Positions 1 to 47,672 of a stretch of DNA of 47,672 bases are shown one piece after another. Made by a program: the position numbers and the translations under genes. Source of the stretch: Deltaproteobacteria bacterium. GTDB taxonomy: Bacteria; Desulfobacterota; Syntrophobacteria; Syntrophobacterales; Syntrophobacteraceae. The number at the start of each line of letters is the position of its first letter. The stretch's first letter is position 1. Location: contig JAJYDE010000031.1 in assembly GCA_021777755.1 (NCBI GenBank), positions 1 through 47,672 on the forward strand, written 5' to 3'. A model generated the notes under the pieces. The model was not told where the DNA came from. It made no database searches and saw only the letters and a list, made by a program, of their open reading frames with translations.

Positions 1-14
1 GGTTAGCTTGACGG

Positions 15-35
15 GACACTTTACAACAGAGTGTC
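15..35. repeat. Short inverted repeat at left edge
   Basis: GACACT (15-20) and AGTGTC (30-35) form a 6-bp perfect inverted repeat around a 9-base spacer. It lies beside resolvase debris, so it could be part of a mobile-element end or a recombinase site, or it may be chance. No function is assigned. Confidence 0.25.
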
Positions 36-177
36 TCATGTTGCCAGATGATTTCACTGATTTTTTTGCTCGATAGCAATTATCCCGCGAAAATCCCTAG
101 TACCATTTGATGACCATGTAGGTTGCGTGTCCGTCGCCAAATGTCCCTGCTTTCGTATCGACATGGACACTCAACCG

Positions 178-333
178 GCGCCCGTGCGGCAGCTAATCCG
201 GCGCGGGTCCGTTCGGCAATCAGCTCGCGCTCAAATTCGGCCAGCGCCGCAAAAATCCCGAAGCAAAGGCGTCCATTGGCAGTGGTGGTGTCAATCTGCG
301 CTCCTGCGCCGTTCAGCACCTTCAAGCCAATAT
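178..333 (-). pseudogene. Serine resolvase fragment (C-terminal part of catalytic domain)
   Basis: About 50 codons in one frame read as the conserved C-terminal stretch of a Tn3-type resolvase/invertase catalytic domain: IGLKVLNGAG, IDTTTANGR, FGIFAALAEFERELI, AERTRAGLAAARA. This is the part that includes the start of the long E helix. The N-terminal half with the catalytic serine is missing: a stop lies just upstream in frame. After the AARA residues the expected RGRKGGR linker and helix-turn-helix are replaced by unrelated sequence. It is therefore a remnant broken on both sides. The sequence differs clearly from the resolvase remnant at 6.6-7.08 kb, so it comes from a different element. 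Confidence 0.75.
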
Positions 334-340
334 TACGTTA

Positions 341-688
341 TCTGAGATCATCGACGCTATTTATGATTTGTGTTGTTTTTCCCCACGGGTTTTATGGTGC
401 TTTTTTGCCTCAGATTCAGGTACGTTGTCTCATGGCGGAAAAACGCTCGTTATTCTTGCGGGTGACTACCGAACTGGCTTGTGTCGATCGTGGCAAGTTT
501 GACGAATTTCGAAAGCAGGCTGACCGTTAAGCCTGACTCGCCATGAAACTTTTCGGTGATTTAGACATGGATACCCTCCCTCCCCCGGTTTTGCATGCTC
601 TCCAACTTCATCGCTTGGACGGGAGCGCGCGCAAGAGGCCTTCGCACTTCCGATTAAGGAATAATAGAGAATGAAACACCACGTTTTT
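341..688. other. Non-coding or decayed stretch, no gene recognised
   Basis: Reading frames here are short and overlap one another on both strands, and none resembles a family I recognise. The stretch lies between the resolvase fragment and the 3' end of the exporter operon and is probably mobile-element debris. It looks richer in A and T than the operon next to it, by eye. Confidence 0.4.
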
Positions 689-1849
689 TCACCACCTGGA
701 GGAGTATAGATCCGCCGGGTCCGAGGCGAGAGCCTTCCTTGCGGCAAGCACTCCCGATATCACGCACATTATGACCGCCAGAGCAAATATCGTCGCCGCC
801 CTCAAAAAACTATGGCGCATCAGTATTCCGGTGCCCCCCTCTATCACCCGGTAAAGCACGAAACTCAAAAGAAAACCGGGAATGAATCCGAGAACGGCCA
901 GAAGCACGGATTCCCTGATCACCGCCCCCAGAAGGAACCGGTCCGCGAACCCTATGGCCCGAAGGGTGGTGTACTGTGGAATATGATCGGTGACCTCGTT
1001 GTAGAGTATCTGATAGCAGATCATCACACCGATCACAAAGCCGACGATCATTCCCACGCCGAATACCGCGCCTATCGGAGCGCGTTTGATGGTGAACATC
1101 ACTTCATTGCGGCTAAGCTCCTCCGGGGTCAGAACCAGGACGTCCCGGGGCAATGCGTTCAAAATCCTTTTTCTCAATTGCTCAATATCGGTTCCCGGCT
1201 TGGCCTTTATGAACGCGTAAGAGATCTTTTCGGCTTCTTTCGCCGGCTTGCCTTCGAGCCATGTCCTCTCGGACATCAGGACCGCTCCATCGAAGAGAAA
1301 ATTGGGGCCCAGTTCGAAATATCCGGCTATCCACCTGTACTTCCCGTCGAGCTTTATTCTCTCGTGTAGCCGGATGGTCCCATAGATGTTCTTTCTCGAT
1401 TTTTTGTCAAAAAGCACCATGCCCGGAATCTTCAGAAGGTCGTTATATGATTTGGACCAGTCGATATTGAAAGGGCGTCTGTCGGGTGGGAATGCGAAGA
1501 CTTGAATGCCCCTGGTGACTCCCGTTTGCAGGTTTTTGAGATCGGCTCTTGTCATATAAACGGGAAAAGCATCCCGGACCCCTGGCACCGCGAGGGCCTG
1601 GTACATTCGGGCACGATCGAAATTCATAAGGTATTTTCCAAGATCGGTCCGCCTGAGGTCCATCATTACAAGGTCCGCGTTGTATTTGGCAAGCATTCGC
1701 GCCTGGGTTTCAGCGACCCCGTGAAAGAAGCCCTGCTCCATAAACATGACCAGCACGGCGAAAGAGACGGCGCCAAGGGAAATCGCCAGCCGCTTCTTTT
1801 TATGAATGAGCATTTTTGTCGCCAATAAAATTGCGCCTTGCCCCATCAT
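689..1849 (-). CDS. DevC-like ABC exporter permease (second of two)
   Basis: Membrane subunit of an ABC exporter of the DevC/FtsX-MacB group, 386 residues. A first membrane helix (about residues 18-36, ending in VLVMFMEQGFF) is followed by a large extracytoplasmic domain to about residue 255. Three helices lie near the C-terminus. The motif LVMFMEQGF corresponds to the LMFMQLGF of DevC proteins. I chose the ATG at 1849 because it sits 2 bases after the stop of the upstream permease and gives a length like its neighbour (376); a longer frame to 1918 would overlap that gene. It is the last gene of a five-gene translationally coupled operon. It differs enough from the preceding permease that the two probably form a heterodimer, whereas known DevC systems have a single permease. 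The substrate is unknown. Confidence 0.85.
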   Translation of the reverse strand: MMGQGAILLATKMLIHKKKRLAISLGAVSFAVLVMFMEQGFFHGVAETQARMLAKYNADLVMMDLRRTDLGKYLMNFDRARMYQALAVPGVRDAFPVYMTRADLKNLQTGVTRGIQVFAFPPDRRPFNIDWSKSYNDLLKIPGMVLFDKKSRKNIYGTIRLHERIKLDGKYRWIAGYFELGPNFLFDGAVLMSERTWLEGKPAKEAEKISYAFIKAKPGTDIEQLRKRILNALPRDVLVLTPEELSRNEVMFTIKRAPIGAVFGVGMIVGFVIGVMICYQILYNEVTDHIPQYTTLRAIGFADRFLLGAVIRESVLLAVLGFIPGFLLSFVLYRVIEGGTGILMRHSFLRAATIFALAVIMCVISGVLAARKALASDPADLYSSRW

Positions 1850-1851
1850 GG

Positions 1852-2979
1852 TCAGAAAAGCTCCACGGGATCGGCCCTGCGCACCTTCTGCAATACGAGG
1901 ACACTGGAGATGGCGCACATGGACAGGACATCGGCCAGGACGAGGAGGGCCAGATGGATGTTCATGGACACAGGGAGTCTTGAGACCGCGTAAATCAGCC
2001 TGAAAAGACCGATGGCTATGAAAAAGGAAGGAGCATAGCCCATGAGGGCGAAAAGGATAGCCTGGTTGAGGCCGACTCCGCAGATAAAAGACAGATCGAA
2101 GCCTATGGCCTTGAGTGTCGCATACTCGTTGATACGGTTGGATATTTCCACGGAAAGCACCTGGAAAAGAAAGATGACTCCCACGCAGAAAGCAACCGCA
2201 ACCCCGGTTTCAAACATGAACCCGACCGGTTTTTGGGATATGAAAAAATCCTGCTCCTTGCCTATGAGTTCGTCGCGCGTAAAGACCTGGAGACCATCGG
2301 GCAAGATCTTTTCGAGGGCCTTTTTCACCGCGCCCCGATCGGCGCCGGGCTTTAGCTTCAGAAGACCCACGCTGAGGTCTTGAGGCGGTTGACCGGTCAG
2401 GTGCAGAAAAGTCTCCCGGCTCATCACGGCAAAGGTGTCGGCGGCGAAAAACATGCCCATTTTGAAGTGACTTGCCACTTCGATCCAATGTCCGTTTATC
2501 TTGGCTCTTCTTCCAATGGCGATGTTACCCACGACAGGTTGTGAGAACCGGTCAAGCATTATCTTGTCGGGGATAAAGATCGTGTCAAACCCCCTCTTTA
2601 TATCGGGGTCGGCTATGAAATCGGGGGACCGGGCAAGACCGATAATGATAATCCGGCTCAGCAGGGTGTTGTCGGGGTCTTTCCAGGTGGCCTGGCTCAG
2701 CAGCAACCCCATGCCCTTTTCAACCCCCCGCGCGCACATTGCCTGCGCGAGGTGCACTCTGTCGAAGCTCTCCGAATCGCCCATGGTCTGATATTTGTTT
2801 GAAACGATCGCGAGATCGAAGTCGAGGTATTCGTAGAGCAAAGCGGCGCCCTTCCTTACCCCTTCGAGAAACCCGAGCTGCATAAACATGAGTAAAATGG
2901 CGAAAGTAAGGCCGCAGACCGAGGCAAGAGTCCGCGTCCTGTTTGCGAAGGTGTTTTTCAAGGCGAGTTCGAGCCTCAT
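1852..2979 (-). CDS. DevC-like ABC exporter permease (first of two)
   Basis: Permease of the DevC type, 376 residues. It has an N-terminal helix (about residues 17-35, with ILLMFMQLGFLEGV, close to the DevC consensus), a long periplasmic domain, and three C-terminal helices starting near residue 255. The ATG at 2979 overlaps the stop of the ATPase gene (ATGA). A frame reaching 3003 would add only a Gly-rich leader inside that gene, so I rejected it. It partners with the ATPase immediately upstream and with the second permease 2 bases downstream. The family exports lipids or small molecules together with a HlyD-type adaptor and TolC. What this system exports cannot be told from the sequence. 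Confidence 0.87.
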   Translation of the reverse strand: MRLELALKNTFANRTRTLASVCGLTFAILLMFMQLGFLEGVRKGAALLYEYLDFDLAIVSNKYQTMGDSESFDRVHLAQAMCARGVEKGMGLLLSQATWKDPDNTLLSRIIIIGLARSPDFIADPDIKRGFDTIFIPDKIMLDRFSQPVVGNIAIGRRAKINGHWIEVASHFKMGMFFAADTFAVMSRETFLHLTGQPPQDLSVGLLKLKPGADRGAVKKALEKILPDGLQVFTRDELIGKEQDFFISQKPVGFMFETGVAVAFCVGVIFLFQVLSVEISNRINEYATLKAIGFDLSFICGVGLNQAILFALMGYAPSFFIAIGLFRLIYAVSRLPVSMNIHLALLVLADVLSMCAISSVLVLQKVRRADPVELF

Positions 2980-3803
2980 TCCACCACCGCCTGGAGTAAG
3001 CAACGGTCCATATTCGGCATCGAGGAGATCTGCCCGTCCACCAAGTGAACAATCCTGTCGGCGACCTGGAGGACACGGTTATCGTGGGTTACGATCAGGA
3101 CCGCGCAGTTTTCGGCGTTGGCCATTTCCCTAAGGATTTCCACGATCAGTCCGCCGGAATCCTTATCAAGGGCGGCCGTAGGCTCGTCCGCAAGAATGAG
3201 TTTGGGGCGGTTTATCAGCGCCCTGGCGATCGCCACTCTTTGCCTTTGCCCAACGGAGAGTTTCCCCGGCTTGTATGAGCAACGTTCGGCAAGCCCCACC
3301 GCGGCCAGGATATCCACCACGGCCCCGTGAACTTCCCTGCCGCTCCAGTCGGCGAGCGTTGTGGCCAGCTTCACGTTTTCGTAGGCGGTAAGCGAATCGA
3401 ACAGGTTATGGGTCTGAAAAATAAACCCGATTTTTCTGCGAATCTTGACGGCTTCCGCCGCGCTCAATCCTTTTGTGGCTCTTCCGTACACCGTTATGGA
3501 GCCTTCCTGAAGAGAGCGCAGAGTCCCTATGAGCGTCAGCAGGGTCGTTTTCCCGGAACCCGAAGGCCCCGTCATGGTCACCACCTCGCCCGGATGGATG
3601 GTCAGGTGGTTGTCGAACAGGACCTGCCGGCGGTTTTCCCCCGCTCCGTAGCAATGGCTCACGGCCTTGACTTCCACCGCCGGAGTTTTTTCCCGCCCGG
3701 CCTGGAAGTCGCCCGCGCCGATCAAGGGGTGCTTCTCAGGATTGCCCGTGTCGCCCTTGGACCGATATTCATTTGCCGTCAAACGCTTAAAGATGTTTCT
3801 CAT
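2976..3803 (-). CDS. ABC exporter ATPase, DevA/LolD/MacB type
   Basis: Cytoplasmic ATP-hydrolysing subunit, 275 residues. Walker A GPSGSGKTT is at about 79-87, the Q-loop (IGFIFQ) near 130, the signature LSVGQ at 182-186 (Val in place of the usual Gly), Walker B LILADEP at 202-208, and the switch histidine in VTHDNR. The fold matches the LolD/MacB/DevA branch. It carries about 40 extra residues before the ABC domain, which is longer than usual. The start at 3803 overlaps the stop of the adaptor gene, and the end overlaps the first permease, so translation is coupled through the operon. Confidence 0.92.
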   Translation of the reverse strand: MRNIFKRLTANEYRSKGDTGNPEKHPLIGAGDFQAGREKTPAVEVKAVSHCYGAGENRRQVLFDNHLTIHPGEVVTMTGPSGSGKTTLLTLIGTLRSLQEGSITVYGRATKGLSAAEAVKIRRKIGFIFQTHNLFDSLTAYENVKLATTLADWSGREVHGAVVDILAAVGLAERCSYKPGKLSVGQRQRVAIARALINRPKLILADEPTAALDKDSGGLIVEILREMANAENCAVLIVTHDNRVLQVADRIVHLVDGQISSMPNMDRCLLQAVVE

Positions 3804-4798
3804 GGCGTGATCATTACGTTCACCTCCATGTTGATAAGGCTGGACACCTGCTTGGGATCATCTAGCCTGACCTTGACATGGGCTATCTTGGAAGTGTCGG
3901 TAATGATCCTGCCGATAGACTCCACCACACCCGCAATCGGGCTGGCGAGCGCATCGCCGGAAATTTGAGCTTTGTCGCCGACCTTTAGCCGTGGGATATC
4001 GCTCTCATAGATTTTGGCGTCGGCATACATTTGATCGAGCTTCGCCATTTTGACGCAGGTCCCCGCGTCTCCCGTACGCTCCCCTACCCTGCGGTCAACC
4101 TCTATGATGGTGCCGTCGATTGGCGCGACTATCATTGATTGGGCGAGCTTTGCCCTGGCGAGCTGCAACTGCTCCATGGCCCGTTTGGAACGAATTTCCT
4201 GGCCGAGCACGAGATTGTCCATCCGCTGGGCGGCAAGCTTAATCTCATAGTCGTAGTCGAGCTTCATGCGCTGAAGCTCGAGGGTGGCGATGTCCAGGAG
4301 GAGTTTCGTACATCTTGCCTGGTTATTCCTTCTGTCCGTCTCCTCGGCCGAAAGATCCTCTCCCCCGACCTTATCGAACCTTTTGCGCCGCCTTTCGGCA
4401 TAAGCGGCGTCCGACCTGGCCCTGGCCACCTTCAACTCCTGCAGTCCAATGGCTTTCGAGCCCGATTCCCTGCTGCTTTCCATTTTCAGCCCCTCGAACT
4501 TGATCTTTCCCGGACCAAGCTCGACGGCCTCCTTCATTGCAAGTTCGGCCAATTTCACTTCGTGCCGCGCGGAAACGTTACCCTGAAAAATCACCAGTGA
4601 AACGCCTTTTTTTACAAATTCTCCCTCCCGGACGTTGATTGCGGCAATAGTGGCACCGGGGGGACCGGAGAGACAAATAACGCCGCCTTCCGGCTGAATG
4701 CGTGCAACGCCGCCAACAGCTTTCCGAGCATGCGCGGGGGAAGCCCATGCCGATAGAGAAATAAAAATAAGCAAACACAAGGTTGTCTTACGCATCAC
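3800..4798 (-). CDS. HlyD/DevB-type membrane fusion protein
   Basis: Periplasmic adaptor linking the ABC permeases to the TolC channel, 332 residues. It starts with a signal peptide (hydrophobic LCLLIFISLSAW, cleavage probably after SPAHA near residue 24). A first biotinyl-lipoyl half (about 30-75, GVICLSGPPGATIAAINVRE) follows. A long helical hairpin spans about 78-215, rich in Lys, Glu, Arg and Ala. The second lipoyl half (SMIVAPIDGTIIEV) and a beta-barrel end complete it. The start codon overlaps the stop of the TolC-like gene. It lacks the N-terminal membrane anchor of HlyD, so it is probably exported and soluble or peripheral. Confidence 0.88.
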   Translation of the reverse strand: MMRKTTLCLLIFISLSAWASPAHARKAVGGVARIQPEGGVICLSGPPGATIAAINVREGEFVKKGVSLVIFQGNVSARHEVKLAELAMKEAVELGPGKIKFEGLKMESSRESGSKAIGLQELKVARARSDAAYAERRRKRFDKVGGEDLSAEETDRRNNQARCTKLLLDIATLELQRMKLDYDYEIKLAAQRMDNLVLGQEIRSKRAMEQLQLARAKLAQSMIVAPIDGTIIEVDRRVGERTGDAGTCVKMAKLDQMYADAKIYESDIPRLKVGDKAQISGDALASPIAGVVESIGRIITDTSKIAHVKVRLDDPKQVSSLINMEVNVMITP

Positions 4799-6414
4799 TG
4801 TGAGCCCCCGCCCGGCTTGTCGCCATTCTCCCCGTAAATAAACGGAGGCCTGGAGATCGCATCGGCATCGAACTTAAGCACGGCACCCCCCGTGGTCATA
4901 AGTGTCCCGCTTACGAGGCGCAGGTCCGCGAGGGCTATTGCGTACCTGCGTTGGGCCTCTATTTCGTCCAGCCTGCCCTGAAAATATCTATTCTCCATGG
5001 TGATGAGATCCGTGATGTTCCCCTGTATTTCCTTGACCAGCCGCACCTGGTCGTCCACCGCGCGCTCGTAGTTTTCAGCAAATCGGCCGGCCTGCTCATA
5101 TTCGGAGATGGAACTTTCGAAGGCGGTCAGCGCCACAGTGACGTCGGAGGCCACCCGGCTGTTCAACTGTACCGATCGGAGCCTTGCTCCACTGCTAAGA
5201 GCTTGTCTGCGATGAAGTTCGCCGCGGGCGAAATTGTTTTCAAGGGGTATTTCCAGGTTCAACTGGACGTAGAAATTGGGACCAGTGTAATCCTGGCCGT
5301 AAGCGCTAAAAAACCGGTCGGCTGAACTGGATTCTTGCAAGCTTGTGAAGGAAACCCTCGATTGGAGGTCAAGTCTTGGCAAGAGACCGTTTTCAGCTTT
5401 CCTGAGCAGGGCTTCCTGTGTATGGGTGTTCTGCCTGGCAGAAAGAAGATCGCCCCTTCTCTTCAAGGCCTCCTCCGCGAGCTTTGACTTGAGAGACTCG
5501 ATTCGAGGACCGCTCCAGTCTAAAACGGTCGGGAAATGTCCCCGCGGCAAAGGAGCGTCTTTGAGTCCTTCGGGCGTCAGCCCCATGCGGAAGCCAAGCT
5601 CTTGCTCGGCCTGGGAAAGGTGCCCCCGGGCTTTGACCAGCTCCATCTTCCTTTCGGCCAGGGCCCCCTCAACTTGGTGAAGAACGGACGGCCTCATCTG
5701 GCCGCCGCGCACCAGTCGTTCGATGACCCCGGCAATGTCCTCGGCGGTCTTTTTCATTTCACCGGCGGTTTGGTAATCTTTAAGGGCTGCAAGGCAATCC
5801 CAGTAGGCGGCGATGGTCTGGTAGACCCGCAGGGAGACGTTGTATGCGTAAAGGGCCGAAGCCGCCTTGAGGTTGCTCCGCGCCGCCAGTTCATCGGCTC
5901 CCGCGACGCTGCTCCCAAACCCGCGGAGCAGAGGAACGCTAATCTTTACGCCAGGAACGGGGCGGTTGGCTGGAGAGCCCCCCACGAGGTTATCCCAGAC
6001 GTCGGTTCCCGCCAACTCGGGAGTTATGGTGACCCCGGAACGTAGCTCCCTGCTTATGCCTATTTCATAGAGGCTGCCTTCCCAGTTTAGAATATCGGGC
6101 ACGTTGGCGCGGGCTCCCTGGATCTTAAAAAGAAAGAGTTTCTCTGCCGGCGACAGTTCGTCTGACTCCTTCTCCCATATATCCTTGCTCTCGATGGTCC
6201 AGTCGAACCGTCCGGACGCCTCTTGGGCCTGCCCTCCGCTTTCTTCGAGCTTCTCTTTTTCTATTTTCACCCCCGGGTTGTGTCTCAGGGTAAAGTCGAC
6301 CGCATCCTTTATTGAGACGGTGAGAGCTGCTCCGCTGCTCCAGCACCCAAGGGAAACAAACAAAACACAGAGCAACCCCGACAGGGACCGACACAATCGT
6401 GGAAAAACCTTCAT
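4795..6414 (-). CDS. TolC-like outer membrane efflux protein
   Basis: Outer-membrane channel of the OEP/TolC family, 539 residues including a signal peptide (LSGLLCVLFVSLGCWSSGAA). The two internal repeats of TolC are visible. The first runs from about residue 33 (VSIKDAVDFTLRHNPGVKIEKEK), the second from about 300, each with long Ala/Glu/Leu helices. The repeats are joined by beta segments such as VQLNLEIPLENNFARGELHRR. It is longer than typical TolC (about 450-490), mainly through an extended first half. It is the first gene of the exporter operon. Only a weak ribosome site (GGGG) is seen before the ATG at 6414. Confidence 0.88.
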   Translation of the reverse strand: MKVFPRLCRSLSGLLCVLFVSLGCWSSGAALTVSIKDAVDFTLRHNPGVKIEKEKLEESGGQAQEASGRFDWTIESKDIWEKESDELSPAEKLFLFKIQGARANVPDILNWEGSLYEIGISRELRSGVTITPELAGTDVWDNLVGGSPANRPVPGVKISVPLLRGFGSSVAGADELAARSNLKAASALYAYNVSLRVYQTIAAYWDCLAALKDYQTAGEMKKTAEDIAGVIERLVRGGQMRPSVLHQVEGALAERKMELVKARGHLSQAEQELGFRMGLTPEGLKDAPLPRGHFPTVLDWSGPRIESLKSKLAEEALKRRGDLLSARQNTHTQEALLRKAENGLLPRLDLQSRVSFTSLQESSSADRFFSAYGQDYTGPNFYVQLNLEIPLENNFARGELHRRQALSSGARLRSVQLNSRVASDVTVALTAFESSISEYEQAGRFAENYERAVDDQVRLVKEIQGNITDLITMENRYFQGRLDEIEAQRRYAIALADLRLVSGTLMTTGGAVLKFDADAISRPPFIYGENGDKPGGGSQ

Positions 6415-6449
6415 ATCAATGCCCCGAAACCCTTGCGAAAGCTATAAAC

Positions 6450-6470
6450 GGCCGGTTCTTCGAACGGGCC
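6450..6470 (-). promoter_or_regulatory. Strong hairpin in the leader of the first exporter operon
   Basis: A 9-bp stem with a single mismatch and a 3-base loop (6450-6458 with 6462-6470) lies about 36-56 bases upstream of the TolC-like start. No run of T follows on the minus strand, so it is not a standard terminator. It may act as an RNA structure in the 5' leader, or it may be the end of the upstream element. Confidence 0.3.
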
Positions 6471-6599
6471 TGTAGGAAAAACCAGCCGGATTCTTTCCTC
6501 GATCCTGTCGGCTACCCCTTCCAGCTGTATTGACGACTCATACGCCCGGAGAGCTTAAAGGCCCTCTCAGGCTATTATTGCCCAACCCCTCGAAAAGGT

Positions 6600-7080
6600 A
6601 AAATCAGCTTCAGGTCTTCCCCCGGTTCCGTCCCGAGCTTTAGCCAACGAACGGCCCGTTGCAGTTCGCTCCGCGCGCAACTCACGCTCCATTTGGTGAA
6701 TGGCCCTCATCATCGCTAGAAAACAACGTCCGGTAGCGGTCGAGGTATCGATATTTTAACGTAATGAGCCGAGGTTGATTCTACGTTGCGCCAGCAGTTT
6801 GGTTATGTCAAGCAGATTCAAAAAGGAGCGAGTCATACGACTGAGTTCGGTTACCACCAGCGTATCGCCTGATCGGGCAGTTTCCAGCACTTCATTCCTT
6901 GCCGGCCGAGCCATCCGCGAGCCAATCATTTTTTTGGGAAAATATTTTGCCACAGTCGGCGTGCCGCAATGCATCGAGCTCAGAATCGAGGTTTTGGCCG
7001 ACACTACCGACACGGGCATAACCGATCCTGTGTGGTGTAGTGCTGGAGCGATTGTTTCCATACAGTAAAAAATTAGACAT
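6600..7080 (-). pseudogene. tnpR: Tn3-type serine resolvase, broken (frameshift and nonsense)
   Basis: Three pieces together cover most of a resolvase catalytic domain. The N-terminus from 7080 contains [21 protein letters not shown], with Ser/Gly at the position of the catalytic motif YARVS. A second piece, in another frame, contains RSGDTLVVTELSRMTRSFLNLLD. A third piece, in the same frame as the second but after an in-frame TAA (6756-6758), contains NIDTSTATGRCFLAMMRAIH and ELRAERTATGRSLAKAR. The frame switch coincides with a run of seven A on the minus strand (6929-6935). The catalytic Ser appears changed to Gly (YARVG instead of YARVS). The DNA-binding domain after GGRPEADF is lost. It cannot make an active recombinase. 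Confidence 0.85.
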
Positions 7081-7315
7081 GTTGCTCTTATCGCGGGTAT
7101 ACGAGCAAAAGCTTGCAGTCGGCGACAAGGAGGCCATAAAAATCCTCAAGCACATTTCGCCGGTCGCTTGGCGCAATTTCAATTTGACCGGCAACTTTGA
7201 CTTCACGACCTGCGCTACGCCAGTCAACATCGAGGCTCTGGCTTTGCGCTATGAAAGCCCGGATTTCTGCCGCCGGTCCATGCAGAAAGAAGATGAGGTC
7301 GGCCCGGAACAGTAG
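7070..7315 (+). pseudogene. tnpA: C-terminal tail of a Tn3-family transposase
   Basis: The frame carries the closing motif of Tn3-type TnpA proteins: [19 protein letters not shown], then FDF, then PVNIEALA, matching the usual SPxxWxHINLxGxYxF and DLDAL ending. Only about 65 family-like residues remain. The large DDE catalytic part is absent. The residues upstream of 7070 in the open frame come from the opposite strand of the resolvase gene. The tail is fused almost directly to the start of the broken resolvase, so the transposon core has been deleted. Confidence 0.6.
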
Positions 7316-7748
7316 AGAAAGCTAATTTTACCTTTTAGACGCAGCAATAATGATAGCCGGAATTGAAGAATTTCCCGCCAAGCAAGAGGAGCAACCGTTT
7401 GTCGCCAAGAAAATGGATGCAACCCTGTTGCCGTCCTGGAAGCTGTAATTCAAGCCCACCAGCCCCAACCCCACCGGCAATTTCCCCATGGCCTCAAGGG
7501 CGTTTTTGAGAAAATCGGGAGGGGAACGCAATCGTCGGCAATAAACATGACGACGCCCACGCGGCTGCTCTCGACCAATCTTTTGAGCATTCTTGAAATC
7601 CAGACCCTTTTTTCATCCTCTTCCGCTATGATTTCGTGGTCGGCGGCATATCGATACCCGCATTTTTGCCAGCGGCTTCCACGCGGACGCGCGGCCCCTT
7701 TTCCCGCGACCAGGGGATGTCAATGCTTGCTCGAGGCATGTCGAGGCC
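7316..7748 (-). pseudogene. Decayed gene, possibly glycosyltransferase-like
   Basis: No open frame spans this stretch. Pieces in different minus-strand frames read in a plausible order: AAGKNAGIDM (near 7660), then RMLKRLVESSRVGVVMFIAD (near 7560), then PDFLKNALEAMGKLPVGLGL (near 7500). The last open piece ends at 7328. The pattern hydrophobic-IADD-xVPLPDFL resembles the acidic motif of family-2 glycosyltransferases, but this is a weak match. It needs at least two frameshifts to join. Its 5' side abuts the 3' end of the radical-SAM gene, so it may once have been the next gene of that operon. Confidence 0.3.
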
Positions 7749-9068
7749 CTAAAAGTTGTCGAAATTTTCCATTGCGGTATTTGCGTGCAAGGTCTTTCGC
7801 TGGGAAAAATTCACCACCCAGGATGCAATGTCCGACCGACTGGTAGGAATAGGCAAACGCGAAAAGATCGATCCGAGGTTGTAGAATTTGCGGTACATTG
7901 TTTTCACATTTTCTTCCAGTTGTTCGGGGGTGCAATACCTTGGCTGGAAAAAACAGGCGGTCTCGGGCCAGCGCCCTATGTTTTCGACATCTCTCAGGCG
8001 GCCTTCGCCAACCATCCGTTCATAGAAGGGGGTCCCCGCATGAGGGGTGAGAATGTTGAAGTAGGCGACCGGGACACTGTTTTTTCGAAGAAAACGCAAG
8101 GTCGCCCGGTAGATGCTTTCATCCTCCGAGTCATAGCCGAAGACGAAATTCAGCGAATAGCTGATCCCTCTTTCCCGGAGATTTTTCAATATTTCCGAAT
8201 AGTAACCTACCTTGTTCGCCCTCTTGTTCATGCCCGTAAGGGTAGCCTGATCGATGCTTTCCATACCGATATTCAGGTGCAGCAGGCCGCTTTTTTTCGC
8301 AAGGTCCATGAATTGGCGGTTGCGGCAAAGATTGGCCGACCATAGGGCGGACCATCGAACGCCGAGCGGGGCGAGAGCCTCCATAAGTTCCAAACTGTGC
8401 TCTTTTTTCCCGGCAAAGGTGCTGTCGGCAAAGAAGAAGTATTTTCCTCCGGATTGTCTGATTTCATCGATAACGTCCGAAACGGGGCGAAAGCGATAGG
8501 AGTTTCCCAGGAAGAAGCGCTCCGAGCAAAAATCACAACGAAAAGGACATCCCCTGGAGGTCTGGACGGCCAAGGTCTTGAACCGGCTGTAATTGCGAAA
8601 ATCCAGCAGTTCGTAGCGCGGGAAGGGAAGGTCTTTCAGATCGTGGGAACCTTCGGCCCGGTAGACTTTTTTCAGACCGCCGTTTGCCGCATCTTCGAGC
8701 ATCTTCTTCCAGATTGTCTCTCCTTCTCCGATTCCCACCGCATCGCAATGCTCGGAGGCTTCCCCGGAAAAAAAGAAGGTGTGCGGCCCGCCTATTATCA
8801 CCCGCACGCCCCGAGCCCGGAATTTGTCGGCAATTTCGTAGGCTGGCAGGGAGTTGGCCGTCCAGACTGTGATGGCCACAAGGTCCACCTCGGCGTCGAA
8901 ATCGATATCCGCAAGCTGCTGGTCGATTAGCTTTACCTCCCAACCAGCGGGCGTGAGGGAGGCGAGGTAAGGCAGAGTCAAACCGACCAGGTTTTTCTTT
9001 CCGCCTTTATAGAGGTTTCTGTTCGATCTGCCGAGAAAATGCGACGGTTGTATTATGAGCAGTTTCAT
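7749..9068 (-). CDS. B12-binding-type radical SAM protein
   Basis: Predicted iron-sulfur enzyme of 439 residues. The N-terminal part (1-140) has the Rossmann-like layout of the cobalamin-binding domain found in this class (MKLLIIQP, LIDQQLADIDF, VRVIIGGPHTFF, GIGEGE), but without the DxHxxG base-off histidine motif. The radical-SAM core (about 160-360) has CPFRCDFC (Cys174, 178, 181), binding a 4Fe-4S cluster that cleaves S-adenosylmethionine. I start at the ATG 9068 (MKLLIIQP), since the longer frame to 9119 adds 17 residues with no family resemblance. The reaction is not predictable; relatives act on lipids, cofactors and natural products. It is a single gene, with decayed sequence downstream. 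Confidence 0.85.
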   Translation of the reverse strand: MKLLIIQPSHFLGRSNRNLYKGGKKNLVGLTLPYLASLTPAGWEVKLIDQQLADIDFDAEVDLVAITVWTANSLPAYEIADKFRARGVRVIIGGPHTFFFSGEASEHCDAVGIGEGETIWKKMLEDAANGGLKKVYRAEGSHDLKDLPFPRYELLDFRNYSRFKTLAVQTSRGCPFRCDFCSERFFLGNSYRFRPVSDVIDEIRQSGGKYFFFADSTFAGKKEHSLELMEALAPLGVRWSALWSANLCRNRQFMDLAKKSGLLHLNIGMESIDQATLTGMNKRANKVGYYSEILKNLRERGISYSLNFVFGYDSEDESIYRATLRFLRKNSVPVAYFNILTPHAGTPFYERMVGEGRLRDVENIGRWPETACFFQPRYCTPEQLEENVKTMYRKFYNLGSIFSRLPIPTSRSDIASWVVNFSQRKTLHANTAMENFDNF

Positions 9069-9516
9069 GGTCGGGCACTCTCGAATTGGATGCTTGCGCT
9101 GAACGTAAAAAAAGTTCACATCAGAGGGCGCCTTTGGACTTATCCGTTTTTGTGCTCACGACAACGGGTGTGCGCGCCTTTTGAAGAAAGCCGAAAAGGT
9201 CTGTGCCAAATATAATTCAGTAACTTCCGCGCACAATGGGTTGAAAAGGAGGAGTCGGGATTTTTAGTTTTTCGCCCGGGGCGGGTTTTTTCTAGCAGCG
9301 ATGAAGCCCGGTGCTTCTTACTGTGCGGAATATGCCGGGCGGAAGAAGGTTGATCCAATCTAGCACAACCATGGCCAAATCGGGGCCGATAATTATTTTA
9401 AAATTAAAGGACCTTGCCGCTTTCGAGAAAAAACAGGCAACCTTTGTCCAAACCCGCGGAAAGGGGTTAACACACACATCGCCAACGATTCCAGGCCAAC
9501 CGACGAAGAGCGCTTC
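9069..9516. other. Divergent intergenic region, no gene seen
   Basis: About 450 bases lie between the start of the radical-SAM gene (minus) and the start of the membrane-protein gene (plus). The region should hold both promoters, but I see no convincing -35/-10 pair. A GC-rich segment followed by T6 near 9275-9294 does not form a stable stem. Open frames here are short and have no recognisable family. Confidence 0.4.
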
Positions 9517-10515
9517 GTGCGCAAGGTATTCATCGCGGTCGCCATCATCATGGGCGCGCTTATCGCGACGGCGATCATCTGGTATGCCCGGGAGTTCGTC
9601 TACCTTCTGTTCGCCGGCATACTCGCAGCGATAATCTTGCGAAGAACAAGCAGTTGGATGAGCCGCAAATCCGGGCTTCACGTCAACATATGCCTGGTGG
9701 TGATCGTTTTGGCTCTCGGGGGACTCATTTTCGCGGCCGTGTTTTTCTTGGGGCCAAACATTGCCGATCAATTCAGCAAGCTATTCGGCGCGCTTCCGGC
9801 CGCAATAGCAAATTTGCACGACATGATCGCCAAAAGTCCGCTCGGGAAGGTTTTTTCGGCGGAAATGGCGGGAGCGGGCAAGCTTGGCAACAACGCCGCC
9901 TCGATAGCCGGAAAGGCCGCAGGATTTCTTTTCACCACCGTTGGCGCCACAATAAGCTTTTTGGCCATTTTGGTTTTTGGACTTTACATGGCGGTTTCCC
10001 CGGACCTGTATCTGCGTGGAATCCTCCAGTTCGTTCCCCGCGAAAATCGGCTGCGCGCACATAAGATCATCAACACGATCGGCGATGCGCTCCAGTGGTG
10101 GCTCATAGGCCAGGCACTGGACATGGTTTCGGTAGGGCTCATGGTGCTGATCGGATTATGGCTGCTGAATGTGCCGCTTGCCATGACTCTTGGCCTGCTG
10201 GCGGGGGTGTTCGATTTCGTACCGGTGGTCGGGGCGATCGTATCCGCCATTCCGGCCATCCTGATCGCTCTCACCGTAAGCCCCTACAAGGCCATGTATG
10301 TGGCGATTCTGTTCCTCGGGGTTCACCTTGTCGAGAGCTACATTCTGGGGCCGCTCATCCAGCGGCAAACGGTTCGGGTGCCGCCTTTGCTGATCGTTTC
10401 GGCCATCGTTTTCATGGGGTTTCTTTCCGGTTTTTTGGGCGTATTTTTCGCCAGCCCCCTGGTGGTTGTGGCGTCGGTGCTGGTCCGAATGCTTCTGATC
10501 GAGCGGATCGAGTAG
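9517..10515 (+). CDS. AI-2E/PerM-family (UPF0118) membrane protein
   Basis: Integral membrane protein, 332 residues, with about eight hydrophobic segments in the AI-2E family pattern. Two pairs lie at the N-terminus (IAVAIIMGALIATAIIWYA and CLVVIVLALGGLIFAAVFF). An amphipathic cytoplasmic stretch with PLGKVF follows. The signature C-terminal block includes FDFVPVVGAIVSAIPA and LVESYILGPLI. Members are thought to move small molecules or ions out of the cell, and the name derives from TqsA. The GTG at 9517 is preceded by GAAGAG. The frame is open upstream without an ATG, so an upstream alternative start cannot be excluded. The gene converges on nuoN with 6 bases between the stops. Confidence 0.85.
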   Translation: MRKVFIAVAIIMGALIATAIIWYAREFVYLLFAGILAAIILRRTSSWMSRKSGLHVNICLVVIVLALGGLIFAAVFFLGPNIADQFSKLFGALPAAIANLHDMIAKSPLGKVFSAEMAGAGKLGNNAASIAGKAAGFLFTTVGATISFLAILVFGLYMAVSPDLYLRGILQFVPRENRLRAHKIINTIGDALQWWLIGQALDMVSVGLMVLIGLWLLNVPLAMTLGLLAGVFDFVPVVGAIVSAIPAILIALTVSPYKAMYVAILFLGVHLVESYILGPLIQRQTVRVPPLLIVSAIVFMGFLSGFLGVFFASPLVVVASVLVRMLLIERIE

Positions 10516-10521
10516 ATCTTT

Positions 10522-11952
10522 TCAGCCAACCATCGCCCGAACGAGGTTGAGAACGGGCGCGGGCATCACTCCAATCCAAAAGAGCAAAACGGCAAGGAGG
10601 GTCAAAACGAAGGCGTTTGAAAAAGAAAGGGGGGGCTTTGGCCGCCGGTCTCCGCCCGAAGGTGCCAAGACAAACAGGGCGACCAGGATGCGCAGATAGT
10701 AGTAAAGGCCCATTGCACTGGTAAGGGCCAGGATTATGACCAGGGGCCAGAGGGCCGCGCCAACGCCTGCCAGGGTCAGGTAGAACTTGCCGATGAATCC
10801 GGCGGTCAGCGGCAATCCGGCCAGGGAGAGCACCATCAGGGTAAACACCGCGGCTAGGAAGGGATTTTGCCGGGCAAGTCCCCTGTAGTCATCCAGGTTT
10901 TCCCTTTCCATGCCGGGGGTCGAAAGCGCCGAGACGACCCCGAAAGAACCCAGGGTGGCCAGAAAGTAGGTGATCAGATAAAAGGATACCGCTTCGATGG
11001 CCCTTGCACCGCCCGCCAGAAACGCCACGAGGATATAGCCCGAATGGGCTATCGAAGAATACGCCAGGATGCGTTTGACGTTTTCTTGAAAAAGGGCCAG
11101 GAGATTGCCCGCTATCATACTGAGGGCGGCCATGAAGCCGAACACCCAAAACAGGGTGCTCCCGGTCTGGATCTCAGCGGGAGTAAAAAGCCGAAGAAGC
11201 ATCGCGACAACGGCCCCCTTGGATACGGTGGCTATGAAGGCCGTTACCGGTGCGGGGGCACCCTGGTAGACATCGGGCGTCCAGAGGTGAAAGGGCGCGA
11301 GTGCGAGCTTGAAACCCATGGCCACCACAATCATTGCAAGTCCTGCGACCATCCATTGATAGTCGGCATGTATGTGAGCCGCCCGCAGTTCATGGCCAAT
11401 TCGGCTGATGGACATTTCGCCCGACCAGGCATAGATCAAAGCCATCCCAAAGAGCAGGAAAGCCGAGGAGACGGAGGCCGGGACCAGGTATTTGACGGCG
11501 GCCTCGATATGGCCTTGAGTCATGGAAGGGAAGGCTGTGAGAGAATAGAGGGAGACGCTCAGCAACTCGAAACCCAGGAAAAATGTGGCGAAATGATCCG
11601 CGGCGGCCAATACCGTCGCCCCCAGGGTGGCAAGAAGCATAAGGATGAAGAATTCTTCGCGGTTCCGCTCAAATTCTTTCAGGTAGCTGAACGTAAAGGC
11701 TACGCAGGCGGCGGAGGCCAAAATCAGCAGGCCCGCATAAAAGGCCGTATACCCGTTGAGCATGAGAAAGAAGAGCCGGTGTGGATTTGAGTCCACCATA
11801 AGGGGCAGGGTTGAAAAGGCCGCACCGAGTCCGACCAGGGTGAGAGCGGCCATGCCCGTATAGGCGCGGCGCAGGGCCACAAGCAGCATGACAAGGACCG
11901 CCGCGGCCCCGAGGCATATCAGTGGAGATATGGATGAAAGGGCCGCGGTCAT
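10522..11952 (-). CDS. nuoN: NADH-quinone oxidoreductase subunit N
   Basis: Proton-pumping membrane subunit of complex I, 476 residues, with about 14 helices. The Mrp-antiporter core is recognisable: the conserved Lys/Glu helices, the AFxLWTPDVYQGAP-type motif (ALAPFHLWTPDVYQGAPAP), and VKRILAYSSIAHSGY. The ATG at 11952 overlaps the stop of nuoM (ATGA). A longer open frame to 12477 is only a shadow inside nuoM. It is the last gene of the complex I operon. Confidence 0.95.
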   Translation of the reverse strand: MTAALSSISPLICLGAAAVLVMLLVALRRAYTGMAALTLVGLGAAFSTLPLMVDSNPHRLFFLMLNGYTAFYAGLLILASAACVAFTFSYLKEFERNREEFFILMLLATLGATVLAAADHFATFFLGFELLSVSLYSLTAFPSMTQGHIEAAVKYLVPASVSSAFLLFGMALIYAWSGEMSISRIGHELRAAHIHADYQWMVAGLAMIVVAMGFKLALAPFHLWTPDVYQGAPAPVTAFIATVSKGAVVAMLLRLFTPAEIQTGSTLFWVFGFMAALSMIAGNLLALFQENVKRILAYSSIAHSGYILVAFLAGGARAIEAVSFYLITYFLATLGSFGVVSALSTPGMERENLDDYRGLARQNPFLAAVFTLMVLSLAGLPLTAGFIGKFYLTLAGVGAALWPLVIILALTSAMGLYYYLRILVALFVLAPSGGDRRPKPPLSFSNAFVLTLLAVLLFWIGVMPAPVLNLVRAMVG

Positions 11953-13466
11953 GGGGTCCTTCCTCGAACGGCGCGGGAAACCCCGGTGGTGCGGCCACTT
12001 TCCGGCGCGGGCGCGCTGCTCTGAGGTTTTTGCCGCAAGTTTTCCACAAAAGGCGAAACAGCGGTAAAAACGGGCCGTGGAAAAAGGCCCAACCACAGGA
12101 TCAAAACGCTCATAGCAGCCATTACGACCGTCTCCCTTCCGGAAAGATCGGGCGGGTTCCACCCCCGCGTGTTGGGGCCGTGAATCGTTCTCTGGACGAT
12201 CCAAACCGAGTAGACGCAGGAGGTTACAAATCCGAGCGAGGCCAAAACGGCCCAAAAGGGACTCACCTGGAAGACTCCCAGAAGCACCAGGAATTCTCCG
12301 ATGAAATTTCCAAGGCCGGGAAGACCCAGGGAGGCCATGGCGAAAAGCATCAGGGAGGCGCCCAGGCGCGGCATTGCGGACCAAAGCCCTCCCATGGAAT
12401 CGAGCTCCCGGGTATGGAGCCTTTCCCGCAGGCCGCCAACGAGGATGAAGAGTGCTCCCGTGCTGATGCCGTGGCAAAGGATCTGCATGACCACCCCGTA
12501 GAGGGCCAGGCGACTACCGGCAAAGGCTCCCAGCAGAACGAATCCCATGTGGCTGACGCTCGTATAGGCGATCATTCTTTTGAGATCCCGCTGGCCGAAG
12601 GCCAGCAGAGCGCCGTAGAGAATGGAGACGACTCCCAGCGCCATGGCTATGGGCGCGAAATGGCGAACAGCGGAGGCAAACAGCGGAAGGACGAAGCGCA
12701 GGATACCGTATGCGCCGGTCTTGAGAAGAAGGCCGGCCAGAACGACGCTTCCCGCCGTGGGAGCTTCGGTGTGAGCGTCGGGGAGCCAGGAATGGAAGGG
12801 TACGGAGGGCAGTTTTACGACAAAGGCGATGAGAAATCCTGACATGATCAACATGGCCGCCGAGTGAGAAAGCGGGGTTTTTAGCAGTTGGATGTAGTCG
12901 AAGGTGTAATGGCCCGTGTTTTGGCCGTGAAGAAAATAGAGGGCGAGGATGGCCACAAGCATTAAAAGGCCGCTCACCTGGGTGAACAAGAAGAATTTAC
13001 AGGAGGCGTAGACCCGGTTTTCATGGCCCCAAAGGGCGATAAGGAAATACATCGGGAGGATCATCACTTCCCAGAAAAAATAGAATAGAAACAGGTCGAG
13101 GGAAAGAAAGACTCCCGTAACGCCAGAAAGTGTCAGCAGCAGGTTGAAATAGAAAAAGCCGGTCCGCTCGTTTATCTCGGTCCAGGCGGAGGCTACGGCC
13201 GCAAGGCCCAGGAAGGCAGTAAGAAGCACCAGAACCAGACTCAGCCCGTCACAGTAAAGATGGATTGTTATGCCAAACCGTGGAATCCATGGGACCACGA
13301 ATCGGGCCGAGCCCGAACGAAAAGCGGCCAGATAAACGGCTGCGAGGAGTTCGGCGGCCATGGCGGCAAGAGCCGCGAACTTGGGCCGGGCGGGATTAAA
13401 CCGTTCGGTAAACCAGGCAAGAAGCCCCCCGACGGCGGGAATGAGTATCAGCCCGGCCAGTATCAT
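11949..13466 (-). CDS. nuoM: NADH-quinone oxidoreductase subunit M
   Basis: Antiporter-like proton-pumping subunit, 505 residues. Diagnostic segments are LFLFYFFWEVMILPMYFLIALWG (with the conserved Glu), LPSVPFHSWLPDAHTEAPTAGS, and LKRMIAYTSVSHMGFV. I start at the ATG 13466, which overlaps the nuoL stop and begins MILAGLILIPAVGG. The in-frame extension to 13553 lies within nuoL. The order L-M-N at the operon end is the standard one. Confidence 0.95.
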   Translation of the reverse strand: MILAGLILIPAVGGLLAWFTERFNPARPKFAALAAMAAELLAAVYLAAFRSGSARFVVPWIPRFGITIHLYCDGLSLVLVLLTAFLGLAAVASAWTEINERTGFFYFNLLLTLSGVTGVFLSLDLFLFYFFWEVMILPMYFLIALWGHENRVYASCKFFLFTQVSGLLMLVAILALYFLHGQNTGHYTFDYIQLLKTPLSHSAAMLIMSGFLIAFVVKLPSVPFHSWLPDAHTEAPTAGSVVLAGLLLKTGAYGILRFVLPLFASAVRHFAPIAMALGVVSILYGALLAFGQRDLKRMIAYTSVSHMGFVLLGAFAGSRLALYGVVMQILCHGISTGALFILVGGLRERLHTRELDSMGGLWSAMPRLGASLMLFAMASLGLPGLGNFIGEFLVLLGVFQVSPFWAVLASLGFVTSCVYSVWIVQRTIHGPNTRGWNPPDLSGRETVVMAAMSVLILWLGLFPRPVFTAVSPFVENLRQKPQSSAPAPESGRTTGVSRAVRGRTP

Positions 13467-15352
13467 AAGAACACCGCCAATCCTATTATTATGGCCGCAC
13501 CCAGGGCAATCCCCAGCACGAAGGAGCGAACGCGCCCGTTTTCGGTGGCGCAAAGCCCTCTCCAGCCCTGCCGGCTGAGCCGGGAGAGCCCGGTGTAGAA
13601 ATAATCTATCACGTCGTCGCGGTTGATGCGGGCCAGCATGGCGTAGGGGGAAACGAGCACCAGGTCATATAAGCGGTCAAATCCCCAGCCGGAAAACCAA
13701 AAGCTGTGGAGCGCCTTTGCCCGAGGAGATTCGGAAATCTTTTCGTACATTCGGGACCGCATCAACAACTCGATCAGCAGGATACCGCCAAGGGAGACGC
13801 AGGCTGCAAACACCCCGAACATGCCTTGATGGACTGCCCGGCCGGGGGCGGTAACAAAGGAAGGAAGATCCCGGGTCAGAAATTTTGTGAGTGCTGAGCC
13901 GCCTCCGAAATTTTTCGGGAGGTCCACCAGGCCGCCCGCTATCGACAGAACGGCCAAAACCACCAGGGGCAGGCTCATTGGCCATCCGGGCCGTTTGGTG
14001 GCATTTTTGCGAAGGGGTCCGAAAAAAGTCAGCAGCACCATCCGAAAGGTATACATGGAGGTCAGAAGCGAGCCGAATATGGCGGCCGCCCACAGCCAAA
14101 CGGAGCCGCGAGCGGAACAATAAGCCTTCCAGATGATCAAGTCCTTGCTGTAAAAGCCCGCGGTTATAAGCGGAACGGCCGAAAGCGAGCAAGCGCCGAT
14201 GAGGAACGTCCAGAACACCAGGGGCATCTGTTTTCGCAGCCCGCCCATTTTGAACATGTCATGTTCGCCGTCTGTGGCGGCAATCACGCAGCCGGCGCCA
14301 AGAAAGAGAAGAGCCTTGAAAAAGGCATGGGTCATGAAGTGGAATATGGCCGCCGACCAGGCCCCGACGCCCAGGGCGAGAAACATGTAGCCTATCTGGG
14401 AGATGGTCGAGTAGGCGAGAACACGTTTTATATCGTGCTGCACCAAGCCGCTGAAGCCGGCGACAACCAGGGTGGCCGCCCCGATTACGGCCACCGCGGT
14501 CAGGGCCGCCGGCGAAAGCATGAAGAGCACGTTGGTCCTGGCGATAAGATAGACTCCGGCGGTAACCATGGTGGCGGCGTGGATCAGCGCGCTTACCGGG
14601 GTGGGGCCTGCCATGGCGTCGGGAAGCCAGGTCTGAAGAGGCAACTGGGCCGATTTTCCGACCGCCCCGGCAAGCAGGAGCAAGGCGGTCACTGTGGCTA
14701 TGGGAGAACCCGCCGGCCAGGTGTCACGGGCCGCGAGCATGACCTCCCCGATCCGCAGGGTCCCGAGGTGGGTGAATATGATAAACAGCGCTATCGCCAA
14801 CGCCGTATCGCCCACCCGGGTGACGATGAAAGCCTTCCGGGCTGCGTAACCGTTTTGAGGTTCCCCGTACCAGAAACCGATCAGAAGATAACTGCAAAGC
14901 CCCACGCCTTCCCAACCGAGGTACAAAAGCAGGAAGTTGTCGGCCAGCACCAGTGTGAGCATCGAGCCCACGAAAAGATTCATCTGCGCAAAAAACCGGC
15001 TGTAGTCCGCATCGCCGATCATGAATTCGGTAGAGTACAGATGGATGAGAAAGGAGACCAAGGTTATGACCAGAATCATCACAAGGGAAAGGGCGTCGAG
15101 GTGGAGGGAAACCGAGGGACCAAAGCCCGCGACATCGAGCCAGCTCCAGAGGGTTTGAGTATAGGTGAAGGAGTGGGAGGAAGTGTGGCCGATAAAACTT
15201 ATGGCCACAAGGCCCGTCAGGAGCGCGCAGATTCCAACTGAACCCGCGCCCAGGCAGGCAATGGCCCGGCGCGGGAGCTTCCGGCCGAGCAGGGCCAGAA
15301 AAAGCGAGCCGGCAAAAGGCAGTGCGGGAATTATCCAGAGAAGTTCGAGCAT
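13463..15352 (-). CDS. nuoL: NADH-quinone oxidoreductase subunit L
   Basis: Largest antiporter-like subunit, 629 residues. It contains LLYLGWEGVGLCSYLLIGFW, LQTWLPDAMAGPTPVSALIH and VLAYSTISQIGYMFLALG. The C-terminal extension includes the lateral helix that spans subunits M and N in known structures. Its length is near the family norm (about 610-650). It begins 1 base after the nuoK stop. Confidence 0.95.
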   Translation of the reverse strand: MLELLWIIPALPFAGSLFLALLGRKLPRRAIACLGAGSVGICALLTGLVAISFIGHTSSHSFTYTQTLWSWLDVAGFGPSVSLHLDALSLVMILVITLVSFLIHLYSTEFMIGDADYSRFFAQMNLFVGSMLTLVLADNFLLLYLGWEGVGLCSYLLIGFWYGEPQNGYAARKAFIVTRVGDTALAIALFIIFTHLGTLRIGEVMLAARDTWPAGSPIATVTALLLLAGAVGKSAQLPLQTWLPDAMAGPTPVSALIHAATMVTAGVYLIARTNVLFMLSPAALTAVAVIGAATLVVAGFSGLVQHDIKRVLAYSTISQIGYMFLALGVGAWSAAIFHFMTHAFFKALLFLGAGCVIAATDGEHDMFKMGGLRKQMPLVFWTFLIGACSLSAVPLITAGFYSKDLIIWKAYCSARGSVWLWAAAIFGSLLTSMYTFRMVLLTFFGPLRKNATKRPGWPMSLPLVVLAVLSIAGGLVDLPKNFGGGSALTKFLTRDLPSFVTAPGRAVHQGMFGVFAACVSLGGILLIELLMRSRMYEKISESPRAKALHSFWFSGWGFDRLYDLVLVSPYAMLARINRDDVIDYFYTGLSRLSRQGWRGLCATENGRVRSFVLGIALGAAIIIGLAVFL

Positions 15353-15353
15353 A

Positions 15354-15659
15354 TCAGCCTCGCAGGCTTTTCGCCGCGTCCGTATCCAAAATCTTCAGGC
15401 GGTGGTGCATCTGCAGCACAAGGGCCAGGGCCACGGAGACTTCCGCGGCGGCCATGGAAACAATGAAGATGAACATGATCTGGCCGTCGGGTTTTGCCCA
15501 GCGGGCGCCCGCGGCCACAAAGGCAAGCCCCGCGGCATTGAACATGATTTCAATGGACAGAAGCATGAAGACGATATTGCGACGTACGAGCACTCCGATG
15601 AGTCCGAGGAAAAACAGCACCGCCGCAAGAATGAGCACATGTCCAACGATCCGGGTCAT
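15354..15659 (-). CDS. nuoK: NADH-quinone oxidoreductase subunit K
   Basis: Small membrane subunit, 101 residues and three helices. It holds the two conserved membrane glutamates in [20 protein letters not shown] and [13 protein letters not shown], which belong to the proton path next to the quinone site. Its start overlaps the nuoJ stop (ATGA). Length and sequence are typical. Confidence 0.95.
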
Positions 15660-16186
15660 GGCGTGGATTCCTCCACCGGGCCGGGTTCGTGCCTGCGGGC
15701 TTCCCCATAACCGCGCCCCAGGTGGTAGGCACCTATAAGGCCGCTTAGAAGAAGCATCGAGGCAAGCTCGGTTGCAAGTAGATAGGGACCGAAGAGGGCA
15801 ATCCCGACTTCTTCGGGGCTCACTTCGCCAAAACCCGCACCCCCTCCGCCCCGCAGGACAAAGAGCAGTTCAGCCAAAAGTGCGGCGGAGAGCAAAAACG
15901 GCCCGAACCAAACACGCGCCGGATGCCAGGAGCGTTCCTCATCGGCGGACCGCGGCCCCAGGTTTAGCATCATGACCACGAACACAAACAGCACCATTAT
16001 GGCTCCGGCATAGATGATCACTTCCAGGGCGGCGGCGAAAGGCGCCCCCAGAAGAAAGAAAATCACCGCCAGGGAGAGCAACGACACGATCAGGTATAGC
16101 AGTGCGTGAACCGGATTAAACTCCAGGATCACCATGAGGGTGGCAATCACGGCTACGATCGAGGCCATGTAGAATAGAATATTCAT
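15656..16186 (-). CDS. nuoJ: NADH-quinone oxidoreductase subunit J
   Basis: Membrane subunit, 176 residues with five helices. The hallmark [20 protein letters not shown] is present; this is the helix that changes between pi-bulge and straight forms during catalysis. The hydrophilic C-terminal tail with many Glu and Pro is short. Thirty-three bases separate it from nuoI, one of the few gaps in the operon. Confidence 0.95.
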
Positions 16187-16219
16187 CGCCTTTCCTTTTT
16201 CGGACCATTGCCCGGCGGC

Positions 16220-16735
16220 CTACGGCAGCAGGCTGCGAACATCGACCGGAGGCAGTTCGTTTTCCGACTCCCCTTTTCCCTTTACTCCGACCGCCACGCC
16301 CGCAACCCGGAAGAAATTATAGTCGGGGTGCTTTCCGGGGCCGCTTATCAGTAAATCTTCCTTTTCATAGACCATGTTGTTTCGGTCATACTCGCTGAAT
16401 TCGAAATCGTTGGTGAGTTGTATGGCATAGGTCGGGCAAGCCTCTTCACAGAATCCGCACAAAATGCAGCGCGAAAAGTTAATGCGGAAAAATTCGGGAT
16501 AGCGCCTGCCGTTAACGTCTTGAGCGGCCTGGAGGGCGATGCAGTCGACCGGGCAGGCGGCCGAACACAGATAGCAGGCCACGCAGCGCTCCTGTCCGTC
16601 GGGGTCGAGCGACAATATGATACGCCCGCGGAACCGCGGAGGATCGAGTATATTCTGCTCGGGATACTGTATGGTTTCCCTGCTGCGAAACATGTGCAGG
16701 AAAACGCCCCATAAGGTTCGCAGTATGCTCAGCAT
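16220..16735 (-). CDS. nuoI: NADH-quinone oxidoreductase subunit I (two 4Fe-4S clusters)
   Basis: Peripheral-arm ferredoxin-like subunit, 171 residues. It has two classical cluster motifs, [15 protein letters not shown] and [12 protein letters not shown], for clusters N6a and N6b, which pass electrons to NuoB. The N-terminal amphipathic stretch ([12 protein letters not shown]) anchors it to the membrane arm. It lies between nuoH and nuoJ as in most bacteria. Confidence 0.96.
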
Positions 16736-16744
16736 GAACGCCCC

Positions 16745-17701
16745 CTATTTACGAAGAATGAGCAGAACGCCCGCGGTCGCAAGCAGGTTCAGCAGGGAAA
16801 GCGGCAAAAGGATCTTCCAGGCAAAGGACATGAGCTGATCGTAGCGCGGCCTTGGCAGGGCCGCCCGGATCAAAATGAAAAGGCAGATGAACACCAGAGT
16901 CTTTCCCGGAAGCCACACGATTGGCGGCAGAAGGGGACCTTGCCAGCCGCCGAAAAAAAGAGTGGCGATCATTAGCGAGGTGAAGGTGACGCCAAGGTAT
17001 TCCCCGACGAAAAACATCCCGAATTTAAGACCTGAATATTCGGTGTGAAAGCCGCTTATGAGTTCGCTTTCCGCCTCCGGCAGGTCGAAGGGCAGCCGGT
17101 GTGTCTCCGCCAGGCCGGCGATGAAAAAGATTACGAATCCCGCAAATTGAGGAATGCAAAACCACAATCCGCGCTGGGCCTCGACGATGGCCTCAAGACT
17201 GAAGGAGCCCGCCATCATCACAACGCCCATGAGTGAGAGTCCCATGAAGACTTCGTAGCTGAGCAACTGGGCGGTGGCCCGCAGGCTTCCGAGCAGCGGG
17301 TATTTACTCCGGGAAGACCAGCCGCCCAGAACGATTCCGTAGACGCTTAGCGAGGCCATGGCCAGGAAAAAGAGCAGGCCGATGTTGAGGTTGGCAACGA
17401 CTATGCCCGGGGAAAAGGGAATGACCGCATAGGGGATGAGCGTTGCGGCGACGATGATGGCCGGCGCCAGCACAAAGACGGGTTTGTCGGCAAAGGGGGG
17501 TATCCAGTCTTCTTTGAAGAAGATTTTGATCATGTCCGCCATCACCTGAAAAAGGCCGAAGGGGCCAACGCGGTTGGGCCCGTAGCGGTCCTGCCAAACG
17601 CCCAGCAACCGTCTTTCGAGCCATATGAGAGAGGCGCTGACGCTCATGGCTCCGATCAGCACAACCAGGGCGATTATTATGTGAAGCAGGATTTCATTCA
17701 T
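16745..17701 (-). CDS. nuoH: NADH-quinone oxidoreductase subunit H
   Basis: Membrane subunit that forms part of the quinone cavity, 318 residues and about eight helices. Characteristic segments are [20 protein letters not shown] and the conserved Glu loop [17 protein letters not shown], followed by [11 protein letters not shown]. It overlaps the end of nuoG by 8 bases. Confidence 0.96.
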
Positions 17702-20423
17702 CGGTGGCTTCCCTTACAACCGTCCCCGAGGCTGGCAGCTCAAATACGGGCGCACCGCGCAGGCCAACGGGCAGTCCCGCCACCGCGCGAGGCAGAGACG
17801 GAACTATTCGCACGCTCAAACAGCAGGTTAAACCCTCCACGCCCACTTTGGCCAGGGCGCCTTCGAACAGTCCAAGAAAGGAGGCGTCTTCGGGATTGAG
17901 GGCCACGTAAGGTTGCGGACAAAGTTCGGCCACTCCCGGCGATAGAGCGCTCAATTCTTCCGAGCCGAAGATATGGTGGAGCGGGATTAACGACATTTCC
18001 CCTTCGGCTTTCGGAGCCGAAGCGGGAACATCTCTAAAATACTCGGTTCTTGCCTGCGGGATCGGCTCGATCAACCGCACTCCGGGGTCTTTGCCCCTCA
18101 AAGGGCCTCCGATTTCCTGCTGGAATTTATTGAGGGCCTGGACCGAATTCCACCCCGGGGCCCAGTAGCGTGGAATTAGCGAGGGCGGGGGTTGACGAGG
18201 ATCGCCCTCCATCGAAAAGGTCAGTGGAGTATCCGGATCGTCGGGAGGGGGTTGTTCGAATACATCAATGTGGGCCCGCATGGCCGTTCGCCCACTGTAG
18301 CGCGGGGCCTGCCGGGGGATCTTGCCGCCCGCGAGCCTGAAATCGGCATCGGGAGCCACCGAAACAAGGCCGGCAAATAGAGGATTCAGGGCCGCCATCG
18401 CCACGCTCAGATCGTCCAAGCGATGCCACTTCTCAGCTTCGGAGCGGCCGAGAAACCTCATGATATCCCGAATCCAGCGCCAGCTTTCTTTTACTTCAAA
18501 TTCGGGAACCAATACCCGGTAGAAGCGCTGAGCGCGGCCTTCGTTATTGACAAGAGTGCCTGAAGCTTCGGCGAACGCGGCGGCGGGCAAAACCAGATCG
18601 GCCTTGGAGGTCGTGGGATTTATAAGGTGATCGATTGCGACCAGATATTTTGCGGAGTCGAAAAGAGCGATTGCTTTTTCCTCGGCGCACCGCCGAAAAA
18701 GATCGTTTTCGATGACCACGACCGTATCCGCCCGGCCGCTTCGAAGAGCGGAGCACGCGGTTTCAAGGCCACCCGCGGCCCCGAGCAGAGCCAGCCCCAG
18801 GCTGTTCGCCTCGGGAAGCGCGAAAAAGATTTGCGGTTGCCCGCCGATTTTTCCAAGAGCCGTGCAAATGTTGGCGGCGGCCTCGATGAGTGCCAGGCTA
18901 GCGCATCCGGCGCCTGAAACAATAAGTGGCCGGGCCGCACCTCCAAGTGCACTGGCGATTTCACCTGCCCGAATCTTTTCTTTTTCCGTAAGGCCTTCGA
19001 CCCCTGGAGCGTTTGCGGGATCGAGAACGGAGGCCACCGCGAATCCTAGCCGGGCAAGTTCGGATATGTCCCCGTGAAAGCTCTTCGAGGCGACCTCGTC
19101 CAACCCGGTCGCGCAGGGTGAGGCAATGTAGAGGCTCCCTTTTTCGAATTCGGCGATCCGCTGGATGGGAGCGTCGTTCCAGGGGGGGATTTTCACCTTC
19201 GCCATCGCGATTTCAGCCTTTCGGCGGGGCAGTTGGCGGAGGTTCAAGGCGAGCAGCGGCGCGGAATTGCTTACGTCTTCGCCCAGGACGAAAACGGCGC
19301 CGGCTTCGGCTGTTTCGCTCAAGGTGGGCGTGCGAGCCGCGCCAAGGCATAAAACGTCCCGGATAAGATTTAGAACTTCCAGCTCTTTATCCGAAATCCC
19401 CGCATGGAAATTCTTCGGACCAACCAGGCGCAGAAGAGCGAAATTGGATTCAAGAGAGGCTCTTGGCGAGCCGATACCGATCACTTTGCGCCTTTCGGAA
19501 AGCATGGCGGCTGCGCTTTTGAGCGCATCTTCGGTGGAAACAAGGACTTGCTCGACCCCGCGGGATGTTCGGACCAGGGGCGCCCGAATGCGCCGGTCGC
19601 AGTTTACGAACTCGTAGCCGTAGCGGCCCCGGTCGCACAGGAAGTAGCCGTTAACCTCATGATTGTACCTGTTTCGCACACGCCTCAGTTCACCGTAGCG
19701 CGAGCCCGGTATGGTGTTGCACCCAAGGGCGCAGTGCACGCAAACCGAAGGTGCGGTCTGCAAATCCCATTTGCGGGTATAATGCCTGCCCAATGTCTTG
19801 TCGGTAAAAACTCCGGTGGGGCAGATTTCAACAAGGTTGCCACTAAATCCGCTTTCCAGCCTCCCTGCGCGGCCGCGGCCAAAATAGACATGATCGCGGG
19901 ATGCGAAGACGTTCAAGTCCCCCGCCCCGGCGTAATCATGGTAATAGCGCACGCAGCGGTAGCACTGGATGCAGCGGTTCATCTCGTGGTTTAGAAAGGC
20001 TCCAAGATACTGGTTGGGGTAGGTTCGCTTTTTGAACCTGTTTTCGCGGTATGCATGGCCGGTCATGACGGTCATATCCTGAAGGTGGCACTCGCCCCCT
20101 TCATCGCAAACCGGGCAGTCGTGGGGGTGATTGAGCATGAGCCATTCGATCACGCTTTTGCGAAAAGCGGCCACTTCGGGATCGTCAATGGAAATCCGCA
20201 CGCCGGCCTCCGCAGGTGTCATGCAGGCCATAATGATCTCGCCCCGCTCGTCCTTTTCGCTTTTGAAACGCTTTACCGCGCACTGACGGCATGCGCCGAC
20301 CGAGCCGAGGGCTGGATGCCAGCAAAAATAGGGCAGGTTCAACCCCCGGGAGAGGCAGGCCTGGAGAAGATTTTGCCCCTCTTCCACTTCATAGGGCAGA
20401 CCGTCGATGTGAATCGTTACCAT
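17694..20423 (-). CDS. nuoG: NADH-quinone oxidoreductase subunit G
   Basis: Large iron-sulfur subunit of the NADH module, 909 residues. The N-terminus has the 2Fe-2S ligands Cys34, Cys45, Cys48 and Cys67. Next come the His-Cys3 cluster ([14 protein letters not shown]) and the 4Fe-4S motif [17 protein letters not shown] further motif, [10 protein letters not shown], opens the molybdopterin-oxidoreductase-like region, corresponding to the extra cluster N7 found in some bacteria. The rest is the catalytically empty molybdopterin-type domain. Presence of E, F and G means this complex I takes electrons from NADH directly, unlike the 11-subunit versions of many sulfate reducers. Confidence 0.95.
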
Positions 20424-20440
20424 CGGTCATTTCCTCGAGT

Positions 20441-21715
20441 CTACTTCCATGGGCAGCTCTTCTGCCGAATGTGGCGCAAAAAGTCCTCTTCGAAAAGCGC
20501 AAGTCCGCTTTGAAGCGGTTCGACCGCGCCGGGAGCCAGGGCGCAAAAGGTATGTCCGGGCCCGAGAAGACCTGTGTGACGGTGCAGGATTTCCATATCC
20601 GCGGCTTGCCCCTCGCCGTTTTCGATCGCTTCGAGAGTGCGTACGAGCCAGGGCAACCCCTCACGGCACGGAGTACACCAGCCGCAGGACTCCCGCGCGA
20701 AGAAGCGCATCAAATTGAGGATCATCCCCACCGGGCAGGTCCGGTCGTCGAGCACGATCATCGTCCCGGTGCCAAGCCGGCTTCCGGCCGCTTCGACCGA
20801 ATCGAAGTCCATTTTCACATCCAGCCGATCGGCGGGCAGAAACTCCGTCGAAGCCCCTCCCGGCATTATTGCCCGAAGCGCCCAACCATCTTTCATCCCC
20901 CCCGCATGTTCTTCCAGGATTTCTCGGATCGAGGCGCCCATGGGAAGCTCCCAGAGTCCCGGCTTTTTGACCCGGCCGCTCACGCCGTAGAGCTTGGTGC
21001 CCCCGTCGACGCTGTTGCTCAACGCCCGGAACCGGTCGGCCCCGTGTTCGGCTATTTGAGGTACGTTGCAGATGGTTTCAACGTTATTTACGATCGTTGG
21101 CTTGCCCCAAAGACCCGTTACGGGCGGAAAGGGGGGTTTGGCCCGGGGGATGGCGCGGCGGCCTTCGAGGGCGTTGAGAAGGGCTGTTTCCTCTCCGCAG
21201 ATGTAGCGGCCGGCGCTCGAGTGGAGGTAAACATCGAGGCTGAAACCGCTGCCGAGTATGTCGCGGCCAAGATAGCCCCGCTCGCAGGCTTCGGCTATGG
21301 CCCTGGCGCAGCGGTGTTCCGCAAGCGTATATTCCCGCCGCAAAAAAATGAAGGCGGTATCGGCCTCGATGGCGTATCCGGCGATGATAATTCCCTCGAT
21401 TAACTGATGAGGATTTCCTTCCAGCAGCAGCCTGTCCTTGAAAGTTCCGGGCTCCATCTCATCGGCGTTTATAATCAGGTAGACCGGATGGACGGCCTGT
21501 TCGCCCCGGGGAACGAAGCTCCATTTTCGCCCTGTGGGAAATCCGGCCCCGCCCCGGCCTCTAAGGTGGGAATCGGTGACCGTCTTGATAAGGCCCCCGG
21601 GGTCTGCATCGGCCAGGACCTTTCGCAAGGCGCGGTACCCCCCTGCCCTTTCGTAGTCGACAATGCCCGGGGGAAATTGCCCGGGCCGGATATTTTCCGT
21701 CAGCGGACGCTCCAT
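20441..21715 (-). CDS. nuoF: NADH-quinone oxidoreductase subunit F (NADH-binding)
   Basis: Flavoprotein subunit, 424 residues, which binds NADH and FMN and holds cluster N3. The glycine-rich nucleotide loop GRGGAGFPTGRKW, the FMN-site segment ICGEETALLNALEGRR, and the 4Fe-4S ligands in ESCGWCTPCREG are all present. The spacing to nuoG is 17 bases and to nuoE 13 bases. Confidence 0.96.
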   Translation of the reverse strand: MERPLTENIRPGQFPPGIVDYERAGGYRALRKVLADADPGGLIKTVTDSHLRGRGGAGFPTGRKWSFVPRGEQAVHPVYLIINADEMEPGTFKDRLLLEGNPHQLIEGIIIAGYAIEADTAFIFLRREYTLAEHRCARAIAEACERGYLGRDILGSGFSLDVYLHSSAGRYICGEETALLNALEGRRAIPRAKPPFPPVTGLWGKPTIVNNVETICNVPQIAEHGADRFRALSNSVDGGTKLYGVSGRVKKPGLWELPMGASIREILEEHAGGMKDGWALRAIMPGGASTEFLPADRLDVKMDFDSVEAAGSRLGTGTMIVLDDRTCPVGMILNLMRFFARESCGWCTPCREGLPWLVRTLEAIENGEGQAADMEILHRHTGLLGPGHTFCALAPGAVEPLQSGLALFEEDFLRHIRQKSCPWK

Positions 21716-21728
21716 TCAGAATGACTTT

Positions 21729-22193
21729 CTATTCGTAGCGAGCCAGAATTTCGTCTATCTTTTGCCGACGGAGATCTCCATGGAGATCCGCATCGATCAT
21801 GAGCGCGGGGGCATGATCGCAGGCCCCGAGACAGGCGTTTGGAAGAAGTGTGAACCGCCGGTCCGCGGTCGTTTGCCCAAGGGTTATTCCGAGGGTTTCC
21901 GCGAGGTAATCGAGGATCTGCTCGCAGCCCGTCGCCCAGCAGCTTACGCTGTCGCAGACAAGGATCACGTGACGGCCCACCGGTTTTCGGAAAATCAGGT
22001 TGTAGAAGGTCGCAACCGAATCGAGATCATCCACGCTCATTTCCAGAAAATCGGCCAGTTCGGCCAAGCTTTGGTCCGATATCCAGCCGCGCCGGCGCTG
22101 AAGGACTTTGAGCGCTTCGATGCATCCCCCGCGCTTCTGCTCGTAATGGGCAAGTTCCACGTCCATTTCAGCCAGTTCCTCACGGGTGAGCAT
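21729..22193 (-). CDS. nuoE: NADH-quinone oxidoreductase subunit E
   Basis: Thioredoxin-fold subunit with a 2Fe-2S cluster (N1a), 154 residues. Ligand motifs are VCDSVSCWATGC and NACLGACDHAP. I place the start at the ATG 22193 because a good ribosome site (GGGAGGA) lies 8 bases before it. The in-frame ATG at 22223 lies inside the end of nuoCD and has no such site. Confidence 0.94.
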   Translation of the reverse strand: MLTREELAEMDVELAHYEQKRGGCIEALKVLQRRRGWISDQSLAELADFLEMSVDDLDSVATFYNLIFRKPVGRHVILVCDSVSCWATGCEQILDYLAETLGITLGQTTADRRFTLLPNACLGACDHAPALMIDADLHGDLRRQKIDEILARYE

Positions 22194-22209
22194 TTCTTTA
22201 TCCTCCCGC

Positions 22210-23961
22210 CTATCGGTCCACATCGGCCATGACGAAATCGATACTTCCGAGGATCGCCAGCAGATCGGCGACCATCAACCCCCGACTCATGAGCGGAATC
22301 ATCTGCAGGTGGGCGAAGGAGGGAGTGCGGATCCTCGTGCGATACGACTGTGTGCCTCCATCGCTTATGAGGTAATAGCTGTTGCACCCCTTGGTGGCCT
22401 CGACGCCCACGGCGGCTTCCCCCGGGGGGATGACCGGCCCCCAACCGACCCCCAGGAAATGGGTTATGAGGGTTTCGATATCGCGCATTGTTTTTTCCTT
22501 TAGAGGAGGCGTTGTCAGGGGATGAAGTGCCTTGTGGGCGCCGGGGGGCATGTTATTTACGCACTGTTCAATAATCCGCAGGCTTTGGCGCATTTCCTCG
22601 ACCCGCACCTTGGAGCGGGCGTAACAATCACCGTTTCGTTCGACAGGGACCTCGAAGTCGAACTGCTCGTAGCCCGAATAGGGACGTTTCTTTCTAAAGT
22701 CCCATTCGAAACCGCAAGCCCGAAGCCCGGGGCCGGTAACACCCCACTCGATCGCCTCTTCCACCGTGTAGCCGCCGATGCCCATTGAACGTGCCTTGAA
22801 GATCCGGTTGCGCATCACCATACCGTCGTATTCCTTGAGACGGCGCAGCATATAGGGCAGGAAGGCGCGAACCATCTTCTCCCAGCCTTCGGGCAGATCC
22901 TGAGCCACACCGCCGATTCGAAACCACATGGGGTGCATGCGCCCGCCCATCACCGCCTTGACGATATCCAATATTCGTTCGCGATCGTTAAAAGTGTAAA
23001 AGACCGGGGAGAGCATCCCGAGGTCCTGGGCGAAAGTGCCGTACCACACCAGGTGGCTGGCGATCCGGAAAAGTTCGACCATCATGACGCGGATAACCTT
23101 GACGCGGTCGGGAACTTCGATCCCGGCCAGCTTTTCCACGGCAAGCACATAGGGCAGGTTGTTGGTAACCCCGCCCAGATAGTCAATCCGGTCGGTATAG
23201 GGGATATAGGTGTGCCATGTCTGGCGTTCGCCCATCTTTTCCGCACCCCGATGATGAAAGCCTATTTCGGGAACCACGTTTACAATCTCTTCGCCGTCGA
23301 GCTGGAGCATGAGGCGAAAGACGCCGTGGGTGCCCGGATGTTGCGGGCCGAGGTTTAAAAACATCATGTCGGTATCCTCCCCGCAGCTTGTGAGGCCCCA
23401 TTGTTCGGGATGGAACCTCAGGGCTTCCTCGGCTCTTTCCTGCCGGTCCGGAGGCAGGCTGAAGGGTTCCATGTCGGTTGCGCGCGCGGGGTGATCCTTC
23501 CTTAGGGGATGGCCTTCCCAGTCCGGAGGCATGAGGATGCGCCGAAGACTCGTTCGCCCCTCGAACCCGATTCCGAACATGTCCCAGACCTCACGTTCAT
23601 ACCAGTCGGCCGAAGGCCACAGGTCGGTTATGGTGGCCATCGAGGGGGTTTGCGCCTGAAGAGGCGTTTTGATCCGGATATCTCCATTTCGATCGAAGGA
23701 GAGCAAGTGGTAGACGAGGCTGAAATCGCAGGGGGGTTGGCCCTGGCGATGAGTTCTCAACCGCTCGTCGATGGCGGTGAGGTCGAAGAGCATTCTGTAG
23801 GGTTTGCTTGTTTGGGACTTGAGATATTTCAGGACCGAGTGGACTTCATCGCTTTGGACCCACAGGGTGGGGATTTCGTCTCGCACGGGTTGCTCGGCCA
23901 GAACGGCCGAACCGAACCTCTCTTTTAGTTCGCAAGCGATGCCGCCCGGACTTTCCATCAT
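22210..23961 (-). CDS. nuoCD: NADH-quinone oxidoreductase subunits C and D, fused
   Basis: Fusion of the 30-kDa (about residues 15-170) and 49-kDa (about 200-583) subunits, 583 residues in one frame. The C part has [13 protein letters not shown] and the L-rich [17 protein letters not shown] motif. The D part has [16 protein letters not shown] (quinone-site His), [10 protein letters not shown] and TDRIDYLGG. The join runs through a short linker ([16 protein letters not shown]). Such fusions are known, for example in E. coli. The start overlaps the nuoB stop (ATGA). Confidence 0.96.
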
Positions 23962-24614
23962 CGGTTTCCGCTTTGAGTGGTAATGGTTTCGGGAGAGGGC
24001 AGCACGGTTACCTTGCGCCGCTCTTGCCGTTTGAGCTCTTTCATGGATGGAAGAGGCGGCCTGGCAAGGGACTTCGCACCGACGACCCGGCTGATGGGCC
24101 GCTTTTCTTGTCCGACCATGCTTCGGAGCATGAGCAGCCCCTCCATGAAGGCGCCAGGGCTTGGCGGACAGCCGGGCACGTAGACATCGACGGGCAGGAT
24201 TCTATCGACCCCCTGGACCACGGAATAAATATCGTACATGCCCCCCGAGTTGGCGCAGGAGCCCATGGAGATCACCCAGCGCGGCTCCATCATCTGTTGA
24301 TAGAGTCTTAGGATCATCGGCGCGCATTTAATGAACGGAGTACCGGCAATGACCATGAGGTCCGATTCCCGGGGTGTGCCCCGAATCACCTCGGCGCCGA
24401 ACCGGGCGATATCGTAGCGGCTCGTAATGCTTGCGGCCATCTCCACATAGCAGCAGGAGAGGCCGAAATTGAACGGCCAGATGGAATTTTTGCGTCCCCA
24501 GGCCACCAGGTCTTCAAGCCGGCAGAAAAGCAGGTCTTTGCCCACGGCTTGCTCGACGGGGTCCGATGCGGGTTTTGGTGAGCCATTCCCTGAGCGGCCA
24601 AACCACCTGCGCAT
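23958..24614 (-). CDS. nuoB: NADH-quinone oxidoreductase subunit B (cluster N2)
   Basis: Peripheral subunit, 218 residues, holding the terminal cluster N2 that reduces quinone. Ligands lie in GLSCCYVEM (tandem Cys54-Cys55), GSCANSGG and VPGCPPSP. The basic and Pro-rich C-terminal tail after about residue 165 is longer than in many homologues. A purine-rich ribosome site (GGGGGAA) precedes the ATG. A 37-base gap separates it from the CBS gene. Confidence 0.96.
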
Positions 24615-24651
24615 GACGAGTTCCCCCTGATCGATCGAGGTTTGGAGCGGA

Positions 24652-25110
24652 TCAGAGTTTTGCCTTGTCTCCGACCGCGTGTTGCCCTTTGATGTAGCAT
24701 TCCAGTTGCTCGATCACCGCCTCGTGATGGTCGATGACCCCTTTGACGGCATCGCCTATCGATATTATGCCTACCACCCGGTCGTTTTCGATTACCGGCA
24801 GATGGCGGATGTGCTTTTCGGTGAACAGTTCCATGCATTGTTCAAGGTCCGCGGCGGGGGTTACCGTCTTTATTTCCTCGCTCATGATCTCCCGTACCAG
24901 GGTCTCCTTTGAAAGTCTGTGCTGCAAAACACCCTTGCGGCAATAATCGCGTTCCGAGATGATCCCGACCAATCGGTCCGCCTCGAAGACCAGGAGTGCG
25001 CCCACGTTTTTGTCCGCCATAAGCTTCAGGGCATCGAAGACGCTGTCCCGCACACCTATGGAATAGACCGTCGTTCCTTTTTCCCTCAAAATATCCCTTA
25101 CATTTTTCAC
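24652..25110 (-). CDS. CBS-domain pair protein inside the nuo operon
   Basis: Small soluble protein, 152 residues, made almost wholly of two CBS motifs: about 8-65 ([29 protein letters not shown]) and about 75-130 ([31 protein letters not shown]). Such Bateman modules bind adenine nucleotides or related ligands and change partner activity. The GTG start overlaps the nuoA stop (GTGA), so it is made together with complex I. It is placed between nuoA and nuoB, where no structural subunit belongs. A role in sensing the energy state for complex I is an inference. No DNA-binding or catalytic domain is attached. Confidence 0.92.
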
Positions 25111-25538
25111 GAGATGTTTCCTTGTCGTATTCGGTTTTCCGGGCCCGCCTTCTGCCCGGGCGTCTTCCAGTCGAGCGCGCCGAGTCTGAACAGATAGAAG
25201 AGCGCGGCGGCGAGAATGGCCATGAAAACCGTCATTTCTCCATAGGCTCTCCAGCCCAGTTTTCTGAACGCGACCGCATAGGCATAGATGAAGGCCGCTT
25301 CGAGGTCGAAGATGACAAAAAACATGGCCATGAGATAGAAGCCCGCATGAAAGCGCAGTCGAGCCGACCCGGTGGAGACCAGCCCGGCTTCGTAGGGCTC
25401 CTCGGAGGCCTTGGTCACTTTGTGGCGCTCACCGAGCAGGGCGGACAGGATCAGCATGAAAGCGACCATGAGGAGCACGGCAGCGATGTAGACGACCAGG
25501 GGCCATAAAACATGAGGGGAAGTGTTTTGACCGCTCAT
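25107..25538 (-). CDS. nuoA: NADH-quinone oxidoreductase subunit A
   Basis: Small membrane subunit, 143 residues and three helices. Typical features are PYEAGLVSTGSARLRFHAGFY (the loop near the quinone entry) and the acidic helix FVIFDLEAAFIYAYAVAF. I start at the ATG 25538; a TTG four codons earlier is possible. It is the first gene of the operon. The C-terminal tail beyond the third helix is longer than in E. coli NuoA. Confidence 0.95.
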   Translation of the reverse strand: MSGQNTSPHVLWPLVVYIAAVLLMVAFMLILSALLGERHKVTKASEEPYEAGLVSTGSARLRFHAGFYLMAMFFVIFDLEAAFIYAYAVAFRKLGWRAYGEMTVFMAILAAALFYLFRLGALDWKTPGQKAGPENRIRQGNIS

Positions 25539-25572
25539 AGACGAATCCAAGTGGGGAAAACCCGTTGAGGCA

Positions 25573-25599
25573 AATGTATCGAACGCTTCCGCGAGTCAA
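25573..25599 (-). promoter_or_regulatory. Candidate promoter for the nuo operon
   Basis: TTGACT (25599-25594) and TACATT (25578-25573) are separated by 15 bases on the minus strand, about 35 bases before the nuoA ATG. The -35 is good and the -10 fair, but the spacing is shorter than the preferred 17, so it is only a candidate. Confidence 0.3.
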
Positions 25600-25743
25600 C
25601 ATAAGCAGAAAAGAAGCGGTAAGCAAGGAGCGGGGAGAAATGGCCACCGAATGTTTTCGGGGATTGGGAAGGACGAGGCCGACGCATTCATATGGCGACG
25701 CCTCCGGCCCGTTCTTATCATTTTTCCCAGTGAGGTTCCAACC

Positions 25744-26499
25744 ATGGACAAGACCAGTCTGGGATTGCCGGGCAACATTCGCGCCTGCCTTTTCGACCTC
25801 GATGGCGTGCTAACGGAGACGGCGAAGCTGCACGCCAAAGCATGGCGGAGGATGTTCGATGAATTTTTGAGTTCACGCGCCGCATCGCGAGGTGAACCGT
25901 TTGTCCCCTTCGATGCGGTTCGCGACTACGACGAATATGTGGACGGGAAACCGCGCGAGGACGGAACACGCTCCTTTTTGGCTTCGCGCGGGATCAAACT
26001 GCGCGAGGGAAGTGCCGACGATGCTTCTTCGGCGGAAACGATCCACGGGCTGGGCAGGCGAAAAAACGACATTCTGCTAGCCCTGGTGCATGAATCGGGA
26101 GTGGACGCCTATCCGGGCTCCGTTCGCTATCTGGAGGCTGTGAGGCGGGCAGGCCTTCTCACCGCGGTGGTTTCATCGAGCGAAAACTGCCGGGAAATGC
26201 TCATTTCCGCCGGTATCGAAAAGATGTTCGATGCGCGAATCGACGGGGTGAGCGCCCTGAGGCTGGGCCTTGCCGGAAAACCCGCGCCCGACACCTTCCT
26301 GGCGGCCGCCCGTTTTCTTGGCGTTCGGGCCTCCCGGGCCGCTGTTTTCGAAGATGCCCTGGCCGGTGTTCAGGCGGGTCGCGCCGGGGGGTTCGGCTTC
26401 GTCGTGGGCGTTGACCGTGCGGGTCAGGCCGAGCGGCTCCGCGCTCGCGGCGCGGACATCGTAGTGGACGATCTTGGCGAACTCATGGAGGCCACGTGA
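25744..26499 (+). CDS. pgmB: Beta-phosphoglucomutase family HAD hydrolase
   Basis: Converts beta-glucose 1-phosphate to glucose 6-phosphate, 251 residues. The HAD motifs are clear: FDLDGV with the nucleophile Asp18 and acid/base Asp20, VVSSSEN (motif II), the motif III lysine in GKPAPDTF, and FEDALAGV (motif IV). The cap-domain segment HAKAWRR matches beta-phosphoglucomutases. I start at the ATG 25744, which has GAGG 9 bases upstream; an earlier in-frame ATG at 25651 has no support. Its stop overlaps the GTG of the GH65 gene, so the two enzymes are made together. Confidence 0.9.
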   Translation: MDKTSLGLPGNIRACLFDLDGVLTETAKLHAKAWRRMFDEFLSSRAASRGEPFVPFDAVRDYDEYVDGKPREDGTRSFLASRGIKLREGSADDASSAETIHGLGRRKNDILLALVHESGVDAYPGSVRYLEAVRRAGLLTAVVSSSENCREMLISAGIEKMFDARIDGVSALRLGLAGKPAPDTFLAAARFLGVRASRAAVFEDALAGVQAGRAGGFGFVVGVDRAGQAERLRARGADIVVDDLGELMEAT

Positions 26500-28862
26500 T
26501 AAAGCACCCGGGTTTTCGCGTCGAGCCGTGGGCGCTCCATGAGACCGAGCTGCGGATGGAGTTGCTGGCTCAAAGCGAATCGCTTTTCGCCCTTTCAAAC
26601 GGACATATAGGGCTAAGGGGCAATCTCGACGAGGGTGAGCCCCACGGGCTGCCCGGCACCTATCTAAACGGATTCCATGAATTGCGGCCCCTGCCCTACG
26701 CCGAGTCGCAGTATGGATCGCCGGTGTCGAGTCAAACGACTGTCAATGTTACCAACGGCAAGCTCATCCGGTTGCTCGTCGATGACGAGCCCTTCGACGT
26801 TCGCTACGGGCAACTGCGGGTCCACGACCGGATACTGGACTTTCGCGCCGGGACCCTGACGCGAACCGCGGAGTGGACATCTCCGGCGGGACGCACGGTG
26901 CGGGTGGTCTCCCGAAGGTTTGTCTCCTTGACCCACCGGGCCTTGGTGGGAATCAGTTATGAACTGGAGCCCCTCGACGGTCCGGCCAGTGTCGTGGTGC
27001 AGTCGGAACTTGTCGCAAACGAGCAGCTTCCCGTATCGCCCGATGATCCACGCACGGCGGCCGCCTTGGAATCCCCCCTCGAGTGCGAGGAGCAACAGGC
27101 GATGCAAAGAGGCGCCGTGATGATCCATCGGAGCCGACGAAGCGGTCTGCGAATGGCTGCCGCGATGGACCACGTAATAAACGGAACGTCCAAGGCCCGT
27201 ATCACGACGGAGAGCTCCCCTGACTCGGCCCGCGTGGTGGTGACCGATGTGCTGGGGCAAGGCCGGCGGTTGAGCCTGGTAAAGTTTGTGGCCTACGGAT
27301 GGTCTCGCGAGCGCTCGGTCCCGGCCCTTCGCGACCAGGTCGCAGCAGCCCTGGCCGCTGCCGCCCAGGCCGGCCTGGAGGCTCTTCTCGCCGACCAGAG
27401 GCGATATCTGGAGGATTTCTGGGCGCGAGCCGATGTTGAAATCGGCGGGGACTCCGAGTTGCAGCAGGCGGTGCGTTTTTCCCTGTTTCACATTCTGCAG
27501 GCCGGGGCGCGGGCCGAAAGGCGCGCCATCCCCGCCAAGGGACTGACCGGATCGGGCTATGACGGCCACTGCTTCTGGGATACCGAGACATTCGTCCTGC
27601 CCGTGCTGACGCACACGGCGCCAACCGCGGCCGCGGACTGCCTTCGGTGGCGACATTCCACGCTCGGGGCCGCCACGCGGCGCGCCCGCGAGTTGGGCCT
27701 TTCCGGCGCCGCCTTCCCGTGGCGCACCATCGAGGGGGAGGAATGTTCAGGATACTGGCCCGCGGGAATTGCGGCCTTTCATGTCAACGCGGACATCTCC
27801 GATGCGGTGATCCGCTATGTGGACGCAACTGGAGATGAATCCTTCGAGCAAGACTTTGGCCTGGAGATCCTTGTGCAGACCGCCCGGCTCTGGCGCTCGC
27901 TGGGTCACCACGATTTTCAGGGCGGTTTTCGCATCGACGGCGTGACCGGTCCCGACGAGTATAGCGCCGTCGCCGACAACAATGTCTTCACCAACCTGAT
28001 GGCGGCGCGCAATCTTGGCGGAGCGGCCAAGGCCTGCGAACGTCACCGCAACGAGGCGCGCGAGCTTGGTGTAACGTCCGAGGAAATGGCGGACTGGCGC
28101 GCCGCGGCCGATCGCATTTTCATCCCTTATGACCGGCGTTTGGGCGTTCACCCGCAAGCCGAAGGGTTCACCGATCACGAGATGTGGGATTTTACCGTCG
28201 CTTCGCCCGATCGGTATCCGCTGCTGCTTCATTTTCCATATTTCGATCTGTATCGAAAGCAGGTGGTAAAACAGGCCGACCTTGTCCTGGCCATGCAACT
28301 GTGTCCCGACCGATTCAGCGAGGAGCAGAAAGCGAGAAACTTCGACTACTATGAACGCATCACGGTGCGGGATTCCTCCCTTTCGGCCTGCACCCAGGCG
28401 GTGCTTGCCAGTGAGGTCGGACACCTTCGGCTGGCGCTCGACTACGCGGCCGAGGCCGCTCTTATGGATTTGCACGACCTCGAGCACAATACGCGCGACG
28501 GCCTGCACATTGCCGCTCTTGCCGGGACATGGATCGCGCTGGTAAACGGTTTTGGCGGCATGCGCGATCATGCCGGAGTTCTCTCCTTCTCGCCCCGGCT
28601 GCCCGACGGCCTGACCTCGCTCGCTTTTTCCCTGGTTCGTCGAAACGCCTGGCTGCGGGTGGAGGTAAGAGCTCAGTCGGCTGTATATCGGCTGACAAAA
28701 GGCGACGGTCCCCTGCGGATCGTGCACCATGGAGAACCGTTGACCCTCACAAAAGATGTCGCGATCGAACGGCCGATTCCCGAAATCGAGCAGCGTGAAG
28801 AGCCTGCGCAGCCTCCGGGGCGCGAGCCGCTGCGGCGCTCTCCCGGCGGGGTCCGCCCTTAG
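26496..28862 (+). CDS. Glycoside hydrolase family 65 disaccharide phosphorylase
   Basis: Phosphorolysis of an alpha-linked glucose disaccharide to beta-glucose 1-phosphate plus glucose, 788 residues. The N-terminal beta-sandwich domain starts with ETELRMELLAQSESLFALSN and GHIGLRGNLDEG. The (alpha/alpha)6 barrel has CFWDTETF (Asp362) and the general acid Glu488 in GVTGPDEYS. A C-terminal beta domain follows. Trehalose, maltose, kojibiose and nigerose phosphorylases share these features, and I cannot tell the substrate. The coupled beta-phosphoglucomutase upstream fits the inverting phosphorylase reaction rather than hydrolysis. No signal peptide is present, so it acts in the cytoplasm. Confidence 0.9.
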   Translation: MIKHPGFRVEPWALHETELRMELLAQSESLFALSNGHIGLRGNLDEGEPHGLPGTYLNGFHELRPLPYAESQYGSPVSSQTTVNVTNGKLIRLLVDDEPFDVRYGQLRVHDRILDFRAGTLTRTAEWTSPAGRTVRVVSRRFVSLTHRALVGISYELEPLDGPASVVVQSELVANEQLPVSPDDPRTAAALESPLECEEQQAMQRGAVMIHRSRRSGLRMAAAMDHVINGTSKARITTESSPDSARVVVTDVLGQGRRLSLVKFVAYGWSRERSVPALRDQVAAALAAAAQAGLEALLADQRRYLEDFWARADVEIGGDSELQQAVRFSLFHILQAGARAERRAIPAKGLTGSGYDGHCFWDTETFVLPVLTHTAPTAAADCLRWRHSTLGAATRRARELGLSGAAFPWRTIEGEECSGYWPAGIAAFHVNADISDAVIRYVDATGDESFEQDFGLEILVQTARLWRSLGHHDFQGGFRIDGVTGPDEYSAVADNNVFTNLMAARNLGGAAKACERHRNEARELGVTSEEMADWRAAADRIFIPYDRRLGVHPQAEGFTDHEMWDFTVASPDRYPLLLHFPYFDLYRKQVVKQADLVLAMQLCPDRFSEEQKARNFDYYERITVRDSSLSACTQAVLASEVGHLRLALDYAAEAALMDLHDLEHNTRDGLHIAALAGTWIALVNGFGGMRDHAGVLSFSPRLPDGLTSLAFSLVRRNAWLRVEVRAQSAVYRLTKGDGPLRIVHHGEPLTLTKDVAIERPIPEIEQREEPAQPPGREPLRRSPGGVRP

Positions 28863-28895
28863 CGGGTGGCAAGGCCAAAATCGAGGAGATGAGTT

Positions 28896-29261
28896 ATGAA
28901 GATCAATCGACACGCAACCGCCCGGTGGGAGGGGGCAACAAAGGACGGCAAGGGGATGATTTCGACTGAAGGCGGTGCGTTGAGTTCCTGTCCCTAAGGA
29001 TTTGCCGGCAGGTTTGAAGGCAGGCCGGGCACAAATCCCGAGGAGTTGATCGGCGCGGCACAGGCGGGCTGCTTCACGATGGCCCGTTCTCTTCTTCCAT
29101 GCCAGGAAAAACTCACTGCGGAATCTGTGGAAACCACTACTCCCGTCTCCAGGCTGCTTCGAGCCGAAATCACCCTGGCTCCGATCCTGGTCTCCCGATC
29201 CGGAAAAGTGGAGGAACCGATCCGCCCCGAATCCGTTACGGCCTCCGATATATCTCCATAA
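28896..29261 (+). pseudogene. osmC: osmC-like peroxidase gene, inactivated
   Basis: The frame from the ATG 28896 (GAGGAG upstream) reads as an OsmC protein: RHATARWEGATKDGKG, then ALSSCP, then a TAA at 28995-28997 where relatives have Tyr in PYGF. Beyond the stop the same frame continues as [27 protein letters not shown] and TAESVETT. It then jumps straight to [12 protein letters not shown]. About 44 residues that normally lie between these blocks are missing, including the second catalytic cysteine of the GCPVS motif. Nonsense mutation plus in-frame deletion make it a clear pseudogene. It sits 33 bases after the GH65 gene and was probably part of that operon. Confidence 0.88.
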
Positions 29262-29344
29262 CTCTCATGTCCCGGCGAAGATATACCGAATTAATCTATG
29301 GGATATTTCAATACGGCACTAAACAACACGATGAGTCAGAAAAT

Positions 29345-30508
29345 ATGCAAAAGGCCCCGGCGGAAAAAATCCTCGAGCAGATCGAATCGGGCTACAGTCT
29401 GCCGCCCCTTTCCGCGGTAGCCCTGCAGCTGCTGGAACTGGCCTCGGACGAAAACGCCACAAACGATCAACTGGTAAAGCTCATTGAAAAAGATCCCTCA
29501 CTGGTCGTTCGGGTACTCACCTTGGCAAACAGCGCCTTCTTCAGCGGCGGCGTCCCCGCAACCACCCTCTCCAGGGCCGTCTTAAAGCTTGGCGGCGAAC
29601 AAGTGAGGCTGATGGCTTTGACCATTTCCCTGCGCGGGGCTTTTCCCCTGGGAAAGGTCGAACAGTTCGATTTCGAACTTTTTTGGCGGCTTTCCCTCTA
29701 CCGCGGGCTTGTGGCCAAAGCCCTGGCCAAAAGCTCCGGGGCCGCCAACCCCGAAGAGGCCTTCCTGTGCGGACTGACGATGGAAATCGGCATGCCGATC
29801 CTGTTCGATTTGCTGATAAAGGGTCAGCCCGGGCAGTTCGATCTCTATTTTGAGCCCCTCGAGGAAATCCTGGAGAAGGAAAGAAACGGCTTCGGAATCG
29901 ATCATCGCATGATAGGGGCTGCCGCGCTTGCTCATTGGAAATTTCCCGAACATATCATTGGCTGCCAAAATCCCGTCATCGCAAGCGACTCGGCCCGCTC
30001 ACTCCAGGTCCTGTGCCGGCTGGCAAGACTTTTTTCACGGATTCTGCTTCAAATGGAGGTGGCCTTCAGAACCTTTTATGCCGAAGCTCAAAGACTGCTG
30101 GGCCTGCCGCCCGAGGAGGTGCACGAAATTCTGTTGGCCACTTTCAATGAAGTCGAGGAAGCCGCCAAGAGCCTGCGAGTCGAAATCGACAAGGAAAGAG
30201 ACCTCCTCAAAGTCATGGAAAGAGCCAACGGCGCCCTTGCCCAGATCTCGAAAAAGGTCTACCGCGAAAGCCGCCGCACGCTTCCCTCCTTCGATTCCAT
30301 GGACCAGAGCGAAAAAACCGTGACCGAAACCCTCCAGGCCGTGGCCCACGAGGTAAGAAACCCCCTTACCGCGGTCGGTGGCTTTGCAAGACGTCTGGCC
30401 GCATCGCTCGATCCGGGCTCCGAGGCCGGAAAATACGCCAGGGTCATCCTGGACGAAGCCCAAAGGCTGGAAAAAGCCCTCTCGGGCATGACCACCCAGT
30501 CGGTTTAG
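29345..30508 (+). CDS. HDOD-domain protein with a C-terminal HisKA-like segment
   Basis: Signalling protein, 387 residues. The HDOD domain (about 15-215) is a helical fold related to HD phosphohydrolases without the metal motif: LPPLSAVALQLLELASDENA, LVKLIEKDPSLVVRVLTLAN and SRAVLKLGGEQVR. The C-terminus (about 320-387) resembles a histidine-kinase dimerisation domain with an H-box, AVAHEVRNPLTAVGGFARRL (His335). No ATP-binding kinase domain follows, and the next frames do not encode one. A charged helical stretch (about 270-310) joins the two. I start at the ATG 29345; the open frame extends upstream across the osmC remnant. Domain calls are firm for HDOD and fair for HisKA. Confidence 0.82.
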   Translation: MQKAPAEKILEQIESGYSLPPLSAVALQLLELASDENATNDQLVKLIEKDPSLVVRVLTLANSAFFSGGVPATTLSRAVLKLGGEQVRLMALTISLRGAFPLGKVEQFDFELFWRLSLYRGLVAKALAKSSGAANPEEAFLCGLTMEIGMPILFDLLIKGQPGQFDLYFEPLEEILEKERNGFGIDHRMIGAAALAHWKFPEHIIGCQNPVIASDSARSLQVLCRLARLFSRILLQMEVAFRTFYAEAQRLLGLPPEEVHEILLATFNEVEEAAKSLRVEIDKERDLLKVMERANGALAQISKKVYRESRRTLPSFDSMDQSEKTVTETLQAVAHEVRNPLTAVGGFARRLAASLDPGSEAGKYARVILDEAQRLEKALSGMTTQSV

Positions 30509-30511
30509 AGG

Positions 30512-30551
30512 GGCCATTTCGCGAAACATCGTTTTAAGGCCGCAAATGGCC
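30512..30551. terminator. Nested inverted repeat after the HDOD gene
   Basis: GGCCATTT (30512-30519) and AAATGGCC (30544-30551) are exact complements. A small AAAC/GTTT hairpin lies inside. It sits 4 bases after the HDOD stop, where the convergent exporter operon also ends. There is no T run, so it may be a factor-dependent terminator or an mRNA-protecting hairpin. Confidence 0.35.
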
Positions 30552-30802
30552 TTCTGTTGGGCCTGAACCCGCGATCCAGGCTCAGCACTTCCTGGACGCG
30601 GCCCCTTGACCCCGCGCCCCGATGTTCTGCGGAAAACATGATAATGCAAGACCAGACCCCGGCGTCCGCGACCAACTGCCGGCTGTTCGGCCTCGCCTCA
30701 TGTAAGTCAGCCTATACGTTCGAACAGTAATATATCCGACTCCTTTGCGCCGGTTCGAGCACAAGCAGCCTATTTGCCAAGGAAAACCGAATATGTCGAG
30801 TT

Positions 30803-31921
30803 CTATCCAAGGCGACCGCGAAAAAGCCCTGCGGCAACGATCATGCTGACGATGCCGATGGTGGCCAGGGGCCAGTACTGGGGCCACAACAGGCTGACCC
30901 CGGCCCCTTCGAGAAAACTGGCGCGCAGGATGATCAGAAAGTACCGCAACGGATCGACAAGTGTAATGTACTGGACGGCCTTCGGCATATTGGCGATCGG
31001 CGTGGCGAAGCCTGAAAGAACGATGGCGGGCACCATGAAAAGAAACGTTCCCAGGAGCCCTTGCTGCTGGGTGAGGGCCAGGGCCGAGATCATGAGGCCT
31101 ATGCCCACCGCGGACAACAGGAAGCAGAACAAGCCCAGGTACAATGCCGGAAAACTTCCGGTAAAAGGTACCTTGAACCATAATATGGCGACCGCGATGA
31201 TGAGCGTGGCTTCCAGCGCGCCAACCACAAAACCGGGCAATGCCTTTCCGACAAGAATCTCCCCGGGGTTCATCGGGGTGACAAGGAGCTGATCAAAGGT
31301 GCCCATTTCGCGCTCCCGCGCGACCGAGAGCCCGGTGGAGAGCATGCTGACCAGAAGGGTAAGGATGCCCGCAATGCCGGGGACTATGAACCATCGGGAT
31401 TCCAGGTTCGGATTAAACCACGCCCGATCCAGCACTATCGTGCTTGCCGGTACGCCGGAATTGCGCGGGAGGCGCTCCCTGTTAAAGGCCGTCACTATCG
31501 ATTGGGCATACCCAAGCGCCAGGGCGGCGGTATTTGAATCCCTTCCGTCGAAAATAAACTGCACGTGCGCGGTTCTTCCTCGCTCCAGATCCGAGGTGAA
31601 CTGGGGCCCTATATTCACCGCCATCAACACTGTTTCACTGTCGACGGCTTGTTGCAGGGCCAACTGATCCGGGAGGTTTCCAATCAGCTCGAAGCTGGGG
31701 GAACCCGCAAAGCGCGCGATGAAATCCCTGGACAGTCGCCCCGCATCCTGGTTGTAGACCACAAACGGCACGTGCTTCAGATCGTAGGTGGCACCATAGC
31801 CGAACACCAGGAGCTGAATGATCGGCGGCCCGATCAGGACCGCCCGGCTCGCGGGATTGCGCAACAAAGACAAAAACTCCTTGATGGCCAGCGCCACGAT
31901 ACGTCTGAGGGAAAGCTCCAT
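30803..31921 (-). CDS. ABC-2 type permease, YbhS/YbhR-like (second of two)
   Basis: Membrane subunit of an ABC exporter, 372 residues. One helix near the N-terminus (about 25-45, RAVLIGPPIIQLLVFGYGAT) is followed by a large periplasmic domain. Five helices fill the C-terminal half, with the family motif AREREMGTFDQLLVTPMNPGEIL. I use the ATG 31921, which shares one base with the stop of the other permease (TGATG). The frame extending to 31975 lies within that gene. The C-terminus pairs with the first permease as a heterodimer driven by the double ATPase. Confidence 0.88.
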   Translation of the reverse strand: MELSLRRIVALAIKEFLSLLRNPASRAVLIGPPIIQLLVFGYGATYDLKHVPFVVYNQDAGRLSRDFIARFAGSPSFELIGNLPDQLALQQAVDSETVLMAVNIGPQFTSDLERGRTAHVQFIFDGRDSNTAALALGYAQSIVTAFNRERLPRNSGVPASTIVLDRAWFNPNLESRWFIVPGIAGILTLLVSMLSTGLSVAREREMGTFDQLLVTPMNPGEILVGKALPGFVVGALEATLIIAVAILWFKVPFTGSFPALYLGLFCFLLSAVGIGLMISALALTQQQGLLGTFLFMVPAIVLSGFATPIANMPKAVQYITLVDPLRYFLIILRASFLEGAGVSLLWPQYWPLATIGIVSMIVAAGLFRGRLG

Positions 31922-33036
31922 CAATCCAACCTCTTGCGGAAACGAATGATTGCAAGCCCCAAAAACAGCAGGCACAGGATCGCCAGGCCAAGGCAGTTGC
32001 TCACAATGATCGACCAGACATTTCCAGCCAAAAATATGGTCTGCAGCAGTCCGACAAAATATCGGGCGGCAATCACATGTGTCAGCAGTTGAACCACCCT
32101 TGGCATGGAATGGATATCAAAGAGGAAGCCGGACAGGATGAACGCGGGCAAAAAGGTAGCGACAATCGCCACCATTCCGGCCACAAACTGGCTTCGCGCA
32201 AGGATGGAAATCAACAGCCCCATTCCCAGGGCGGTCAGCAAAAACAACGAGGAACAGGCCACCAGAACCGATATCGAGCCGCGAAGCGGCACGCGAAACA
32301 GGAAAACGGCCATGATCGTCGAAAACAGCATCCCTCCCATTCCAAGCACGAAGTAGGGTATCAGCTTGCCCAGGAGAAGCTCCATTTTCCCGGCGGGCGT
32401 CACCATGATCCCCTCCATGGTGCCCCGCTCCCATTCCCGCGCCACCACAAGGGCGGTGAGCAGCGCCCCGATAAGTGTCATTATGATGGCGATCAAACCG
32501 GGAACCAGGTAATCACGGCTGCGCATGGCGGGATTGAACCACACGCGCGCTTCCGCCACCACGGGAGCGGATATGCGAATGCCTTCGCCGGCGGCCCTTT
32601 GGGCCAGCCAGGCCAACCATGCCCCGTTCAGGTAGTTTTCGATGATGCGCGCCTGATTGGCGTCGACTCCGTTTACAATGACATGGATGGGGGCGCGCCC
32701 GGAGCTGAGCGCCAGGCGCGTGAAATCGCTTCGCAGCCATACGATGGCGGCCGCGCGCCCATCGGTTAGTGCCTTCTCGGCCGGTGCTTCACCGGGATAG
32801 TTTGTCGGGCGAAACCACCGGGAGCTCCGCAGTTCCCCGACGAAGGAAGCGGTGAGCAGTGTCGGATGATCCACAACCACGGCGACTGGGATGCCCCTGG
32901 CATCCAGGGAGACCCCGTAGCCAAAAATGAGCAGGAGCGCGAGCGGGAGGATGAATGCTATGGCGATGCTTGAAGGATCGCGCACGATCTCGTAGGCCTC
33001 TTTCCGGATCAGTCCCATCAACCGCATCATGCTCAT
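31921..33036 (-). CDS. ABC-2 type permease, YbhS/YbhR-like (first of two)
   Basis: Membrane subunit, 371 residues, of the same layout: an N-terminal helix with SIAIAFILPLALLLIFGYG, a periplasmic domain, and five C-terminal helices. The coupling motif is AREWERGTMEGIMVTPAGKM. Its start overlaps the stop of the double ATPase (ATGA). The ABC-2 fold differs from the DevC-type permeases of the first exporter in this window. Confidence 0.88.
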   Translation of the reverse strand: MSMMRLMGLIRKEAYEIVRDPSSIAIAFILPLALLLIFGYGVSLDARGIPVAVVVDHPTLLTASFVGELRSSRWFRPTNYPGEAPAEKALTDGRAAAIVWLRSDFTRLALSSGRAPIHVIVNGVDANQARIIENYLNGAWLAWLAQRAAGEGIRISAPVVAEARVWFNPAMRSRDYLVPGLIAIIMTLIGALLTALVVAREWERGTMEGIMVTPAGKMELLLGKLIPYFVLGMGGMLFSTIMAVFLFRVPLRGSISVLVACSSLFLLTALGMGLLISILARSQFVAGMVAIVATFLPAFILSGFLFDIHSMPRVVQLLTHVIAARYFVGLLQTIFLAGNVWSIIVSNCLGLAILCLLFLGLAIIRFRKRLD

Positions 33037-34772
33037 GAGGCTCTCCTGCTGCTCCGCTCATGTTCTTCAATGATCGATATGAAGGCATCTTCCATACCCG
33101 GGGGCGGTTCGCCCGGACGGCGGGCCGCGGCCTTGATTTCGGAGGGAGTTCCCTGCGCAAGTACTTCTCCAAGGGACATCAAAACCAGGCGATCGCAGTA
33201 TTCGGCTTCCTCCATGAAGTGAGTCGTAACGAGGCAGGTTGTTCCCTGGCACGCCAAAGCGTTGAGGCGCGTCCAAAATTCGCGCCGCGCCAGCGGATCG
33301 ACGCCGGAGGTCGGCTCGTCCAGGAAAACGATGCCGGGCTCGTGCATCAGCGCGCACGCCAGGGCAAGGCGCTGCTTGTACCCCAACGGCAGGTCGCCCG
33401 CGTTTGCCCCCGCGTAGGCGCTCAGTTCGAATTCTTCGAGCGCCCAGGCGAGCCGGCTTTTCTTGCGCCGGTTTTGCAGGCCGTAGGCGGAGGCGAAGAA
33501 TTCCATGTTTTGCTTCACGCTCAGGGCCTCGTAGAGCGAAAAACGCTGCGACACATAGCCGATGCGAGCCCGCGCCGCGGAGGGCGCCCGGCGAAGATCG
33601 AGCCCGGCGACCCGCAGCGTGCCGGAAGAGGACGGCAACAGCCCGCACAACATGCGAAACGTTGTGGACTTGCCCGCGCCATTGGCCCCCAGGAGCCCGA
33701 AGATCTCGCCTCTGCGCACCGAGAAGCTCACGCCCTTTACCGCCGTGAAATCGCCAAAGTGGCGATAGAGATCGTGGACCTCTATTACCACCGTGCCATC
33801 GCTTGCCGCGGTTTCGGCGGGCACTGAAATTCCATGACGCTTCACCCGGCCGAACAGCAGACTCACAAAGGCGTCCTCCAGCCTGGGTGGAGAGGCCTTG
33901 AGGGTTCCCCGGCCGACAAGATCGGCCGGCAGCGCTGGAGGAGCGGGCTCTTCCATCACTATGCGCAGCCCATTGGCCTGGATCACCGTGTCAATTACTC
34001 CGGGCAGGCCGGCTATCGTGGACTGAACGGTCCGGGGCGATGTGGAAAGGTTTTCCGGCAGCTCGAACAGAAACGATCTTCCCTCCAGAGGAGAAGAGAG
34101 CCGCCCCGGATGCCCCTGGGCGAGGATTTCCCCCTCATGCAAAACAATTACGCTGTCACAGCGCTCCGCTTCGTCCATATACGCGGTGCTGAGCAGAATC
34201 GTTATACCGTGCTCCACCACCTGTCGGTGAATGATGCCCCATATCTCCCTGCGTGAAATCGGGTCAACACCCACGCTGGCTTCGTCTAGCAGCAGCAGAT
34301 CCGGCGGGTGAATAAGGGTGCAGGCCAAGCCGAGTTTCTGTTTCATGCCGCCCGAAAGTTTGCCCGCCAGACGCTTGCGGAACGGTCCCAGGGCCGTCAT
34401 GGTCAGAAGCTCCGAAAAGCAGCCTTCACGCTCGCTTCGTGCTATCCCGTGAAGATCGGCGAAAAGCGTCAGATTTTCCTCGACGCTCAGGTCCTCGTAG
34501 AGCCCGAAGCGCTGCGGCATGTAGCCGATGCGACGCTGCACCGCCAGGGCTTGCTCGGGCAGATGGTGACCCAGCACGCTGACTTCTCCCGCACCCGGGG
34601 TGAGGATGCCCGCCAGGGTGCGCAGCATTGTGGTCTTCCCGGCGCCATCCGGGCCGATGAGCGCCGTCATGGAGCCCGCGGCAAGCCGCAGGGATACGCC
34701 TTTTAGCGCATTCCTGCGCGCGGGTTCGGCGCCGAAAGACTTGCTCAGGTTGGCGACAACGATGGCGTCCAT
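33033..34772 (-). CDS. Tandem double ABC ATPase, YbhF-like
   Basis: Two complete ABC domains in one chain, 579 residues. Domain 1 (about 1-230): Walker A GPDGAGKTT, signature LSGGMKQK, Walker B LLLLDEAS. Domain 2 (about 330-560): Walker A GANGAGKST, the unusual signature LPLGYKQR typical of this family, Walker B IVFLDEPTSG, and a switch His in TTHFMEEAEYC. I start at the ATG 34772 (MDAIVVANLSKSFG), one base after the adaptor stop; the frame open to 34934 is inside the adaptor gene. Known YbhF relatives power drug or cation export with YbhG, YbhS and YbhR. Confidence 0.9.
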   Translation of the reverse strand: MDAIVVANLSKSFGAEPARRNALKGVSLRLAAGSMTALIGPDGAGKTTMLRTLAGILTPGAGEVSVLGHHLPEQALAVQRRIGYMPQRFGLYEDLSVEENLTLFADLHGIARSEREGCFSELLTMTALGPFRKRLAGKLSGGMKQKLGLACTLIHPPDLLLLDEASVGVDPISRREIWGIIHRQVVEHGITILLSTAYMDEAERCDSVIVLHEGEILAQGHPGRLSSPLEGRSFLFELPENLSTSPRTVQSTIAGLPGVIDTVIQANGLRIVMEEPAPPALPADLVGRGTLKASPPRLEDAFVSLLFGRVKRHGISVPAETAASDGTVVIEVHDLYRHFGDFTAVKGVSFSVRRGEIFGLLGANGAGKSTTFRMLCGLLPSSSGTLRVAGLDLRRAPSAARARIGYVSQRFSLYEALSVKQNMEFFASAYGLQNRRKKSRLAWALEEFELSAYAGANAGDLPLGYKQRLALACALMHEPGIVFLDEPTSGVDPLARREFWTRLNALACQGTTCLVTTHFMEEAEYCDRLVLMSLGEVLAQGTPSEIKAAARRPGEPPPGMEDAFISIIEEHERSSRRAS

Positions 34773-34773
34773 G

Positions 34774-35859
34774 TCAGTGCGTTTCACAGGGCCGCGCAGG
34801 CACGGCGTGCGCAGGATTGCCTTCCAGCGGAATATCGACGGTTGCGGGCATTCCAAGACGCAGGCGGTGATCGGGATTACAGGCATAGATCCGGACGCGA
34901 TAGACAAGCTGGGAGCGCAGTTGGGTGGTCTCAACGCTTTTGGGCGTAAACTCCGCCACCGGGGAGATGAATCCCACCCAGCCCCGAAAGCGCTTTCCGG
35001 GGAAGCTGTCGGTGGAAATCCACGCTCTCATGCCAAGCGCCACTTTGCCCAGTTCGGGTTCGGGCAGGTAGGCCCGAACCCAGACCGGATTGTCCAGCGC
35101 GAGTGTGAACACGGGAGTCTGGGGGTTCGCCATGTCGCCCGGTTCCAGGAGGCGGTCTTGAATGACCCCGGCGGCCGGCGCGTAGAGTTGGGTATCGGCA
35201 AGGTCCTTTTGCGCCCTGGCGAGCAAAGCAATCTCCGATTGCAGTTTGGCCTTTGCCGCGGAGATATCTTCCTTGCGCGGGCCGAGCAGGGCCAACCGCA
35301 AAACCTGGCCGCCGGCCGCCGCAATCTTCCGCTTTGCATCCAGGCCGGCCTGAGCGACCAGCAAGCCACGGCGGGCATCGTCGCTTACCTGCAGTGAGAC
35401 GTACTGCTTGCGCGCCAGGGCCTGCTGCCGACGATACAGTGCACGGCTATTTTCCACATTGGCTTTGGCCGCTTCGACATCGGCCTGCGCAGCCGCAAGT
35501 TCGGCCCTCGCCCGAGAGATCTCCTCGGGACGACTGCCCGCCAAAAGGCGCGCGACGATCTGTTTTTGTTCGGCCACATCGGCCCGGTAGCGGTCCACCG
35601 CATCCCGAAAGCGCTGTGCGGCCAACCGGGCGACCAGTTGGCCGGCGTGCACGGCGGCGCCCTCGTCCACCAGCAGTTTGTCGATGCGTTCGCTATCGTT
35701 GAATGCGAGCTGCACCTGGCGAATATCGATATTGCCATAAAGAGTGATGCTCGATCGTGCCGAACGAACGTTCCAAAAATGGCGGACGGCAAACGTGCCG
35801 ATCAAAGCCAACGCGACCACGACTACCGCGATGATACGGATCTTTTTCTTTGCTGCCAT
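34774..35859 (-). CDS. HlyD-family adaptor, YbhG-like
   Basis: Periplasmic adaptor, 361 residues, with an N-terminal membrane anchor (RIIAVVVVALALIGTFAV, about 8-25). Beta-lipoyl halves surround a long Ala/Glu/Arg-rich coiled-coil hairpin (about 95-200, with SRPEEISRARAELAAAQADV). A beta-barrel domain (LEPGDMANPQTPVFTLALDN) follows. YbhG and related EmrA/HlyD adaptors share this order. The gene lies between the TolC-like and ATPase genes of the second exporter. Confidence 0.88.
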   Translation of the reverse strand: MAAKKKIRIIAVVVVALALIGTFAVRHFWNVRSARSSITLYGNIDIRQVQLAFNDSERIDKLLVDEGAAVHAGQLVARLAAQRFRDAVDRYRADVAEQKQIVARLLAGSRPEEISRARAELAAAQADVEAAKANVENSRALYRRQQALARKQYVSLQVSDDARRGLLVAQAGLDAKRKIAAAGGQVLRLALLGPRKEDISAAKAKLQSEIALLARAQKDLADTQLYAPAAGVIQDRLLEPGDMANPQTPVFTLALDNPVWVRAYLPEPELGKVALGMRAWISTDSFPGKRFRGWVGFISPVAEFTPKSVETTQLRSQLVYRVRIYACNPDHRLRLGMPATVDIPLEGNPAHAVPARPCETH

Positions 35860-35895
35860 CCATGGGCTCCGTTTCTGGTCCCTGCCGTCGAAGCG

Positions 35896-37236
35896 CTAGC
35901 GAAGCAAGGTGTTTATGGACTCGATATCCTTCGATGTGAGAACGCCCGCCGCGGCCTTGAGCTGAATGCGCGCGACCAGGTGCGTATACAGAGCCAGATA
36001 GTAATTGCGCCGGGCCGCCGCATAGCCGGTGGTCGCGGTAAGCAGGTCCACGATGGAACGGGAGCCGATCTCATAGCCCTTCCGAGTCCCTTCCATGGAA
36101 ATGCGCGCGGAGGCGACGGAGTTTTTAGCCGCTTCGAATCTCGCAACGCTGTTTTGCAGGGTGAGAAAGGCAGCCCGCGTGTCCAGCCTGATCTGGTCCT
36201 TGAGTATCAGAACCTTGTCCTCGCTCGCGCGCGACAGTGCTTCGGCCTGACGAACCTTCGCCCTTATGGCCCCGCCCTCCAAGAAAGGTATCGAAAGGTT
36301 CAACACGGCGCCGGTTTGGTTTATCACCAGGGGCGGGATCAGCGTGCCGGCCGAATGCCCGACAAACCCGTTGAGAGTCAGGGTCGGCCAACGGGCTCGT
36401 CTCTCAAACTCCACCTGCTCTTTGGATGTCTCCAGGGAAGCCCTTGCCTGCTCGAGCAGGGGCTGGTTCTTCAGGGCGCTTTCAATCCAGGGCGCCGCGG
36501 AGTCGGGCCGGGGACCGATCACGCGCAGCACTTCGACATCGCGCAACGCGCCGGGCCGATGATGCGTCAACCGTTGCAATTGAGCCTTGGAGACCTCCAC
36601 CTGATTATCTGCGACGATCACATCGGTCTTTGCAGTGTCAAGTTGGGCCTGCGCCTCCTGTTGGGAGATGATGTCCCCCGCGCCTACCCGCAGGCTGGCC
36701 TTTGTCTGATCGGCCATGGTTTGCAGCAGTTTCACCTGCTCGCGCGCGACACGTTCGTTTGCCTGTGCCTCAAGGGCTGCGAAGTATGCCTGTGTGACGT
36801 CCAGCATGAGCGTCTGTTCGGCTGAAGCAAGGGCCTCTTCGCCTGCGCGGATGCGGCTGCCCGCCTGTGTGAGAGACACCCGGGCCTGGCCGTCGAAAAT
36901 GGACTGCGTCAGGGTGGCGCTCATGACGTCGGAGTGATACCCCGTAGAGATCGTCCCGCTGCCGAACCCAGTAACACGGGCGCTATTTATTCCTCCGCTG
37001 AGATTCGCGCCAAGGTGAGGCAGCAGTGCGGCGCGCGCCAGCGGACGGGTTTGGAAATCGGCGTCGAGTTGCGCTTTTGCCCTGGCAATCGCCGGCGATG
37101 AGGCCAGGGCCTGCTGATATGCCGTCTGCAAATCATCCGCACTGGCGCCCCTGGCAGCGAGCATCATTAACAGAACCGCCACGACGAACAACTTCAGGCG
37201 CGACGAACCGAAAACAGACGAGGCGTGTGGTTGCAT
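35896..37236 (-). CDS. TolC-family outer membrane channel
   Basis: Outer-membrane channel of the second exporter, 446 residues. The signal peptide has LFVVAVLLMMLAARGASA with cleavage near residue 33. The mature part starts DDLQTAYQQALASSPAIARA and shows two TolC repeats, the second beginning near residue 245. Segments such as SATLTQSIFDGQARVSLTQA and LNLSIPFLEGGAIRAKVRQA are typical of TolC and AprF-like proteins. A strong GGGAGGGGG ribosome site precedes the ATG. It is the first gene of the operon, 37 bases before the adaptor gene. Confidence 0.9.
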   Translation of the reverse strand: MQPHASSVFGSSRLKLFVVAVLLMMLAARGASADDLQTAYQQALASSPAIARAKAQLDADFQTRPLARAALLPHLGANLSGGINSARVTGFGSGTISTGYHSDVMSATLTQSIFDGQARVSLTQAGSRIRAGEEALASAEQTLMLDVTQAYFAALEAQANERVAREQVKLLQTMADQTKASLRVGAGDIISQQEAQAQLDTAKTDVIVADNQVEVSKAQLQRLTHHRPGALRDVEVLRVIGPRPDSAAPWIESALKNQPLLEQARASLETSKEQVEFERRARWPTLTLNGFVGHSAGTLIPPLVINQTGAVLNLSIPFLEGGAIRAKVRQAEALSRASEDKVLILKDQIRLDTRAAFLTLQNSVARFEAAKNSVASARISMEGTRKGYEIGSRSIVDLLTATTGYAAARRNYYLALYTHLVARIQLKAAAGVLTSKDIESINTLLR

Positions 37237-37408
37237 AAAGAATTCCCCCTCCCGAAATTGCTCGAATCCCGGACGGAGCGGCAGCCTTCATACGGGATGT
37301 GCCCACTCAATACCGGGATGCCCTTTTTCACCACCATTTTGATCCGCCATCGATATCACCCCCCTCACGTGGCCCTTGTCCTGTCCAATCTCGGGTGGAA
37401 ACCGTCCT

Positions 37409-38119
37409 CTACGATATCCCTACGAATGGATGAACTACAAAATAGACGCCCAAAATAGCTATGGCAATTCCGGCGCATTTCTTGAACCAAAGGCTTCCTT
37501 CATGGAAGGAACTGCTTTCGAGGAGTTTTCTGACTTTGGCGCTCGAGCTGCCGGCAATGGCGATGGGTATGCAGTGGCCGATGCCGAAAAGCGCGATATA
37601 TGCGATGCCGATGAGCACCTTTTGCTGAATCGTGATGAGGGCGAGTATGGGAGCGATGAACCCGAAGGTGCAGGAACCGGACAAGATGCCGTAGGCCAGC
37701 CCCAGGACCAAGGCTCCGATCAGACCCTTGATTCTGATTCTGCCCATGAGGCTTCCGGACATGGAGCATTTGGCCACTCCCCACATATCCAGAGCGACCC
37801 AGATGAGAATGCCGCCCACCGGGATGGTCCAGTAGGGGCTGACCTGACCCAGCATGGTGCCGAGCAGCGAGCAGATGATTCCCAGGGTGGCTATGGTGAT
37901 AAACAGACCGATACTGAAGACGACCGCGCAAAGAGCGGCATCTTTTGTCTCGAGCGTTTTTTCCTGGCCCGCCACATAGCTTACGATCAGGGGGATGGAT
38001 GCCATATGGCACGGACTAAGGGCTACGCTCACCATTCCCCACAGGAGACAGCCCGGCGCGGCGATAAGTAGATCGCCCATCATCCAGGAGTTTATGGTTA
38101 GAAGAACATGTTCTAACAT
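37409..38119 (-). CDS. CcdA-like thiol-disulfide membrane transporter
   Basis: Membrane protein, 236 residues and about six helices, of the CcdA/DsbD transmembrane group. The two cysteines that carry reducing equivalents across the membrane appear in SPCHMASIPL and SGSCTFGFIAP. It is the last gene of the arsenic cluster and has a good ribosome site (AAAGGAG). A thioredoxin-like partner lies upstream. Such pairs deliver electrons to periplasmic thiols; a link to arsenic reduction or methylation is an inference from position. No arsenic-specific feature is visible in the protein itself. Confidence 0.85.
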   Translation of the reverse strand: MLEHVLLTINSWMMGDLLIAAPGCLLWGMVSVALSPCHMASIPLIVSYVAGQEKTLETKDAALCAVVFSIGLFITIATLGIICSLLGTMLGQVSPYWTIPVGGILIWVALDMWGVAKCSMSGSLMGRIRIKGLIGALVLGLAYGILSGSCTFGFIAPILALITIQQKVLIGIAYIALFGIGHCIPIAIAGSSSAKVRKLLESSSFHEGSLWFKKCAGIAIAILGVYFVVHPFVGIS

Positions 38120-38246
38120 CTCAGCTCCTTTGGCGCACGGTATGGTTTCAAACAGTGTCGCCCCAATTCACTCCCGGTTCGGCAAGCTTTGCGATGACTG
38201 CTCCCTTGAGCGGCCGGTTCCCGTCTCTACCCCGAACAAAGAAGCC

Positions 38247-39068
38247 TCACATCTTGGCCGGCTTGGTGGCGCGCACAAAGGCGCTCATGATTTTTCCATC
38301 CACCTGGTCGGCAACCGACAGCGCTTCGGAACCGGCGGCGGCAAGGCAGGCTCGAAGGTCGCCAGCCGAAAAGATCCTTGTCGGCTCGATCCGGATGTCA
38401 ACGAAGCCGGCAGCGGCCAACTCGGACTTATACCGAGGCTCCCGCATCGCGCCCGCGACACACCCGGCCCACAATTGCGGGTTGTTTTGAAGCGTTTCGG
38501 GAATTTCGCCGCACAGCACGACATCGGAAACAGCGAACCGCCCTCCGGGTTTCAGTGTGCGGAACACCTCCCGCAGCACACGCCTCTTATCGACCGAGAG
38601 ATTGATCACGCAATTGGAAATCACCACGTCAACGGAGTTGTCCGGAAGAGGAATATTTTCGATTTCTCCCTTCAGAAATTCGACGTTTTCCACTCCGGCC
38701 AGTTTTTGGTTCTCGCGGGCAAGCGCGAGCATCTCCTCCGTCATGTCGAGTCCGTAAACCTTGCCGGACGGCCCTACCCGCCTGGCCGAAAGAAAGACGT
38801 CGATGCCCCCGCCAGAACCGAGGTCGAGAACCGTTTGCCCGGGGTGCAACCCCGCCAGAGCAGCGGGATTCCCGCATCCAAGCGATGCGGTTATTGCCGC
38901 GGTCGGAATCCCCGCCATGTCGTCCTTGTGATAGATCCCGTGCGACATGCGGTTGGCCTGAGCGATCCCCTCGGGGACGTTCGACCCGCAGCAGCAGGCG
39001 GCGCCCCCCTCGGCAACGCGACTGGCTATCTTGCCGTATTTTTGCTTAACCGTATCTTTCAAGTTCAT
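38247..39068 (-). CDS. arsM: Arsenite S-adenosylmethionine methyltransferase
   Basis: Adds methyl groups from S-adenosylmethionine to arsenite, 273 residues. The SAM-binding motif VLDLGSGGG is at 80-88 and SNCVINLS at about 151-158. The arsenite-binding cysteines fit: Cys65 (LGCGNPAA), Cys153 (SNC) and Cys203 (AGC). The last two are 50 residues apart, as in characterised ArsM. A triple cysteine (25-27) lies near the N-terminus. I start at the ATG 39068, preceded by GGAGA; the open frame to 39284 contains a decayed leader. It lies between the thioredoxin and the CcdA-like gene. Confidence 0.93.
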   Translation of the reverse strand: MNLKDTVKQKYGKIASRVAEGGAACCCGSNVPEGIAQANRMSHGIYHKDDMAGIPTAAITASLGCGNPAALAGLHPGQTVLDLGSGGGIDVFLSARRVGPSGKVYGLDMTEEMLALARENQKLAGVENVEFLKGEIENIPLPDNSVDVVISNCVINLSVDKRRVLREVFRTLKPGGRFAVSDVVLCGEIPETLQNNPQLWAGCVAGAMREPRYKSELAAAGFVDIRIEPTRIFSAGDLRACLAAAGSEALSVADQVDGKIMSAFVRATKPAKM

Positions 39069-39101
39069 TGGCAGTGTTCTCCTTTCCATAACGGCATACC
39101 G

Positions 39102-39128
39102 GGTTGGAAGAACATGATCGAACATCTC
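39102..39128 (-). repeat. Imperfect copy of the ccdA-like gene start, upstream of arsM
   Basis: These 27 bases match 38096-38122, the translation start of the CcdA-like gene, at 24 of 27 positions. On the minus strand both read GAGATGTT, then GA, then CATGTTCTTC and ACC. It would encode the same beginning (M-hydrophobic-acidic-HVL) but stops matching after about nine codons. It looks like the residue of a duplicated or displaced gene start. Confidence 0.6.
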
Positions 39129-39288
39129 GGCCATTTTAAAGTCGTCCCGCTTTACCCCCGGTTCGACGTTACAGGCCGCAGACATTGTCCGCTCAATTTT
39201 TCCGTTCCAGTTGCCGCGGCCGGTGCAACGCGGCGTGAGCGGCGGACACTTTTTTGCCGCTTTTGCCAGGGACTTCTCCGGCAAAACC

Positions 39289-39669
39289 CTATTTCACTCC
39301 CATTTCCTCCAGTTTGGAAACGATCGCCCCTTTTGTCAGCAGCCCCTCGTGGCGATAGACCTCCTTGCCGTTCCGGTCAAAGAAGATCTGGGTGGGGATA
39401 AGATTGACGTGGAATTTTCGTCCCGCTTCCGGGTGCTGCCACACATCGATGAAAACAATTTCCGCCTTGCCCTTGTATTCCTTTTGAAGTGATTCCACGA
39501 TGGAGGACATCATCTTGCACACAATGCACTTGGTGGCTCCGAGGTCCACCATGGTGACCATGCCTTTTACGGGCAGCTGCGGCGTCGATGCGGCCCGGCA
39601 GTTGGAGGGATGGAGATAAAAGCCCGCCAGTAAAAGACCCGCGACAAAAAATATGACAACTCTATTCAT
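39289..39669 (-). CDS. Secreted thioredoxin-like protein
   Basis: Periplasmic thioredoxin-fold protein, 126 residues. It has a signal peptide (VVIFFVAGLLLAGFYLHP) and a redox motif CIVC (Cys48-Cys51) in place of CGPC. The conserved cis-proline lies in LIPTQIFFD. It belongs to the thioredoxin families found with ArsM and ACR3 genes in anaerobes. Its likely electron source is the CcdA-like transporter two genes downstream. It starts 17 bases after the ACR3 gene. Confidence 0.87.
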   Translation of the reverse strand: MNRVVIFFVAGLLLAGFYLHPSNCRAASTPQLPVKGMVTMVDLGATKCIVCKMMSSIVESLQKEYKGKAEIVFIDVWQHPEAGRKFHVNLIPTQIFFDRNGKEVYRHEGLLTKGAIVSKLEEMGVK

Positions 39670-39686
39670 TGCTCAGCTCCCCTTGT

Positions 39687-40778
39687 CTACATTTTGCATG
39701 TCACGTGACAAACTCCGGTTGGCGTCTGGACGGCATACGGGAAATACTTGCGTTTCAACCACAAGGCCACATTAACCAGGGCTATCAAAGCGGGAACCTC
39801 AACGAGCGGACCGATCACCGCCGAAAAAGCCTCTCCGGAGTTGATCCCGAAAACGGCCACGGCCACCGCGATCGCCAGTTCGAAGTTGTTGGAGGCCGCG
39901 GTGAAGCTTAGGGTCGTTGACTGCTCATAGGTGGCTCCCGCCTTCATCGAGAGCAAAAATGTGATGAAGAACATCGCCGCGAAATAGATGCAAAGCGGGA
40001 TGGCCACCCTGATAACATCCATTGGCAATTGAACGATAAATTCCCCTTTCAGGGCAAACATCACGAGGATGGTGAAAAGTAGAGCTACGAGCGTGACGGG
40101 ACTGATTCGAGGAATAAACTTTTCCTCGTACCACTGTTTGCCCTTTGTTTTCATCCCGATAAACCGGGAGAGCATTCCGCAGATGAAGGGAATACCGAGG
40201 TAGATGAAAACACTCTGCGCGATTTCGCCTATGGAAATGTTTACGACGGCGCCCTTTATGCCGATCCAGGCGGGAAGTACGGTAATGAAGATATAGGCAT
40301 AGACCGAAAAGAAAAGCACCTGGAAGATCGAATTGAACGCCACGAGCCCCGCGCAGTATTCCGTGTCGCCGGCCGCCAGATCGTTCCACACGATCACCAT
40401 TGCGATACATCGGGCGAGGCCTATCATGATCAGCCCCACCATGTAATCGTGGTGTCCGGAAAGGAAAATAACGGCCAGGGCGAACATCAAAATAGGGCCT
40501 ACGACCCAGTTTTGGATGAGCGACAGGGCCAAGACTTTGAAATCTTTAAAAACCTTTCCGAGCTGCTCATATTTGACTTTCGCAAGCGGCGGATACATCA
40601 TGAGAATCAGGCCGACGGCGATCGGAATATTGGTGGTTCCGAGCTGGAACCAGCCGATGATTCTGTTTACACCCGGATACAACCAGCCCGCGGCTACGCC
40701 GGCGAACATGGCCAGAAAAATCCAAAGTGTGAGAAAACGGTCCAGGAAAGACAGGCGCCCGGATACCCGGTTGTTCAT
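39687..40778 (-). CDS. acr3: ACR3-type arsenite efflux transporter
   Basis: Pumps arsenite out across the inner membrane, 363 residues and about ten helices. The ACR3 signature is present: [20 protein letters not shown] with the conserved Cys, and the Glu-containing [17 protein letters not shown]. It belongs to the bile/arsenite/riboflavin transporter superfamily. AAGGAGG lies upstream of the ATG. It follows the Fe-S protein gene by 20 bases. Confidence 0.95.
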
Positions 40779-40798
40779 ATACCCTCCTTGCGGCGATC

Positions 40799-41320
40799 CT
40801 ATTCGAACTTGAACTGTTGAAGGTATGCGGCCAATTTGGCTTTTGGCTCACCCTCGAGGGGAGGACAATCCTCAGCCCCCTTGCCGCCTTCGGCCGCCTG
40901 GACGGCGAAGACCATGCAAGTCGGCTGGCCGCACTCCCGGCAATTGGTTCTGGGAAGAAGCTTGAGGATTTCGACCACCTTGGGTTTTGGAGCGCCTTCA
41001 AAACTCGGCTCGATTTCACCGCGCCTCTCCCAGGTACTGTTCACCTCCTGCTTCAGCCACTCGATGATCTTGTCTCCCTCTTCCTCGTCCCTTAGAGCGT
41101 TTACGCAGATCTTTTTGGAATGCACGGCGATGAGCTTTCCGTGCACCCTGAAGGTCACGCACGGCGGGTCCTTGATGTATTGAAAGCCGCCCAGCACGGA
41201 ATTGAGATAAGGAATGACCCCCGAGATATCCTGGTCGAGATGGGCGATGCATTGGAGGGCTTGGGCCTCCGGCCTGCACTCGGGGCGGATTATCTCTTTA
41301 CGGTAGCTTTCCAGCAGCAT
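40799..41320 (-). CDS. Fe-S domain protein of the arsenic cluster
   Basis: Cytoplasmic protein, 173 residues. The C-terminal domain (about 115-160) has [10 protein letters not shown] with Cys127, Cys130, Cys135 and Cys152, a spacing (CxxCx4Cx16C) typical of the 4Fe-4S domain PF04060 seen in CdhD/RnfB-type proteins. The N-terminal half (1-100) carries further cysteines (15, 24, 54, 72) and the [13 protein letters not shown] segment, and resembles uncharacterised proteins found with ars genes. The reaction is unknown. Delivering electrons to arsenate reduction or to the redox partners next door is a guess from context. Confidence 0.8.
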
Positions 41321-41348
41321 GGAAACTCCTCCTCGCGGCGGACGGCAA

Positions 41349-41582
41349 TTATTTTCCGAGCCAGCTCTTCACTTCGGCTTTGGAAGGAACTTTACCCGCC
41401 AATTTCACCTTTCCGTCCACTACCACTCCCGGAGTGGTGAAAATGCCGTAGCCGGCAATCTTCGCGATGTCGGTAATGTATTCGACCGAAGCCTCCACTC
41501 CCGTTTCCCGAAGGACTTCCTTCACCACTTTTTCGGTTTCATGACACTTCTTGCACCCTGGTCCCAATACTTTGATTTCCAT
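41349..41582 (-). CDS. Small redox-active thioredoxin-like protein (TM0996 type)
   Basis: Cytoplasmic protein, 77 residues, starting at the ATG 41582 (GGGAG upstream), since the open frame to 41624 adds only weak sequence. It begins MEIKVLGPGCKKC, with the CxxC pair Cys10 and Cys13, and has the TTPGVVVDGK block with the cis-proline. The family is a minimal thioredoxin fold often next to DUF318 permeases and arsenic genes. It is followed by the Fe-S gene 28 bases later. Confidence 0.88.
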   Translation of the reverse strand: MEIKVLGPGCKKCHETEKVVKEVLRETGVEASVEYITDIAKIAGYGIFTTPGVVVDGKVKLAGKVPSKAEVKSWLGK

Positions 41583-41634
41583 TTTCTTTCTCCCATTCCA
41601 CCTTGATTCGGCTCGGCAAGACAACCCCCTGGCC

Positions 41635-42777
41635 TCAGATCAGCAAATTGAACAGATATCCCACAATGATGCACCCGACAGCCACCACGCCTGTAAAAAC
41701 CAGAATCAGCCTCGGCTTCAAGACCTTGCGCAAAATCACCGTCTCCGGAAACGAGATGGCGATAACCGCCATCATGAAAGCCAGTGTGGTCCCCAATGCC
41801 GCGCCTTTCTCGACCAAAGCGGACACGATGGGGATTATGCCCGCGGCATTGCTGTAAAATGGAATGGCGATCAGCACAGCCACAGGAACCGACCACCATA
41901 TCCCCTTTCCCATGATCGAGGCCAAAGCTCCCATGGGCACGTAGCCGTGAATCCCCGCCCCAACAGCGATACCTAAAAGGACATATATCCAGACCTTGCC
42001 TACAATGTCGCGCACCGCGTCAAGGCCAAACCGGATTCGATCCACAAGGCTTTTATGTTCGTCCTGATCCAGACCGCTCTCGCCTGCCTGGATTTCCAGG
42101 ACCCAGTCTTCAAGGTAGGGCTCCATTTTGAGTCGGCCTATGGTCCAGCCCGCCACTATGGCAATGGCGAGCCCCGTACACATATAAATGGCGGCGATTT
42201 TCCATCCGAACAGTCCAAAGAGCAGAACCAGCGCGACCTCGTTTACCATAGGCGAGGATATGAGGAATGAAAAGGTAACCCCGAGAGGGATGGAAGCGGT
42301 CACGAAGCCGATGAAAAGAGGACATGCCGAGCACGAGCAAAACGGAGTCACGACCCCGAGCAGGGCCGCGAGAACATTTCCAACGGTTTCACGCTTGCCG
42401 GCAAGGATTCTACGAGTTTTCTCCGGGGTAAAAAAAGAACGAACAACGCCAACCCCGAACACTATCAGGAGCAGTAGCATGAGAACTTTGGGCCCCTCGA
42501 AGACGTAGAATTCCACTGCGCTTCTTAAATGCTCGACGTTACCCGCGGACAAATTATACCCTGAAAGGTATTTGACAAAGTGGTTGGCCAACCAGCCGGC
42601 AAAAGGCTCGAGGTGTTCGTAGACAACCCACCAGGCCGCAAGCATGGGGATCCCGATAAGCAGGTACTTGGCCGTCACCATTGCATCGCGCGAAGTTTTC
42701 CCCGCATCCTTTTGGATCGGCGCGGTCAAATTGCAGCCGACATTACAAGCGGCATCCGCTTCCTGAATCGCTTTCAT
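41635..42777 (-). CDS. DUF318/ArsP-like permease
   Basis: Membrane protein, 380 residues and about eight to ten helices, of the UPF0718 group. It has the motif FCSCSACPLFIGF (a CxCxxC in the first repeat) and a related second half (IAIPFYSNAAGIIPI). Members include ArsP, which exports methylated or organic arsenicals, and other metalloid permeases. The N-terminus carries two cysteines (NVGCNL). I prefer the ATG 42777 over 42783 because of its spacing to AGGGG. The next genes encode redox proteins and ACR3. It may export methylated arsenic made by ArsM. Confidence 0.87.
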   Translation of the reverse strand: MKAIQEADAACNVGCNLTAPIQKDAGKTSRDAMVTAKYLLIGIPMLAAWWVVYEHLEPFAGWLANHFVKYLSGYNLSAGNVEHLRSAVEFYVFEGPKVLMLLLLIVFGVGVVRSFFTPEKTRRILAGKRETVGNVLAALLGVVTPFCSCSACPLFIGFVTASIPLGVTFSFLISSPMVNEVALVLLFGLFGWKIAAIYMCTGLAIAIVAGWTIGRLKMEPYLEDWVLEIQAGESGLDQDEHKSLVDRIRFGLDAVRDIVGKVWIYVLLGIAVGAGIHGYVPMGALASIMGKGIWWSVPVAVLIAIPFYSNAAGIIPIVSALVEKGAALGTTLAFMMAVIAISFPETVILRKVLKPRLILVFTGVVAVGCIIVGYLFNLLI

Positions 42778-42796
42778 TGCCATTCCCCTCGATGTT

Positions 42797-42830
42797 AAAA
42801 AAACATTTTCCGGATTTCAGCCGATCCGGA
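42797..42830 (-). terminator. Probable intrinsic terminator between arsR and the permease gene
   Basis: On the minus strand a 7-bp stem with an 8-base loop (42809-42815 with 42824-42830) is followed by a run of seven T (42803-42797). The stem and the T run are 5 bases apart, so it may be leaky and leave some read-through into the rest of the arsenic operon. Confidence 0.45.
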
Positions 42831-42927
42831 TCTCCCGCTCGATGCGTGTACCGCTCACCATCCAAAGACCGGCTTGCTTCAATCGGCCACCCTCTCATCT
42901 ACCGCACGCTTTCACGGCGCAGCCCGA

Positions 42928-43272
42928 TTACTTTCGGCAAATATCTTCCCGCCGGATCGAGGGCAGCCCGCTCAGAAGTCCGGCAATCTCGGGGTCCTCT
43001 TGCAGCCAGTGTTTCAGGTTCCCCAGAAGCGTGGCGCAATAAGGGCTGCTCGCGCCATCGGTCGCGTGGTAATTCACCCACAAACCATCCTTTTCATGAG
43101 CGACCATTCTTGCTTCCTCAAGCACCTTCAAATGGTTGGAAACCGTCGGCTGGGCAATGCCCAGGGCCGCCTGCAGCTCGCAGACGCACATCGATTTGGC
43201 CTGCAGCATCTTGATGATCTTGACCCGATTCGGGTCGGACAAAGCTTTCATGATCTTGATGAATTCCTCCAC
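42928..43272 (-). CDS. arsR: ArsR-family arsenite-responsive repressor
   Basis: Winged-helix repressor, 114 residues. It has the ArsR metal motif CVCELQ (Cys29, Cys31) in the recognition region and the DNA helix QPTVSNHLKVLEEARMV. A Cys near the C-terminus (SSPYC) could be a third ligand. I start at the GTG 43272: it has GGGAGG with a 6-base spacer upstream and gives the usual ArsR length. The longer open frame to a TTG at 43332 would start inside the promoter -35 box and is rejected. Expected to release the promoter when arsenite binds. Confidence 0.93.
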   Translation of the reverse strand: MEEFIKIMKALSDPNRVKIIKMLQAKSMCVCELQAALGIAQPTVSNHLKVLEEARMVAHEKDGLWVNYHATDGASSPYCATLLGNLKHWLQEDPEIAGLLSGLPSIRREDICRK

Positions 43273-43294
43273 GCCGAGCCTCCCGTTTAAATCG

Positions 43295-43317
43295 ATGGAT
43301 GTGAATATAGCATCCAT
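43295..43317 (-). promoter_or_regulatory. Candidate ArsR operator
   Basis: ATGGATG (43295-43301) and CATCCAT (43311-43317) form a perfect 7-bp inverted repeat around a 9-base spacer. It overlaps the -10 box of the arsR promoter. Position and symmetry fit an ArsR dimer operator that blocks RNA polymerase; binding is inferred. Confidence 0.65.
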
Positions 43318-43332
43318 ATCGATAGAGGTCAA
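43304..43332 (-). promoter_or_regulatory. arsR sigma70-type promoter
   Basis: TTGACC (43332-43327) and TATATT (43309-43304) lie 17 bases apart on the minus strand, about 30 bases before the arsR GTG. Both boxes are close to the consensus and the spacing is ideal. Confidence 0.65.
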
Positions 43333-43525
43333 TATGATTTCCGCTCTCCGACATCAGCCGCCTGAAAATACGGGGGAAATGAGGAGATACGCAAGGATAA
43401 TATGCCCCGCCGGGAATGACAAACGAGCTGGCGGCGCGAATTCATTACAGGCTGGTCCGAGCACGGATTTGGAACGGATCGGACCGCACCAAGGATTTGC
43501 CGCCTCGGAGGTGAAATAGCTATAA

Positions 43526-43720
43526 GTGAATATGATAACCGAAGCCCCGGGGGTGGAAAGCGCGGATGCCATGACCGAAAACAAGTTTAAGCGGAAGCTC
43601 TCGGAGCTGAAAGCTCTTTTCAGTGAAGAAGGGGATGGTCTCAAGGAGAGCCCGCGGGAGGCGACGCGGGAGGTTTTCGAGCAGGAGATGCCCGACACGC
43701 TTGGCGCAGGCAGGGGGTAG
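43526..43720 (+). pseudogene. N-terminal remnant of an IS256-family transposase
   Basis: The frame encodes ELKALFSEEGDGLKESPREA followed by TREVFEQEMPDTLGAGRG. This resembles the N-terminal block of mutator (IS256) transposases, where a Glu-rich helix ends in LEAEMxEALGAxKGER. A stop after 64 codons cuts off the whole DDE catalytic domain, which is not found nearby. Family assignment rests on this short motif. It sits between the arsenic cluster and the spike operon, so it marks a junction. Confidence 0.5.
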
Positions 43721-43801
43721 CGCTCTCAGAGGACGAGGGAGCCCCCGTTCCTGCCAACCTCCGCGAATCGGGCTCACCTCCGCCGGTCCGCCGTTTAGTT
43801 C

Positions 43802-43848
43802 GGTTTAAAAAACCGGAGTTCCGCATTTCCGATCGAAGTCGCGGAACT
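43802..43848 (-). terminator. Intrinsic terminator of the spike operon
   Basis: A perfect 8-bp stem (43817-43824 with 43841-43848, 16-base loop) is followed on the minus strand by CCGG and T6. The adjoining CGGTTT/AAACCG (43801-43815) can itself pair. It lies about 48 bases past the stop of the GYD gene, where the minus-strand operon should end. Confidence 0.6.
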
Positions 43849-43895
43849 TGACGCGCACAACCATGCGCACGCTTTATTATATTATGGCCGCGATG

Positions 43896-44165
43896 CTACA
43901 AGGAAAACCCGCCCACCACGGGCATGGTCATTATTTCGACGGTACCGCGCGAGGCGAGTTCCATGGAAATTCTGGCCACCGTCCTGTTGTCCTCGGCTTC
44001 CAGGACGTTTATGAAGTCGAACTGCCCCAGGACCGCATACTGGGCCAGGACCTTGCCCCCCATGGCCTCTATTTCCTTGTTCACCTGCGCGATCCGGTTG
44101 GGATTGTCCTTGATGGTTTTGCGCCCCCATTGGGTCAATTTGGTTATCATAATATAAGTAGCCAT
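43896..44165 (-). CDS. GYD-domain protein
   Basis: Small soluble protein of 89 residues. It matches the GYD domain (dimeric alpha-beta barrel type): MATYIMITKLTQWGRKTIKD at the start, then VLGQFDFINVLEAEDNRTV (GYD becomes GQFD), and ELASRGTVEIMTMP at the end. Its biochemical role is unknown in general. I use the ATG 44165 because it has GGAGAGGAG upstream and the frame beyond it is short. It lies 26 bases after the DUF4280 gene and is last in the operon; it may or may not be linked to the spike functions. Confidence 0.82.
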   Translation of the reverse strand: MATYIMITKLTQWGRKTIKDNPNRIAQVNKEIEAMGGKVLAQYAVLGQFDFINVLEAEDNRTVARISMELASRGTVEIMTMPVVGGFSL

Positions 44166-44191
44166 GAAAATTTTCTCCTCTCCGGTTGGAA

Positions 44192-44581
44192 TCAAGGCAC
44201 CAGGACCTTAAACTGTCCCGGTAAAGTTATGGAAATCACCCCACCGTAGGCGCACATGACAATGGAGGACATGTTGAGCGCGGGAAGTTTGCCTATGAGA
44301 ACGGTCGGCGAACCAACGACCCAGGGAGCGGGTATGGTCGGAACGCACGGCATGGGGGTAAGGACGCCGCAGGCCGCCGAGGTGGCGCTCGCAACCGCGG
44401 GGTTGGCGAGCGAGTTGCACATGCTGAAGGGCGGAATGTTTACGATCGGCACATTGTCCATGATCGTGGCGAGCGGCAGACCGGTAGTAAATACCATGTG
44501 GGTGGGCAACACGATAAGCGAACTCGGCGCCACCCCGAAACTGCACAACAAAAGCGCGCCGTTACACACCTGCAACCCCAT
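44192..44581 (-). CDS. DUF4280 PAAR-like protein
   Basis: 129 residues matching DUF4280, a PAAR-like family that caps VgrG-type spikes of contractile injection systems. Hallmarks are the spaced Cys and Gly/Pro blocks: VCNGALLLCSFG, then NIPPFSMCNSLANPAV, CGVLTPMPCVPTI, PWVVG, and the C-terminal SSIVMCAYGGVISI. Five or more cysteines suggest metal or disulfide stabilisation of the cone. GGAGGGG precedes the ATG. The VgrG-like gene lies upstream in the same operon. Confidence 0.85.
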   Translation of the reverse strand: MGLQVCNGALLLCSFGVAPSSLIVLPTHMVFTTGLPLATIMDNVPIVNIPPFSMCNSLANPAVASATSAACGVLTPMPCVPTIPAPWVVGSPTVLIGKLPALNMSSIVMCAYGGVISITLPGQFKVLVP

Positions 44582-44598
44582 GAATATGCCCCTCCGTT

Positions 44599-45561
44599 CT
44601 ACATATCCAGAAAGCCGTCCATATCGACTTTATAGAAGTCCACCATAGCCTGCCATTCCATTGTTTCCTTATTCTCTTCGTATTGCAAAAGCTCTGAGGC
44701 GTTGACGGCGAAAAGATACAGAAACCTGGCGAAAAGCTTTGGAAAATAGAGCTTGGGGTCAAAGCCCGCAAGTATGGTGTTGATGTCCGCGGCCACTATG
44801 GCCGCTCTGGGAAATTTCTGCGTTTCCACGAGACGCTCGAAAAGATCGAGTTTTTTCATCAATTCCTTTAGATGGTATGAGCCCTCGACAAAAGTCGCAT
44901 CCGCCTCTCCGCCACGGTCAATCGTGGCCGGCGTGGAACGGTAAGTCTCGGATTGCTCGCCCTGTTGTTCCTCCTCTGGTTCGGCCTCAACGTTTTGTTG
45001 AGATTCGCCATAGACGAGTTGCTGTAAACTTCTCAACCGCTCGACGACCTTGGTGAGTGTGTCCAAAACCGGTTTGGAGGCATCTTCCAAAGCCATGCCC
45101 AGTGAGCGTTGCAATTCGGCGGCCGCCTCAAGAGCTTCCTCTGTTGCGTCGCCCTGGGTTTCCCGCAACCACCGCTCCCAGGTATCCCCCTTGGCGGTCT
45201 CCTCGGACTGGAGTTTTTTCAGAAGCGTTTTCAGCAACCAGTTGAGGCTGGTCTGCGTGTGCTTTTCCTTTTTCTCCACAGGTCCAAGAGCCTCCCAATT
45301 GAGAGTAAGAAGGGCCGTGATGCACTTGAAGATTGTGGAAGAGATCCGGGGGCCGTCGTCAGCGAAAATACCGTAGAGATAGAAACTGATAACGCGGATA
45401 TCAAAGATTCCTTCATCCAAAATTTCCACGGCCCGGGAGGCCGCTCCCGCGTAATCGGCATTTTGGGCCAGAGTGGAAATCTCCACCACCCCGGGATCAA
45501 AGGGTTCGAGTCCCGGATTTTCCGTTACCGGAAGAGGCTGCATCAAGACATCGATTTCCAT
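44599..45561 (-). CDS. TssA/ImpA-like protein
   Basis: 320 residues. The N-terminal part (about 1-120) resembles the ImpA_N domain of type VI TssA proteins: repeated helices around DYAGAASRAVEILDEGIFDI and ITALLTLNWEALGPV. A charged, Glu/Gln-rich low-complexity middle (about 195-225) follows. The C-terminus matches the TssA/VasJ end, FDPKLYFPKLFARF then EWQAMVDFYKVDMDGFLDM. TssA proteins form the baseplate- and sheath-associated ring. This one is shorter than typical TssA (about 350-530). No other type VI core gene is seen in the window. Confidence 0.7.
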   Translation of the reverse strand: MEIDVLMQPLPVTENPGLEPFDPGVVEISTLAQNADYAGAASRAVEILDEGIFDIRVISFYLYGIFADDGPRISSTIFKCITALLTLNWEALGPVEKKEKHTQTSLNWLLKTLLKKLQSEETAKGDTWERWLRETQGDATEEALEAAAELQRSLGMALEDASKPVLDTLTKVVERLRSLQQLVYGESQQNVEAEPEEEQQGEQSETYRSTPATIDRGGEADATFVEGSYHLKELMKKLDLFERLVETQKFPRAAIVAADINTILAGFDPKLYFPKLFARFLYLFAVNASELLQYEENKETMEWQAMVDFYKVDMDGFLDM

Positions 45562-45598
45562 ACCGCTGCTGTCCTCTCTTTGCTCTGTGGGTAACCGG

Positions 45599-46351
45599 CT
45601 AGGATTCGATCTCCGATTGGATCCTGCGCAACCGCGTCAAATGCCTGCGGCGCGCAATTGAAAGCGCAAGATCGGCGTCGGTGGTAAAACAGGGTCTGCA
45701 AATGGTAAAACCCTCGACGTCCGTCGCGTCCGAACCGAAAAGAGCCCGGTCGCAGCTGTCGCACCGGCGGGGTCCAGCCGTTGAGCCGGCATCGGGAAAC
45801 GGGGATTTCTCCGCTATGCCGGATGCCGATTCACTTTCCATGCGTCTGGCAGCCGAGTAGTAACAATCGGGGCAGTAGGGCTGCCCCTCCACCATTCTGA
45901 TCCCCCCCTCGGGCACTCTTCTTCCGCATCCGCGGCAATTTACGCCCTTCATGAACTCGGTGCGGACGTGAAACTGAACGGCCTCCTCTTCAGTTTCCGA
46001 AGCCGATGACTCGGAGGATTCCCCGGACGTGGGAGCCGGCCCCGAGGCAAGCGATTCATAGCAGCCCGGGCACATGGTCCAGATCGCGAGCCGCCTGGCC
46101 TCACCGGCCGCAAGGGGCTTCCCGCAGAGGCTGCATACCTGAGCGGTCAACTCCTGTTGAGCCCTTGTCGGCTCCACAGCCGGGCTTTCGGCAAAGGCCG
46201 AGTCATCGGCTTCGGGCGCACCGTCACCGACAAAACCTTCCTCCTGCTTGCGATGCATCAGCCGGTCGAAGCACTGAAGACAAAACGGCCATTCGGCAAC
46301 CATTTTATACTCGAGGTCCGTTAGATCCTTTGAGCAGCCTTTGCATTCCAT
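45599..46351 (-). CDS. Four-module CxxC zinc-finger-like protein of the spike operon
   Basis: 250 residues with four repeated modules, each exactly CxxC-x17-CxxC. Cysteines lie at 3/6/24/27, 73/76/94/97, 139/142/160/163 and 197/200/218/221. Each spacer ends in an aromatic or hydrophobic residue, like half of a LIM-type zinc ribbon. The linkers are Ser/Glu/Ala-rich and disordered in appearance (28-72, 98-138, 164-196). The C-terminus is a basic helix (IARRRHLTRLRRIQ). I start at the ATG 46351 with AAGGAGG upstream; a longer frame to 46408 is unsupported. It is probably cytoplasmic. Function unknown; it may be a scaffold, chaperone or effector. It lies between the VgrG-like and TssA-like genes. 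Confidence 0.82.
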   Translation of the reverse strand: MECKGCSKDLTDLEYKMVAEWPFCLQCFDRLMHRKQEEGFVGDGAPEADDSAFAESPAVEPTRAQQELTAQVCSLCGKPLAAGEARRLAIWTMCPGCYESLASGPAPTSGESSESSASETEEEAVQFHVRTEFMKGVNCRGCGRRVPEGGIRMVEGQPYCPDCYYSAARRMESESASGIAEKSPFPDAGSTAGPRRCDSCDRALFGSDATDVEGFTICRPCFTTDADLALSIARRRHLTRLRRIQSEIES

Positions 46352-46437
46352 ATATATCGTCGCCTCCTTTTCATAAGCGCAATGACACGCAAAATGTGCA
46401 AAGCTCATCCTGGCTGCCTTCCCCCGATATTTTCCTC

Positions 46438-47672
46438 TCAGCTACTCTCCCGGGGCAGGCTCGTGTCCTCCTTGGCCTCGATGGTAATGATGCCATCGCG
46501 AACGATGATCGTACCCGTATCCTGACCGGCTATCCGCTTGATGGTAAGCACCGGTTTATTGTCTTCGTAATCGTGTTTGAAGGCCGTATAGCTCGTATTG
46601 TTTTTTCCGAACAGAATCTGATTGCCCTGACCATCGGCAGGCAGGCGGACATCGGCCCCCCAGTCGAGGAAACGCACGATTTTGGCCCGGTCGTAGTGCA
46701 TGGCCAGAAGAACGCGACAATCACGGTAGGCGGGAAAGTAGCAGTGACCGGCAAAGTACATGGGTTCATAAGGCGCGTTGACCTTTAGGTTCCAGAGAGG
46801 AACATTTACCTGGTAGTAATCGAGGGAGGTATTCTGGTCGTTTGTTATGGTATATGTCCTGTCGCCGTCCTTGCCCGCGGTGCTGACAACTTTGCCCTCG
46901 ATCAGGACCGGGTAGAAGGGAAGCGTATAAGATCCGGGCGCGGCGGGATTGTCGGTGGGCTCGAAAATCGCGCTCATGGTCCCTCCATACCCGGCGTAGG
47001 AGGCCCCCCGGTCCTTTTCCGAATCATCGAGCACATTAACGTCCAAAAGTACCCGCGAGACGCAGTAGGCCTTTCCGAGCGGGTAAATCGTGGACTGCCA
47101 TTTATCGGCATCGAGCGCCGCCGCGATTCCCGGTTGAACCAAAACGGTGGGATATCCGTTCAAAAAGACTTCCACGACCGCGGCTCGTGAGGCGAGCCGG
47201 CTTGTTTCCAGTGTCTTTCGGGCGTCAACATCGCTCGAAATGGTTGAACGCATTGGAACGTCCCTGTTGAGCCCCGTAACGGCATAGTCTTGAGCAACCG
47301 TCTGAGTCTGGGGGGACTGGGCATAGGAGTTCAAGACCCTGGCCCCGCGGCGCAGAGTCTCCGGGATGAGGATTTTCAAGGATTCAACCTGGGTGGGACC
47401 AAGGTATGTCGTGTCACCCGCCCCCGTCGGCCGCATGTTTGTAAACACATACTTCTTCCCTGTATAATCAAGGGAGAAAAAGCCCGCCCGAACATCCACC
47501 AGCCACATCAGCCAGTCATAAAAATTCGCCTGGTTATGTTCGTTTCCAAGCCCCAGGCAGATCATGGCCTGCTTTTTGGTCAGTTCGCTCCAGTCCGATT
47601 TGGCCGTATCCAGGGTGATACCTGCGACAAGCTGGGCGTTCAGCACATCCTGGAGCGTGGCGTCCAGATCGG
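46438..47672 (-). CDS. VgrG-like spike protein, C-terminal part (runs off the right edge)
   Basis: At least 411 residues; the frame is open to the window end, so the N-terminus is missing. The visible part fits the gp27/gp5-like layout of VgrG: ANFYDWLMWLVDVRAGFFSL, LETSRLASRAAVVEVFLNG, and an OB-fold region with NVPLWNLKV, PMYFAGHCYFPAYRDCRVLL and DWGADVRLPADGQGNQILFG. The C-terminus is short (IIVRDGIITIEA) and carries no obvious added toxin domain. It is divergent from classical VgrG, so baseplate-type proteins of other contractile systems are possible. It is the first visible gene of the operon with PAAR-like and TssA-like genes. Confidence 0.65.
   Translation of the reverse strand, partial: DLDATLQDVLNAQLVAGITLDTAKSDWSELTKKQAMICLGLGNEHNQANFYDWLMWLVDVRAGFFSLDYTGKKYVFTNMRPTGAGDTTYLGPTQVESLKILIPETLRRGARVLNSYAQSPQTQTVAQDYAVTGLNRDVPMRSTISSDVDARKTLETSRLASRAAVVEVFLNGYPTVLVQPGIAAALDADKWQSTIYPLGKAYCVSRVLLDVNVLDDSEKDRGASYAGYGGTMSAIFEPTDNPAAPGSYTLPFYPVLIEGKVVSTAGKDGDRTYTITNDQNTSLDYYQVNVPLWNLKVNAPYEPMYFAGHCYFPAYRDCRVLLAMHYDRAKIVRFLDWGADVRLPADGQGNQILFGKNNTSYTAFKHDYEDNKPVLTIKRIAGQDTGTIIVRDGIITIEAKEDTSLPRESS

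Follow-up and report, generated by a model that had tools for sequence, protein, structure and literature searches.

The closest described relatives of the protein considered here are stand-alone CBS-pair proteins in the PDB: 4FRY, a Burkholderia ambifaria 'putative signal-transduction protein with CBS domains', 2RC3 (NE2398) and 3FHM (ATU1752). We take 4FRY and 3FHM to hold AMP and NAD(H); the passages of the papers that name these two entries give no ligand. Two other stand-alone bacterial CBS proteins, AcuB and CBS-CP12, have the same fold as the protein described below, but differ from it in sequence (~18–30% identity) and in their longer chains (~170–220 residues), and presumably in gene context as well. 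AcuB structures are listed with AMP, ADP, ATP or Ap4A. For sulfate reducers, a passage of one study speculates that CBS proteins encoded in sulfate-uptake clusters sense energy status (PMC11887813).

The nearest published idea is that of plant CBSX3, a mitochondrial protein that likewise contains CBS domains and modulates a respiratory-chain enzyme, the likeness being one of published role. CBSX3 interacts with Trx-o2 and SDH1, and a dependence on ADP/ATP is reported, according to the relevant passages of two papers (PMC8154082, PMC11174532); its target is complex II, with thioredoxin, and not complex I. A passage on the plant CBSX proteins notes that AMP binds CBS proteins and that ADP, ATP and NADH had been suggested as CBSX ligands, and describes a 2021 test of chloroplast CBSX1/2 in which the thiol enzymes tried were unaffected (PMC7921703). 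A literature search returned no paper joining a CBS domain with the nuo operon, with nuoA and nuoB, or with pntB, and a broader search gave no bacterial complex I case among the matches listed. To our knowledge, bacterial complex I has no recognised dedicated nucleotide-sensing regulator.

The window (the whole stretch of 47,672 nucleotides that was analysed) contains a complete 14-subunit set of E. coli-type complex I genes together with a CBS gene, in the order nuoA, CBS, nuoB, fused nuoCD, E, F, G, H, I, J, K, L, M, N. That the rest of the operon is complete had been stated in the initial annotation and is borne out by Pfam matches to all 14 subunits, with nuoC and nuoD fused. The features, from the 5′ end of the operon, are:

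25107..25538, minus strand: nuoA, 143 aa from the ATG at 25538 (Pfam Oxidored_q4, 2.7e-28)
25117..25123, minus strand: ribosome-binding (Shine-Dalgarno)-like AAGGAAA, 6 nt 5′ of the CBS GTG and within the 3′ end of nuoA
24652..25110, minus strand: stand-alone CBS-pair protein, 152 aa, GTG start (Pfam CBS, 4.1e-25, two stretches)
23958..24614, minus strand: nuoB (Pfam Oxidored_q6, 2.1e-23)
22210..23961, minus strand: nuoCD fusion, E. coli type (NF008728, 1010 bits, cut-off 840; Pfam)
21729..22223, minus strand: nuoE (Pfam, 4.4e-46)
20441..21715, minus strand: nuoF, NADH- and FMN-binding subunit (Pfam, 4.5e-46; TIGR01959, 560 bits, cut-off 559)
17694..20423, minus strand: nuoG, 909 aa (TIGR01973, 592 bits, cut-off 470)
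16745..17701, minus strand: nuoH (Pfam NADHdh, 3.8e-120)
16220..16735, minus strand: nuoI (Pfam Fer4 families)
15656..16186, minus strand: nuoJ (Pfam Oxidored_q3)
15354..15659, minus strand: nuoK (Pfam Oxidored_q2)
13463..15352, minus strand: nuoL (Pfam Proton_antipo_M and _N)
11949..13553, minus strand: nuoM, longest ORF, true start probably further in (Pfam Proton_antipo_M)
10522..12477, minus strand: nuoN, longest ORF, true start probably further in (Pfam Proton_antipo_M)

The start of nuoA is most likely the ATG at 25538 rather than the TTG at 25550 of the longest-ORF listing. Three of the subunits (nuoL, nuoM and nuoN) are of the antiporter type. The NuoCD fusion is common to the window and the E. 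coli-type operon, NF008728 being satisfied by the window protein, and the gene order is presumably that of E. coli (nuoA-B-CD-E..N). The window differs in the CBS gene that is inserted between nuoA and nuoB.

The initial annotation had described a two-CBS protein, translationally coupled to nuoA, at this position, and the placement and the domain content both hold. The gene lies at 24652–25110 on the minus strand, and its 152-aa ORF contains two tandem CBS stretches in Pfam, where it scores 88.3 bits with PF00571 (cut-off 24). The nuoA TGA (25107–25109) consists of the last two bases of the CBS GTG and the A that follows, so that stop and start overlap as GTGA, and 37 nt separate the CBS stop from the nuoB start. 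Scans of 24400–25800 for promoters, terminators and repeats gave nothing convincing.

The AlphaFold model of the protein (mean pLDDT 91.2, with residues 146–152 unreliable) is a CBS pair in which the second CBS domain spans residues 72–124 and a C-terminal helix residues 118–140. The protein belongs to the same stand-alone CBS-pair subfamily as 4FRY, 2RC3 and 3FHM. A phmmer search against the PDB finds 4FRY best (1e-39), followed by 2RC3 (6.9e-34) and 3FHM (6e-18), and structure comparison of the model gives Z scores of 21.0 for 4FRY (rmsd 3.4 over 135), 20.8 for 2RC3 (1.3 over 127) and 19.4 for 3FHM (1.1 over 124); Foldseek superimposes the model on the three structures at rmsd 0.9–1.3 Å, with 32–48% identity. 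Two motifs, [ST]ERD[YF]xRK and RHLPV..SIGDxVK, are present among 97 aligned relatives. Both occur in 4FRY and 2RC3 (the latter with F for Y), and 3FHM has looser versions, TERDL and RHVPV. The phmmer alignment with 4FRY also extends to a common C-terminal QLE-YI stretch, and the helix after the second CBS domain is aligned in 4FRY and 3FHM; the 2RC3 chain stops before it.

In CBS sites that bind nucleotides, the ribose is usually contacted through an S/T-x-x-D motif, and this motif is intact at both sites of the CBS pair. At least 95% of the 97 aligned rows conserve G49, S/T52, E53, R54, D55, R58, R102, P105, S117, D120, L136 and Y139, and C92 is conserved in 93%.

Two questions are important for any functional link to complex I: (i) is the position of the gene conserved in related genomes and (ii) does the association recur elsewhere. 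For the first question we used a sample of 55 genomes of the class, the window's own included, and defined a close CBS relative as a match at E ≤ 1e-20. Such a relative is found in 6 of the 55 genomes, and in all six the arrangement is nuoA-CBS-nuoB; at this threshold the subfamily thus occurs in the class in the complex I operon only. The carriers are five of the 11 genomes of the genus and one genome from another family of the class, so that the position, whose conservation the initial annotation had left to be checked, is retained beyond the genus. Exactly the six CBS-bearing genomes have a NuoB match at E ≤ 4.5e-97. The best NuoB hit of the other 48 genomes that have one is 1.4e-68 or weaker, and one of the 55 is without a NuoB hit. 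Because the six genomes defined by NuoB are the six that bear the CBS gene, no close relative is seen that has the operon type and lacks the insertion, an absence that would have counted against the association. Within the class the CBS gene and the operon type therefore occur together, and the co-occurrence is strict; a Fisher test gives 3e-8, a value that is overstated because five of the six carriers are congeneric. In the 30 class NuoB loci that were read, six have the CBS gene, and in the other 24 (L100–L123) NuoA adjoins NuoB with no CBS match; most NuoB matches of these 24 fall within long open frames, which would be expected of NuoBCD fusions.

A seventh nuoA-CBS-nuoB case comes from a MAG filed as Deltaproteobacteria (L017), where 957 nt separate nuoA and the CBS gene. 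This interval contains a nucleotidyltransferase-like ORF (L017:4247–4720; Pfam NTP_transf_5, 27.7 bits, below the cut-off of 31.2). Over the seven cases the nuoA/CBS junction is a 4-nt overlap in three and a gap of 11, 27 or 957 nt in three. In one genome (G001, L010) the nuoA frame reaches 101 nt into the CBS gene, either through an assembly frameshift or as a longer overlap.

Purifying selection acts on the CBS gene about as strongly as on the genes beside it. Between the five congeneric genomes, pairwise dN/dS ranges over 0.14–0.32 for CBS, 0.09–0.25 for nuoA and 0.15–0.22 for nuoB, and the CBS values rule out a chance open reading frame.

The gene is nevertheless an optional addition to the operon and not a core subunit, as follows from its absence from operons of the same type. 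E. coli-type NuoCD (E ≤ 1e-260) is found in 11 of 395 genomes of the phylum, the window's included. Nine of the other ten operons, read from nuoB past nuoA, have no CBS match, and complex I can therefore do without the CBS protein; the tenth (G425) ends at a contig end, in a genome that is not among the CBS-bearing ones. A core subunit would be expected in every complex I of the type, and the CBS gene is missing from these nine operons and from two of four in the class of Chitinophaga (see below). Across the phylum sample the CBS protein is found at E ≤ 1e-20 in 37 genomes, with 43 matches listed. Thirty of these loci were read, the window's own among them; the other 29 have no adjacent NuoA, NuoB, NuoCD, NuoF or NuoH, and weak NuoE- or NuoG-like matches lie near the CBS gene in three (L131, L132 and L137). 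One genome (G366) has three CBS matches, none of them on its nuo contig.

The window's own genome allows a comparison between complex I-like clusters within one organism. Further NuoB matches lie on contigs C26, C76, C102 and C38, in four complex I-like clusters. The stretches read there (L259–L262, L264 and L265) have no NuoE, NuoF or NuoG match, and none of the four contigs has a CBS match at E ≤ 0.001. NuoF matches (E ≤ 1e-15) are confined to contigs C4, C98 and C8, the last two carrying further NuoF homologues. These placements indicate that the CBS gene goes with the sole complex I cluster that has its own NADH module. Elsewhere in the genome there are nine CBS relatives with weaker matches (E 6e-11 to 8e-4).

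For the second question, linkage to complex I extends beyond one lineage, to two genomes of the Chitinophaga class, one of Omnitrophota and one of Rhodobacterales. In the class of Chitinophaga tropicalis (G433, L068), the CBS protein is present at E ≤ 1e-25 in 21 of 295 genomes, and all 23 matches were read. A copy precedes nuoA in two genomes, G433 and G585 (loci L068/L169 and L168); C. tropicalis also has a second copy (L189) that is unlinked. E. coli-type NuoCD (E ≤ 1e-200) occurs in four of the 295, and the other two operons of this type, in G475 and G542, are without CBS at the operon. The Omnitrophota locus (L071) has the CBS gene followed by nuoA-B-C-D-E-F-G-H-I, with N-M-L-K-J behind on the other strand, and in the Rhodobacterales locus (L070) the CBS gene is followed by nuoH to N and then A to G. 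CBS matches are found in 19 of 145 genomes in the phylum of L071 (E ≤ 1e-20) and in 3 of 198 in the family of L070 (E ≤ 1e-25). All other matches in these two groups were read, and with one exception they show no complex I subunits among NuoA–H. The exception (L193:1504–3426) has the CBS gene ahead of a diaphorase-like protein in which NuoE and NuoF are fused, and behind a cobW/HypB-type gene, and is possibly an operon for an NAD-linked hydrogenase or dehydrogenase. Relatives in Paraburkholderia have no complex I subunit among NuoA–H within their flanks.

Other neighbours of the CBS relatives are diverse. The proton-translocating transhydrogenase gene pntB lies directly upstream in two Ignavibacteria (L019 and L021) and one member of the Acidobacteria (L054). 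Hand-picked neighbours include PNTB in 3 of 40 upstream proteins and, over 42 downstream proteins, malic enzyme (3), AlaDh/PNT (1), Complex1_51K (1), ETF-QO (1) and GATase_2 (7); one of the GATase_2 cases (L200) sits on a divergent branch of the CBS tree. Many neighbours, among them PGI, TspO, ABC proteins and glycosyl transferases, are unrelated, and a common NAD(P)H theme is at most suggestive.

The frequency of these associations was estimated from 112 representative loci of the subfamily and its near kin, obtained after clustering at 85% identity, on all of which the 14 Nuo queries were run. Eleven of the representatives are at a complex I operon, one is at NuoE-NuoF and 100 are at neither, and the family as a whole is therefore not a complex I factor. 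The initial annotation had held that occurrence of the same protein in unrelated operons would weigh against a link, and this is partly so: for these 100 loci the objection stands, yet the protein is linked to complex I in several phyla. Flanks of 4.9 kb on both sides were available for 32 of the 112, less than 1 kb on one side for seven and 1.5 kb for many, so more distant linkage would escape notice. Partial NuoE-, NuoG- or NuoI-like matches (E 1e-38 to 1e-4) at L131, L132, L137 and L142 were not counted as complex I. Beyond the 12 linked loci, the 14-query scan adds an Edaphobacter MAG (L078:6917–10417), in which nuoL-M-N, the last genes of a nuo operon, sit on the opposite strand at a distance of 1.5 kb from the CBS gene; its NuoM is 56% identical to that of the window.

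The CBS tree, which is poorly resolved, contains at least seven changes between linked and unlinked labels, three of them forced by well supported branches. A rough Poisson estimate for the five nuo or pntB placements outside the query's clade (0.5 expected) gives P ~2e-4, and for the three nuo placements alone, outside the same clade, a weak P of 0.009 to 0.05 depending on assumption. These estimates treat the 112 representatives as independent and assume 3000–4000 genes per genome, and the set is not a neutral sample because its members were collected through their similarity to a query that is itself nuo-linked. In a NuoCD tree built from 28 rows, the CBS-bearing operons require two changes. 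An AU test on this quick tree disfavours a single clade of all CBS-bearing E. coli-type operons (p 0.008), and one gain followed by losses is still compatible with it.

The window carries a real, conserved, selected and optional operon gene. Its product is most likely a nucleotide-responsive modulator of complex I, to judge solely from its position and fold. The best reading of the wider distribution is that a stand-alone adenylate or NAD(H) sensor has been recruited repeatedly to proton-pumping pyridine-nucleotide enzymes and is dedicated here to complex I. In more specific terms we propose, tentatively and with slightly less than even confidence, that the CBS-pair sensor is made together with complex I, binds an adenine nucleotide and tunes the enzyme post-translationally by binding to it. 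The sensor (a Bateman module) would be expressed jointly with complex I from its operon and would form a CBS-pair dimer, and AMP, ADP, ATP or NAD(H) might be bound in its two clefts, where the S/T-x-x-D motifs lie. The protein would then contact complex I physically, and NADH oxidation or reverse electron flow could be gated by energy charge or NADH level.

It is also possible, though on the doubtful side, that the protein acts as a detachable throttle, one that reads adenylate charge or NADH, switches complex I on and off, its reverse mode included, and was recruited independently by complex I and PntAB in several phyla, with CBSX3 as a potential counterpart. The reverse mode of complex I is of use to syntrophs and sulfate reducers. 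An operon-encoded CBS pair, from a subfamily also found at PntB and at a NuoE-NuoF diaphorase, would be a concrete and easily purified candidate regulator, and it would make testable how anaerobes that possibly run complex I backwards avoid draining the proton gradient.

We consider it rather unlikely that the protein is instead a sensor of energy or redox state in general, which shares its expression with complex I but acts elsewhere, either on NAD(P)H enzymes of other kinds or on a thioredoxin, as described for CBSX3. Such a sensor would account for the diverse neighbours of the relatives (pntB, malic enzyme, alanine dehydrogenase/PNT, GATase_2, an ETF-QO-like protein and unrelated genes) and for the conserved cysteine C92, and CBSX3, in the passages cited above, works with Trx-o2 and SDH1 (PMC8154082, PMC11174532). 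A general role is harder to reconcile with the confinement of the class copies (E ≤ 1e-20) to the complex I operon, and insertion between two subunit genes with a translational overlap suggests that the protein is needed in step with complex I.

The gene could also be a passenger, a chance insertion kept through the good expression of the operon and with no functional tie to complex I. We find this improbable, since purifying selection is about as strong as on nuoA and nuoB, relatives recur at complex I and PntB genes and presence tracks the operon type within the class, even though most relatives are unlinked, the position varies among phyla and the label changes in the trees are so few that a handful of chance events could explain them. 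A protein that helps to assemble or stabilise the NuoA/NuoB region, synthesised between the two subunits and with a structural ligand or none, would fit the nuoA-CBS-nuoB order and the overlap, but is very improbable given the placement upstream of nuoA or nuoH, or beside pntB, in other phyla, the nine same-type operons without CBS and the conserved ligand-site motifs.

Upstream of the operon, genes for a HAD-type hydrolase and a glycoside hydrolase of family 65 (25651–28862 of the window) are divergent from the nuo operon. Past its 3′ end, a short resolvase N-terminal ORF (6756–7061) is possibly the remnant of a mobile element.
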